From Coriobacteriales bacterium (lineage in GTDB: Bacteria > Actinomycetota > Coriobacteriia > Coriobacteriales > UBA8131), in NCBI GenBank assembly GCA_031288185.1, contig JAITRZ010000033.1:1-47709 (forward strand): a stretch of DNA of 47,709 bases. The letters are read 5' to 3'. Positions within the stretch are counted from its first letter, which is position 1, and each line of letters starts with the position of its first letter. Positions 1-47,709 of this stretch are shown one piece after another. The notes under the pieces are model-generated. The model was not told the DNA's origin. It did not search any database and was given only the letters and a program-made list of their open reading frames with translations. A program made the position numbers and the translations under genes.

Positions 1-123
1 AAAGCTGTGGGGGATAGTTTTGAGTCTTTGAGAGTTTGCACTACGATCTGCCCGAGGAGAAAGCCTGTCTACCTCGTATTATGGAAAGCTGACTCAAAAA
101 AGTCTGAAACTCACGCTAGCTAA
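1..123 (+). CDS. C-terminal end of an unrecognised protein, cut by the window edge
   Basis: Frame 1 is open from the first base to a TAA at 121-123, giving about 40 codons, while the other two plus frames stop early. The tail is basic and ends ...KKSETHAS. I do not recognise a family. It could be the end of a gene that starts outside the window, or chance, because 40 open codons is weak evidence. The TAGCTAAA at its end resembles the ends of the B genes further on. Confidence 0.3.
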   Translation, partial: KAVGDSFESLRVCTTICPRRKPVYLVLWKADSKKSETHAS

Positions 124-246
124 AGTTAAAAGGACAGGCCCACCAAGTGCCACCTGCTCGCTTGCCGCAGCAGCCCTGCTGTGGCACCGCAGACGCAGGC
201 GCGGTCCACAGTAGGCACCGCGCGTCTTACCGGAAAGGTTAAGAGT

Positions 247-909
247 ATGGACACAGAAAAAGGGCCAGAGCCCATAGACACGCAGGCAAAACAGGCAAGT
301 AGTCAGTGGCAGCTCTCTCTTATGCCGCAGGACCTCATGAAGGCTCTTGTTCTGGGCTCTCGGCTATCTGCCTTGGCAATACTGGAAATAGTTGTATTGG
401 GCTCTTGGGTGCTTGTAGAAGAAAGCCGGTCTTGGATCAAGGGGATGGTGCCTGTAACAGCATTAATTCTACTGGGGCTGATTTTGGCACTTGTATGTGT
501 AAGCCTGCTGTGTTTCTATACCAGGCGTGAGGTATCTAAAAGCAACGCGAACGCAGATGCTTCCCTCACAAAAAAGGGCAAGCGTATATCGGTAACCAGA
601 GAAGGACTCAAGTTTTTTCTTGCGTTTTTAGTCGTTGGCACGATTGCCCCCCTGTTTTCTCTTCTGCGTTTCTTTGACAGTGTATATGCCATGCCGCTTT
701 TTATCCTGGCCTCAGCCGTTGTCATAGCCATGTCTTTTTTGGCCTTACGGGTGTTTTACAGCGGTGTGGTCAAGACAAAGAGGATCGGCTATATAACCCT
801 GGCAGCATGGATGGTTGCTGGCAATCTGGCCTACCTCCTAGGCAACGTAATTGTGTTGTTGCTGGGGCCTTATGCATGGCTGGGAGATTTTTTGAAGAAC
901 CTGGCATAG
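247..909 (+). CDS. Membrane protein A, first copy (about 5 TM segments)
   Basis: This encodes 220 aa from ATG 247, chosen because GGAAAGG lies about 9 bases upstream and the same start and leader recur in the second copy. An upstream in-frame GTG at 181 lies in the unit hairpin and is less likely. The first ~35 residues are hydrophilic, and about five hydrophobic segments follow (residues ~35-60, 70-95, 120-145, 150-175, 185-215). Between segments 2 and 3 sits a basic cytoplasmic-type loop rich in K and R. I do not recognise the family. The size and helix pattern recall small DUF2975-like membrane proteins, but this is only a resemblance. Gene B follows 90 bases downstream, so the two are probably co-transcribed and may form one membrane complex. 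Confidence 0.7.
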   Translation: MDTEKGPEPIDTQAKQASSQWQLSLMPQDLMKALVLGSRLSALAILEIVVLGSWVLVEESRSWIKGMVPVTALILLGLILALVCVSLLCFYTRREVSKSNANADASLTKKGKRISVTREGLKFFLAFLVVGTIAPLFSLLRFFDSVYAMPLFILASAVVIAMSFLALRVFYSGVVKTKRIGYITLAAWMVAGNLAYLLGNVIVLLLGPYAWLGDFLKNLA

Positions 910-942
910 CGAAAAGGGGCTCATTGGCCCTTGAGACGCGCA

Positions 943-984
943 GGCAGGACTTAGCTCACCGCACTGCCTCGTGAGCTTCCTGCC
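943..984 (+). promoter_or_regulatory. Intercistronic hairpin before gene B (copy 1)
   Basis: GGCAGGA..TAGCTCAC (943-959) pairs with GTGAGCT..TCCTGCC (971-984), leaving a small bulge. The hairpin lies directly before the AAAAAGGAG ribosome site of gene B. It is kept in the second copy at 2217-2258, so it may tune translation of B or stabilise mRNA. Its function is inferred. Confidence 0.5.
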
Positions 985-999
985 AAAAAGGAGATGGAT

Positions 1000-1416
1000 A
1001 TGACAGAAAACAATCAGCAGGAAACCCCAGAACAGGACAATCCTATGACTCCTCGTCCGCACAAGACGATACGCTTTTGGCCGGGCCTGGGGGTAGCCTG
1101 CGGCCTGGGAGCACTCCTGGTTGTGCCTTTCGTATTTTGTCTCAGGATATTGTTGGCAATGCTACACGGACAAGGGCAGCATGTGAATTTTTTCAGTACG
1201 GCCTTCCCTTTCCTGTGGCTTGCTCCTATAGCCCTGTGTCTGGTTGCACTATACATCTTTTTGGTACACAAGATAACCTCAGACCTCAAAGATCTTGGCC
1301 TTGATGAAAACTCAGCCCAGGTAAGCAGGCGGTTTGGCATCACCATCTTAAGCCTGTGCATGCTGATTCCCCTGCTTGTTGGAGTGGTGCTTTTGAGCAT
1401 CAGTTCCTCTAGCTAA
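1000..1416 (+). CDS. Membrane protein B, first copy (3 TM segments)
   Basis: This encodes 138 aa from ATG 1000. The ATG at 994 sits directly against AAGGAG, while 1000 has proper spacing and matches the start of the second copy. A hydrophilic, proline-rich N-terminus (~30 aa, PHKTIRFWPG) precedes three hydrophobic segments at roughly residues 30-55, 67-90 and 112-135. The loop after the first segment is the only part that differs strongly from copy 2. No enzymatic motif is visible and no family is recognised. It always follows gene A, so it is probably the partner of protein A. Confidence 0.7.
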   Translation: MTENNQQETPEQDNPMTPRPHKTIRFWPGLGVACGLGALLVVPFVFCLRILLAMLHGQGQHVNFFSTAFPFLWLAPIALCLVALYIFLVHKITSDLKDLGLDENSAQVSRRFGITILSLCMLIPLLVGVVLLSISSSS

Positions 1417-1529
1417 AGGCCCACCAAATGCCACCTGCTCACTTGCCGCAGCAGCCCTGCTGTGGCACCGCAGACGCAGGCGAGGGCACCACAGTAGGCA
1501 CCGCGCATCTTACCGGAAAGGTTAAGAGT

Positions 1530-2183
1530 ATGGACACAGAAAAAGGGCCAGAGCCCATAGATACGCAGTCAAAACAGGCAGGTAGTCAGTGGCAGCCCTA
1601 TAGCGCGCCGCAAGGTTTCATGAAAGCTCTTGTCCTGGGCATTGGGCTGTCTGCCTTGGCAATACTGGAAATAGTTGTATTGGGCTCTTGGGTGCTTGTA
1701 GAAGAAAGCCGACTTTGGAGCATGGGGTTCCCTCCTTTCTTTGTCTTAGCTTTGCTGTGGCTGATTTTGGCATTCCTCTGTATGCTTCTGCTGTGTTTTG
1801 TGAACAAACGCGAGATAGATGAGAGCAACGCGAATGCAGACGGAACGCCCATAGAAAAGGGCAGGCGCGTATTGGTAACAAGGGAGGGGCCCAAACTTTT
1901 TTTCGTGTTTTTAGGCGTTGGTGCGGCCACCTCCCTGCTCCCTCTTTTTCACTGGTTCAACAGTGAGTTTGCTGGCACGATCTTTGCGCTGGGTGTTGTC
2001 ATAGTCGCCTCCCTGTGGGCCTTGAGGATGTTCTACCGCCGTGTGGTCAAGACAAAGAGGATCGGCTATATAACCCTGGCAGCCTGGATGATTTCTAGTA
2101 ATCTGGCCTATTTTCTGGGATACCTTCTTGCTGGGTTTGGTCCTTACCAATGGTTAAGCAGTATTTTGAAGAACCTGGCATAG
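1530..2183 (+). CDS. Membrane protein A', second copy
   Basis: This encodes 217 aa from ATG 1530, with the same GGAAAGG leader as copy 1. The first ~60 and last ~45 residues are almost the same as in copy 1 (for example VVKTKRIGYITLAAWM). The central ~100 residues, covering TM segments 2-4 and their loops, differ at many positions. Such a mosaic fits either gene conversion of the ends or diversification of the middle. The topology is unchanged: a hydrophilic N-terminus and about five TM segments. Function unknown. Confidence 0.7.
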   Translation: MDTEKGPEPIDTQSKQAGSQWQPYSAPQGFMKALVLGIGLSALAILEIVVLGSWVLVEESRLWSMGFPPFFVLALLWLILAFLCMLLLCFVNKREIDESNANADGTPIEKGRRVLVTREGPKLFFVFLGVGAATSLLPLFHWFNSEFAGTIFALGVVIVASLWALRMFYRRVVKTKRIGYITLAAWMISSNLAYFLGYLLAGFGPYQWLSSILKNLA

Positions 2184-2216
2184 CACAAAGGGGCTCATTG
2201 GCCCTTGAGACGCGCA

Positions 2217-2258
2217 GGCAGGACTTAGCTCACCGCACTGCCTCGTGAGCTTCCTGCC
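2217..2258 (+). promoter_or_regulatory. Intercistronic hairpin before gene B' (copy 2)
   Basis: This has the same bulged stem as at 943-984, again followed by AAAAAGGAG. Conservation between copies whose coding centres have diverged argues that the structure matters, although recent gene conversion would give the same picture. Confidence 0.5.
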
Positions 2259-2276
2259 AAAAAGGAGACAATCACT

Positions 2277-2708
2277 ATGACAGAAAACAATCAGCAGGAA
2301 ACCCCAGAGCAGGACAATCCTAAGACTCCTCGTCCGCACAGGACGATACGCTTTTGGCCGGGTTTGGGGGTAGCCTGCGGCCTAGGAGCACTCCTGGTTG
2401 TGCCTTTCGTCTTTTGCCTGCACATCTTTTTTGCCAACCTACTAAGCCTACGTGGAGGGGCGTTCCTTTTTGCCGTGCCCAGCTCTTTACTTGTCCGTTC
2501 TTTCCTGTGGCTTGCTCCTATAGCCCTGTGTCTGGTTGCGCTGTACATCTTTTTGGCGCACAAGATAACCTTAGACCTCAAAGATCTTGGCCTTGATGAA
2601 AACTCAGAGCGCATAAGCAGACGACTTGGCATCACCATCTTAAGCCTGTGCATGCTGGTGCCTCTGCTTATTGGAGTGGTACTTTTGAGCATCAGTTCCT
2701 ATAGCTAA
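2277..2708 (+). CDS. Membrane protein B', second copy
   Basis: This encodes 143 aa from ATG 2277 with AAAGGAG about 10 bases upstream. It matches copy 1 over the N-terminus and the last two TM segments. It differs in the loop after TM1, which is about 5 residues longer and reads LLSLRGGAFLFAVPSSLLVR in place of the copy 1 loop. It has three TM segments and no recognised family. The stop codon directly abuts the third copy of the unit-start repeat. Confidence 0.7.
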   Translation: MTENNQQETPEQDNPKTPRPHRTIRFWPGLGVACGLGALLVVPFVFCLHIFFANLLSLRGGAFLFAVPSSLLVRSFLWLAPIALCLVALYIFLAHKITLDLKDLGLDENSERISRRLGITILSLCMLVPLLIGVVLLSISSYS

Positions 2709-2793
2709 AGGCCCACCAAATGCCACCTGCTCACTTGCCGCAGCAGCCCTGCTGTGGCACCGCAGGCGCAGGAGGGGGTGCCACAGTAGGCGG

Positions 2794-3052
2794 CTACAAC
2801 CTTACTAAAACGGACTGCTTGTTCATAGGGGACGAGGTGGTATAGAGCATCCGCGCCAAAATCTCGTTTGGGGTTCGCCAATGATAGAGCAACATGCTCT
2901 ACCCAAACGGTTGAGCCATAGTACGTAAGGTTTGGGTTTGTTTGTTGCTTTCCACAGGTAGATAAGGCTTTAGCCTGCGCGCTTGCCCCTAACTGTGCTA
3001 AAATCGCGGTTTAGTTGCGCTGGCGTACAACCTGAAGGGAGTGCGGCGCACC
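2794..3052. other. Gene-free stretch before the prepilin-like gene
   Basis: About 260 bases follow the truncated third repeat. I see no RNA gene or convincing open frame. It contains AAGGGAG at 3034-3040, the likely ribosome site of the next gene. A promoter for that gene presumably lies here, but no clear -35/-10 pair stands out. Confidence 0.5.
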
Positions 3053-4564
3053 ATGGTGATTAAAACACAAGCGTTGTGCGAATCTGGCGGCCCTTTGGTT
3101 GGCCGGAGTTGCCTTGCGCGCAAAGCCGGCAGTTCTTTGGTGAGCCAAGGTGGCTTTACCTTAGTTGAGCTGATTGTTAGCCTGCTTATCTTTGGCCTGG
3201 TCATTGGCATCGTTACGTCTATCATGGCATTTAGCGCAAACTTTCTGCGCATTACCGACTTTAAGGAATCAGACAAAGAACTTGCTGAAACAAGTGCTGA
3301 TTTTATCAAAGAGCGCCTGCTCTATGCTACCAGCATAGAAGTCAAAGAGCCTACAGGCAGCCTGCTGCCTGCCACCGTTGCCGCCTCGGGGGATGTACTG
3401 TTTATTGGTCAGGAAAACGGCTCAGGTGCCATTGTGCCCACCAACACAGGCCAGCTCTATTATCTGCGCCAGGGTGACAGCATCCCAAAAAACGTCTTTG
3501 GGAAAGACTACTACCAAAACCAGGAACTCACCTTTACCTATGAGGCGACCATTCAGTCAGTCGCTCCGGACTCTACCCTGCCCCCCAAAGCATTTTCTAT
3601 CACCCTTACCGTCATGAGAGATAATCAGCCCAGCCGGGACTCCACCAAGACCTTTAGTCTCTATGATCTGCCCGCAGGTAACCCCCCCACCCAGCCAGCT
3701 GTAGCCGCCTCTTTAGATAAGCCGTTTTATCTGCTGTTTAGAGGCAGGTATCCTGGCTATACCAACACCGGGCTGCTGCTGCACCTTGATGCCATTGACA
3801 ACGCGGGGCCGGGGGAGCACAAAGACACCTTGGCAGAGTTGGGTGGCCTTTGGCATGACTTATCGGGCCATGGCAATGATCTGACACTGTCCATTACTGA
3901 TGTTGATGGCTCTAATACCAACCCCGTGCGAGAGAGTTCTCTGTATTTTGATGGAGATAAAGACTACGGCGTGATATCTACGCTTGACCTTTCGCTCTAT
4001 AGCGAGGTGACGGTGGAGGTTGTGTTTAGGAAAGCGAACACCGCTACAGGTGGGATGCTGTTTGAGTATTCGGAGAACTGGAACACCAGTGCTGGGTTTG
4101 GAGTCTCATTTAACTGCGGTAGTTCAAAATACGCCTCTGGATACATGCACACCAACTTCTCGAAATGGACTGTTGTCTCTGCGTCAAAGCCAATCAACTA
4201 TGAGTGGGACAATCAAAACGTGCGCTTTACCACCCACAGCAATTTCTTTGGCATGGCTAGCAGCCCACAACAGCTAGAGCCGCGCATAGCCTGGGTTGAG
4301 GGCGAGCGTGTCTCATTCTATGGGAGCGGCGACCCTCCCGGCACGACCCCGCTAACCACCGTAGCGACGTGGTCAGATACCATGAATACCTTCAGCGTCA
4401 AACAACCATTGTATATAGCTATACGGGGTACAGAAAAGACTGCCGCTAACAGTGCCCTCGCTGGCGAAATAGCCTCAGTGCGTATCTATGACCACAAGCT
4501 CAGTAGCGCAGAGGTGGCCCAGAACTATCTCTATGACAGGCTGCGCTTTGGCAGTGGTGCCTGA
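3053..4564 (+). CDS. Prepilin-like protein with C-terminal LamG (concanavalin-like) domain
   Basis: This encodes 503 aa from ATG 3053; the in-frame GTG at 3041 touches the ribosome site and is less likely. Residues 31-45 carry a type IV prepilin cleavage site, GG|FTLVEL, with the conserved Glu at +5, followed by a ~25-residue hydrophobic helix. This is a class III signal cut and N-methylated by a prepilin peptidase. A middle section (~60-215) has pseudopilin-like character. From ~225 to the end there is a Laminin_G_3-type sandwich (LHLDAID, W.DLSGHGND, YFDG, VEVVF, GEIASVRIYDHKLSSAEV). The gene probably encodes a surface or pilus-tip-like minor pilin that binds a glycan or protein. No pilus assembly gene lies in the window, so it depends on machinery elsewhere. 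Confidence 0.8.
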   Translation: MVIKTQALCESGGPLVGRSCLARKAGSSLVSQGGFTLVELIVSLLIFGLVIGIVTSIMAFSANFLRITDFKESDKELAETSADFIKERLLYATSIEVKEPTGSLLPATVAASGDVLFIGQENGSGAIVPTNTGQLYYLRQGDSIPKNVFGKDYYQNQELTFTYEATIQSVAPDSTLPPKAFSITLTVMRDNQPSRDSTKTFSLYDLPAGNPPTQPAVAASLDKPFYLLFRGRYPGYTNTGLLLHLDAIDNAGPGEHKDTLAELGGLWHDLSGHGNDLTLSITDVDGSNTNPVRESSLYFDGDKDYGVISTLDLSLYSEVTVEVVFRKANTATGGMLFEYSENWNTSAGFGVSFNCGSSKYASGYMHTNFSKWTVVSASKPINYEWDNQNVRFTTHSNFFGMASSPQQLEPRIAWVEGERVSFYGSGDPPGTTPLTTVATWSDTMNTFSVKQPLYIAIRGTEKTAANSALAGEIASVRIYDHKLSSAEVAQNYLYDRLRFGSGA

Positions 4565-4686
4565 CGGTTGGGAGGCGGCGGCGGCACAGATGCCCATGCC
4601 GGGTGGATACCACCCAACCATCAGCCCAACCAGTTCGCCTGGATGTTACAAGGGTGGCGATGTCTCGTCACTGGCCTGTTTGGGCG

Positions 4687-5220
4687 TTATGTGTTGTTAG
4701 AAAAATCTTCTGGAGATATAGAACTGAGAAAGTCGCGAAACTCGTCCATCGCCGCCTCTGAATCTTCCAACGGTTGCCTGGTGTCAGCAAGCCGGGTGAC
4801 AAATCGCTGGGCGGCGGCGTTCATCACGTCCTCGTCCACAAAAATGGGTGCCTCGAGCCTGAGTGCCAGGGCGATGGAATCGCTGGGGCGCGCGTCCAGT
4901 TGGATGGTTCTGCCGCCACGGTTTAGGTAGAGGGTGGCAAAAAACGTTGAATCCTGCACACGATCAACCACAACGCGAACCAGCTTGGCTCCCAGGGCAC
5001 CAATTGTGTTGGCCAACAGGTCATGAGTCGCCGGCCGCTGGGGTCGACGCTTTTTCAAAACCGCAAAAATAGACTCAGCCTCTGTCCTGCCAATCCAGAT
5101 AGGCAACACAACGCGTGCCTGGCCATCGCCATTTTGCCAAGGCAGTTTGGGTGCCAAAACCACTACTGAGGGCAGCTCCGGCCCCACCATCACTACAGAG
5201 AATATCGACATTTCAACCAT
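4687..5220 (-). CDS. Bifunctional nuclease (BFN/DUF151) domain protein
   Basis: This encodes 177 aa. I chose ATG 5220 because GGAGAGG lies 9 bases before it; a longer frame to 5340 has no family similarity at its start. Residues ~1-135 match the DUF151/BFN fold: LPIWIGRTEAESIF, RPATHDLL, RVVVDRVQDSTFFATL, LDARPSDSIALALR and APIFVDEDV. The last ~40 residues are an acidic helix. Family members have reported DNase/RNase activity, and some act in stress response. The role here is inferred only from the family. It is divergent from the lipoprotein gene at 5305. Confidence 0.85.
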   Translation of the reverse strand: MVEMSIFSVVMVGPELPSVVVLAPKLPWQNGDGQARVVLPIWIGRTEAESIFAVLKKRRPQRPATHDLLANTIGALGAKLVRVVVDRVQDSTFFATLYLNRGGRTIQLDARPSDSIALALRLEAPIFVDEDVMNAAAQRFVTRLADTRQPLEDSEAAMDEFRDFLSSISPEDFSNNT

Positions 5221-5304
5221 TTTGGCGGCCTCTCCTGAAAACAACGGCAGTAGTGTTAGTATACTAGGAAACCTGACACTCACAAGACCACAAAGGAGAA
5301 AGCG

Positions 5305-5844
5305 ATGAAGCAGAACATGATGGCAAAAGCAGCCTACCAACTGTTGTGCGTGATGATGCTTGTTCTGAGCCTGTCAACATTGGGCCTAACTGTAGCCTGC
5401 GGTGCACCCAGCACGCCTACCAGCAACCAGAACCAAGCACAGGAAACCGCCACGCCAGGCGAGAATGACGAAGCCGCCAAGATAGCGCTGCCCGCCCAAG
5501 TTGTAGTGGATGTGACTATAGACTGCTCAGAGGCCGTAGCTGTGGGCAATGAAATCGCCATCGCCCAAGCCCCGGACGGCAAACTGTTTGCGGGCAAAGT
5601 GGCGGTAAACGAAGGGCAGAGCGCCCTGGACGCGTTGCGCGCTACCGGGTTGGCTATCGTGACCCAGGACTTTTCTGGCCACCCCTTTGTGGACAGCATA
5701 CAAGGATTGGCTTCTGGTGCCACAAGCGCAATGAGCGGTTGGACCTATACCATTAACGGCGAGATGCTGATGGTGGGCATGGATGAGGCCGTACTTGCGG
5801 AGGGCGATGTACTTATCATCACGTACATAAACGAGTTTGAATAG
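5305..5844 (+). CDS. DUF4430 domain lipoprotein
   Basis: This encodes 179 aa, with AAAGGAG 6-7 bases before ATG 5305. The N-terminus is a lipoprotein signal: a basic start, a hydrophobic stretch, and TVAC at about residues 29-32, with Cys32 as the likely lipidation site. A Thr/Gln/Glu-rich linker follows. Residues ~70-179 match DUF4430, a fold related to the C-terminal domain of transcobalamin (EGQSALDALRAT, FVDSIQGL, SGWTYTINGE, GDVLIITYINEFE). Relatives are often cell-surface proteins tied to cobalamin or small-ligand binding. The ligand here is unknown. Confidence 0.8.
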   Translation: MKQNMMAKAAYQLLCVMMLVLSLSTLGLTVACGAPSTPTSNQNQAQETATPGENDEAAKIALPAQVVVDVTIDCSEAVAVGNEIAIAQAPDGKLFAGKVAVNEGQSALDALRATGLAIVTQDFSGHPFVDSIQGLASGATSAMSGWTYTINGEMLMVGMDEAVLAEGDVLIITYINEFE

Positions 5845-6014
5845 CCTAGCAACCGCCGCAGGCGCTGCTCGTGGCGACCCTACTGATGCTGCCCCTGGCA
5901 ATTCCACTGAGTGTGCGGCTCTGCTGAGTGTGCGGCTCTGCTGTTTGTACAAAAGCCCGCCTGCTCTCAGCCCTCCTGATGATGCGAGAAACTTGATGAT
6001 GCGAGAAACTGCTT

Positions 6015-8294
6015 ATGTCTTTATCTCTTTATAACAAATACCGGCCACAGACCTTTGCGGACGTTGTTGGCCAACAACATGTAGAAAAGACCCTGGCAAA
6101 CGCTGTTGAGGGCGGTGCGTTGTTTCCCGCCTATTTGTTTACCGGCCCGCGCGGCACGGGCAAAACCACCACGGCACGTATCCTGGCAAAGGCGCTGCTG
6201 TGCGTGCAGGCGCCCACCGCCACGCCTGATGGCAGTTGTGAGCAGTGTCGGGAGATAGCCGATGGCATTCATCCTGATGTCTATGAGCTGGACGCGGCTT
6301 CGCGCACCGGTGTGGATAATGTGCGTGAAGAAATCATCGGCCGGGTTCACTTTGCCCCCACCCACGGCAGCTATAAGATATACATTATTGATGAGGTACA
6401 CATGCTCTCCGGCGCGGCCTTTGCCGCTCTGCTTAAGACGCTGGAAGAACCGCCATCACACGTGGTTTTTGTGCTGTGTACCACTGATGCCAACAAGGTA
6501 CCCAAAACGGTTCAGTCCCGCTGCCAACGCTTTGACTTTCATCGCCTGGAGAGCGCGCGGATAGCAGAACGATTGCGCTTTATTTGTGAACAGGAAGGGT
6601 TTGAGGCTGACGACAGCGCCCTGGGATTGATTGCCCAGCGTTCGCAGGGCGGCATGCGCGACGCTATCAGCGCGCTTGAACAGATTGCGGTCTACGGCGG
6701 CGGAGCGGTGAGCTTTGTGGCGGCCGAGAGCCTGTTGGGCGAGATCAATGCAGGCCAGTTGTTTGCGCTGTGTGATCTGATTGCGGCAGGACAGGCAGCG
6801 GATTGCTTTGAGTGGGTGGCAGGTTTTGCGCAAAGCGGCTCTGACATTGCGATTTTGGTGGGCGACCTGGCCACACATCTACGCAATCTTTATGTGGTCG
6901 CAACCGCAGACAACCAATCCCCCAAAAAGACCCAACAGGATAACGAACGCCTGGCGCGCATGTTGGATGTGGACAACGAGCTGTTGGAGCGCCTGACGCA
7001 ACAAGCGCGAGCCTTTGACTCTGCGGAGCGGCTGGCCTTCATCTTTACGCTTCTGGGCGATCTTTCCAGCGAGTTAAAAAACGCCGCCAACGCCCGCCTG
7101 GCCCTTGAAATTGCCCTGATGAAAATGATGCGCCCCGCCAGCAGTTTGACCACTGAGGCCCTGGCGTTGCGCCTGCACAAGGTCGAGACTGAGCTGGAGC
7201 GACTGCGCCAGGCCACAGAGTTGCGCAAACCAAGTGCGGCGGCAGGACAAGACAGAACGCTGTCGGAGCCAACCGCGTCTAACCACGGGCGGGATGTGGC
7301 AGCGGGACAGGACACAATGTTGGAGCGGGATGTGGCAGCGGGACAGGACACAGCACCAGGGCAAGGTGTGGCGGCGGGACATGATGTGGCAGCGGGACAG
7401 GACACAATGCCAAAACAGGATGCCGCGCTGTCTTCCGCCACAGGGCATGAAGCAACACGCAGGGACGCGCTGGCCTCGGCATCAGGCTCAGCGCCAGGCT
7501 CAACAAGGGAAGCGCTGGTCTCAACGCCAGCTTCAACGCCAGCCCAGGACAAGGCACGCGCGTCGTTCACGTTCACCCAGCCTACCAAGACAGACACCGA
7601 TACGCCAGATACGCTCCTGGCAACAAGCGAGACAGGCACCGATGCTTCAGGTATACCCTTAGAGACAGGCGAGTTGCTGCGTGCCTGGGACAGGGTTTTA
7701 GATGACATCAAGGGTAGTCGTCCGGGTATGGCCGCGAACCTGGGCGGCTCAGTGCCCCACCTGGACAACGCAGGTACCATCCTGACAATTGAACTGCCAG
7801 CGGGATCCGGCCTTTCCAAGTTATCGTTAGAAAAACCAGCTAATTTGAAGTTTGTGACTGAAGCGGCAAGGCGGGAGTTTAAGAGGGAGCTGACAAAGCA
7901 GGAGCTAGCGCTGCGCTTTGTGCTGGGCAGTGATCCGGTTTCTGGTGCCGCGTCCGTATCTTCTGCCGCGTCGTCCGTATCTTCTGCCCAGGCCTCGGCT
8001 GCCAAAACTCCTTCTGCCAAAGCCCCGCCTGCCCTTGATGCGCCTCCTGTTGATGGGGCCGCACAAGCAACCAGCAGTGCTGACACACCGGCCGCTAACC
8101 AGACACCGGCCGCTAACCAGACACCGGCCGCTCCCAAACAAACATCTTACAAGGATCCTGATCCAGGCCAACCAGCGCCCACCTCTCCTTTGTCACAGCC
8201 AGCGCCTGAGCCCGTGACAGAACCGAGCAAAAGCGAGCTGGAGTCCTTTCTCAGCAGCAGTTTGAACAGCCCAATTCATTTTAAGGAGGATTGA
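6015..8294 (+). CDS. dnaX: DNA polymerase III subunit gamma/tau
   Basis: This encodes 759 aa, the clamp-loader ATPase that loads the beta clamp during replication. It has Walker A GPRGTGKTT (44-52), Walker B IIDEVHML (~120), the sensor-1 region TVQSRCQRF, and the clamp-loader domain III to ~370. The zinc module has Cys63, Cys75 and Cys78. The fourth position is Asp (TPDGSC where E. coli has TPCGVC), so zinc binding may be altered. Residues ~395-545 are low complexity, with repeated DVAAGQDT units, and ~640-745 are Ala/Pro-rich. These sections surround a tau-like domain (~550-640). The ATG at 6015 has only a weak ribosome site. ybaB and recR follow on the same strand, the usual actinobacterial order. 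Confidence 0.97.
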   Translation: MSLSLYNKYRPQTFADVVGQQHVEKTLANAVEGGALFPAYLFTGPRGTGKTTTARILAKALLCVQAPTATPDGSCEQCREIADGIHPDVYELDAASRTGVDNVREEIIGRVHFAPTHGSYKIYIIDEVHMLSGAAFAALLKTLEEPPSHVVFVLCTTDANKVPKTVQSRCQRFDFHRLESARIAERLRFICEQEGFEADDSALGLIAQRSQGGMRDAISALEQIAVYGGGAVSFVAAESLLGEINAGQLFALCDLIAAGQAADCFEWVAGFAQSGSDIAILVGDLATHLRNLYVVATADNQSPKKTQQDNERLARMLDVDNELLERLTQQARAFDSAERLAFIFTLLGDLSSELKNAANARLALEIALMKMMRPASSLTTEALALRLHKVETELERLRQATELRKPSAAAGQDRTLSEPTASNHGRDVAAGQDTMLERDVAAGQDTAPGQGVAAGHDVAAGQDTMPKQDAALSSATGHEATRRDALASASGSAPGSTREALVSTPASTPAQDKARASFTFTQPTKTDTDTPDTLLATSETGTDASGIPLETGELLRAWDRVLDDIKGSRPGMAANLGGSVPHLDNAGTILTIELPAGSGLSKLSLEKPANLKFVTEAARREFKRELTKQELALRFVLGSDPVSGAASVSSAASSVSSAQASAAKTPSAKAPPALDAPPVDGAAQATSSADTPAANQTPAANQTPAAPKQTSYKDPDPGQPAPTSPLSQPAPEPVTEPSKSELESFLSSSLNSPIHFKED
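7076..7082 (+). promoter_or_regulatory. Possible -1 frameshift heptamer in dnaX
   Basis: A AAA AAC sits in the correct zero frame (TTA AAA AAC). A -1 slip would add eight residues and then reach a TGA at 7106-7108, giving a gamma-like product of about 363 aa ending after domain III. E. coli dnaX uses A AAA AAG for the same purpose. AAC is a weaker slip codon in bacteria and I see no strong stimulator, so this is only a candidate. Confidence 0.25.
7292..7409 (+). repeat. In-frame tandem repeats in the dnaX linker
   Basis: GATGTGGCAGCGGGACAGGA recurs near-identically at about 7294, 7330 and 7383, with a diverged copy near 7365. Each encodes DVAAGQD. A second short repeat, ACACCGGCCGCTAACCAG (TPAANQ), occurs at about 8086-8130. 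They lie in non-conserved linker and look like recent slippage or expansion. Confidence 0.8.
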
Positions 8295-8363
8295 GCACGG
8301 CACGGCACGGCACTGGCTCGTGATGCGCTCACCCAGCCACCATACAGAAACCGGAGGATAGAC

Positions 8364-8678
8364 ATGGCCCAGATGAACATGCAAAAAATGATGAAGCAGG
8401 CCCGTAAGATGCAAGAAGAAATGGAAAAAGCCCAAGAGGAGGCTGCCTTGCTGGAGGCGACTGCTACGGCGGGCGGCGGCATGGTTAAGGTTGTCGCAAG
8501 CGGCAACGGCAGCATCAAAAGTGTCAGCATTGCCAGGGATGTGGTTGATCCTGACGATGTTGAGATGCTGGAGGATCTGGTGCTGGCGGCAACCAATGAG
8601 GCGCTTGCGCAGGCAGGCGAACTGGCACAGGCCAGAATGAGCGCGGTTACCGGCGGGCTTAACCTGCCCGGATTTTAG
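8364..8678 (+). CDS. ybaB: YbaB/EbfC family nucleoid-associated protein
   Basis: This encodes 104 aa, with a CGGAGG ribosome site 8 bases upstream. It starts with a long Met/Lys/Glu/Gln helix ([21 protein letters not shown]), then the conserved core [18 protein letters not shown], the acidic [14 protein letters not shown] and the C-terminal helix. The length and pattern fit the YbaB family, which are small dimers that bind DNA and compact it. Sitting between dnaX and recR is its classic position. Confidence 0.95.
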
Positions 8679-8790
8679 GATGGCACCCATCACTCGTTCA
8701 CATAAATCATCATATTTAGCGGCAGTTTATCCGACCAACGTGCCCTTGAGGCAGAGTAGGCATGTGCATGGACGTGGTGGGCCAGTGTCC

Positions 8791-8911
8791 GGGCAAAACA
8801 CGCTGGTGTCTGGACAGGGCGGTTGGGCCGTTAAGCCGGTGCCAAAGCGCGGCGGATCGATGTCTGGACAGCACAGACCGGCATCTAGGCAAAACAAGCT
8901 GGTGTCTGAAC
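8791..8911 (+). repeat. Imperfect 22-base direct repeat between ybaB and recR
   Basis: GGCAAAACACGCTGGTGTCT at 8792-8811 recurs as GGCAAAACAAGCTGGTGTCT at 8888-8907, with one difference. A further GATGTCTGGACAG lies between them (~8859). The 254-base gap holds no convincing gene. The recR frame is open back to 8762, but a good ribosome site marks 8933 as the start. Confidence 0.6.
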
Positions 8912-8932
8912 GCGGTGGCGGAGGTATCTGAG

Positions 8933-9538
8933 ATGACGCAAACGCACAGCCTGCAAAAACTGCTTGATGAACTAGAACGTTTGCCGGGCATTGGGCCAAA
9001 GAGCGCCCAGCGCATTGCCTACTGGCTGCTCAACAACGAGACGGATACGGCTGAGAGACTGGCCAACGCCATTGTTGAGGTTAAGGCAAGCGTACACTTC
9101 TGTGAGCGCTGTTTTAACTATGCTGAGGATAAACTCTGTCCTGTTTGCGCCAAGGCCGCACAGGGACAGCGTGACAACGAGATCATCTGCGTGGTGTCTG
9201 AGCCGCGCGACATTACGGCCATCGAGCGCACCGGCGAATTTAGTGGTGTATACCACGTGCTGGGCGGCGCGATTTCACCCATTGACGGTATCGGCCCTGA
9301 ACAACTGCGTATTCGCGAGTTATTGCAGCGTCTGGCCGCAGCCGATGTATGCGAAGTGCTGCTGGCCACCAATCCCAACGTTGAGGGTGAAACAACCGCT
9401 ACCTATCTGGCGCGTCTGATAAAGCCCTTAAACATCAAAACGACGCGCCTGGCCAGCGGCCTGCCGGTAGGCGGCGACCTAGAATTTGCCGACGAGATAA
9501 CCCTGGGGCGCGCCATTGAGGCGCGCAGGGAGATATAG
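8933..9538 (+). CDS. recR: Recombination mediator RecR
   Basis: This encodes 201 aa. ATG 8933 follows GGAGG at a normal distance. It has the N-terminal helix-hairpin-helix (LPGIGPKSAQRIA), a C4 zinc finger (Cys57, Cys60, Cys69, Cys72), a Toprim domain with VVSEPRDI and YHVLGG.ISP, and the C-terminal ATNPNVEGE.TA..LA and SGLPVGGDLEFADEITL. RecR works with RecF and RecO to load RecA on gapped DNA. It is the last gene of the dnaX cluster, and recF also lies in this window. Confidence 0.97.
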   Translation: MTQTHSLQKLLDELERLPGIGPKSAQRIAYWLLNNETDTAERLANAIVEVKASVHFCERCFNYAEDKLCPVCAKAAQGQRDNEIICVVSEPRDITAIERTGEFSGVYHVLGGAISPIDGIGPEQLRIRELLQRLAAADVCEVLLATNPNVEGETTATYLARLIKPLNIKTTRLASGLPVGGDLEFADEITLGRAIEARREI

Positions 9539-9698
9539 GACACAACACGGGGCGGCCGCGCCAGCACCGCCAAACAAACCACGTTATCGGCCGACTGCGC
9601 GACGCTTCAATCGTCCAGGACGCTGAAACCATCGGGACATAGGTCGCGAACATTGAGCGGGCCGTGTACCGCAACAGCAATACTCGCGAACCAGGAAA

Positions 9699-9960
9699 CT
9701 ACAACTGAACTACCCGCTCAAGAAAGGCAGTTGCTTGTTTACGGCTAATAGTGTTGTTTTCATTTAGGATAATGCACTTTACAGCTTCGCCATTGAACTG
9801 CGTAACGCCACGAGAGTTTCTTCCAGCCCAATGTGCCTAGATAACCGTATTGTCAATGAGCGTTTCTTGAAATATCGAAATCAATTTGGTTTGTTGAGCA
9901 TTGGTATTTAGCCACCACTCCCATTTATTGCGGCATATTGAGCCGCAAAGACTGCTGTTT
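9699..9960 (-). pseudogene. Relic of an unrecognised protein, possibly a restriction-modification partner
   Basis: On the minus strand one frame reads ...WEWWLNTNAQQTKLISIF.., meets an in-frame TAG at about 9837-9839, then continues AHWAGRNSRGVTQFN and ends at TAG 9699-9701. The sequence has natural-protein character on both sides of the stop. No intact start is visible. It lies directly downstream of the methyltransferase relic, so a restriction endonuclease C-terminus is possible, but I do not recognise the family. Confidence 0.4.
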
Positions 9961-10362
9961 TGATGTGGAGATGTGGGATTTCAGCTTTGCTTTTTGCTGT
10001 AACGCCAACGTATTGCGCTCCCAGAAAACGCCGTCAGAGTAGCCTTGAATCTCAGTATCTGTGTTGACCATTTCCAACGTTTTTGAGCCAAGGCGCACTA
10101 TTCGCGTTCACATTCAATGCCCACAAAATGCCGTCCCCGTTTTTTAGCGACAACGGTAGTAGTGCCTGAACCAAGGAATGGGTCAAATACAACATCTTCA
10201 GGGCTTGAACTGGCGAGAATAAGTTACGGAGGATCTACAACAAGCAGATCAATAAAGGCAGACGGCAACTGCGGGAACACTTCAAAAGCGTTACCTTAAA
10301 TCATAATATCATTGGGTGACTGGAGGTTGCGCAAATCCGAAGAAACGCATTTTTCTGCCGTC
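9925..10362 (-). pseudogene. Decayed DNA methyltransferase (N4-C/N6-A type)
   Basis: Minus-strand pieces of one protein can be followed in order. First comes SSDLRNLQSPNDIMI, then a stop, then GNAFEVFPQLP and LLVVDPP (motif IV, DPPY without its Tyr), ending at 10227. Directly after a TAA comes [30 protein letters not shown] and HFVGIE (motif I region), to a TAG at 10098-10100. A shifted frame then continues SKTLEMVNTDTEIQGYSDG and VFWERNTL to 9925. The ~100-150 residues usually lying between motif IV and motif I are deleted, and there are several stops and a frameshift, so the gene is dead. The motif order IV before I is that of the beta class. Confidence 0.75.
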
Positions 10363-10413
10363 AATCAGTTTAAGTGCTTCCTTTGGTATGACCCAGATAG
10401 CACCAGGGTCGCC

Positions 10414-11538
10414 CTAACGTTGGAAGAAATGGTCGGCCGTGTCATACAGGGTTGCAAGGATAGGAGCAGGCAAAGAAACAACAGGCGGCTGAGAGGCGGT
10501 AGCTGAGGGAGGCAGGCAAACCGATGGAGCGACGGTGAGAGCGGCAAGAGAAGGGGCGGCAGCGTGAGGCCCGCTTGCAGGCTCAACGCGTGAGCTGTCG
10601 CTGTTGTGCAGATCAGCCAGGAGCGCGGCGGTAAAGACAATGTTTTCTGGGCCACAGACGGTACCGCGCAGAGGATGGGGTGCCATAAAGGGCGAGTCGG
10701 TTTCGACAACCAGCCGGTCAATGGGTGTGTGGCAGGCGGCATCACGCACCTGCTCAGCCTTTCTAAAGGTCAGCGCGCCGCCAAAGGCGACCAGGCATCC
10801 CATCGCTAAAAAGGGCTCCAGTGTAGCAAAATCAGACGTAAAGCAATGGAGCAACGCGCCGGCAGGAGGTAATCCCACCTCCTGCAGGATACGCAGGCCG
10901 TCTGCGTGGGCCTCACGTAGGTGCAGAGCAACGCTTAGGTGTTGAGTGTGGGCCAACTCAAGCTGGCGACGAAAGACCTGTTGCTGCACATCGCGCGGGC
11001 TGTTGTCATAGTGATAATCAAGGCCAATCTCGCCAATTCCCACCACTTGGCTGTTTGGCAGGGCGCTTATCAGCTCTGCCTCAGCGCTGGCATCATAGCG
11101 ACTGGCATTGTGGGGATGGCAGCCTATGATGACGCGAACCTGGGGCGGTGTCAGCCCGTTGAGGTCATGGGTTGTTGTCGCGAGCAGGCCCTCGGCCGTC
11201 CACTGCGCAAGTAAACCCTGCTGCGTCCAGCGATCCAGCAGGATCTGGGCCTTAGCCAACCAGTCATCAATATTGCTTAATGTATAGGCAGGATTTTCAT
11301 TTGGATCGACAACCGTGACCACCAGGCGCAGGCCGTGAGCGGCGGCGCGGGCCAGGGCAAGATGCGGATGGCGCAGCATGTCCAGATGGGCATGGGTATC
11401 TGCCAGACGCGCGGCCGCAGGCAGGACAGGCGGCGCAACCACTCTGTTTTTGCTGTCGCGAAACAGAGCGTCAAAATAAACGGAGTGAGAGGATGATCCG
11501 TTGGCCACATCGCTCGCGGCCGCCGTAGTTGTGCGCAT
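10414..11538 (-). CDS. tatD: TatD family metal-dependent hydrolase
   Basis: This encodes 374 aa, longer than the usual ~260. A non-conserved 44-residue N-terminal extension precedes ADTHAHLDM, the first metal-binding motif. Further motifs are VIIGCHPHNA, VGIGEIGLDYHYDNSP, VALHLREAH, LLHCFTSD and VVETDSPFMAPHPLRG. A ~50-residue Ala/Ser/Pro insert sits before the final helix (ILATLYDTADHFF). TatD proteins are TIM-barrel phosphoesterases/DNases, usually for DNA repair or nucleic-acid turnover. Its start lies 41 bases after the metG stop, so metG-tatD is probably one operon, as in many actinobacteria. Confidence 0.93.
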   Translation of the reverse strand: MRTTTAAASDVANGSSSHSVYFDALFRDSKNRVVAPPVLPAAARLADTHAHLDMLRHPHLALARAAAHGLRLVVTVVDPNENPAYTLSNIDDWLAKAQILLDRWTQQGLLAQWTAEGLLATTTHDLNGLTPPQVRVIIGCHPHNASRYDASAEAELISALPNSQVVGIGEIGLDYHYDNSPRDVQQQVFRRQLELAHTQHLSVALHLREAHADGLRILQEVGLPPAGALLHCFTSDFATLEPFLAMGCLVAFGGALTFRKAEQVRDAACHTPIDRLVVETDSPFMAPHPLRGTVCGPENIVFTAALLADLHNSDSSRVEPASGPHAAAPSLAALTVAPSVCLPPSATASQPPVVSLPAPILATLYDTADHFFQR

Positions 11539-11579
11539 GGTGACCTTACTTCCCTATGGCCAGTATCCGGGTTGACATC

Positions 11580-13517
11580 CTACAGTCCCAGTTCTGCAGG
11601 GGCAATGCGCATGAAAAGCGGATTGCCTACCTGGGTGGGCAGGCCAGCCGGCAGGCCACCCCAAACTGTGGCCCGCTCTTGGTCTTGTATGGCAAAGATG
11701 TCGCCCAGGCCCAGGCGTCGCCAGACCTCATCGGAGGTGTGGGGCATTACCGGCGCAAAAAGCAACGCAGCAATGCGAATGCCCTCCATAAGGTTATAAA
11801 GCACAAAGGCCAAGCGGTCGGCGGCGGTTGGCGCGCTGGCGGCATTGAGATCGATGCCCTGTTCAGCGGCTAGGGCAGCTTCGTGTTCAGCCGCTTTGGC
11901 CAGTGCCCAGGGAGTGGTTTGTTCAATATAGAGATTGCCGGCATCAACCAGCTCACGCACCGCAGCCATCGCACCGGCATAGTCCTGGACGGCAAAGGCG
12001 GCGGCGTAGCGCGTGTGTAGCCCCTGGGCTAACGTGGCCAGTGGGTTTCCCATCTCTTGGGTTAATCGCACCACGGTTTTGTCCCACAGCTCAGGGGTCT
12101 TTCCTCCCAGAAATTTGACGCACATATTGAGGGCGCGTGAACAGAGGTTGCCCCAGCTATTGGCCAGATCGGCGTTGTAGACCTGCAGGATACGCTCCAG
12201 AGAAATTGCGCCGTCAGCACCAAATTCAACGTCACTCAAGAAGTAATAACGGTAGGCGTCAACGCTAAACGTACGGGCCAGTTCGATAGGCGCCATGGCA
12301 TTGCCCTTGGACTTGGACATTTTTTCGCCCTTGGTAAGCAAAAAACCGTGCGCGAATACCTTTTGCGGCGGCTTGAGCCCTGCCGCCATCAGCATGGCCG
12401 GCCAGATCACACAGTGAAACCTAATGATGTCCTTGCCCACAAAATGAATTTGCGCTGGCCAGCGTCGAGCAAAAAGTGCCTGGCCCTTAGGACTGGGGTC
12501 GCCATAGCCCACCGCTGTGATGTAGTTGATAAGCGCGTCTACCCATACATAGCTGACATGCCCCGGCGCAAAGGGAATGGGCACTCCCCAATCAAAGGTC
12601 GTGCGAGAAACACTGAGATCCTTAAGGCCGTTTTGCACAAAGGAAACAACCTCGTTGCGGCGGCTACGGGGCTGAATAAAATCAGGATTGGCCGCATAAA
12701 AGTCTAAAAGTCGCTGCTCAAAAGCCGAGAGCCTGAAGAAGAGGTTTTCTTCTGCGACAACGGTCAGGGGGCGGCCGCAGTCGGGGCAGAGAGGGACTGC
12801 CGCGTCTGTCTTTGCTGCTGCGTATGATTCTGTGGCTGGGTCGGCCGCAGTGGCTGGGTTTGTCTTGGAGGCTACATTTGTGTTCGCAGACGCACTGGTC
12901 TTGGCTGGGAGGCTCCCCTCACCGTCGCCAGGTTCAGGCGCATTTGACTGAGCGGAGCGCGGGGAAGAAGCGGCGGTTTCTTCTAACTGTTCATGTGTAA
13001 AAAAGGTCTCGTCAGGCACACAGTAATAACCTTGATAGGTGCCCGGATACAGATAGCCAGCGTCATGCAGGCGTTCAAAAAACTGCTGTACGCCGCGCAC
13101 GTGCCTTGGTTCAGTTGTGCGAATAAAATCATCATAGGTAATGTTTAATTTTGCCCAGGCCTCCTTGAACTTGGGCGCCACGTCGTCTACCCACTGTTGT
13201 GGCGTTTTGCCCTCGGCCGCCGCCGCCTGTTCTACCTTTTGGCCATGTTCGTCCAGGCCCGTCAAAAACCAGACGTCCCGGCCATTCAGACGCATGAAGC
13301 GCGCCAGTGCGTCTGCGGCAATCGTGGTATAGGCCGTGCCCAGATGCGGCACCCCATTAACATAATAAATGGGTGTGGTCAGATAAAAGGACGGCTTCTG
13401 CGCGCACGCGGCACTGGGCTGTGCCTCGTCTGTCTCAAGGCCGGGATATAACGGCCTCTGTGTATGCGCGGCACTGGATGCCGGTGTTGAAGGAGGTGGC
13501 TGAGGGTCTGCGTTCAT
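11580..13517 (-). CDS. metG: Methionyl-tRNA synthetase
   Basis: This encodes 645 aa with an AAAGAG ribosome site before ATG 13517. About 41 extra N-terminal residues precede FYLTTPIYYVNGVPHLGTAY, where the HIGH motif reads HLGT (58-61). KMSKS is intact (GEKMSKSKGN), with the usual WVDALINY and anticodon-binding region (LANSWGNLCSRALN). A zinc-knuckle section keeps C.PDCGRPL but is split by a low-complexity Ala/Thr/Ser insert of about 65 residues before it. The other zinc ligands expected N-terminal to the insert are reduced to one Cys in YYCVPDE. It charges tRNA-Met. Confidence 0.97.
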   Translation of the reverse strand: MNADPQPPPSTPASSAAHTQRPLYPGLETDEAQPSAACAQKPSFYLTTPIYYVNGVPHLGTAYTTIAADALARFMRLNGRDVWFLTGLDEHGQKVEQAAAAEGKTPQQWVDDVAPKFKEAWAKLNITYDDFIRTTEPRHVRGVQQFFERLHDAGYLYPGTYQGYYCVPDETFFTHEQLEETAASSPRSAQSNAPEPGDGEGSLPAKTSASANTNVASKTNPATAADPATESYAAAKTDAAVPLCPDCGRPLTVVAEENLFFRLSAFEQRLLDFYAANPDFIQPRSRRNEVVSFVQNGLKDLSVSRTTFDWGVPIPFAPGHVSYVWVDALINYITAVGYGDPSPKGQALFARRWPAQIHFVGKDIIRFHCVIWPAMLMAAGLKPPQKVFAHGFLLTKGEKMSKSKGNAMAPIELARTFSVDAYRYYFLSDVEFGADGAISLERILQVYNADLANSWGNLCSRALNMCVKFLGGKTPELWDKTVVRLTQEMGNPLATLAQGLHTRYAAAFAVQDYAGAMAAVRELVDAGNLYIEQTTPWALAKAAEHEAALAAEQGIDLNAASAPTAADRLAFVLYNLMEGIRIAALLFAPVMPHTSDEVWRRLGLGDIFAIQDQERATVWGGLPAGLPTQVGNPLFMRIAPAELGL

Positions 13518-13741
13518 TGTGTCTCTTTCGTTGTAAACAAATGCTCAGGTCGCTATTCTAGCATGGGTAAGGTACAGGGCATATGCTTGGGATCGCTGCT
13601 GTGCGCTCGAAATGGAGCGTATACTTAGGATCGCCACCCTTACACTTCTCGTCCCCCTGACACCTCTTGCCCAAGACACCGAGGCTAACAGTCGCTATGA
13701 TGCTCAATGCCTGCTGGAGCGCGCAGTGATCGCCATGTCGC

Positions 13742-14821
13742 TTAGGGCCCGTGTTCAAGATAGTCCACGGCCGCAAAGGCTGCCAACTGGCCCTGGCCGA
13801 CGGCCTTGGCCACTTGCAGGGGCTTGCCCACACAGTCGCCAGCAGCAAACACGCCAGCAACGTTGGTGCGCATGGTGGCATCCACGCCAATGTAGCCACC
13901 TTGCAGTGCCAGACCTGGCAAGAGATTGTCCGGTGTGATGCCAGGCCGCAACAAAAACACACCGCTACAGGCAATCTCGCGCTCAAGGAGATTGGTAGTG
14001 TTGGATGCGGTGACAGGGCTGTCTGTTCGCTCGCTGATAAGGCAGTGGGTAACGCTTGACGCGTCGCCCCTGATGCGCAGCAATCTGCCCTGATGACGAA
14101 ATATCCTTCGATCCAGTTCAGGCGAAAGTTTGCGGGCCAGATAGTGCACGGTCGCTCCTAGTTCGGCCAGAAAGTTAGCCTCATCTACCGCTTCTGCACT
14201 TAGCCCCACTACCAGCACCACAGCGCTGCGGTAGAGTCGTCCATCGCAGGTGGCGCAGTAGCTGACCCCACGGCCCAGGTATTCCTGCTCACCAAAAAAA
14301 GGCTTGCCACCGCTGGCTGCCCCACAGGCAACAATAACGCTCCTGGCCTCAATGACCGTATCGCTGGTGATGAGAGAAAAATGGGGGATTGTTTTTGCAC
14401 CATCGTTGCCCAACGCTTCATCGTCTGGCTCTGTGCCGGATTGCCCGATGCCCAACGCTCCGTTGCTTGGTTTCTTGCTGGCGCGCTCATCGTCCAACGC
14501 TTCATCGTCCAACTCTTTGCCTGGCCGCCCTTCGCCTGATGCCAACACGGCGGACACGCCTGGGGAAATCGGCAGCACCGAGACCACCCTGGCCTGCATA
14601 AGCTGGGCGCCCAGCGCATGGGCCTGGCCGTGCATGACGGTTAAAATATCCAACCCGCTTGCCTGGGGCATGCCTGGATAGTTCTCAACAAGCTGAGACC
14701 TGGCCAGAGGATTTTCTTGCGCCGGATTGGACAGTACCGCAACGTTCTTGTTGCGCGCACGCGCGGTAATGGCCGCTGAAAGTCCTGCCGGTCCCCCTCC
14801 GATTATCGCAATATCGTACAT
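13742..14821 (-). CDS. Thioredoxin reductase-like FAD/NAD(P) oxidoreductase
   Basis: This encodes 359 aa. ATG 14821 follows GGAGG closely; the frame extends upstream but without similarity. It has the FAD site IIGGGPAGLSAA (6-17), the redox pair CATC (Cys189, Cys192), an NAD(P) region VVLVVGLSAEAVDEA in which the third Gly of GxGxxA is Leu-Ser, and the C-terminal GVFAAGDCVGKPLQVAKA. It belongs to the TrxB family, but the altered nucleotide motif leaves the electron donor unclear. An acidic insert at ~96-145 holds repeats (DDEALDDE, PDDEALGN), absent from normal TrxB. No thioredoxin gene is adjacent. Confidence 0.85.
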   Translation of the reverse strand: MYDIAIIGGGPAGLSAAITARARNKNVAVLSNPAQENPLARSQLVENYPGMPQASGLDILTVMHGQAHALGAQLMQARVVSVLPISPGVSAVLASGEGRPGKELDDEALDDERASKKPSNGALGIGQSGTEPDDEALGNDGAKTIPHFSLITSDTVIEARSVIVACGAASGGKPFFGEQEYLGRGVSYCATCDGRLYRSAVVLVVGLSAEAVDEANFLAELGATVHYLARKLSPELDRRIFRHQGRLLRIRGDASSVTHCLISERTDSPVTASNTTNLLEREIACSGVFLLRPGITPDNLLPGLALQGGYIGVDATMRTNVAGVFAAGDCVGKPLQVAKAVGQGQLAAFAAVDYLEHGP

Positions 14822-15060
14822 CTTGCCTCCACTGCGGTTGGTCATGCGCGCCATTCTATCTGGCTCTCTGTCCATCATCGCACATTTTACCGGCCCGCTG
14901 ATGCTCAGGCACGACAAAGGGCTCCAAGGGAGCGGCAGGCAGTATTAAATTGCTTAATAAATAGACGCAACCTGCGCAGAACGCAAGGCAATGCAGAAAG
15001 CATCCCTCCAGGCGCCCGCGCGTTTGTCTGTTGGTGTGCGAGCTTACAAGCCTGCAGGTT

Positions 15061-16155
15061 TCATCCCTGCGAGCGCAGGCGCGTTTCTTGCCAGGCATCG
15101 ATCGCCCATTGGATAAAGAGCTCATACAGGTTGGCGTTGCTGATGCCAACGTAGGAGGCGGCATCTGGCAGCAGGGAAGTGGCGGTCATGCCCGGTATGG
15201 TGTTGGTTTCGATAACCCAGGCGCGGTCATCGGCATCAATAATCATGTCGGTGCGCGATACGCCACAACAGCCAAGGATTTGATGGGCAAGTAGGGCGGC
15301 ACGACTGGCTACAGCGGTGGCGTCTTGAGAGATGCGCGCGGGCACGATATGGCGCGATCCACCTTCGTCATATTTTGACGCATAGTCATAAAACTCATTT
15401 TTGGGGATGATTTCAATGGCCGGAAGCACGCGCGGTTTGCTTGAGCCCAGCACCGGTACTGTGATCTCGGTGCCAGACACATAGCTTTCAATAAGTGCGT
15501 TTGTGCCTAAGGCAAATGCCGCGCTGAGCGCCTGCGGAATGTCTTGTTCGCGGCGGACAATAGTGATACCTACCGAGGAGCCACCAGCAGCCGGCTTGAT
15601 AACACAGGGCAGCCCAAGCTGGGCGCTTATTTCAGCGGGATCGGTTGTGTGGTGGGCATCCTGTCCGGCGCTTAGATACACAAAGCGAGGCGTGTTCAGC
15701 CCAGCGGCGGCGTACAGAAGTTTGCTACGATATTTATCCATTGCCAGGGCGCTGGCCAACACGCCGCTGCCCGTATAGGGAATGTCCATCAGTTCTAGCA
15801 CTCCCTGCATGCAGCCGTCCTCGCCACCTTGGCCGTGCAGGGCGATAAAGGCAACCAGGGGTGGGGGGTGGGGGGTGACCGGCTTAGCATCAGCTTGATG
15901 GTGGGAAGTAGGCTGGGCCTGCGCTTGGGCATCGGCCTGGGCCTGCGTCAATTTGGAAAGAAAACGGGGATCGCCGGTATCTATCTTATATAACCGGTAG
16001 CCCGCATCTTCAAGCACGGTTTCAACGGCGGCGGCAGAGGCCAGCGATACTTCGCGCTCGCTGCTGGTACCGCCATAAAGCAAGGCTACGCTGGGTCGGA
16101 TTTTGGGTGCGGTATCGGTGTTGGGCAGGGGATTTGTGTCTGATGGGATGGCCAT
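15061..16155 (-). CDS. ddl: D-alanine--D-alanine ligase
   Basis: This encodes 364 aa, with AAAGGA upstream of ATG 16155. It is an ATP-grasp enzyme making D-Ala-D-Ala for peptidoglycan. Visible signatures are LLYGGTSSEREVSL, FIALHGQGGEDG, YTGSGVLASALAMDK, CVIKPAAGGSSVGI, the metal-binding WVIETNTIPGMT and the C-terminal YELFIQWAIDAW. A Gln/Ala/His/Pro-rich stretch at ~55-80 (QAQADAQAQAQ) lengthens the N-terminal domain. It is divergent from rlmN with only ~42 bases between the starts. Confidence 0.97.
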   Translation of the reverse strand: MAIPSDTNPLPNTDTAPKIRPSVALLYGGTSSEREVSLASAAAVETVLEDAGYRLYKIDTGDPRFLSKLTQAQADAQAQAQPTSHHQADAKPVTPHPPPLVAFIALHGQGGEDGCMQGVLELMDIPYTGSGVLASALAMDKYRSKLLYAAAGLNTPRFVYLSAGQDAHHTTDPAEISAQLGLPCVIKPAAGGSSVGITIVRREQDIPQALSAAFALGTNALIESYVSGTEITVPVLGSSKPRVLPAIEIIPKNEFYDYASKYDEGGSRHIVPARISQDATAVASRAALLAHQILGCCGVSRTDMIIDADDRAWVIETNTIPGMTATSLLPDAASYVGISNANLYELFIQWAIDAWQETRLRSQG

Positions 16156-16197
16156 GTTACTGTCCTTTCAGGATGGGGCAGTACGCAGGACGACAAG

Positions 16198-17376
16198 ATG
16201 GGTTGCGTCAACGAAAAACAAAAACCTAAGACGTATAATTATAGCATGGGTAAAAAGTTAAACATCAGGAGCCTGGATCATGCGGGCCTGCGAGAAATAG
16301 CGACACGCTATGGACAAAAACCGTTTCGCGGCGACCAGCTGGTCCACTGGCTCTATGGGCGGGGGGCGCGTGATTTTGCAGAAATGGTTAATTTACCAGG
16401 CGATTTTCGTGCCAAACTGGACAGGGACTTTGAGGTAGCGTATCCCACTTTGGTAAAGCGTCAGGTGGCTGCGGATAAAACCCGCAAGTACCTGGTGCAA
16501 CTGGCTGATGGCACATTGGTAGAAACCGTGGCTATTCCTGAGAGGCGGCGTTTAACCGTTTGTCTGTCAACCCAGGTTGGCTGCGCTATGGGTTGCGTCT
16601 TTTGCGCCACCGGGCAGATGGGCCTTATGCGCTCACTGGCCGCTGGTGAGATGCTTGATCAGCTAATGATGGTACGGCAGGATTTTGCCGATGCCACAGG
16701 CGGCGATGCAGTCGATAGGCTCCCCGTAGCACCTGCGGCCGTTGCGGTTGCTGCCAGCACATCTCCCTTGCGCATTAGCAATGTGGTTGCCATGGGCCAG
16801 GGTGAACCGTTTGCCAACTACGATGCTACCCTGGCGGCCTTGCGCATGATTAACGATCCCGCGCTCTATGGCATTGGCGCCCGCCACATCACCGTCTCAA
16901 CCTGCGGCCTGCTGCGCCCCTTGGAGCGTTTTGCCACAGAACCTGAACAGTTTACCCTGGCGATTTCGCTCCATTCCGCCGTGCAGGCCACACGTGACGC
17001 ACTGATGCCGGAGCTTTCCCACCAACCGCTTGCGCAACTGCGCGAGGCGTTGATTTATTATCTACAGAACACCTCACGACGTCCCTCGCTGGAATATGTC
17101 CTTATTGCGGGTGTTAACGACAACGCCGCCGAGCTTGCGGCGCTGCTGGACTTTTGCGCGGTGCCCGCCCCCGGATTTCACGTTAATCTGATACGTCTCA
17201 ATCCCCTGCCTGCTTTAGCCTCTGGTGCGTCTCAGCCTTTGACAAGCGCGGCTCCTGCCGCTATGCGCACCTTTCAAAAAGCCCTGGCTCAGGCTAACGT
17301 CAGTGCCAGTGTGAGGACGCCGCGCGGTGCCGATATCCTGGGCGCCTGTGGCCAACTGGCCTCTCAAGGCGCATGA
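16198..17376 (+). CDS. rlmN: Dual-specificity 23S rRNA/tRNA adenine-C2 methyltransferase (RlmN)
   Basis: This encodes 392 aa if it starts at ATG 16198 (AGGA 8 bases upstream), or 376 aa from ATG 16246, where similarity to the family begins. It is a radical SAM enzyme with CAMGCVFCATGQMG (CX3CX2C for the cluster). It also has MGQGEPFANYDATLAALRM, ITVSTCGLLRPL, SLHSAVQATRD, the YVLIAGVND motif and the catalytic C-terminal Cys in GADILGACGQL. A ~25-residue Ala/Val-rich insert sits after the cluster region. A TATAAT at 16234-16239 lies just before the second ATG. Confidence 0.95.
   Translation: MGCVNEKQKPKTYNYSMGKKLNIRSLDHAGLREIATRYGQKPFRGDQLVHWLYGRGARDFAEMVNLPGDFRAKLDRDFEVAYPTLVKRQVAADKTRKYLVQLADGTLVETVAIPERRRLTVCLSTQVGCAMGCVFCATGQMGLMRSLAAGEMLDQLMMVRQDFADATGGDAVDRLPVAPAAVAVAASTSPLRISNVVAMGQGEPFANYDATLAALRMINDPALYGIGARHITVSTCGLLRPLERFATEPEQFTLAISLHSAVQATRDALMPELSHQPLAQLREALIYYLQNTSRRPSLEYVLIAGVNDNAAELAALLDFCAVPAPGFHVNLIRLNPLPALASGASQPLTSAAPAAMRTFQKALAQANVSASVRTPRGADILGACGQLASQGA
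16234..16239 (+). promoter_or_regulatory. Candidate -10 box 6 bases before the inner rlmN ATG
   Basis: A perfect TATAAT ends at 16239 and the family-consistent ATG lies at 16246, where transcription would begin. That would make a leaderless mRNA, which is common in actinobacteria. No good -35 lies 17 bases upstream (ACGAAA), and the match could be chance. Confidence 0.3.
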
Positions 17377-17392
17377 GGGGAGCAAGGGCGGG

Positions 17393-17995
17393 CTAGTGCC
17401 GGCGCTGGTGGTGCTTGCGCAGGGCCGTAGTACGCGATACCAGAAAGGTAATATCAGCTAGCTGCTTGCCCGTGATTTCCTGCATTTTCAAACGATAGAT
17501 CTCTTTATTCATGCTTAATTCAGCGGCAAAAGCGGCGTCGTCCACATAAACCAGTACCTCGTCAGCAGCTGAACGCCTGGAATAGACCACGCTGTCAGTG
17601 TGCTCAGCCATGAGGGGCGGAGCGACCATCTGCCAGGCTACCTGTAGATTGGTAACCTTGTGGCGGCCGCAGTCTCGGCGGCCAAAGGAGGGGCTCTTTT
17701 GGGAGTGAGGGCGGTTGTGCTGGGCGGCTGCGGAGCTGGGCGCGTTTGGAGGGGCTGTTGATGCTGGGGCCGTTTGAGGTGAGGCGCAGGAAGGGCGCGA
17801 AACGTGGGAGCCATTGGTGCCGCATGAAGCGCTGGGGTTGTGTGTAGCGTCTTGGTCACGCGAACCTGGCCTGCCGGCGGCCTGGGCATCCTGCTGGCCG
17901 CGCCGTTCCAATTGAAGTAAGGCTAGCTCATATTCATCAGCCAGACTAGAAAAGCGGCGGTTGCGTTGGGGCTTTTTGTGTTTTGCGGCAGCCAT
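17393..17995 (-). CDS. dciA: DUF721 / DciA-like helicase-loader family protein
   Basis: This encodes 200 aa. The C-terminal ~90 residues carry the DUF721 fold: AWQMVAPPLMAEHTDSVVY, VLVYVDDAAFAAELSMNKE and LADITFLVSR. The N-terminus is basic (KHKKPQRNRRF). The middle (~35-115) is a Ser/Ala/Pro/Gln low-complexity linker. DciA-type proteins help load the replicative helicase DnaB. Placement next to recF and dnaN is typical of actinobacteria. It converges with rlmN, 16 bases away. Confidence 0.85.
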   Translation of the reverse strand: MAAAKHKKPQRNRRFSSLADEYELALLQLERRGQQDAQAAGRPGSRDQDATHNPSASCGTNGSHVSRPSCASPQTAPASTAPPNAPSSAAAQHNRPHSQKSPSFGRRDCGRHKVTNLQVAWQMVAPPLMAEHTDSVVYSRRSAADEVLVYVDDAAFAAELSMNKEIYRLKMQEITGKQLADITFLVSRTTALRKHHQRRH

Positions 17996-18069
17996 AGGTT
18001 CCCCTTCTCAGGTTAGCGCAACAGGCCATAGAGCTAAAGCCGTTTGCGCGCTCAGATGCAACAACCAGA

Positions 18070-19347
18070 TCAGCCCGCCTGCTCCGCCTCATACGGCAGG
18101 CGTAAAAGTTGCGCGCGCTGGAGGGTCTGCTGGTCAAAATAGTTCAGGTTGGTGGTGGTGATAAAGGTCTGTGTATCGTTGTTAAGCAGTTTGAGCAGTT
18201 GCTCCCGGCGACCAGCATCCAGCTCTGACATCACGTCGTCTAATAATAACATGGGCTGAGCACCCGTGACCTCTTTAAGCACAACAATCTCGGCCATTTT
18301 TAGTGCGAGCGCAACGCCGCGCTGCTGTCCCTGAGAGCCAAAGTGTCGCGCGTCACGACCATTTATCAACAGGTCGATCCGGTCTTTGTGCGGCCCTATC
18401 AGCGCTCGGTGTGCCGCTTTTTCCCTCTGCCAGTTATCGGCAATGGCCGCTTCCAGTTGTGTCTGTACTGCTGCAATCGTATTGTGCTCACGCGCCTCAC
18501 ACCTATCCGGTGGCGTGCCGTTCTCTGGGGATTCGTTTGCTGTGGGCCGCCCGTCTTCTTGCAACGTTCTGATCTCACCGTTGTGTGGCATCCTGGATTC
18601 ACTGTCCTCACCGTTGTGTGGCAAACAGGGCTCACTGCCGTGTGGCGCCACAAGACACGCGCTACTGTGGGTTGGCCAGTAGTGCGCAGCCAGCTGTTCA
18701 CCGCCGGAAAGGTGTCCATAGATTGTCGCAGCGTTGCTGAATAGTTGACGATACAGCCCCAGGCGGTGAACAAACAGCGACGCGCCCAGCGCGGCTACCC
18801 TCTGGTTCCAGGATTCAAGCACCCTCAGGTCAGGAGCATCAAGACGCAACAGAAGATTTTTTTGCTGCAGGCTGCGCCGGTAGTCACGCCTGATGCTGGC
18901 AAAGGTGCGCGAGAGCCGAGCGCCTAGTCCGTCAATCAGGTCTCGGCGCAGGGCAGGTTGACCCTTGGCCAGTTCCAGGTCGTCGGGCGAAAACAGCGCG
19001 GCAGGCACCATGCCGGCCAGTTCTACGCCACCACGCTTTTTGTCGTTATGAAAAAACGCGCGTTTGCCGTCCGCTATGCGCAAGGCGATATGGGCTGGTA
19101 CGCCCGTGGGCAGGTTGTAGTGCATCGTAATCCGGCAGGGATCGCTTGGGACGGACTGCCAACGCACCAATTCTCTCCATCCGGGACGTCGAAAGGACTC
19201 CTGCATACTAAGGAGCTGCAGTGCCTCGATCAGGTTGGTCTTGCCTACCGCATTGTCGCCAACGATAATTACCAGCGGGCTGGTAAAGCTCAGATCAAGC
19301 TGCTGGTGATTTCTAAAATTAACAAGATTGAGTTGTTGAACGCGCAT
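18070..19347 (-). CDS. recF: DNA replication/repair protein RecF
   Basis: This encodes 425 aa, versus ~360-370 usual. It has Walker A GDNAVGKTNLIEAL (30-43), the signature GSQGQQRGVALALKMAE and Walker B PMLLLDDVMSELD. RecF binds gapped DNA with RecO and RecR. A hydrophilic insert at ~226-290 accounts for the extra length. It contains repeated PHNGE units, and at DNA level (~18580-18650) TCACCGTTGTGTGGCA repeats. dciA lies 74 bases downstream and dnaN 158 bases upstream on the same strand. Confidence 0.97.
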   Translation of the reverse strand: MRVQQLNLVNFRNHQQLDLSFTSPLVIIVGDNAVGKTNLIEALQLLSMQESFRRPGWRELVRWQSVPSDPCRITMHYNLPTGVPAHIALRIADGKRAFFHNDKKRGGVELAGMVPAALFSPDDLELAKGQPALRRDLIDGLGARLSRTFASIRRDYRRSLQQKNLLLRLDAPDLRVLESWNQRVAALGASLFVHRLGLYRQLFSNAATIYGHLSGGEQLAAHYWPTHSSACLVAPHGSEPCLPHNGEDSESRMPHNGEIRTLQEDGRPTANESPENGTPPDRCEAREHNTIAAVQTQLEAAIADNWQREKAAHRALIGPHKDRIDLLINGRDARHFGSQGQQRGVALALKMAEIVVLKEVTGAQPMLLLDDVMSELDAGRREQLLKLLNNDTQTFITTTNLNYFDQQTLQRAQLLRLPYEAEQAG

Positions 19348-19505
19348 GCTGGTAGGGTATCTTGGCCAAGGTCAGACTCTGGTAACCAGCGGGCAGCCGC
19401 CCAGATGACAGAAAGCCTGGGTTTTTGGCAATAAGTCGCTGTTTGGTGCGTGTCTTGTTTTTTCTTGCATGTCTTGTTTCCCGTATCAGGGTCACACGTA
19501 AGCGC

Positions 19506-20747
19506 CTAATGGTCTAAGCGCACCGGCATGGTCAGGTAAAAGTAGTCGCTTGAATCAAGGGTCTTAAAAATACCGGGTTTAACAGGGGTTTGTGCCTCAA
19601 AGACAATTTCCTTGGCATCAGCTGCGGTTAGTCCATCCAAAATATACTGGTGGTTAAAGCCCATTTCCAGCCCTTCGCCATCTATCTGGGCCACCAGGCT
19701 CTCTGAGGCCTCGCCAACATCTTGAGCAGAAGCGCGCACCTCTAATAATTGAACCTCTGGATGCAACAAAAAACGCACTGGGGTGTTGTTTTTGGCTACT
19801 ACTGACACACGCTTGACCGCGCTTAGCAACACCTCTGTCTCAACGGTAACGGTGACCGTTTTTTGGGTGGGAATAATTTGTTCATAATTTGGGTAATTGC
19901 CTTCGATCTTGCGGGAGATGAAGGTGGTGGAGCCAAAGCGAAAAATAATCTGGTTTTCAGCCTCACCAATGGTAAGGCTGGCGGTATCGCCGGCAATGCG
20001 GCAGATGTCTTCCAAAAGCAGGCCAGGGATGATCATTTCAAGGCTTGTGGCAAACTCCGGCTTGTTGGTGGCTGGTGTCTCAGCATCAGTGCTGCTTGCA
20101 GCAACATCTGGCTTGCTATCTGCCACACTGTCAGCGCCAGCGCTGGCATTGGCGGGTGGCTTCACTGCACTGGTAGCTGCCTGAGCAGTGCCCGGTTGGG
20201 TTAGGTCAGCTGTGCTTATGGCTAAGCGATAGGAGTCAGTAGCAACCAGGCGCAGTTTTGATTCTTCGACTTGAAAGAACACACCGGCTAAGACGGGCCG
20301 ATTGTTTTCCCGCGAAACTGAGCGTACCACCCGTTTGACCATTTGCTGAAGTAAGGTGGTGGGCAGCTCAACAGAGCGAGAAGGCACGACCTGGGGAAAC
20401 TGCGGAAAGTCTATCGGGTTCATGGTGGACACACGAAAATGAGCGCCCTGGCAATTAATCAACAGTTGGTCACTGTCAAGCGCTAGTTCTACAGCCGCCT
20501 CCGGCAGGCTTTTTACGATGTCAAAAAATAGTTTACCGGGAGCAACAATAGCACCGGGCTCTTCAATGAGGGCGTCTTCTTGGTGCCTGACGGAGGTCTC
20601 CAGATCAGAGGTTTCAAAAACCACTCCATCAGCAGTAGCGTTGATATGGACACCGGAGAGTACCGGTAGGGTGCTTTGCCTGCTGAGCCCGCGTGAAACC
20701 AGCTCAAGGCTTTGTGCTAACCGGTTTTTCTCTATTGTGAACTTCAT
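19506..20747 (-). CDS. dnaN: DNA polymerase III beta sliding clamp
   Basis: This encodes 413 aa, with GAGG just before ATG 20747. The three clamp domains are clear: MKFTIEKNRLAQSLELVSRG at the start, LRLVATDSYRLAIS in the middle, and the C-terminal FKTLDSSDYFYLTMPVRL. A Ser/Ala/Asp/Pro-rich insert occupies ~181-232, directly after RLAIS and before the next strand, and explains why it is ~40 residues longer than usual. dnaA is not adjacent; it lies 21.5 kb away with the accessory island between. Confidence 0.98.
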   Translation of the reverse strand: MKFTIEKNRLAQSLELVSRGLSRQSTLPVLSGVHINATADGVVFETSDLETSVRHQEDALIEEPGAIVAPGKLFFDIVKSLPEAAVELALDSDQLLINCQGAHFRVSTMNPIDFPQFPQVVPSRSVELPTTLLQQMVKRVVRSVSRENNRPVLAGVFFQVEESKLRLVATDSYRLAISTADLTQPGTAQAATSAVKPPANASAGADSVADSKPDVAASSTDAETPATNKPEFATSLEMIIPGLLLEDICRIAGDTASLTIGEAENQIIFRFGSTTFISRKIEGNYPNYEQIIPTQKTVTVTVETEVLLSAVKRVSVVAKNNTPVRFLLHPEVQLLEVRASAQDVGEASESLVAQIDGEGLEMGFNHQYILDGLTAADAKEIVFEAQTPVKPGIFKTLDSSDYFYLTMPVRLDH

Positions 20748-21147
20748 AGCGCCTCGTTTCTTGCCGGGGTCGGCCGGTCGCCAACACCTATTTGGGAGTC
20801 TACCGGCTCAGTTGCACAAACGGGCTTAACTCGCCCTAGGCTTGCGACTTGACCTTCCGCGCCTGTCCCAACCATATGCGTCCAGGCAACGTCAGCCAGT
20901 GAACATCCTAACACATTCTAACGGGTACTTTGACGCAATATAGGGTAATCTACCAGCCACCACAACAGACAAGGGGCTTTCATCCCATTGGCACTAGGGT
21001 TCGCGTTGCAGGGGTTCTGGGCGGTTTACCTGCGGATAGACAGCCGTTTGAGCTTCAGGCGTTTTGCACTATGGGCAAGACGGCTCATGGGGACTATATT
21101 GGATACAAGGCGCGAGCCTACCCCCAATACAGGCGCTAGGAGGATCA
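20748..21147. other. 400-base intergenic region at the dnaN / island junction
   Basis: It separates divergent dnaN and the OYE gene and must hold both promoters. I see no gene; small open frames here have no protein-like character. The strong ribosome site TAGGAGG at 21137-21143 belongs to the OYE gene. No attachment-site repeat or tRNA end was found that would mark an island boundary. Confidence 0.5.
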
Positions 21148-23106
21148 GTGGCGCGTTTCAATGACTTCCCTCATCTGTTTGAGCCTTTCGCGATTGGCAA
21201 GATGGAACTAAAGAACCGCTTGGTGTTCGCGCCAGTGGTTTCTGGTCACGCCACGGTGCGAGATGGCGAGGTCACCGAAGGCTTAGTAGACTTTATTGGC
21301 GCCTGCGCGCGTACCGGCGTATCCCGGGTTGGTGTTGGAGCGACACCTGTGGATTTAGGCCGCGCGCGAGATTTTTTTGGCTGCCTAAGCGCTACACGTG
21401 ATACTGATGTGCCCGGAATCCGCAGGCTGGTGGAAGAAGCGCACCGATATGATGCCAAGTTTTCTGTGGAATTGTTACACGCCGGGCGCATCGCCCATCC
21501 TGAGGCTTTAGCTGGCCGTCTGGCCTATGTGCCGTGGTTGGCGCCGGACATGGATCCGGAAAGGGTTTTTCAAATCGGCAAAGCCGAGATGGACGAGATA
21601 ATCGGCTTGTTTGTGGCGGCGGCACGTCGCTTGGCCGAGGCCGGTTGTGATGAAGTGTTGATTCACGGTGCCCATGGTAACCTTATCAGCGGCTTTCTTT
21701 CCCCAGCAACCAACCAGCGCGACGATGAATTTGGTTCATCGCCAGAAAACCGAGCCCGTTTTCCTCTCCAGATACTTAAGGCAGTGCGCGCCGAAGTGGG
21801 CAACTCTTTAAACATTGAGTATCGCATCTCCCAAAACGAATACGCCGCAGGCACAATCAGCTTGGAAGACGTCATTGGTTTTTTGCAAATGGCCAGTGGC
21901 TCTATCGACAGTGCGCATCTTTCTGGGGGCTGGATTTTCGATCCAAACTGGATACGCAAAATGATGCCTTCTTATTGCGAACCGCGCTGTCTAAACGTGG
22001 AACGAGCTGCCCTTATTCATAAGGCTCTGGATATCCCTACCGTGGTTGTAGGTAACATCACCAGCGCAGAGCAGGCCGAGCAGATTCTGGCGCATGGCCA
22101 GGCCTCGTTGGTGGCAATGGCCCGAGCCCATTTGGCCGATCTGGAACTGGTGCGCAAGGTTTACCACGGCCAGCCGGAAAGGGTTCGGCCTTGCCTGCGC
22201 TGCATTGAGTGCGCGGCGCGCCCAGCGATGGGCGGCGGCGTACGCTGTGCGGTGAATCCGGCCTTGGGCAGAGAGAATAAATATGCAGTGCTCACTCCGG
22301 CCGCCAAGCCAAAGAAAATACTGGTAATTGGCGGCGGCCCAGCTGGTATGCAACTGGCCCAAGTGGCCACGGCGCGCGGACACCACGTGAGCCTGTACGA
22401 GCGAGAGGCTAGCTTAGGAGGCAGACTGAAAGAAGCCTCGGTGCTCTTCAAAAAGGCTGATACACATCAAGGCTACTTGCGTTGGAGTGTGCAGGCCACA
22501 TTGGAGTGTGGTGCCCAGATTCACTTGAACAGCACAGTAAATGCGGGTCTGATTGCCGCGGAGAGCCCGGACGTGGTGGTTAATGCCAGCGGCGGCCTGC
22601 ACTACCAACCGCCAATCGACGGCCTGGACTCTGAGAAAGTGGTCAGTATCAGCGATGCCGAGTTGGGACACGCTTTGTTGGGATCGCGGGTGTTAGTGAT
22701 GGGAGGGGGAATTTCTGGTTTAGAGTGCGCAATCCAACTGGCCTATCAAGGTCATCAGGTCACCGTCATTGACCGCTTGCCCACCGAGCGACTCTGGCGC
22801 GAAGTTATGGACGAACTGCGTAGCGGGTTACTGGAACTCAAACAGCAATATGCTGTGGAACTGATAGACAATGCTACCATCACCAGCATCAGCAACGCTG
22901 CCGTAGAATATCGCCAAGGTGACGGAGCGCTCAAAACTGCACTGGCCGACACGTATGTGGCTTCTTTTGGTATTGTCGCCAACAAACAGTTCAATGCCGC
23001 CATGCGCGCAACCATCCCCGATGTCTACACTGTTGGCGATGCCCGTGAGCCACGCAACATTTTTTGGGCCAATATGGATGCCTTCAATTTGGCCGTGGAG
23101 CTGTAG
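21148..23106 (+). CDS. FMN/FAD/[4Fe-4S] ene-reductase, Old Yellow Enzyme family (BaiCD / dienoyl-CoA reductase type)
   Basis: This encodes 652 aa from GTG 21148, chosen for TAGGAGG just upstream. The N-terminal TIM barrel (~1-345) binds FMN: FEPFAIGKMELKNRLVFAP, LLHAGR, HGAHGNLISGFLSPATNQR and DDEFGSSPENRARFP. A Cys cluster CLRCIECAARPAMGGGVRC binds one [4Fe-4S]. Two dinucleotide folds follow: VIGGGPAGMQLAQVA for FAD and VMGGGISGLECA for NAD(P)H. The family reduces C=C bonds next to a carbonyl, as in fatty acid, bile acid and isoflavone metabolism. The substrate cannot be told from sequence. The SDR gene follows, probably co-transcribed. Confidence 0.9.
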   Translation: MARFNDFPHLFEPFAIGKMELKNRLVFAPVVSGHATVRDGEVTEGLVDFIGACARTGVSRVGVGATPVDLGRARDFFGCLSATRDTDVPGIRRLVEEAHRYDAKFSVELLHAGRIAHPEALAGRLAYVPWLAPDMDPERVFQIGKAEMDEIIGLFVAAARRLAEAGCDEVLIHGAHGNLISGFLSPATNQRDDEFGSSPENRARFPLQILKAVRAEVGNSLNIEYRISQNEYAAGTISLEDVIGFLQMASGSIDSAHLSGGWIFDPNWIRKMMPSYCEPRCLNVERAALIHKALDIPTVVVGNITSAEQAEQILAHGQASLVAMARAHLADLELVRKVYHGQPERVRPCLRCIECAARPAMGGGVRCAVNPALGRENKYAVLTPAAKPKKILVIGGGPAGMQLAQVATARGHHVSLYEREASLGGRLKEASVLFKKADTHQGYLRWSVQATLECGAQIHLNSTVNAGLIAAESPDVVVNASGGLHYQPPIDGLDSEKVVSISDAELGHALLGSRVLVMGGGISGLECAIQLAYQGHQVTVIDRLPTERLWREVMDELRSGLLELKQQYAVELIDNATITSISNAAVEYRQGDGALKTALADTYVASFGIVANKQFNAAMRATIPDVYTVGDAREPRNIFWANMDAFNLAVEL

Positions 23107-23263
23107 CCTCAATGCTATCAGGAGCTGGAGCCGCCATGCTATCGTTTCTGTTATTTTCGCTAGATTTTTTAGCTAAAAATGGCGCAAACCTGAAGTCACG
23201 AGGTTGATGGCCTCACATCTATAAGCAATGTGGACCACCGTAAGGCGGCGGATTGGAGGAAAC

Positions 23264-24097
23264 ATGACAGGCAGAATTGAAGGCAAAGTCTGTGTCATCA
23301 CTGGCGCGTCGTCTGGTATAGGCGCGGCCGCAGCGAGGCTTTTTGCTGCTGAAGGCGGCAAGGTGGTGTTAGCGGCGAGACGCGACAAAACCCAAGATGT
23401 TGCAGATGCAATCACCACGGCAGGCGGCGAGGCGATTTTCATTCGCACCGACGTTTTGAACCTGAGCGACATTGACAACGTAATCGCGGGCAGCCTGGAA
23501 GCTTTTGGCCGCATTGACGTTTTCTTTGGTAACGCTGGCGTGGGTAACTTTTTTGCTATTGAGGATATGGATCTGGAGAAGGACTTCTACTGCACCATCG
23601 ACACTTTCATGCGCGCAAATTGGTGGGCGGCCAAACGCTGTTTACCCATCATGGTTAAACAAGGCAAGGGTGACTTTATCTTCACCGCCTCCACCGCAGC
23701 TTACAATGGCGTAGCTATGGGCAGCGTCTACGCCGCCGGCAAGGCAGGTTTACTCTCACTTTCGCGCTCGTTGGCGATGGGCTATGGCAAATACAACATC
23801 CGCTCCAACGTGGTTGTCCCCGGACTCACCACCACCGAGCTTTCGCCGGCCGGTGGAGCCATGGAAAAGATGCAACGGCCCTTCATTCCAATGGGCAGGG
23901 CCGGCACAGCCGAGGAAGTGGCATACGCCGCATTGTTTTTTGCCTCTGACGAGTGTCGCTATGCCACTGGCACCGAACTAATTATCGACGGTGGCGGCGA
24001 CCACCTGGGTGTCCTGTATCCACAGGCGGATGCCGGTGCGATAGACAATGAAGGTTTTAACATTGCTGAGGGTGGCGTCACAAAGACAATAGAATAG
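23264..24097 (+). CDS. Short-chain dehydrogenase/reductase
   Basis: This encodes 277 aa; ATG 23264 follows GGAGG at good spacing. It has the Rossmann motif VCVITGASSGIGAAAA, the NAG motif FFGNAGVG, the catalytic Ser in TASTAAYNG, the YAAGK pair (Tyr-x-x-x-Lys), and a C-terminal IIDGGGD. AARRDK after beta2 suggests preference for NADP(H). An extra ~25-residue tail follows the usual end of the fold. SDRs of this kind interconvert ketones and alcohols. Next to an OYE-type reductase, it may act on the same substrate. Confidence 0.9.
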   Translation: MTGRIEGKVCVITGASSGIGAAAARLFAAEGGKVVLAARRDKTQDVADAITTAGGEAIFIRTDVLNLSDIDNVIAGSLEAFGRIDVFFGNAGVGNFFAIEDMDLEKDFYCTIDTFMRANWWAAKRCLPIMVKQGKGDFIFTASTAAYNGVAMGSVYAAGKAGLLSLSRSLAMGYGKYNIRSNVVVPGLTTTELSPAGGAMEKMQRPFIPMGRAGTAEEVAYAALFFASDECRYATGTELIIDGGGDHLGVLYPQADAGAIDNEGFNIAEGGVTKTIE

Positions 24098-24123
24098 CGG
24101 CCTCGACAATCATGTTGCTATCA

Positions 24124-24163
24124 CCCAGGGTCTGTCATGCTTTTTCGCATGACAGACCCTGGG
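24124..24163. terminator. Perfect 17-bp inverted repeat between convergent genes
   Basis: CCCAGGGTCTGTCATGC (24124-24140) and GCATGACAGACCCTGGG (24147-24163) form a perfect stem with a TTTTTC loop. It lies between the ends of the SDR (+) and flavoprotein (-) genes, so it most likely stops transcription from both sides. It lacks a long U tract after the stem, which makes it an unusual intrinsic terminator. Confidence 0.75.
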
Positions 24164-24277
24164 ACTAGAGTGCCAAAAATCCACAAGTGCAGCTTGAAGG
24201 CTGTGCTTGCGTGCTGACGAGAGGCTGGTTATTGCCCTGTAGCATGTCTATTATTGGCCCGGCCGCAGCCTTGCGGT

Positions 24278-26029
24278 CTATTTGCCGGCCAGCTCCTTGC
24301 CTAACACATACGGCAGAGTCACACAAGTGGCTCCGTAATTGATGCCTTCCATCGCAAAGGTGTAGACGCTAGAGTAGAAATTTCCGAGTACCGAACCCAC
24401 AACATACAAGCCCTCTATCGGCTTGTCCTCTGTGTTCAGGGCCTGCAGGTTGGTATTAGCCCGGATGCCACCCAGCGACGTCAGGAACATCGGCGTAAAA
24501 GAGCAACCGTAGTAGGGTGGCTCGTTAATTCCTATCATTTTCTCCGGTTTTTTGTAGAAGTCATCATCATGTCCCTTGGCGCACAGTTGGTTGAAGCGCT
24601 CGACGGTATCGATGGTGGAGGGGGGCAGCCCAAGGTCGGCGATCAAACCTTCGAGGCTGTCATTTTTCTTTACCCCAAACCCATACGCGTCGTCATCCCA
24701 GGTCTTGATAAACTCCTCAGCAGAGGAAAAGTAGACGCCCTGCGCATAGTTGGGCTTTGCCCACGGGCCTCCGTCTGCGGCGCGGTTCTTTCCCCAGATG
24801 CACCAGGCGGTGATGTCTGGCAGGTTCATGATGGTGGCACAGGCAATGCCGCCAAGAACGTCCTCGTTCATAAAGCGTTGGCCATTGGCATCCACCATCA
24901 GGCCGGTATGGGAGGTGTAGGGTTGGTCGGCAGGCAAGTTGGGTCGCCCAAGCATGATGACGTTAGGTGCGCTTTGCCAGGCCGCACCAGCCCAAAGCGC
25001 CATCTTGTGTCCGTCGCCGGGCATCAAGCCGCCCACTTGCAAACCGGCATCGTAGTTGACATCGTTGTCAATCTCCAAGAGCAACGGAAGGGCCTCCGGG
25101 CAGTACCGTGTCATCATGTCCTTGTCGTGGCTAAAGTCGCCCGTAGCCAAGATGACTGCCTTGCTTGCCTTGTAGCGCCGGTACTTTCCCGAAGTCATGT
25201 CAACAGCGATGACGGACACTACTTTGCCGCCCTCTTTTTCGAGTTGTTCTGCCTTGGTCTGCCACACGATGGTGCCGCCCAGATCCTCTACGATAAAGCG
25301 TGCGAGTTCTGCCGCTATATGGGGTTCCCCAGTTCCCACGCCGCCTTCTAGCTCACTATCCTCTTTATAGAAGGCGTGGGCTGCGCCAGGGGTATACATT
25401 GGGTCGTCAACGGTGTATTCCGGCCCGCTTTCGATGGTGCATTTTATGCCAACTTTAGCAGCAATATCAACGAGCCAGTTCATGGCTTCTGCGCTGTTGT
25501 TATAAAACTTATACCAGAAAGCCGGCTTAAAGTTGCCGCCGTTGGCCACGTACTGGTAGCGATAAAAGGGCTCGGGATCGTATTTGGGCAGCCCCATGGC
25601 CTGGGTTATCTTGGTGTCGACACCATGATTGGAACCGCCGCGGCTTACCGCGGCTTTAGAGGCCGACACCACTATGACCTTCAAACCGTTTTCCAAACAG
25701 GACGCAGCACTTACAAGGCCGGACATGCCAGCACCAACAACCACAACGTCCGCCTCCTCTGTGGCCGTAATAGTGCTTTCCGCTATGGGGGCGGGTGGTA
25801 TCTCAAAGCCCCACTGCTGTTCAGCGCTGTTGGTAGCACCAGTCGAGGCTGCAGGGCTGTTGTTGGTTGTGCCAGAACCACTCTGGGACGAACAAGCTCC
25901 CAGTGCCGCAGCCGCACCCACGCCTGCCGCACCCAAGGCGGCCCTCTTCAAAAAACCTCTTCTGTCAATATTCTTGTCCGTAAACGTATCCGTAAACGTA
26001 CCCTCTCCTTTGTTCCTTGCTTCTAGCAT
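24278..26029 (-). CDS. Tat-exported FAD-dependent reductase (flavocytochrome c / fumarate reductase flavoprotein family)
   Basis: This encodes 583 aa with AGGAGAGG before ATG 26029. A twin-arginine signal DRRGFLKRAALGAAG (22-36) ends in LGAC|SS, so the product is probably a Tat lipoprotein on the outer membrane face. The FAD site is VVVVGAGMSGLVSAA. A C-terminal GGIRANTNLQAL and YVVGSVLGNFYSSVYTFAME match the FAD_binding_2 family. There is no haem-binding CXXCH, so electrons must come from another protein. Relatives in Eggerthellaceae reduce C=C bonds or remove oxygen groups from diet or host molecules. The substrate is unknown. It is the last gene of the minus-strand molybdoenzyme run. Confidence 0.9.
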   Translation of the reverse strand: MLEARNKGEGTFTDTFTDKNIDRRGFLKRAALGAAGVGAAAALGACSSQSGSGTTNNSPAASTGATNSAEQQWGFEIPPAPIAESTITATEEADVVVVGAGMSGLVSAASCLENGLKVIVVSASKAAVSRGGSNHGVDTKITQAMGLPKYDPEPFYRYQYVANGGNFKPAFWYKFYNNSAEAMNWLVDIAAKVGIKCTIESGPEYTVDDPMYTPGAAHAFYKEDSELEGGVGTGEPHIAAELARFIVEDLGGTIVWQTKAEQLEKEGGKVVSVIAVDMTSGKYRRYKASKAVILATGDFSHDKDMMTRYCPEALPLLLEIDNDVNYDAGLQVGGLMPGDGHKMALWAGAAWQSAPNVIMLGRPNLPADQPYTSHTGLMVDANGQRFMNEDVLGGIACATIMNLPDITAWCIWGKNRAADGGPWAKPNYAQGVYFSSAEEFIKTWDDDAYGFGVKKNDSLEGLIADLGLPPSTIDTVERFNQLCAKGHDDDFYKKPEKMIGINEPPYYGCSFTPMFLTSLGGIRANTNLQALNTEDKPIEGLYVVGSVLGNFYSSVYTFAMEGINYGATCVTLPYVLGKELAGK

Positions 26030-26062
26030 GACCTCTCCTTTTCTCTCCCTTTAGATTCTTGT

Positions 26063-26500
26063 TTACGTAATCTTCACTAATTCTACCCAATATACCAGCG
26101 TTTTACCGGCATAGGGGTGATTGACATCAACCTGAACGAGATCCTGGGTTGTAGCTACAATGCGGCCAGGCAAAACGCTGTTGTCCTGCGGGTTGGCGCA
26201 AGCTAGGGTATCGCCAACCTTAAGTTCCTGCCCACGATAAACCAAAGTGCGTGGATACCACTGTATGCCGTCGGTTCGCGGAAGCCCGTAGCCCTGCTCG
26301 GGAGCTATCTCCACCTCTCGCCTCTCGCCCACTTCCAGCTCATAGAGCAAGTTCTCGATGCCCTTGGGAACACTTCCTTCGCCGATAATCACCGCCAGTG
26401 GCTCACCTTGGGAATGGTCGTCTAAAACGTCCTCACCCTTGGCGCCGCCACGATAGCGGATATGGGCGGTTTTACCAATACGCTCTTGCCGCTTGTCCAT
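26063..26500 (-). CDS. FKBP-type peptidyl-prolyl cis-trans isomerase (SlyD-like)
   Basis: This encodes 145 aa, with GGGAGAG before ATG 26500. FKBP/SlyD features are AHIRYRGGAKGEDVLDD, LAVIIGEGSVPKGIENLLY, LEVGERREVEIAPEQGYG and the C-terminal VDVNHPYAGKTLVYWVELV. An insert-in-flap domain (GIQWYPRT..) is present as in SlyD. The metal-binding His/Cys-rich tail of E. coli SlyD is absent. It is probably a cytoplasmic folding helper for the large cofactor enzymes next to it. A paralogue lies at 36168-36605. Confidence 0.92.
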   Translation of the reverse strand: MDKRQERIGKTAHIRYRGGAKGEDVLDDHSQGEPLAVIIGEGSVPKGIENLLYELEVGERREVEIAPEQGYGLPRTDGIQWYPRTLVYRGQELKVGDTLACANPQDNSVLPGRIVATTQDLVQVDVNHPYAGKTLVYWVELVKIT

Positions 26501-26574
26501 GTTCGCTCTCCCTGGCCGGACGAAAACGTCGTAAGAATAGCGTTTTTGCCCGTCCTGCTGCTGCTTTGCTGCAG

Positions 26575-27072
26575 CTACTCCTTTGCAGCTTCAGCCTCGT
26601 ATTCGCCCACGCGCGCGTCGTGGCGGTGTGCGCCAAACTCGGCATGGCCATCGCCAACAGCTTGGAGGTGTGCGGCGGTGTGCAGATCAGCCTTGTTTGT
26701 TCTATGCACAAACTCGCCTTTGGCTTGCTTAGGCCGAAATCCCGGCACTATCAACAGCTGCTTAGGCTTGTCCACGAGCTTTTTAGCCAAGTCTTCGATC
26801 TTTCCGTAGTCCAGGATGTTGGCCAGACAGTGGTGGACACAAATCGGCTCGCGTCCCTTGTCTGTACGCTCAACACAAAGGTCACAGAGGTCGGTAGGCA
26901 ACGGATACCAGTTCCAGTTCCACTCGTCGTCGCCAATCTGCCAAGGACCGTCGCTGTGCAACTTGATGCCCCACTGGCCTACTGGGTAGTCATGCTCCTC
27001 TTTGCAGGATACCACGCAAGAGCCACAGTTGGTGCAGAATTCGTAATCGATTAAAAGTCCGTATTCAGCCAT
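26575..27072 (-). CDS. Ferredoxin-like [4Fe-4S] small subunit of molybdopterin oxidoreductase (pair 2)
   Basis: This encodes 165 aa from ATG 27072, just after the large-subunit stop (TGA at 27077-27075); the frame extends upstream into the large gene but the family begins here. It opens MAEYGLLIDYEFCTNCGSC. Cys groups are FCTNCGSCVVSC and LCDLCVERTDKGREPICVHHC, enough for about two [4Fe-4S] clusters. It should pass electrons to the molybdenum subunit. Compared with the other small subunit it has a ~50-residue C-terminal extension rich in His, Ala and Glu, of unknown role. Confidence 0.88.
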   Translation of the reverse strand: MAEYGLLIDYEFCTNCGSCVVSCKEEHDYPVGQWGIKLHSDGPWQIGDDEWNWNWYPLPTDLCDLCVERTDKGREPICVHHCLANILDYGKIEDLAKKLVDKPKQLLIVPGFRPKQAKGEFVHRTNKADLHTAAHLQAVGDGHAEFGAHRHDARVGEYEAEAAKE

Positions 27073-27074
27073 GT

Positions 27075-29444
27075 TCACACCAGCTTTCCAAATTTTTCCC
27101 AGACCAGGTCCATATTGGTATCGTAGTTCTTGGCGACAGGTTCGATATTGCAGATCAGGCACTTACCGGGAGCGCCAAATCCCAGCTTACCCATATGGAA
27201 GTTGGGGATCAGATTGTTAATGTTGGAGCGAAACACACCGTAAAGGTTTGGCTCGTTACCGTCCTCTTCGGGGAACCACCAGGCGTGCTCGGAATGGATG
27301 GTGTTCTCATCGACAATGGGCGAGATATGCGCCTTTTGCACACATTCGCCAAATTGGTTAAAGACGCGCACCCACTGACCCTCCGTGATGTTGAGGCGCT
27401 TGGCTACCTGCGGGTTGATCTCGGTTATCGGGTTGGGATGCAACTCGCGCAGATAGGCTATCTGCCGGTGCTCGGAATGGAAGAAGGCCGAGGTACGGGC
27501 ACCAGTGGTCAAAACAAACGGATACTGCTCCATCAACTCTGGCGTGGTGACTGGCCCAAACTCCGGCTCGGCATAATAGGGTAGGGGGTCTTCGCCAAAC
27601 TGGTTGAAGGCCGTCGACCAGAGCTCAACACGCCCGGTGGGAGTGGCAAAGCCCGGCCCTCCATCGGCCCGGAGCATACCTTTTTCGTATTTGTAGTAGT
27701 CCACGGGAACCTGCGAGACCACCACTTGGGAGATTTTGTCAAAGTAAGCGCCGTGCTCGCGCTTGCCCAGACGAAAGTGCTCGATGAACTCTTTTGAGTT
27801 GGCAAAGCCCTCCTTAGCCCAAAGCTCCGGCCGCAGACGGGTACCCAACTCGTAGACCATTTCCATGTCGGAAAATCCCTCGCCAACCTCGATGGCCTTA
27901 TGCATGAAACCGGCTGTGACGGTGCAGGGAGCATAATGGGTGAAAACCGTACCCTCGCGCTCGGCCACCGTCTTTAACGGTAAAAATATGTCACAGGAGG
28001 CCTCCACAGAAGGATTCATAAAGGTGTCAATGCCAATGCTGAAGTCCATGGTCTTGATGATGGCATCGTGCCAACGCTTGGGTTCCATGGAGGTGCAGGC
28101 CATCAGATTGTTGCCTTGGTACATGCACATCTTTAAGGGGAAGGGGTCACCGGTTTCCAGGGCTTTGAGCATCATGTCGGCCTGAGCGTCTAAAATCATG
28201 TTGCAGTAGGCCGGATACTGATCAATGCCAATCATCTTGGCTTTTAGTTCGCCAACGCCCTCGTCATAACCGTAGCCCAACTCGTTATGGCCGCTACCGG
28301 CTCCGGGCAAGAACTGTCCACCAGGACGATCAAGGTTACCGGTGATGGCTTGCAGAGAGATGATTACCTGGCCGTTTTGCATTCCGTTGGTTTTCTGGTC
28401 AACGGCCAGTCCCCAAAGTAGCCCAGCTGGCTTGGCCTTGGCGTACATGCGAGCGGCGGCGTATATTTTCTCCACCGCAACTCCACAGATTTCAGCAGCT
28501 TTCTCTGGAGGCATCTCGGCCACGCGCTCGGCCAACTCATCAAAGCCATAGCACCAGTATTCAACAAAGTCCTTGTCGTAGAGCCCTTCACTGATAATCA
28601 CGTGCAGCATCGCCATGCCCAAGGCGGTATCAGTGCCGGGACGCAGCTGAAGATGGATGTCAGAGCGAGTGGAAAGCCAGGTAACGCGAGGGTCAATGTT
28701 AATGATGCGGGAGCCGCGGCGCATGGCATCAATGAGCGAGTGGCCAAAAAAGCCGTCTGGATTGGAATCTAGCGGTTGTTTGCCCCACAAAACGATAACC
28801 TCGCTGAGTTCATAGCGCTCATCGTCCCAGCGATCAGGCAAGGCGCCGGCATTGTCCCACTCGGCATAGGTGGCACCCGTTACATACACGGCGGCGGCCA
28901 GGCGCGGGGTATAACAGGCATAACCACTTTGGGTATAGCACTTATTTGGTGTTCCAAAAACCATTGAGCCATAAGGGTTCATAGTGCCGCCCTCACGACC
29001 GGTTCCCGAGAAGATAGCAATGCTCTCGCGCCCGTATTCGGCAACGATTCGGTCGTACTCTTTTTTGATGATGTCAAAAGCCTCGTCCCAGGTAATGCGC
29101 TGCCATTTGTCGGCCTTGCCGCGATCTTCGCGATGGCGTTTCATGGGATGCAGGATGCGTGCTGGGTTGTAAACGTAGTCCTTCAAAGCGATGCAGCGCG
29201 GACATAGACGCCCTTGGGTAACGGGGTGGTTCTCATCTCCCTCTACTTTTTGCAGGCGCCCGTCAGCATCGACATAAAGCTTCAGGCCGCAACCTACCGG
29301 GTGGCAACCGGGTGGCGACCAGGGGCAGGTGCGGGTCACGGTATAGCCGTCATCTTGATAGCGCCAATCCTTGCCCAAGTCATTGACCTCGGACAATGTA
29401 GGCAGAGGAATCGCCTTTGCCTTCTTGTAATAATCGTCGGACAT
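27075..29444 (-). CDS. Molybdopterin oxidoreductase large subunit (pair 2), catechol-dehydroxylase-like
   Basis: This encodes 789 aa. ATG 29444 has GGAG 5 bases upstream; a GTG 6 bases earlier touches the ribosome site. Cys40, Cys47 and Cys52 (TCPWSPPGCHPVGCG) with Cys81/Cys84 (GRLCPRC) should bind a [4Fe-4S] cluster. Molybdopterin-domain motifs follow: WQRITWDEAFDII, SGTGREGG, IINIDPR, LRPGTDTALGMAM, and a C-terminal dinucleotide-binding domain (LTTGARTS, INPQVAKRLNI). There is no Tat signal, so it is cytoplasmic. It belongs to the bis-MGD family, and its architecture with a small Fe-S partner and MFS recalls gut-bacterial catechol dehydroxylases and pyrogallol transhydroxylase. This is similarity by pattern, not proof of substrate. 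Confidence 0.88.
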   Translation of the reverse strand: MSDDYYKKAKAIPLPTLSEVNDLGKDWRYQDDGYTVTRTCPWSPPGCHPVGCGLKLYVDADGRLQKVEGDENHPVTQGRLCPRCIALKDYVYNPARILHPMKRHREDRGKADKWQRITWDEAFDIIKKEYDRIVAEYGRESIAIFSGTGREGGTMNPYGSMVFGTPNKCYTQSGYACYTPRLAAAVYVTGATYAEWDNAGALPDRWDDERYELSEVIVLWGKQPLDSNPDGFFGHSLIDAMRRGSRIINIDPRVTWLSTRSDIHLQLRPGTDTALGMAMLHVIISEGLYDKDFVEYWCYGFDELAERVAEMPPEKAAEICGVAVEKIYAAARMYAKAKPAGLLWGLAVDQKTNGMQNGQVIISLQAITGNLDRPGGQFLPGAGSGHNELGYGYDEGVGELKAKMIGIDQYPAYCNMILDAQADMMLKALETGDPFPLKMCMYQGNNLMACTSMEPKRWHDAIIKTMDFSIGIDTFMNPSVEASCDIFLPLKTVAEREGTVFTHYAPCTVTAGFMHKAIEVGEGFSDMEMVYELGTRLRPELWAKEGFANSKEFIEHFRLGKREHGAYFDKISQVVVSQVPVDYYKYEKGMLRADGGPGFATPTGRVELWSTAFNQFGEDPLPYYAEPEFGPVTTPELMEQYPFVLTTGARTSAFFHSEHRQIAYLRELHPNPITEINPQVAKRLNITEGQWVRVFNQFGECVQKAHISPIVDENTIHSEHAWWFPEEDGNEPNLYGVFRSNINNLIPNFHMGKLGFGAPGKCLICNIEPVAKNYDTNMDLVWEKFGKLV

Positions 29445-29553
29445 TTTCACTCCTTCTAGTGTGGTTCTTTTGGGTGGATCTGGATTTCCGGGAGTTTTTA
29501 TGGGGCGGCGCCAATTAGCTAAAATGCCCCAGTTGACGCCGCCAACAGCCTGT

Positions 29554-30852
29554 TTACTTCAGTTTGCGCAAACCGATGAACAGGATAACGATACAGATGA
29601 TGTAAGAGGGAACCAGTACCAGCCAAGATGCCTGTGCCCAGCCCAGCGACATCACGGCGTTGCCCATGGCCACCGCACCAATCAACATGCCCAGGTTCTG
29701 GGAGCAGGCTACGGTGGCGTTGGCCGAAGGAATTTGGTCGGGCTTAACAGTATCGGGTATGGAACCCCAGATAACGGAAGGTACGCCACCGCCAGCTATG
29801 CCGCCAAAGACCACGATGATGTAAAAGGGCCAGATGCTTTCGTTGGTGGCACCAAGTATGTTGGTAAAGACTGTGGCGGTAAAGAGAACGCCTCCAATCA
29901 AGCCGGCAAAAAGCACCCATTTCTTGGTCTTGAGCAGATCGGTAAGCCAGCCAAACAACGGTGCCATCAAAGCTCCAAGGATCGCTGCCGCCGAAGCCAG
30001 CAGAGTGGCATCCAACATGTTTAGTGTTATCGGTGCCTCTACGCCACCGCCACCGGTAAGATAGGTGGTGAACAAGCCGTTGATGGCCATAAAGGCCAGC
30101 TCGTCCACCAAGAAAATCAAGGCTAGTGCGATCAGCAGCGGATTGGTGAAAATGCCCTTCCAATCTATCTTAGTGTCATATCCTTTGGCATCTTCGGACG
30201 TGTCCTCGCCATATAGATTGACTTTAGCGTCGCGGTATAAAACGTTGAAAAGAATCACAACTACAATATCAAAGATGAAGTTTCCCCACCAAACCTGCTG
30301 CACGGTTAACAGGCTTATCTCATAGGAAGCCTCCATAGGGTTTAAGATGCCATTGGCATCGGACACCGCCCCGTAAATGATGGGACAAACGCACATCGCC
30401 AAGGCCACCCAGGTAGCCCAGATACCTAAAGGCAGGCCACGCTTAGTCTTAGGAAACCAAGGGGCGATGGCCGAGGGGCCGGCTACGCCCATGATGCCAA
30501 AGGCCGCGCCTTCAAAGACGCGGCTAATCAAAAAGATATTGAAGTCCACAAACATGGCGCCAAGAAAAGAACCGATCGCCCCGCAGATGACCATGGCAGT
30601 GATTACTCCACGCAAGCCAAACTTCTTGACCAAACCAGCGCCAGGGAAGGCTAATAGAAAGCCGAGCAGAAAAAACAGGGCAACTACCAGACCCGTGATT
30701 CCCACATCATAGTGGTAGACGTTAGCGACAACCGGCGCCAGTGCGGTGACCTTGGCCATGTTGGCGCCCGGCGTCAGGCCACTAAGGTAAACAACCAGCA
30801 GCACGATCCAGCCATAGGCGGCTTGCTTAACTGGCTTTGCTATATTCTCCAT
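29554..30852 (-). CDS. MFS transporter
   Basis: This encodes 432 aa, with AGGAGG before ATG 30852. Twelve hydrophobic segments are visible, with MFS features between helices 2 and 3 (GAGLVKKFGLRG) and between 8 and 9 (LFGWLTDLLKTKKW). A charged central loop (YRDAKVNLYGEDTSEDAKGYDTK region) separates the two halves. It lies between the two molybdoenzyme pairs on the same strand, so it probably carries their substrate or product. It is only distantly like the two MFS paralogs further along, which are longer and of another subgroup. Confidence 0.9.
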   Translation of the reverse strand: MENIAKPVKQAAYGWIVLLVVYLSGLTPGANMAKVTALAPVVANVYHYDVGITGLVVALFFLLGFLLAFPGAGLVKKFGLRGVITAMVICGAIGSFLGAMFVDFNIFLISRVFEGAAFGIMGVAGPSAIAPWFPKTKRGLPLGIWATWVALAMCVCPIIYGAVSDANGILNPMEASYEISLLTVQQVWWGNFIFDIVVVILFNVLYRDAKVNLYGEDTSEDAKGYDTKIDWKGIFTNPLLIALALIFLVDELAFMAINGLFTTYLTGGGGVEAPITLNMLDATLLASAAAILGALMAPLFGWLTDLLKTKKWVLFAGLIGGVLFTATVFTNILGATNESIWPFYIIVVFGGIAGGGVPSVIWGSIPDTVKPDQIPSANATVACSQNLGMLIGAVAMGNAVMSLGWAQASWLVLVPSYIICIVILFIGLRKLK

Positions 30853-31014
30853 GACAACCTCCTAAAGTAGTTTTGAGCGTAAAATTTGTTAGGTAGTTCC
30901 ACTGCAGCGGGTTCTCCCACCTGGCAAGATGGCCAAGCTGCCAGGCTTGCCAGGCTTCCCGTATGTGTTGTTTTGCATCACCTTCTCCAAAGACGCCCTA
31001 ATCTTCCACAAGAA

Positions 31015-31365
31015 CTACTGAGCATAACGGTAGGTCTTAGGAACAAAAAGCACCTGGTCAGGTTTTTTCTCTAGTTGCTTAGCCAGCTCTTCGACGCTTC
31101 CGTATTGCATCACGCCGGCCAGGCAGTGATGCACACAAGACGGCTGCTTGCCTTGTTGGGTGCGTTGCTCACAAAGGTCGCAAAGCCGCGTGGGTACCGG
31201 TATTTTGTTCCAGTTAAAACGGCCGTCAGCGCACTCCCAAGGCCCATCGTCTAACAAATGAATGCCCCATTGCCCAACGGGGATGGAATGTTCTTCTTTG
31301 CAGGCGACCTCACAGCTTTGGCATCCGGTGCAAAATTCATAGTCAATCAAAAGTCCATAAGCCAT
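31015..31365 (-). CDS. Ferredoxin-like [4Fe-4S] small subunit of molybdopterin oxidoreductase (pair 1)
   Basis: This encodes 116 aa, starting at ATG 31365 within TAATG, so its start overlaps the large-subunit stop and translation is probably coupled. Cys groups FCTGCQSCEVAC and LCDLCEQRTQQGKQPSCVHHC fit two [4Fe-4S] clusters. It closely follows the pattern of the pair-2 small subunit (YGLLIDYEFCT, VGQWGI, CVHHCLA) but lacks its C-terminal extension. It should relay electrons to the molybdenum subunit. Confidence 0.9.
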   Translation of the reverse strand: MAYGLLIDYEFCTGCQSCEVACKEEHSIPVGQWGIHLLDDGPWECADGRFNWNKIPVPTRLCDLCEQRTQQGKQPSCVHHCLAGVMQYGSVEELAKQLEKKPDQVLFVPKTYRYAQ

Positions 31366-33698
31366 TATTGAATCACCAACTTTCCAAATCGCTCCCAAAC
31401 CTTTTTTAGGTTGGTATCCCAGTTCTTTTCGCTGGGGGAAACTTTGCAAAGTATGCACTTGAAAGGTGCGCCAAAGCCCAGCTTGCCGATGTAGCGATGC
31501 GGAATAAGCTCGTTGATGTTTGAGCGCCAGACTTCAAACAACGACGGTTCCTCAGAGTCCGTCTCAGGGAACCAAAACCCGTGCTGAGCGTGAACAACAC
31601 CCGGTTTGACTATCTGGGAAACCTTGGCCTTTAGCACGATTTTTCCAAAGGGATTTTCTACCTCTACCCATTGACCGTCAGTGATGCCGTATGTTTGGGC
31701 GTCGGTGGGATTGATTTCAATCAGGGGATCCGGGTTCATTTCGCGCAGGTAAGGGATCTGCTTTCCCTCGGAGTGGAAATAGCAGTAGGTACGCGCGCCG
31801 GTAGTCAAAACCAAGGGAAACTGCTCGTACAAATCGGGAGTCGATATCGGACTGAGCTGTGGCTCCTCGTAATAGGGCAACGGATCCTCACCAAACTGCT
31901 GAAACATCGTTGAGTAGAGCTCGACGCGGCCAGTTGGAGTGTTGAAGCCGGGCCCTCCGTCCGGACGCAGCTTGCCAGTTTCATATTTCTTATAGCTTAG
32001 CGTCTCGATCTTTTGGTGTACGACCTCGTCACGTAATTCCTCAAAAGTTTCCTTGTATCCCAGGCGGTAGTCAGCAAGAAAATCGTAGTAGTCCTTGTAC
32101 TTCTCAAAATTGATGGGCATACAGCGCAGGCCCAATTCATACATGATTTCACAGTCACCCTTGGTGTCTCCAACCGTAATACATTTATTAACGGCTCCGG
32201 CCATTATCGGCGACGCGCCATAGTGGGTGTAAACAACCGTGTCGTGTTCAACGGTGGTTGAAAGCGGCAAGAACACTTCGCAGGTTGCCTGGATTGTTGG
32301 GGTAATCCAAACGTCGATGCCAAAGCACCATTCCAGATTTTTAGCCATAGCGTCATGCCAGCGCTTGGGCTGGGCCGAGCAGGTTCCCGCCAGAAGGTTG
32401 GTGTCCTCAAAAGCGCCCATCTTAAAGGCGTAGGGTTTACCAGTTTCCAGGGCATCAAGAACCATGTCGCATTGAGCATTGAGCACTAAGCCAACATAGG
32501 CGGGATACTCGCGAATACCCATAATCTTGGATTGCAGCTCCGGACCCAGATTGTTCCAGCCAAAGCCCAGTTCCAGGCCGTCGTTGATGTCGCCAATTAG
32601 TTGGCCTCCAGGAACATCAACATTGCCGGTGATTGCCTGCAGGGCCAAAATGCAATGGCCGGTCTGAACGCCGTTAGACTTTTGGTCGACGGCCAGACCC
32701 CAGGCGATTTGTGCTGGTTTGGCCTTAGCATAGGCGCGGGAAGCCTCGCGAATCAGGTCGGCATCCACGCCGGTGATTTCTGCCGCCTTTTCCACCGGCA
32801 TTTCCTTAACGCGTTCCGCCAATTCCGCAAAGCCATACGTCCACTTGTCCACGAAATCTTTGTCGTAAAGCTCTTCGCTGATAATTACGTTCAGCATCGC
32901 CATGGCTAAGGCTGTGTCGGTGCCGGGACGCAATCGTAGATGCCAGTCTGCACGGGTGGCTGCCCAGTTGGTGCGAGGGTCGACGGACATCAGCTTGGTG
33001 CCTCGACGCATCATATCGATGGCAGCGTGTCCAAACAGCCCGTCGCCGTTGGAAGGAAGTGGTTCCTTGCCCCAAAAAACAATCAGTTCTGGCAACTTGA
33101 ACATCGGGTCGTCATAGCGTCCGTGCAGGCCACCGGCATAGTCCATCTCAGGATAAGTCGCGCCCAAAACGTAGGTTGTGCCGGCCACACGCGGAATGTA
33201 ACAAGAATAGCCAGACTGTGTATAGCAAGCGTTGGGCGTTCCCAGACAGGCATGAGCGTAAGCGGGTAACATTGGGCCGCCCTCGCGACCGGTACCCCCC
33301 ATAATTAAGATGGACTCGGCGCCGTAAGTCTCTTTGTAGTAGGCCACCTTCTTAGCAATTAAATCATAGGCTTCATCCCAACTGATCCGTTCCCACTTGT
33401 CTTTGCCACGATCCTCCCTGGCCCGCTTCATGGGGTAACGGATGCGGTCAGGATGATAAACGTAGTCGCGCATCGTCAGGCAGCGCACGCAAAGTCTCCC
33501 GTTGGTGATGGGGTGGTTCTCATCACCCTCAATTTTAACCAGCTCTCCTTTCTCGTTCGTGTAGACCTTGATACCACAGCCTACGGGGTGGCACCCGGGC
33601 GGAGACCAGGCGCAACCACGGGTAACCGTCAGCCCGTCCTCTTCATAGCGCCACGGCTTGCCTAGGTCTTTTGTTCCCTGTCCTTCGAACAACTTCAT
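31365..33698 (-). CDS. Molybdopterin oxidoreductase large subunit (pair 1), catechol-dehydroxylase-like
   Basis: This encodes 777 aa, with GGAGG before ATG 33698. Cys29, Cys36 and Cys41 (RGCAWSPPGCHPVGCG) plus Cys70/Cys73 (GRLCVRC) form the Fe-S site. Further motifs are WERISWDEAYDLI, MGGTGREGG, MSVDPRTNW, LRPGTDTALAMAM and LTTGARTYCYFHSE. It is cytoplasmic, without a Tat signal. It is clearly paralogous to the pair-2 large subunit, keeping the same motifs but differing widely elsewhere, so the two may act on different substrates. It is the first gene of the long minus-strand run down to 24278. Confidence 0.88.
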   Translation of the reverse strand: MKLFEGQGTKDLGKPWRYEEDGLTVTRGCAWSPPGCHPVGCGIKVYTNEKGELVKIEGDENHPITNGRLCVRCLTMRDYVYHPDRIRYPMKRAREDRGKDKWERISWDEAYDLIAKKVAYYKETYGAESILIMGGTGREGGPMLPAYAHACLGTPNACYTQSGYSCYIPRVAGTTYVLGATYPEMDYAGGLHGRYDDPMFKLPELIVFWGKEPLPSNGDGLFGHAAIDMMRRGTKLMSVDPRTNWAATRADWHLRLRPGTDTALAMAMLNVIISEELYDKDFVDKWTYGFAELAERVKEMPVEKAAEITGVDADLIREASRAYAKAKPAQIAWGLAVDQKSNGVQTGHCILALQAITGNVDVPGGQLIGDINDGLELGFGWNNLGPELQSKIMGIREYPAYVGLVLNAQCDMVLDALETGKPYAFKMGAFEDTNLLAGTCSAQPKRWHDAMAKNLEWCFGIDVWITPTIQATCEVFLPLSTTVEHDTVVYTHYGASPIMAGAVNKCITVGDTKGDCEIMYELGLRCMPINFEKYKDYYDFLADYRLGYKETFEELRDEVVHQKIETLSYKKYETGKLRPDGGPGFNTPTGRVELYSTMFQQFGEDPLPYYEEPQLSPISTPDLYEQFPLVLTTGARTYCYFHSEGKQIPYLREMNPDPLIEINPTDAQTYGITDGQWVEVENPFGKIVLKAKVSQIVKPGVVHAQHGFWFPETDSEEPSLFEVWRSNINELIPHRYIGKLGFGAPFKCILCKVSPSEKNWDTNLKKVWERFGKLVIQ

Positions 33699-34085
33699 TT
33701 ACTGCCTCCTTCTCATTTTGAAGCTCTGTCGACTAAAGCCAGGTTGGGGTTTTGTGCAGCATTTTCTCCTTTCCGTTTAAGTCCACCGCATTAAAGACGG
33801 ACACCGAACATAAAAGCGTTTTGAAGCTGGGGTTGTGACAATCTGCGCACGAACAGTGCCTTGGGGCGTAGTTTACGTGGCACCCTTGGGGTTGCCTATC
33901 GGGTTTAGGCGCTGAGATTGGGGTTGATTGGAATTGGTTATCGGGTGTTCGGTTGGTGCTGACAATAGTTCGGTTTCATACCAAAAGCATCACTTTGCCG
34001 CATAAGGCGAACAACTAAAGAAATGCCGCAGAAAATGGCGGAGATTAAGCAAGCTCGAAAGCAGATCAAAGCGAGGAGCTTGAGG
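33699..34085. other. 387-base region upstream of the molybdoenzyme run
   Basis: No gene is visible. It must hold the promoter for the minus-strand run starting at 33698. At 33975-33996 CATACCAAAAGCATCACTTT resembles the motif upstream of both MFS paralogs (CATACCTAAAGCCTGATTAC), with 15 of 20 positions alike, in the same orientation. Confidence 0.45.
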
Positions 34086-34274
34086 CTAGTTGGGTTGGCT
34101 TGAGGCTATCGTGCCGGGTTTGGGAGGACAGGGCGTGCCGCACGCCGGGCAGCTTTCATCTCCCGGCGAAATTTCGTTGCCGCAGGCCATGCAGAGGAGT
34201 TTGGGCTTTAAGTAGGCAAACAGTTCCTGGTCAAACTTCCCACAACCGTTGCACATTGTACAGGGGTAGCACAT
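34086..34274 (-). CDS. Small double zinc-ribbon protein
   Basis: This encodes 62 aa. It has two Cys clusters, CYPCTMCNGCG near the start and CMACG...CPACGTPC near residues 33-50, matching zinc-ribbon folds, and a short Pro-rich tail. The second half resembles the short ribbons found at the ends of many unrelated proteins. It lies just downstream of the MFS gene, about 50 bases away, probably in the same transcript. Function unknown; it could bind metal or a partner protein. Short length and low complexity limit confidence, but the regular Cys pairs argue for a real gene. Confidence 0.6.
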   Translation of the reverse strand: MCYPCTMCNGCGKFDQELFAYLKPKLLCMACGNEISPGDESCPACGTPCPPKPGTIASSQPN

Positions 34275-34325
34275 CTTCGCCTGCTTTCAATTGTTGGTTA
34301 CACCCTTTGTTTGACCTGCTGGTTT

Positions 34326-35705
34326 TCACCTAAGTTTAGTGGCGGCAAAGACCAAGGTTCCAACGATGCCAATAATCATGAGAATCATTCCGGCAAAAAA
34401 CCAGTCGGTTAGTGTGGGGCCTAGCAGTATCTGCACCAGCGCAGTACCCAGGAACTGCCCGGCGCTTTGCACCAGCAGCATCACACCCATGCCCATTGGC
34501 ACATATTCCGGCCCAGGCAACAGGTCAATGAGCGCGGCCATTGAGACACCAATGCCGCCCATCCCAACCAGCCCCATCACAAAAACCGCGATCCACATGC
34601 CTATGCCGTTGTTGGTATAGAGAACGAAGGTGCAGGGTCCCATGACCAAAAAAGACAGCATGAGCAGGGGCTTACGGCGACCGGTCTTGTCTGATAGAAC
34701 CCCAAACAGTGGCGAGGATATGATGGCCAGCAGCATGGGTGCCGTGGATATAAAGCCGGCTAGCGTGGCGTTAAATCCTTGACCTATGAGGCGCGTGGGC
34801 ACAAAGGCCAAGACCGCAAGCAAGCAAATTTGCAGCGCCGTAAAGCCCGCAAAAAACAGAAAGGTGTTCTGCGTAATGAGCGCGCGATAGTGCAGCTGCT
34901 TTTGCTGTTGGGGCACTTGGGACACCTGGGATGCTTGGGATGCTTGGGATGCTTGGGATGCTGGCACATGGTCGCTCATTGGCTGGTCGTCTGGGGCTGG
35001 CTCCGTTCCTTTGATTGTCTTGGGCAGGTGGATCACTATCATCAACACCATCGCAGCCAGGAGCATTAGTGCGGCATAGATTAACCAAATTCCGGCAAAG
35101 CCAAACTGTTCAAGCAAGGTGGGCGTGATGACGCCGGCAAGTGTTGATCCTAACGAGCCCCAAAGCCCCCAAATGCCCATTGCTGATCCGATGTTGCGGG
35201 GACTCACACAACGCTGGATTAGGATTGGGCCGGTGGTAGTGACTATGGTTAAGGCCACTCCCTCTATGGCCCTGGACAGTATCAGTACCCATCCCACTTG
35301 CGCCAATATGCCAATGACAGAGCCCAGCGCTACAAACAGCGCGGCTATCAGCATTGGTTTTTTGGGTCCTAGGCGCCGCGCCAGGCCGCCAGCAGGCAAA
35401 GAGACAAACACGCCGACTAGGGTAAATATGGACATCAACCAGGACGCTTCGTTTGCGTTCATGGTAAAAATATCCATGATTTTGGTCATAATCGTAGGGA
35501 TTTTGTATTGCACCATGGCAACAGAAATGCCTACCAGGAGGGTAACGATACCTACCAGCAGATAGTTTTGATAGTGGATCTGGTTGGAGCCTTGCTGTTT
35601 CCCTGAGCCTGGTTTTGTTGTGGTTGACGCGCTTGGTTGGTTGGTCACTTGGATACCAGAACGTTTTGGTTGAGAGAAGTGTTGGTTGGGTTTTGAACGG
35701 GACAC
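34326..35705 (-). CDS. MFS transporter, paralogue 1
   Basis: This encodes 459 aa from GTG 35705. AGAAAGG followed by 11 bases precedes it, the same layout as before the ATG of paralogue 2; a longer frame from a TTG at 35762 is possible. About 50 polar residues come first, then 12 TM segments with GGLARRLGPKKPM (helix 2-3 loop) and GVLSDKTGRRKPLL. The central loop has a low-complexity QASQASQASQVSQV tract from tandem CTTGGGATG-type repeats (~34930-34965). The closest relative in the window is 40131-41675. It probably transports a small organic molecule for the island. Confidence 0.88.
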   Translation of the reverse strand: MSRSKPNQHFSQPKRSGIQVTNQPSASTTTKPGSGKQQGSNQIHYQNYLLVGIVTLLVGISVAMVQYKIPTIMTKIMDIFTMNANEASWLMSIFTLVGVFVSLPAGGLARRLGPKKPMLIAALFVALGSVIGILAQVGWVLILSRAIEGVALTIVTTTGPILIQRCVSPRNIGSAMGIWGLWGSLGSTLAGVITPTLLEQFGFAGIWLIYAALMLLAAMVLMIVIHLPKTIKGTEPAPDDQPMSDHVPASQASQASQASQVSQVPQQQKQLHYRALITQNTFLFFAGFTALQICLLAVLAFVPTRLIGQGFNATLAGFISTAPMLLAIISSPLFGVLSDKTGRRKPLLMLSFLVMGPCTFVLYTNNGIGMWIAVFVMGLVGMGGIGVSMAALIDLLPGPEYVPMGMGVMLLVQSAGQFLGTALVQILLGPTLTDWFFAGMILMIIGIVGTLVFAATKLR

Positions 35706-35767
35706 GCTTTTTGGGACCTTTCTGTAGGATATATTCCTTATATCCCACACTAGGTCAAACAACCATC

Positions 35768-35788
35768 ATACCTAAAGCCTGATTACTG
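35768..35788. promoter_or_regulatory. Motif shared by both MFS paralogs (site 1)
   Basis: ATACCTAAAGCCTGATTAC lies 63 bases before the GTG of MFS 1. Nearly the same string (18 of 19) lies before MFS 2 at 41792. Weaker similarity continues for about 30 bases beyond it (AGCGG.(A)AAACTT). It could be a binding site for the LuxR regulators encoded between the two transporters, or just left over from duplication. Confidence 0.5.
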
Positions 35789-35970
35789 AGTTTTTTTGAT
35801 TGGTTAGCGGCCAAACTTCAAGCACTTAGCATGATAGGCAGGAGGTGATTGTTGTTTTAGGATGAAATTTAGGTAGCTAGCTGCGTTGCCCGTACTAGCT
35901 GCAGATTCAGATTACCGCACGTTGTGTTGCGGACATATCGTGGTTTAGCCTTTTGGCTAGAGGAGGAAAA

Positions 35971-36177
35971 ATGACAGACGACAAAAAAGATATTCAAGCT
36001 GGGCAATCCCCCAAAAAAGAAGCCGAGCAGTCAGAGAAGTTGGAAGATAAAGACATCAAGGCTCCGGTTAGCGCCATATGCGACAACGCACAGGCCAACG
36101 CTGCCGCCCTAGCTGACGAAGACGACGAGATTAAGCCAGTGGAGGGATTTTTCTTGACGTCGCAAAGATGGCACTAG
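35971..36177 (+). CDS. Small acidic protein upstream of the FKBP gene
   Basis: This encodes 68 aa with AGGAGG 6 bases before ATG 35971. It is hydrophilic and rich in Lys, Asp and Glu (MTDDKKDIQ..KKEAEQSEKLEDKDIK), with no hydrophobic segment; the tail reads VEGFFLTSQRWH. Its last 10 bases (ATGGCACTAG) overlap the start of the FKBP gene, so the two are probably translationally coupled. No family recognised. Confidence 0.55.
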   Translation: MTDDKKDIQAGQSPKKEAEQSEKLEDKDIKAPVSAICDNAQANAAALADEDDEIKPVEGFFLTSQRWH

Positions 36178-36605
36178 ACTGTGCAGCAAAAGTGGCGACT
36201 GTCAGCTTTCTTTATAAGGGCCGTCTTGAAGACGGAGAAGTGTTTGACGACGGCGAGCACGATGCGCACACCATAATGCTGGGGCGCTCTCAGGTGATGC
36301 CGGTATTGGAGCGGGAACTTATCCAGATGCAAGTTGGTGAGGAGCGCACTGTTAGTATTGCCGCCGAGGACGCTTATGGTCTTTATTCGCAAGACGCGAT
36401 AGTGCGGGTGCCGGTCTACAAAATTCCCGATGGCGATAAAATGCCGGTGGGCGAGACGATTCTTTGGCGCTCGCCTCGCAGTCATAAGCCGGTTCCTGCG
36501 AAAGTAAAATCTGTTATCAACCAGGTTGCCGAACTGGATTTCAACCACCCCTTGGCGGGTCAAAATATCGTCTATTGGGTCAAAGTGGTCGACAAGCAAA
36601 ACTAG
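36168..36605 (+). CDS. FKBP-type peptidyl-prolyl cis-trans isomerase (SlyD-like), second copy
   Basis: This encodes 145 aa, starting at ATG 36168 inside the preceding gene. Features are ATVSFLYKGRLEDGEVFDD, IMLGRSQVMPVLERELI, QVGEERTVSIAAEDAYG and the C-terminal LDFNHPLAGQNIVYWVKVV. It has the same architecture and length as the FKBP at 26063-26500 but is quite diverged. No metal-binding tail is present. It converges with the LuxR gene, overlapping by 4 bases. It is probably a cytoplasmic folding factor. Confidence 0.9.
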   Translation: MALDCAAKVATVSFLYKGRLEDGEVFDDGEHDAHTIMLGRSQVMPVLERELIQMQVGEERTVSIAAEDAYGLYSQDAIVRVPVYKIPDGDKMPVGETILWRSPRSHKPVPAKVKSVINQVAELDFNHPLAGQNIVYWVKVVDKQN

Positions 36606-38170
36606 AACTTTGTTTTGGATTTTGTGGTGCCTCTTTGTTTAACGGGAGCTTCTTTTTGGCCGCTGCCGCCATCCTTACTGGGGGTTTCTGCGTCTTGGTT
36701 GTCTAATGGTTCTTGTTCAATGATGTCAAGCATATCTTGGCGAGAATGTACCTCGAGCTTGCGATATAAGTTGTAGATGTGTGTTTTGGCTGTGGCACGA
36801 GAAATCGCAAAGTAGTCTGTGATGTATTTTATCCCCCTTCCTTTAGCAAGAAGTCGCATCACTTCTATTTGGCGCGGCGAGAGTTTATTGCGACTGGCCA
36901 CTTTGTTTAGTTTCGCGGTCCAAATTCCGCCGCCACCTTTATTTTGTTCGCTTTGCTTTACTGCGTTGTTATCTTCTTCGATGGCATCATCATCTGCCAA
37001 ATTGCTATCGCAAAACGGATAGCTTTGGTTTTCAATAAACACTTGCAAAACAATAAACGTAAGCGCGGCGATTACACAGGTGGCCGTGAGCAGCTGCGTG
37101 ACCTCGAGCCTTAAGCTATATAAAAATCCTATCTCACCAACCAAAATTCCTAAAAGATACAGTGTTCCTTGACGTCCGACTATCAAATAAGGAGAAATTG
37201 ACTTGAGAAGCGCGGTTTCCACTATGGCATCGATTAAGATGATGGTGTTAGGAGCAACCGTAAGCAATAAAAGGCAAACGCAGATCATCTGACCTGGCGT
37301 ATTAAAAAACGGATACAGCAGCAAAGCGCAAGACATAAAAACGGCCAAGGTACGGCGCGCCAGATGTTCAAAAACCTTGGGGTATCGCTCGCGAAACAAC
37401 AGTGTCACCAAACTGGCTAAAACTGTCACTCCGCCCAAGATAAGGGTTGTAGTGCGCTGTTCGAACTGTATCGTACCAGATAAAACCAAGGTTATGCCCA
37501 TGGCCAGCCCTAGAGCAATAATAGTGAAATTATTGCTATTGCTATTAACGAGGTGCTGGAGTGAGGTTGCTCTTCTAATTGGTCGTGACTGGTTGTGTTG
37601 GCCCAAATGCGCATCGTGGTTGATTAAAAAATCACTGAGGCTGGAAATTAAAGCTACTGCCATCATTAAAAACATAATTTGATTAATACTGAGATCTAGG
37701 GTGAATGTGAGAAACGCTCCTGTTATTACAGCGGCGATTGCTGTGATCAGAAGTAAGGTGCGGTGGGGCTGATTTATAAGGTGGTTTGCCCAGAGTAAAA
37801 CCAGGGCTGTTATCCAAAGTGCCGTCAGCGGCGCAAATATCAGATTAAAACCGCTTAAAACTAAAGCTATTTGACTTAGGATTCCAACTAGGGCACAAAT
37901 TCTGATGACGGTGCTGCCGAGCTGTTTTATTAAAAAGTCATTGCAGCGCGATGCTAATAGAAGTATGAGAATGACCAGTGCCAGAACTAAAACGGATAAA
38001 CTTTGCTGTTGCGGCTCTTGGCTGGTTTTAACAAAAAACAACGTTATTGCGATTAGTGCAGCAGAAAATCCAAGGTATGTGCTTATGGTAGTAAAAGTGG
38101 CTTGTTGCTCTGTTGTGTGCGCCTGATATGGTGGTTTTTGCGGCTTTTGTACACCTATGATTGGCATCAT
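36602..38170 (-). CDS. Membrane-anchored LuxR-family regulator 1
   Basis: This encodes 522 aa. About twelve hydrophobic segments fill residues ~25-390, followed by an acidic linker and a LuxR-type HTH at ~425-490: LSPRQIEVMRLLAKGRGIKY, then FAISRATAKTHIYNLYRKL and EVHSRQDMLDIIE. The membrane half probably senses a ligand, and the HTH binds DNA while tethered. Such multi-TM LuxR proteins are abundant in Eggerthellaceae next to molybdoenzyme or flavoprotein genes. A Lys/Ser-rich tail ends the protein. It lies 36 bases after LuxR 2 on the same strand, so the two are likely one operon. Confidence 0.9.
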   Translation of the reverse strand: MMPIIGVQKPQKPPYQAHTTEQQATFTTISTYLGFSAALIAITLFFVKTSQEPQQQSLSVLVLALVILILLLASRCNDFLIKQLGSTVIRICALVGILSQIALVLSGFNLIFAPLTALWITALVLLWANHLINQPHRTLLLITAIAAVITGAFLTFTLDLSINQIMFLMMAVALISSLSDFLINHDAHLGQHNQSRPIRRATSLQHLVNSNSNNFTIIALGLAMGITLVLSGTIQFEQRTTTLILGGVTVLASLVTLLFRERYPKVFEHLARRTLAVFMSCALLLYPFFNTPGQMICVCLLLLTVAPNTIILIDAIVETALLKSISPYLIVGRQGTLYLLGILVGEIGFLYSLRLEVTQLLTATCVIAALTFIVLQVFIENQSYPFCDSNLADDDAIEEDNNAVKQSEQNKGGGGIWTAKLNKVASRNKLSPRQIEVMRLLAKGRGIKYITDYFAISRATAKTHIYNLYRKLEVHSRQDMLDIIEQEPLDNQDAETPSKDGGSGQKEAPVKQRGTTKSKTKF

Positions 38171-38206
38171 AATCGTAGCGGCTTCCAGGAATTTACTTTT
38201 TTGATC

Positions 38207-39730
38207 TTAGTCTTTATCGCGCGTTGGCAGGTTGTTGTCGATTGGCTGTTCGATAAGATTTAAGAGTTCTTCGCGGGAATGGATATTTATTTTACGATAA
38301 AGGTTGTAGATGTGCGTTTTGGCAGTGGAGCGAGAAATAAAAAAATGTTTGGTTATATAGCTGGTGTTACGGCCTTTTGCCAACAATTCTAAGATTTCTT
38401 TTTGCCGTTGAGAGAGGTTATAGTTGGATGAAATACTATCTATTTTAATATGCCAAAATGCTGAGCTATTTATATCTTCATCGTTGTTGCATGTTTCGTT
38501 TATGAGAGCCGTTTGTTCTTCGAGTGGGGAACCGGACAGTGGTTCCCTTACGGACAGTTTACTAACTTGGGGAAATAGCGGATAGTGTTGGTTGTTGATC
38601 TGTATCTGTATTAAACTGCCTAAAACTGTGAGTACAATAGCGGCGAACCAAATCTGACGTGAAAACCAAAATGAAAAGCTAATTAAAATAAGAGTGCATA
38701 TCGCTCCCATAAGCAATGCGGCCCCTTCGAGGCCGATGAGATAAAACGGTGATATCTGGTTGAAGCGAGAGGTTTCAGCAACCGCATCAATAATAAATAG
38801 TAAGTTTATCGTTCCGGCAACAAATATGAGACACAGGCAGGCTATTTGCCCGCTATTACCCATAAATGAAAATAATAAAAGGGGGGCGCTCATTGTTAAA
38901 GTTAAAATACGTTTAGCAATATCGCTTAATCTGTTATCAAAAAATTGCTGAGATATAAGAAATACCGCACCAGAGAGGCAAAGACAGGCTCCTAAAGTAA
39001 GCGCTAGTAATCCTACAGGTATATCGTTGGTGTAGTGAGGTAGGGCAAGACCTGAGCCAAATATGCAGCCCACTATAAAAAGTGTGTATCTATTACCTCG
39101 GCCTTGTTTTCGGTGTTCCTTCGATAGATTGGCGGTAACAAGGTTGGGTAAGTCGGTTATATCCCTTGTGAAAGTTGGTAGAAGAATCCAAGCAAATAGA
39201 AAGAGTAGTGCGGACAAAAACGTAGTAATCGGGTTATTGATTTGGAAAATACCCACCAAAAAAACACCGGTAAGAACAATGGTAAAAGCAAGATAACAAA
39301 CCAGTATACGATGATTTAGCGTGCTCAAGTAGATTCCATAAAGAAGCGTAAAAATTCCAATTGGTAGTGCAATTAGTATAATAACTGGAATATTGAAACC
39401 AAAAATGCTGATTAAAACTGATCCCACTAAACTTAGCGGAAGTGCTACTATTTTTACGGTACGTCTACTCTTGGTGATAATGAGAAGGTCGTTGGCCATC
39501 CAGGCTGATATTAAGACTAGTAAAAGTGTTAAGAGAAATAATAAAGGTGTAAACGTGGCTAAACCTGGTGGTGGTTGGTCGTTAATATACAAGGGTGTTG
39601 CATCTAAAAGATTGGCAGTGAGAATGGCTATGGCTAGAGTTGCGCAAAAAAAGCCGACGAAGCCGCTCAGGGCCTCTATTCCCATATTGCCGGGTAACGC
39701 TCCTTCGTCTCTTGATTTGCTCAACGTCAC
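38207..39730 (-). CDS. Membrane-anchored LuxR-family regulator 2
   Basis: This encodes 507 aa from GTG 39730 (GAGG 5 bases upstream). It has the same layout as regulator 1: ~12 TM segments to about residue 390, then a linker and HTH (LSQRQKEILELLAKGRNTSY, HFFISRSTAKTHIYNLYRK, NIHSREELLNLIE). The DNA is visibly richer in A and T than the replication genes. The HTH halves of the two regulators are more alike than the membrane halves, which fits distinct ligands but related DNA sites. It is upstream of LuxR 1 and downstream of MFS 2. Confidence 0.9.
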   Translation of the reverse strand: MTLSKSRDEGALPGNMGIEALSGFVGFFCATLAIAILTANLLDATPLYINDQPPPGLATFTPLLFLLTLLLVLISAWMANDLLIITKSRRTVKIVALPLSLVGSVLISIFGFNIPVIILIALPIGIFTLLYGIYLSTLNHRILVCYLAFTIVLTGVFLVGIFQINNPITTFLSALLFLFAWILLPTFTRDITDLPNLVTANLSKEHRKQGRGNRYTLFIVGCIFGSGLALPHYTNDIPVGLLALTLGACLCLSGAVFLISQQFFDNRLSDIAKRILTLTMSAPLLLFSFMGNSGQIACLCLIFVAGTINLLFIIDAVAETSRFNQISPFYLIGLEGAALLMGAICTLILISFSFWFSRQIWFAAIVLTVLGSLIQIQINNQHYPLFPQVSKLSVREPLSGSPLEEQTALINETCNNDEDINSSAFWHIKIDSISSNYNLSQRQKEILELLAKGRNTSYITKHFFISRSTAKTHIYNLYRKINIHSREELLNLIEQPIDNNLPTRDKD

Positions 39731-40130
39731 AAAGGCCTCAGTATCTTCTGTTTGCTTTACTTGGCAGATTGCATTCCTGTGTTAATACATCCTTTGGTAC
39801 TACCCATAAAACCTCGGCTAAATTTATGATAGATCTTATTGCTTAAAATAGGGTCGAAGTAAATCCTCAGGGTTAATACTGCCGTGGCGCTGCGTTTAGC
39901 AATCGACCCGGTAGCGGCCATTCTAAAAAACTCATACCGTTGATGCTGCTCGGTAAAGAGTACAGACCGAAGGCAAGAGCCGCAATAGACTTAAAGGAAT
40001 GGTATTAGAAACTCTCGTTCATACGCTTTACCTGATGCCTAGGTATAATAGGATGCAGTTTGCGCTTTTTCTGAACTCGCTTTTAGAATATTATCCCTTC
40101 CTAGCGTGAAAACGCAGTTGCAGCCCCTCT
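39731..40130. other. 400-base gap between LuxR 2 and MFS 2
   Basis: No gene is visible. It holds the promoter of the LuxR operon (minus strand) and the 3' end region of MFS 2. At about 40032-40052, ATACCTAGGCATCAGG reads on the minus strand, partly like the MFS upstream motif. A short GCGT-GAAA-ACGC hairpin lies at 40104-40115. Confidence 0.4.
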
Positions 40131-41675
40131 TTATTTTATCTTAACGAAGATAAAAGCCAACGTACCAATAAAACTGATTATCATGATAACAATTCCAGCA
40201 AAAAACCAGTTAGTTAGTTGCGGGCCAAGTAACAACTGTACTAAGGCGGTGCCAAGAAACTGTCCAAGGCTTTGCATCATAAGCATCACGCCCATCCCCA
40301 TTGGTACATATTCTGGTCCAGGCAGCAATTTTATGACCGCAGCAATTAAAACGCCAAAAACACCCATACTTATGAGCCCCATCGCACACACCGCAACCCA
40401 CATTAACAGGCCGGTGTTGTTGTAGAGGATAAAAGTGCAGGGTCCCATGGTTAGTAAGGAAATCACTAAAAGTGGCTTATAGCGACCAATTGCATCAGAA
40501 ATAACACCAAAAAGCGGAGTAGATATAATGGCAAGTAACATAGGTAGTGTTGAGATAAAGCCCGCGAGTGTGGCATTAAATCCTTGGTCAAACAACCGGG
40601 TGGGTACAAAAGATAAAACGGCAAGAAGACATATCTGTACCGCCATAAAACCCACAAAAAATAGGAGGGTATTTGGGGTGATGAGCGCGCGGTAATGGAG
40701 ACGCTGTGGTGTAAACGCTAAAGCTGATGCTTGTGATGGGGACGGTAGTGGAGCTGGGGTTGAGGATGGTAGTGAAGAAGGGGTGGTAGGTGAAAATCCT
40801 TCCAGATCGTCGTCCTGATTATGAATGGGTAAATGATTATCCATAGAAGGAGGAGGGGTTTGTGTATGAAAATCATTTTTGTGAGACGTGGTTAAATGGA
40901 GAGGCTTATCTTTAGGAGTAACCGTGGCTGGAAGATGGACAACAACCATAAGTATTACGGCAGCCAGCAACATGAAGGCAGCATATATCAACCAAACCCC
41001 GGTAAAACCAAGTTGTTCGAGTAGTGTTGGTGTAATGACCCCTGCTGCTGTAGAACCAAGAGAACCCCAAAGACCCCAAATGCCCATGGCAGTACCAATT
41101 CGATCAGGGCGTACACTGCGTTGGATGAGGATAGGCCCGGTGGTAGTTACTATCACTAAGGCTATCCCTTCGATTGCCCTTGATAGAATCAAAACCCAGC
41201 TTGCTTGGGCTAAGAGTCCAATAATGCTTCCTGTAACTACAAAAAGTGCGGCTATCAACATTGGTTTTTTGGGACCAAGGCGCCGCGCCAGGCCGCTGGC
41301 CGGTAAAGACACAAAGATACCTATCAAGGTAAAGATGGACATCAGCCAGGAAGCCTCAGTGGCGTTCATCGCAAAATGTTGCATTATCTCAGGAAGGATG
41401 GAGGGTATCTTATATTGCACCATTGTTACCGCCATGCCAACCATGAGGGTTATAACTGCGATAAGTAAACCATTTTGGTAGGGAGCCTGCCGATGGCCGG
41501 ACGGGCGTGCAGGGTGGTTGGACGGGTTGAACCTGGTTGTTTTCTGTGGGATGCGCGTGGTGGGTTGCGTGACACGCGCAGTGGGTGGGTTTTTCAGGAA
41601 AAGTAGAGCAGGTTTGGAGTGGCTACGAAGGGTCGTGATTATGTGGACAGGTTGTTTGGGTAAGATGTGAAACAT
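40131..41675 (-). CDS. MFS transporter, paralogue 2
   Basis: This encodes 514 aa, with AGAAAGG and 11 bases before ATG 41675. A ~70-residue polar N-terminus rich in Pro, Thr and Lys precedes 12 TM segments. Shared blocks with paralogue 1 include SGLARRLGPKKPMLIAALFV, ILSRAIEGIALVIVTTTGP and PGPEYVPMGMGVML. The middle loop is longer and rich in Ser/Pro/Thr (STPAPLPSPSQASA). The two genes flank the LuxR pair and FKBP operon, so this block looks like a duplicated transport module with its own regulators. Confidence 0.9.
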   Translation of the reverse strand: MFHILPKQPVHIITTLRSHSKPALLFLKNPPTARVTQPTTRIPQKTTRFNPSNHPARPSGHRQAPYQNGLLIAVITLMVGMAVTMVQYKIPSILPEIMQHFAMNATEASWLMSIFTLIGIFVSLPASGLARRLGPKKPMLIAALFVVTGSIIGLLAQASWVLILSRAIEGIALVIVTTTGPILIQRSVRPDRIGTAMGIWGLWGSLGSTAAGVITPTLLEQLGFTGVWLIYAAFMLLAAVILMVVVHLPATVTPKDKPLHLTTSHKNDFHTQTPPPSMDNHLPIHNQDDDLEGFSPTTPSSLPSSTPAPLPSPSQASALAFTPQRLHYRALITPNTLLFFVGFMAVQICLLAVLSFVPTRLFDQGFNATLAGFISTLPMLLAIISTPLFGVISDAIGRYKPLLVISLLTMGPCTFILYNNTGLLMWVAVCAMGLISMGVFGVLIAAVIKLLPGPEYVPMGMGVMLMMQSLGQFLGTALVQLLLGPQLTNWFFAGIVIMIISFIGTLAFIFVKIK

Positions 41676-41791
41676 ACGTGCAAGAGCCTTTCTGCGGTAC
41701 AGAGAGGGGGGAAGGTTTACTAAGGGTTAAAAAACGGATTTGTATAAAACATTGCATGACCCCTCTATCCTACACGAGAAAAAACTTTCTT

Positions 41792-41812
41792 ATACCTAAC
41801 GCCTGATTACCG
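41792..41812. promoter_or_regulatory. Motif shared by both MFS paralogs (site 2)
   Basis: ATACCTAACGCCTGATTAC lies 117 bases before the ATG of MFS 2 and matches the site at 35768 in all but one position. The distance to the start codon differs between the two genes (117 versus 63), while the motif is kept. Confidence 0.5.
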
Positions 41813-42232
41813 GGATTCTCTCGCGGGGTCAGCGGTAAAACTTTTATTGTTAGGTGTGAGGAAAAACCGCGATAGTTGTCCTAAAACACAAAAGAACGTA
41901 TTTCCCTATTATCTTAATATAACTTCAGTAGTAGTAATAGGCTTTGTGGAAATGGGGAAAAACCCTGTTATAGCACTACGGAGCATTAAAAGTATTGTGA
42001 GGTGTCTGGGAAATAAAAACCAGGGTTTCAACAGAGCTCCCAAACCACGTGCTACCATAACTTTATCACAGCAGTTTCATAACAACTTTTTACAATGTTT
42101 CCAACAAACACTTTCCTTATACAAAAAGGACACAAAAAAAGAAAACCAATAAAAAGTATCAGTATCAGGCGGTTTTCACCATCCATGTTGTACTCATCCC
42201 TCTTATTTTCTCTTAACCGCCATAACCTTGTA
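41813..42232. other. 420-base A+T-rich stretch between MFS 2 and the end of dnaA
   Basis: It contains small open frames without protein-like character and A/T-rich runs. TTTGTGGAAA at ~41943 resembles the DnaA-box-like sites upstream of dnaA, so it could be a remnant of the dnaA-dnaN intergenic part of the origin. No gene or clear terminator was found. Confidence 0.4.
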
Positions 42233-44035
42233 TCAGACCGTGATCATTTCAGCTATCCGTTCCACCTCAGTCTTAACGGCCATATCAGAAAGTAATTTAG
42301 CCTGAATATTCTTACACGCGTACATAGCGGTCGTGTGATCCTTATTACCAAAACTTTTACCTATTTCTGGAAACGACTTAGGGGTTAGGCGCCTTGACAG
42401 ATACATCGCCACCTGGCGCGGGTGGGAGATATTCTTAGAACGCTTTTCACTTAACAAATCTTCATGGGATACCTTATAGTAGGCTTCAACTGCCTGTTGA
42501 ATAGTACGTATATCAATACGCCGGGTGTCTTTATGAAAAAATACCTTACCCACAATAGATTCCACTTCCTCAATAGTGATGGGGATATTACGCTGTTCTA
42601 TTGGTCTAAACGCGATGTTGCCCACAATAGAAGAAACCGCTCCTTCTAATTCACGAATATTAGAGCCGGACAGGCCAATAACATGTTGGACAACCTCATC
42701 AGGTATATCAATGTCTAAGACATTGATATGGTTACAAAAATATTTCTTGTAGTTCATGAAAATAGCAGCCTTCATCTCATAATTAGGCGGCTGAATATCC
42801 ACCGTAACGCCACCAGCAAAACGGCTGGTAAAGCGTTCATCCAGGTTAATCTCGCCCGGTGATCGATCAGCGCTGAGCACTATTTGCTTACGATGATCAA
42901 TAAACATATTAAAAATCTCAAACAGCGCGTCGCTGGTACCTTCCTTACCTTCCAAATGCTGTACGTCATCCAAAAGTAAAATATCGCAGATATGATATTT
43001 ACGCTTAAAACTTGTTAGGTCGCGATCACCAGCCATGGCTCCAGTAAAATCATTAACAAATTCAGAAGTTGGCGCATAGACAACACGCTTCTTAGGGTGA
43101 TACATACTTACATAGTTTTTTATCGCCAACAACAAGTGAGTTTTACCCAGGCCGGAGCGTCCGTATATAAACAGGGGATTAAAATACTGACCAGGGCTCT
43201 CCGCCACACGCATAGCGGCTGAATACGCATATTCATTAGATGGGCCCACCACATAATTGGAAAACGTCTTAAGTCCCTGGTTAGGATCTGGAGATGGTGC
43301 ATAGGTTAAATCAGGAGAAAAAACAGCGGCAATTCCTGATCCCGCAGCTGGGGCAGTGGTGTCCATAACAGCCGAAGGTGAAGCTACTCCCCTTGCTGCG
43401 CGTGTCACTAATTCGCCCTGTTCGTTGTTTTGGCGCAAGGGTTGGGCATCATAAAACCGTACAGGGGTAGCATGCTCACTCTGAGACATCAAACCAGGCA
43501 GGCCGGCCGAGTCAGGCACCGAAGCCCCTCTGCCTACCTGCGCCCGCACTCCCATCGGTTCCATAACGCTATCCATTGGTGATGAACCTCCTACCAGGGA
43601 ACCAAGAGACACACCCGTGGATACCGGCATATATACCTCTGAGGCATTGGGTCTATCCACCACAACCGGCGTGCCAACTAGCTTTCCTCCCACAGGTGTA
43701 GCCACAGAAAACACAGGCGCGTTTCCCGCTGAACCTCCCACACCAACTACAGGGCCTGAACCTCCCATACCGGCGTTTTCGTCCACAATAATCACAACAT
43801 CACGCTCGCTACCCAACAGGATAACAATTGCGTCCCTGATATATTGCATATAACGACCCTCCACCCAGTCCTTGGCGTGTTCTAGGCGCGTGGTAAACAT
43901 CATTCTTCGATCATCAAGGCTTTTAGGAACCAAATATGTTAAAAAGGCCAGGGCCATCGGCGAACTCGTCTCCTCACGACGCGCCAATAGCTCCTTTACT
44001 TCTTCCCAAAACGCATTCACTTCATCAGTATTCAC
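42233..44035 (-). CDS. dnaA: Chromosomal replication initiator protein DnaA
   Basis: This encodes about 600 aa from GTG 44035 (AGAGGA about 9 bases upstream), or 606 aa from GTG 44053. Domain I covers ~1-95. A long Gly/Ser/Pro/Val-rich linker (~100-250) is far longer than usual. The AAA+ domain has Walker A GRSGLGKTHLL and Walker B DILLLDDVQ, and the C-terminal DNA-binding domain has FPEIGKSFGNKDHTTAMYA. The signature GNKDHTTAMYACKNI differs from the common GRDHTTVLHA. It initiates replication at oriC. The gene runs away from the origin, and dnaN is not next to it. Confidence 0.97.
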   Translation of the reverse strand: MNTDEVNAFWEEVKELLARREETSSPMALAFLTYLVPKSLDDRRMMFTTRLEHAKDWVEGRYMQYIRDAIVILLGSERDVVIIVDENAGMGGSGPVVGVGGSAGNAPVFSVATPVGGKLVGTPVVVDRPNASEVYMPVSTGVSLGSLVGGSSPMDSVMEPMGVRAQVGRGASVPDSAGLPGLMSQSEHATPVRFYDAQPLRQNNEQGELVTRAARGVASPSAVMDTTAPAAGSGIAAVFSPDLTYAPSPDPNQGLKTFSNYVVGPSNEYAYSAAMRVAESPGQYFNPLFIYGRSGLGKTHLLLAIKNYVSMYHPKKRVVYAPTSEFVNDFTGAMAGDRDLTSFKRKYHICDILLLDDVQHLEGKEGTSDALFEIFNMFIDHRKQIVLSADRSPGEINLDERFTSRFAGGVTVDIQPPNYEMKAAIFMNYKKYFCNHINVLDIDIPDEVVQHVIGLSGSNIRELEGAVSSIVGNIAFRPIEQRNIPITIEEVESIVGKVFFHKDTRRIDIRTIQQAVEAYYKVSHEDLLSEKRSKNISHPRQVAMYLSRRLTPKSFPEIGKSFGNKDHTTAMYACKNIQAKLLSDMAVKTEVERIAEMITV

Positions 44036-44056
44036 CTTACTTATTCCTCTCACTTA

Positions 44057-44953
44057 CTACCCCGCCTTACCCGTACTAAGAAGCCGTTGGACATACGCAT
44101 GGCCTGCGTTCGACAAAATCCGCTTTTTTAAGTGGGTTATTTCAACCATATCCATACTTTCCAGTTTCTGTAATATCCGTGTCGCTGTAGGAGCGCTAAC
44201 CCCTAAACTCGTCGCCAGGTCTACCGGCCCAAGCATTCCCTCCTCCAGTAATAAAATCAACGTCTTTTCATCACGGGGCAGCAGTCCATAGTGCGCAACT
44301 CCTCCATCAGGCTGAAGTTCTACGGCCGTTTGGCTAACAACCGGCGAGGTAGGGTCATGGCCCTGGGCTCCAGCAGTGTCCCTTAGTGAATGGCTGATTG
44401 CCGAAGCGGGAGATGGCGCGGCTTGCAGAGTAGGTGCCGCAACCGCTATAGTCACCACAACACCCTCTGCCGCGTTATCTTCTATAGATAAAAAACCCTG
44501 TGAGCGTTCCAGATATTCCTTAACAATAGGTAATCCAGAGCCCACACCTTTGATATATTTGCGCATTTCTTCAGTGGCAGAGGATACGCCCGGTTGTAGG
44601 ACAAGAGATTTTTTAGGGATACCCGGCCCTTGGTCAGAAAAACGTATCGTATCACCGCCATCAAGTATCGAAACTGTGCACTGAGCAAAGTTAGCATGAA
44701 TGAAATTTTCAGTTATCTCCCGGATAACCGTATAAGGCAATGAGCCTCCCAACCGTCGCGAAAATTCGTAGGCAGTAGAGGCAATGCTTTCAATAAAATC
44801 ACGCACCGGCGCTGGAGCAATATCAATTATGCGCGGCGCGGACAGCATGTCATCATAAACGGCAATGCGCGCCAAAGTACCAACCTGCCATTCTTCTGAA
44901 TTTTGCAAAAGACCCGCACTCCTATCCGACAACAACACAAATAGTCTATTCAT
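44057..44953 (-). CDS. HATPase-fold ATP-binding protein with C-terminal winged helix, just upstream of dnaA
   Basis: This encodes 298 aa. The GHKL/HATPase_c domain spans ~50-180, with N box REITENFIHANFA, G1 DQGPGIP and G2 KGVGSGLPIVKEYL. A linker (~180-225) leads to a winged-helix/MarR-like domain: LVATSLGVSAPT-like (DLATSLGVSAPTATRILQK), MVEITHLKKRIL. No histidine-kinase dimerisation domain or phosphorylatable His is seen, so it is closer to SpoIIAB-like anti-sigma kinases joined to a DNA-binding domain. It ends 3 bases before the upstream candidate dnaA start, so the two are probably co-transcribed and functionally linked. Its role in replication control is inference. Confidence 0.75.
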   Translation of the reverse strand: MNRLFVLLSDRSAGLLQNSEEWQVGTLARIAVYDDMLSAPRIIDIAPAPVRDFIESIASTAYEFSRRLGGSLPYTVIREITENFIHANFAQCTVSILDGGDTIRFSDQGPGIPKKSLVLQPGVSSATEEMRKYIKGVGSGLPIVKEYLERSQGFLSIEDNAAEGVVVTIAVAAPTLQAAPSPASAISHSLRDTAGAQGHDPTSPVVSQTAVELQPDGGVAHYGLLPRDEKTLILLLEEGMLGPVDLATSLGVSAPTATRILQKLESMDMVEITHLKKRILSNAGHAYVQRLLSTGKAG

Positions 44954-45530
44954 TGAAATTCACAAGGTTCTCCACAGATGATACCGAAAAACAGTGGAAA
45001 AAGGCGCAACACTTTCAACATGAAACCGCAGATAGCAGCCGTATCTATCAACCCCTTTCAAGCCGGTGAAAACTAAGACACACTGTATGACCAGCGGTTT
45101 TCAGGTTTTTTCACAAAAATTTCAACAACTGTGAAAAACAGGAGAAAAACTGAAATCTTTTTGGCTTCTAATTGTGGAGAGCCCTGACAGTATGTGTGGG
45201 CCTTTCAGGTTCCTCTGTGCTCCAGCCCAGACCTTGGTGGTCTTTTATGGTGCTGGAGTCCAAAACGTTCACCATAATAAAGGCATCAGAACCAATCCAG
45301 CCATCAAGCGCAAACAAGCGGATTCAGTTTTCAAGGTACGACCAAACACCAGGCAAAAAACTTTACAATTTTTTATATAAGGTTTTACCATCAGCACCAT
45401 GGTGGCGGGCAAAAAAGCGCCTGTCAAGCACAAAAGGCAGTCCTTAAAGGAATTTTCCACAGATACTAAGCTGTTACTCCTTGGTTTTTCACATTTTCCA
45501 CAGGCCCGTTTGTGAAAATGAAAAAATCAG
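44954..45530. other. Probable chromosomal origin (oriC)
   Basis: The ~570 gene-free bases upstream of the dnaA operon hold TTTTCCACA at 45453-45461 and 45494-45502. Related sites are TTCTCCACA (44968), GTGGAAAAAGG (44994), TTTTTTCACA (45106), TGTGAAAA (45130 and 45511) and TTTTTCACA (~45485). None is the classic TTATCCACA, so the local DnaA may prefer TTTTCCACA. An A+T-rich run at 45354-45388 (ACAATTTTTTATATAAGG) could be the unwinding element. Position and box clustering support oriC. Confidence 0.7.
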
Positions 45531-45740
45531 ACGAACAACCAAATGAGCACAGGGATACTTCCTATACTCTGCCACCCTGGGCATCAGCGAAAGACAAAAA
45601 AAGAACACAACAAGACAAAAAGCACAAGAGACTGGTTCACCTGTCTTGTGATATGCGCAGTGTCTATCTAACAAGACAAACAGCAGCTCCGTATGCAGCT
45701 TTTGCCCGCGCTTGTGCTACACTATGCGTTGTTACCTTTT
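45531..45740. other. Gene-free flank between oriC and the insertion sequence
   Basis: A 90-codon open frame (45512-45784) runs through here into the IS but lacks protein-like character and was not called. GCTACACTATGCG at 45715-45727 looks promoter-like and points rightwards. Beyond the IS, outside the window, rpmH is the usual neighbour, so this may be its severed promoter. Confidence 0.4.
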
Positions 45741-45831
45741 TTCCGCAGTTTGCGAAGCATCAATTTCACCAAAACCCCAGCTAAAAGCCTACAGATTCAT
45801 GGATTTCTGGTGAGTATTTTCCCTAGCGTAA

Positions 45832-47562
45832 TCAGCCCTTTTCAGGCTTTTTGAGAAGTTTTTTGATATCGGTCAGCTGCATGTTCGCACGTGACAGGTC
45901 AACGCCTGTAAGTTGGGCCAACTCATCGGATAGGTTGGTACGGTGATAAAACCTCCACCAGTTGCCATGCAGGTGGATACCGTTTAGTTGCGCTATCTCC
46001 GATAGGATGGCTCCGGCACTGTGTTGGTATCCGGTGTCTTTTTGTATTAGGCGGATGATCACCAGTGCGACATAGCATATCAGGAAGTGCGCCCTGATAT
46101 GCTTTGGTGTGCGAACATACACCGGGCGGGACTTCAAGTGCGATTTTGTCACCTTAAAGGCCTCCTCGATGCGCCAGAGCCCGCGATAGATGTCAACTAT
46201 CTTCTCGTCTGCAAGGCCGTACTCGGAAGTGACGATGCAGTAGTAACCGTCCAGGTGCTCCTCTTCGGCTATCAGTTCTGTATCCATCACCGGCACACAA
46301 CCGGCCTCCGTCTTTACCTCGCCGGTCTTTTTATCGACTACCAGTCCCTTGATGTAGCGGGCAACCCCGTAGTGGATGGCGCGGTCGTAAGAAGAGGGGT
46401 TTTTGACCAGCGCCTCGGCTTTGGCTAACACCTTGGCCCGCTCAACTTTGGCCCGATGATCGTATTTGGCAGACCAGAAGGCCACGACCTTCACTTCCAC
46501 TTCAACATCTTTTGTTTTACCTTCGTCACTCTCGATGTGGATGACCTTACTATCCTGACGGCTTTTTATCTTGAATCCGGGGCCGCCCTCATCATCGGGT
46601 CTTGTCCTGTACCCGTCTTCAGATATCACCCAACGTCTGAGTTCTTCAGGTGACTTTGTGCCCCGGATGGACTGGGAGAACACAAACCCGTTGCCATCCA
46701 ATGTGCAGGCAGCGATGTTTGAAGAGGTGTTAAGGCCCTTATCCGCTACCATGACCACACGTCTTATGCCAAGATCGCGCCTGGCATTACGCATGATGGG
46801 CAGCATCGTCTCACAGTCATTTGTGTTGCCGGCAAATACGTCGAAGTTAAGTGGGATGCCGTCTGCATCCTGCAAAAGCCCCAACTGCACGATGGGCTTC
46901 CTGCGTTTTTCTTTGGAAACACCGTTTCGTCTCAGCTTGTCTTCATCGTCTATCTCGAAGTAGTAGTTGGTCACATCGTAGTAGGCGTCTTTTAAGTTGC
47001 GCTCATGGCGTTTTCCTATGGTCCGGTTGATTGCAGACACCAACGCGTCTTTGCACTCAGAGATGAAATCCAGTGAACGGTACACGTCATCTTCGCCAAA
47101 GTCTGTGCGAAAGAAGTAGCTGTCCTTTTCACCAAACGCTGAAAGCTTTGATCCCGGTGACACCATGCGGTCTGTGACCAAAAGGCGCGCCACCGCATTG
47201 ACATCAAAATCAAAGCGCCTGCCCAAAGCGTGGTTACGAAGGGTCTTTTCTATGCCCAGCGAGTTGTAGTAGGCAAGAGGGATAACACATCCGATGTTTT
47301 TGATGTTTTGAGACCGCTTGTCGATTTTTTGTTTGGGATAAATGTCGATTGGCACAGCTTTCGCTTCATCGGCAGCCTTTTGGCCGAGCTCCTCACAGAG
47401 GTTTTTGGCCCAGGTAAGGCCGTCGCCGTGCTCGGCATCCAAAAGGTCCAGCCTGCCCAGCCCTCTGATGGTCCTTGACCTGGAGCGTCCGTCTTGCCAA
47501 TAGGCCTGAACGATGGAGACATTCACCGTGCCGTTTTTAAGCCTGGTTTGCTTGACATACAT
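45832..47562 (-). CDS. IS1634-family DDE transposase
   Basis: This encodes 576 aa from ATG 47562, preceded by GGAAGGAG; the frame extends upstream without a ribosome site. Features are YYDVTNYYFE (first Asp of DDE), QLGLLQDADGIPLNFDVFAGN, VVMVADKGLN (second Asp), YRGLWRIEEAFKVTKSHLKS (catalytic Glu in the Y-(2)-R-(3)-E-(6)-K signature), and RTPKHIRAHFLICYVALVI. It appears full length and intact, so it may still be active. A TATAAT lies at 47588-47593 on the minus strand. Confidence 0.92.
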   Translation of the reverse strand: MYVKQTRLKNGTVNVSIVQAYWQDGRSRSRTIRGLGRLDLLDAEHGDGLTWAKNLCEELGQKAADEAKAVPIDIYPKQKIDKRSQNIKNIGCVIPLAYYNSLGIEKTLRNHALGRRFDFDVNAVARLLVTDRMVSPGSKLSAFGEKDSYFFRTDFGEDDVYRSLDFISECKDALVSAINRTIGKRHERNLKDAYYDVTNYYFEIDDEDKLRRNGVSKEKRRKPIVQLGLLQDADGIPLNFDVFAGNTNDCETMLPIMRNARRDLGIRRVVMVADKGLNTSSNIAACTLDGNGFVFSQSIRGTKSPEELRRWVISEDGYRTRPDDEGGPGFKIKSRQDSKVIHIESDEGKTKDVEVEVKVVAFWSAKYDHRAKVERAKVLAKAEALVKNPSSYDRAIHYGVARYIKGLVVDKKTGEVKTEAGCVPVMDTELIAEEEHLDGYYCIVTSEYGLADEKIVDIYRGLWRIEEAFKVTKSHLKSRPVYVRTPKHIRAHFLICYVALVIIRLIQKDTGYQHSAGAILSEIAQLNGIHLHGNWWRFYHRTNLSDELAQLTGVDLSRANMQLTDIKKLLKKPEKG

Positions 47563-47625
47563 GCCACTCCTTCCGTTGACTGCCTCCATTATATCATATC
47601 CATTAGCATGCACGATGCAAAATAC

Positions 47626-47641
47626 TTGTCAAATTTGACAA
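47626..47641. repeat. 16-bp perfect palindrome in the transposase promoter region
   Basis: TTGTCAAATTTGACAA is a perfect palindrome 60 bases inside the right IS end. Its minus-strand reading contains TTGACA, a consensus -35 hexamer, so it could be both promoter element and operator. A -10-like GCTAAT lies about 18 bases further on. Confidence 0.6.
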
Positions 47642-47709
47642 AGAAAGAGACCTTACGGCCAGCGAAAACGCTTATCAGGTCAAATGATCAAACTGCGGAA
47701 GTGTGGTGG

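Follow-up and report, generated by a model that had tools for sequence, protein, structure and literature searches.

Two molybdopterin/Fe-S pairs in one locus

The window, that is the whole analysed stretch of 47,709 nucleotides, carries on its minus strand two catalytic molybdopterin subunits, each with a small iron-sulfur partner, and a transporter between the two pairs (order DH_B, FeS_B, MFS1, DH_A, FeS_A), with all parts confirmed at the following coordinates:

31365-33698, minus strand: DH_B, catalytic bis-MGD molybdopterin subunit, cytoplasmic catechol dehydroxylase homologue, 777 aa (Pfam, PDB, trees)
31015-31365, minus strand: FeS_B, two-cluster 4Fe-4S electron-transfer subunit, 116 aa (Fer4_2, cysteine pattern, junction)
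29554-30852, minus strand: MFS1, transporter between both pairs (PF07690, 2.7e-36)
27075-29444, minus strand: DH_A, catalytic bis-MGD molybdopterin subunit, 789 aa (Pfam, homologues, AF2 model)
26575-27072, minus strand: FeS_A, two-cluster 4Fe-4S electron-transfer subunit, 165 aa (Pfam, cysteine pattern, junction)

Both large subunits possess the Molybdopterin, Molydop_binding and Molybdop_Fe4S4 domains of Pfam and are 57% identical across 774 aa, which, together with the coordinates, agrees with the two paralogous pairs and intervening transporter of the preliminary description. DH_A starts at an ATG preceded by AAGGAG, instead of the GTG at 29450 given in the ORF list, and the upstream GTG starts listed for the ferredoxins (27162, 31458) are unlikely to be the true ones. 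The large subunits had also been described as overlapping or abutting two-cluster ferredoxins, and indeed the stop of DH_B overlaps the ATG of FeS_B (TAATG), the stop of DH_A lies 2 nt ahead of the ATG of FeS_A (TGAACATG), and each small subunit has eight cysteines in two 4Fe-4S patterns. Likewise in keeping with the earlier account of cytoplasmic enzymes, neither a Tat/RR motif nor a hydrophobic segment, N-terminus included, was found in DH_A or DH_B. The resemblance to gut catechol dehydroxylases that had been noticed in the layout is borne out as well, as the absence of Tat, a length of ~780 aa, a small 4Fe-4S partner, and MFS and membrane LuxR neighbours are the published features of the Gordonibacter subtype (PMC7028382, PMC9734109). 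These neighbours and two FKBP genes are:

26063-26500, minus strand: FKBP1, SlyD-like FKBP-type prolyl isomerase, next to DH_A-FeS_A as a conserved third gene (PF00254)
34326-35762, minus strand: MFS2, transporter upstream of DH_B, start codon uncertain; kept in the Gordonibacter locus (46-51%)
36168-36605, plus strand: FKBP2, second, divergent SlyD-like FKBP (PF00254); beside the locus in Gordonibacter and in assembly G026
36602-38170, minus strand: LuxR1, multi-span membrane LuxR-type regulator (C-terminal GerE, ~9 hydrophobic segments)
38207-39730, minus strand: LuxR2, multi-span membrane LuxR-type regulator (C-terminal GerE, at least 7 long hydrophobic segments)
40131-41675, minus strand: MFS3, transporter, probably a member of the island

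In this assembly, the island comprises 21 kb and separates dnaA from dnaN, two genes that stand side by side in relatives. The best family match of MFS2 is the aromatic acid symporter TIGR00895, below its cut-off.

Family placement

The phylogeny that the preliminary description had called for, with acetylene hydratase, Tat-type, Psr-like and formate dehydrogenase (FDH)-like sequences as outgroups, placed both large subunits inside the Gordonibacter-type catechol dehydroxylases (support 100/99), nested in a 27-row half of the dehydroxylase clade (100/100). Acetylene hydratase, the nearest published relative of catechol dehydroxylases (PMC7028382), outscored every FDH both in sequence (6.7e-74 vs 4.6e-52) and in fold (TM 0.82 vs 0.72), as well as pyrogallol-phloroglucinol transhydroxylase (4v4c; 4.8e-12, TM 0.70), and was also the best PDB match of DH_B (1.6e-82); the AF2 model of DH_A had a pLDDT of 89.5. 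DH_A and DH_B are thus placed by trees, fold and sequence within the Gordonibacter-type dehydroxylases, and not among FDH, acetylene hydratase or pyrogallol transhydroxylase. An Eggerthella-type identity was rejected, as neither protein has a Tat motif and the Tat-type rows of the same genome fell in the outgroup.

Conserved residues

The motif C-x6-C-x4-C with WSPPGCHPVGCG, highlighted in the preliminary description, is present in both large subunits but is not a defining one, because its first cysteine occurs in only 56 of 189 family members. Instead, the defining cysteines are C49 (168 of the 189), C54 (183), C83 (183) and C86 (174), mostly conserved family-wide. Cys179, present in 189/189, aligns with Cys141, the tungsten ligand of acetylene hydratase, whereas the place of its Asp13, which adjoins cluster Cys12 (PMC12096430), is taken by His50 in 187/187, so that identity with acetylene hydratase was dismissed. 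The residues invariant in the family-wide survey (C179, H50, R152, H658, E660) are direct mutagenesis targets for the dehydroxylase mechanism.

Comparison with characterised enzymes

Primers and locus tags from the literature, along with reported identities and gene neighbourhoods, served to locate most of the characterised enzymes of the Gordonibacter type (Dodh, Eldh1/2, Eadh, probable Hcdh, Vadh and Eddh). For instance, both published dodh qPCR primers match row L192 exactly, and the tandem pair L121/L130 is 74.1% identical, in agreement with the value published for Eldh1/2 (PMC11887054). The eam rows L185/L168/L170 adjoin a PF04909 decarboxylase homologue, and Vadh corresponds to L154:3238-5649, which matches the published layout of DH, FeS, two transporters and LysR; L160 was dropped as a Vadh candidate, having no LysR nearby. 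The probable Gp Hcdh (L191/L157/L113, 770 aa) is also found in Ellagibacter, a genus without DH_A/B, and Eddh was inferred to be L105, nearest to Eldh.

DH_A and DH_B match none of these. They are 38-47% identical to the rows of Dodh, Eldh, eam and the probable Hcdh, the highest value among the matches listed being 47.4% (probable Gp Hcdh, L191), against published isofunctional cut-offs of 72-75% or higher, and no reference row fell into the DH_A or DH_B subclades of the trees. Identity with Dodh, Eldh1/2, the eam enzymes, Vadh, Gp Hcdh or Eddh was consequently rejected (at most 47% to the rows compared, separate subclades). Both proteins share a branch with Vadh and the probable Hcdh, two enzymes that act on catecholic phenylalkanoic acids.

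With the Gordonibacter-type enzymes as a whole (Dodh, (-)-Eddh/Cldh, (+)-Eldh1/2, Gp Hcdh, Gs Vadh, Eadh1-3), DH_A and DH_B have in common the lack of Tat, a length of 740-830 aa, the 4Fe-4S partner, MFS and LuxR neighbours, the clade and the invariant residues, but they form separate well-supported subclades, and DH_A is followed by a SlyD-like FKBP gene. The ellagic acid (eam) cluster with Eadh1/Eadh2 and the tandem (+)-Eldh1/2 likewise combine two dehydroxylases with MFS and a regulator in one locus, and these enzyme pairs attack two positions of a single molecule; however, they belong to other subclades, and the PF04909 decarboxylase gene is absent from the window. A role in ellagic acid metabolism was discarded, as no decarboxylase gene was seen in the island and the only PF04909 match of the genome lies on another contig. 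Acetylene hydratase (2e7z) is the closest solved fold (TM 0.82/0.88) and shares the metal-ligand cysteine, whereas its catalytic Asp13 is replaced by the invariant histidine and the ferredoxin partner subunit is a feature of DH_A/DH_B. Eggerthella-type enzymes (Dadh, Cadh, El Hcdh) are expected to have the chemistry in common with them, but unlike DH_A/DH_B they are Tat-exported, longer (El Hcdh 1193 aa), membrane-anchored and served by a TorD-like chaperone.

Conservation of the two-pair locus

As compared by tblastn, the two-pair locus is kept in G026, G007, G. pamelaeae, Gordonibacter sp. 28C, L025/L026 and L029, and is, judging from these sequences, an old unit. The closest matches of DH_A and DH_B are Gordonibacter proteins, themselves uncharacterised (DH_B 86% to G. 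pamelaeae L102; DH_A 73-76% to Gordonibacter L112/L024). Syntenic clusters in G. pamelaeae 7-10-1-b (uncharacterised; NC_021021, ~3,473,600-3,485,700) and Gordonibacter sp. 28C (contig C12, ~60,000-72,000) both share FKBP2, MFS2, LuxR, MFS1, DH_B, FeS_B, DH_A, FeS_A and FKBP1 with the window (DH_B 86%, FeS_B 86-87%, DH_A 73%, FeS_A 67%, FKBP1 49-50% identity), but they have MFS1 before DH_B, not between the pairs, and one LuxR instead of two. In L195 and L196, the equivalent place is taken by MFS1 orthologues (72% and 88%). The termite Neotermes meruensis is the source of one congener of the window's genome.

FKBP1 matches SlyD/16-kDa FKBP (SlyD 2kr7, 1.1e-16; also 2m2a and 4dt4) over nearly its full length, inserted domain included, and the gene immediately downstream encodes a SlyD-like FKBP for 18 of 20 DH_A-clade members vs 2 of 102 other dehydroxylases. 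A literature search for links between FKBP or prolyl isomerases and catechol dehydroxylases gave no relevant result. As a dedicated cytoplasmic chaperone, the SlyD-like FKBP would fill the role of the TorD-like DadhF and other accessory proteins of the exported Eggerthella enzymes, and the link suggests a possible reason for the difficult expression of such enzymes elsewhere. It is a tentative idea, rather doubtful as a whole, that the FKBP is a maturation chaperone of the DH_A clade and that the locus encodes a two-step dehydroxylation of a plant phenolic common to insect, ruminant and human gut Coriobacteriia.

Proposed working and its rivals

With good confidence, we regard DH_A-FeS_A and DH_B-FeS_B as a pair of Gordonibacter-type catechol dehydroxylases, both of them cytoplasmic, composed of two subunits and equipped with a bis-MGD (molybdenum) cofactor. 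From their family and fold, the arrangement of the genes, and the conservation of residues and of the pairing found here, we infer their metal, electron flow, regulation, chemistry and substrate as follows. One MFS carrier would import a catecholic polyphenol, to which a membrane LuxR would respond by switching on the locus. Electrons from a cytoplasmic donor would travel through both 4Fe-4S clusters of the small partner, and probably also through the cluster on C49/C54/C83/C86 of the large subunit, and reach a Mo centre coordinated by two pterins and the invariant Cys179. There, Mo(IV) would remove one hydroxyl, in known cases the para one; the invariant His50 is the likely proton donor, and the resulting meta-phenol would be exported, dehydroxylation serving as an electron sink. 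The targets of DH_A and DH_B would be related catechols, which the two enzymes would attack at different positions, as different stereoisomers or as consecutive intermediates, catecholic phenylalkanoic acids being the best guess for the substrate class.

An FDH or other respiratory enzyme of the DMSO reductase family, the placement that the preliminary description had named as its refutation, is extremely unlikely: although Fdh-alpha (TIGR01591) is the top NCBIfam score of both proteins, the 262.5 and 271.9 bits lie far below the curated cut-off of 666.25, the tree separates them from FDH, and acetylene hydratase is ahead of every FDH. It is also improbable, albeit less so, that the family name is right and the activity wrong, with the Mo centre used for a different, related reaction, such as transfer of a hydroxyl or the dehydroxylation of pyrogallol, gallate or a non-catechol. 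Known substrates cover only few branches, DH_A/DH_B match no characterised enzyme, a related Mo enzyme takes a hydroxyl off corticoids without a catechol (PMC11574389), and part of the wider family might have other chemistry; yet the characterised members of both main branches (probable Hcdh, Vadh; Dodh, Eldh, Eadh) all use catechols, and the active-site residues are the shared ones.

Concerning solely the pathway-pair part of the proposal, there is a considerable chance, if somewhat short of even, that the pairs have unrelated substrates and stand together merely through the clustering of dehydroxylase genes, of which G. pamelaeae holds more than 10 in ~70 kb; moreover, lone DH_A-FeS-FKBP copies without an adjoining DH_B exist (L024, L027, L028, L086). 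Against this, seven assemblies from several genera have DH_B and DH_A side by side and equally oriented, in most cases accompanied by an MFS gene, and this conserved pairing supports a functional link between them.

Both Mo enzymes very probably dehydroxylate plant-derived catechols in an animal-gut bacterium, and 121 of 126 gut catechol dehydroxylase clusters are without known substrate (PMC11585353). While the dehydroxylase type itself was already known, the FKBP link, the cysteine and histidine residue survey and the dnaA-dnaN island are new here. The whole locus spans uncultured animal-gut Coriobacteriia and cultured, genetically tractable Gordonibacter, human gut included, and the substrate can therefore be found in Gordonibacter.

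Adjoining reductase genes

Three further genes lie beyond FKBP1:

24278-26029, minus strand: Tat-type FAD reductase (FAD_binding_2), distantly related to VprA, a vinyl phenol reductase
23228-24097, plus strand: SDR dehydrogenase adjoining the OYE gene; 77% copy in L028
21064-23106, plus strand: OYE-type FMN enoate reductase, BaiCD/bilirubin-reductase-like, below cut-offs

The Tat-type reductase possibly has a role in the same catabolism as the dehydroxylases. A 75% copy of the OYE-type reductase adjoins a DH_A orthologue in L028.

Gene content and family of the locus

The preliminary description of positions 26575-33698, as two cytoplasmic molybdopterin large subunits (DH_A and DH_B) with ferredoxin partners (FeS_A and FeS_B) and a transporter between the pairs, is well-founded: gene order, Pfam domains, junctions, two-cluster ferredoxins and lack of Tat signals all agree with it.

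Genes of the two pairs, in transcription order
31365-33698, minus strand: DH_B, 777 aa, first
31015-31365, minus strand: FeS_B, 116 aa, second
29554-30852, minus strand: MFS1, MFS carrier (Pfam MFS_1), third
27075-29444, minus strand: DH_A, 789 aa, fourth
26575-27072, minus strand: FeS_A, 165 aa, fifth

Both large subunits, 57% identical, carry Fe4S4, molybdopterin and dinucleotide-binding Pfam domains, and each small subunit combines weak Fer4 matches with eight cysteines arranged as two 4Fe-4S patterns. The FeS_B start overlaps the DH_B stop (TAATG), and 2 nt separate DH_A from FeS_A. No Tat motif was found in DH_A or DH_B, although long molybdopterin enzymes encoded elsewhere in the genome have one. 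Two genes for multi-span membrane LuxR regulators and another two MFS genes lie upstream in the window. This is reminiscent of the published Gordonibacter subtype, described as a small cytoplasmic enzyme that has MFS neighbours and a small 4Fe-4S partner (PMC7028382) and is often accompanied by multi-span membrane LuxR regulators (PMC9734109). The genome itself, a 1.81 Mb MAG, encodes six Gordonibacter-type dehydroxylases together with several long molybdopterin enzymes of the Tat type, which is many for a genome this small.

Acetylene hydratase, the published nearest relative of catechol dehydroxylases (PMC7028382), was the best solved relative both by sequence (6.7e-74 and 1.6e-82 for the two large subunits) and by predicted fold (AF2 model of DH_A with pLDDT 89.5 and pTM 0.91; Foldseek TM 0.82/0.88, rmsd 3.0). 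Fdh-alpha was the top NCBIfam name, but its 262-272 bits fall far short of the 666-bit cut-off.

Placement among characterised enzymes

Dehydroxylases were gathered from G. pamelaeae 7-10-1-b, Gordonibacter sp. 28C and Ellagibacter isourolithinifaciens, and the characterised ones were recognised via published handles, so that DH_A and DH_B could be compared with enzymes of known substrate. Locus L192 is Dodh, with zero mismatches to both dodh qPCR primers (PMC7028382); the tandem L121/L130 (74.1% identity over 773 aa) is (+)-Eldh1/2, for which co-localisation and 74% identity have been published (PMC11887054); and a PF04909 decarboxylase homologue adjoins the eam enzymes. Hcdh, Vadh and Eddh were assigned by length, distribution and context, and not from sequence records: L113, L157 and L191 fit the published Gp Hcdh (770 aa, common to Ellagibacter) and are its probable orthologues, L154:3238-5649, which has the published Vadh layout (FeS next, then two symporter-type carriers, then a LysR gene), is probably Vadh, and L105, nearest to Eldh, would be (-)-Eddh.

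In trees of 112 rows, and again of 45 rows under a mixture model, the reference enzymes formed one clade with DH_A and DH_B (support 100/99), separated from the outgroups (acetylene hydratase, Tat-type, Psr-like and FDH-like), which bears out the resemblance to catechol dehydroxylases first proposed. DH_A and DH_B occupy separate, well-supported subclades, neither containing a reference row, inside a 27-row half (100/100) shared with probable Hcdh and Vadh; Dodh, Eldh, Eddh and eam rows make up the other half. Direct identity to Dodh, Eldh, eam and probable Hcdh rows is 38-47%. Probable Hcdh and Vadh act on catecholic phenylalkanoic acids, and a catecholic acid might tentatively be suggested for DH_A/DH_B, a weak guess because Dodh, also a phenolic-acid enzyme, falls in the other half.

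Conservation of the two pairs

Orthologues 85-92% identical keep the order DH_B-FeS_B-MFS1-DH_A-FeS_A in two other genera of the family (G026, G007). In G. pamelaeae and Gordonibacter sp. 28C the order is FKBP2 (divergent)-MFS2-LuxR-MFS1-DH_B-FeS_B-DH_A-FeS_A-FKBP1, with DH_B at 86% and DH_A at 73%; in uncultured Coriobacteriia (L025/L026, and L029 from goat rectum) DH_B is 85% and DH_A 70-72% identical, and L025 and L029 hold extra DH_B-like copies. Given the one-function cut-off of at least 75% for most enzymes (PMC11887054), the DH_B of Gordonibacter and that of the window probably share a substrate; DH_A lies just under this threshold. Retention of both together in seven assemblies argues for a functional link, and the pairing resembles Eldh1/2 and Eadh1/2, likewise two linked dehydroxylases. 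Judged by sequence, DH_A and DH_B add to a known kind of enzyme, at a conserved, uncharacterised pair locus.

An OYE-type reductase and SDR pair (21064-24097) has a 75-77% identical copy (L028:77-3003) beside the DH_A orthologue of a termite-gut congener (Nm470, Neotermes meruensis), and could catalyse an upstream step on the same phenolic.

Conserved residues and proposed working

Across 189 aligned family members Cys179, Arg152, His658 and Glu660 never vary, and every one of the 187 rows with a residue at position 50 has His there. Cys179 corresponds in the alignment to Cys141, the tungsten ligand of acetylene hydratase. The catalytic Asp13 of the hydratase has His50 as its counterpart, matched by its position directly after the cluster Cys (PMC12096430 for both acetylene hydratase residues). 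The four cysteines of C49-x4-C54-x28-C83-x2-C86 are retained in 168, 183, 183 and 174 of the 189 rows, respectively. A review gives the cluster motif as absent from Gordonibacter enzymes (PMC11574389); by alignment, most Gordonibacter-type enzymes carry residues for a putative non-canonical cluster site. The C-x6-C-x4-C motif described at first is present, but its first cysteine, C42, is kept in just 56/189 rows. Asp replaces Cys49 in 13 rows, 11 of them with Cys42, which could there take over as cluster ligand; in L003 (contig C52, own genome), one of the other two, the cysteine sits one position later.

This Asp subclass (WSPPGDHPVGC), usually with a Cys seven residues earlier, comprises L003, L035, L036, L037, L039, L040, L043, L061, L116, L127 and L193. 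All four cluster-site cysteines are gone from the probable Hcdh rows (L113, L157, L191), as they are from Slackia L046:7019-9310.

What the analysis establishes is which genes are present, their family, the predicted fold and the conservation of residues and of the pairing. In the proposed working model, a catechol substrate would be taken up via an MFS carrier and sensed by LuxR, electrons would pass from FeS to Mo, the hydroxyl would be removed with His50 as proton donor, and the product exported. The reduction may serve as an electron sink, a role reported for other members (PMC7028382, PMC11585353).

An FKBP neighbour

26063-26500: FKBP1, SlyD-like FKBP, downstream of the pairs
36168-36605: FKBP2, SlyD-like FKBP, on their other side

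Of the 20 DH_A-clade genes with sufficient flanking sequence, 18 are followed immediately by a SlyD-like FKBP gene in the same orientation, as against 2 of 102 other dehydroxylases and 0 of 8 DH_B-clade genes; the arrangement holds down to 60% identity, orthologues being non-independent samples. Furthermore, five of the seven FKBP genes of G. pamelaeae are at most 5 kb from a dehydroxylase, a region making up 7.7% of the genome (p ~5e-5 with genes treated as independent, which their clustering violates). FKBP1 may act in maturation of DH_A-clade enzymes. We found no mention of FKBPs with catechol dehydroxylases in the literature, and no earlier report of this chaperone-like neighbour.

An island between dnaA and dnaN

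42233-44053: dnaA
20747-42233: island of polyphenol-type genes
19506-20747: dnaN

Wherever both were found on one contig in relatives, dnaA and dnaN are neighbours, and the four relatives inspected have the order kinase-like gene-dnaA-dnaN-recF-dciA. The same genes flank the island in the window, order and orientation unchanged; therefore its 21 kb lie exactly between dnaA and dnaN, either because they were inserted close to the origin of replication or because of misassembly. A chimeric contig could account for the arrangement, but would need a break at exactly the dnaA/dnaN junction.

Five DnaA-box-like sites cluster at 45107-45502, upstream of dnaA and of the kinase-like gene, and L211 from the same genus has a comparable cluster in the corresponding position; the stretch is probably oriC. 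Next to it is a DDE transposase (45832-47613).
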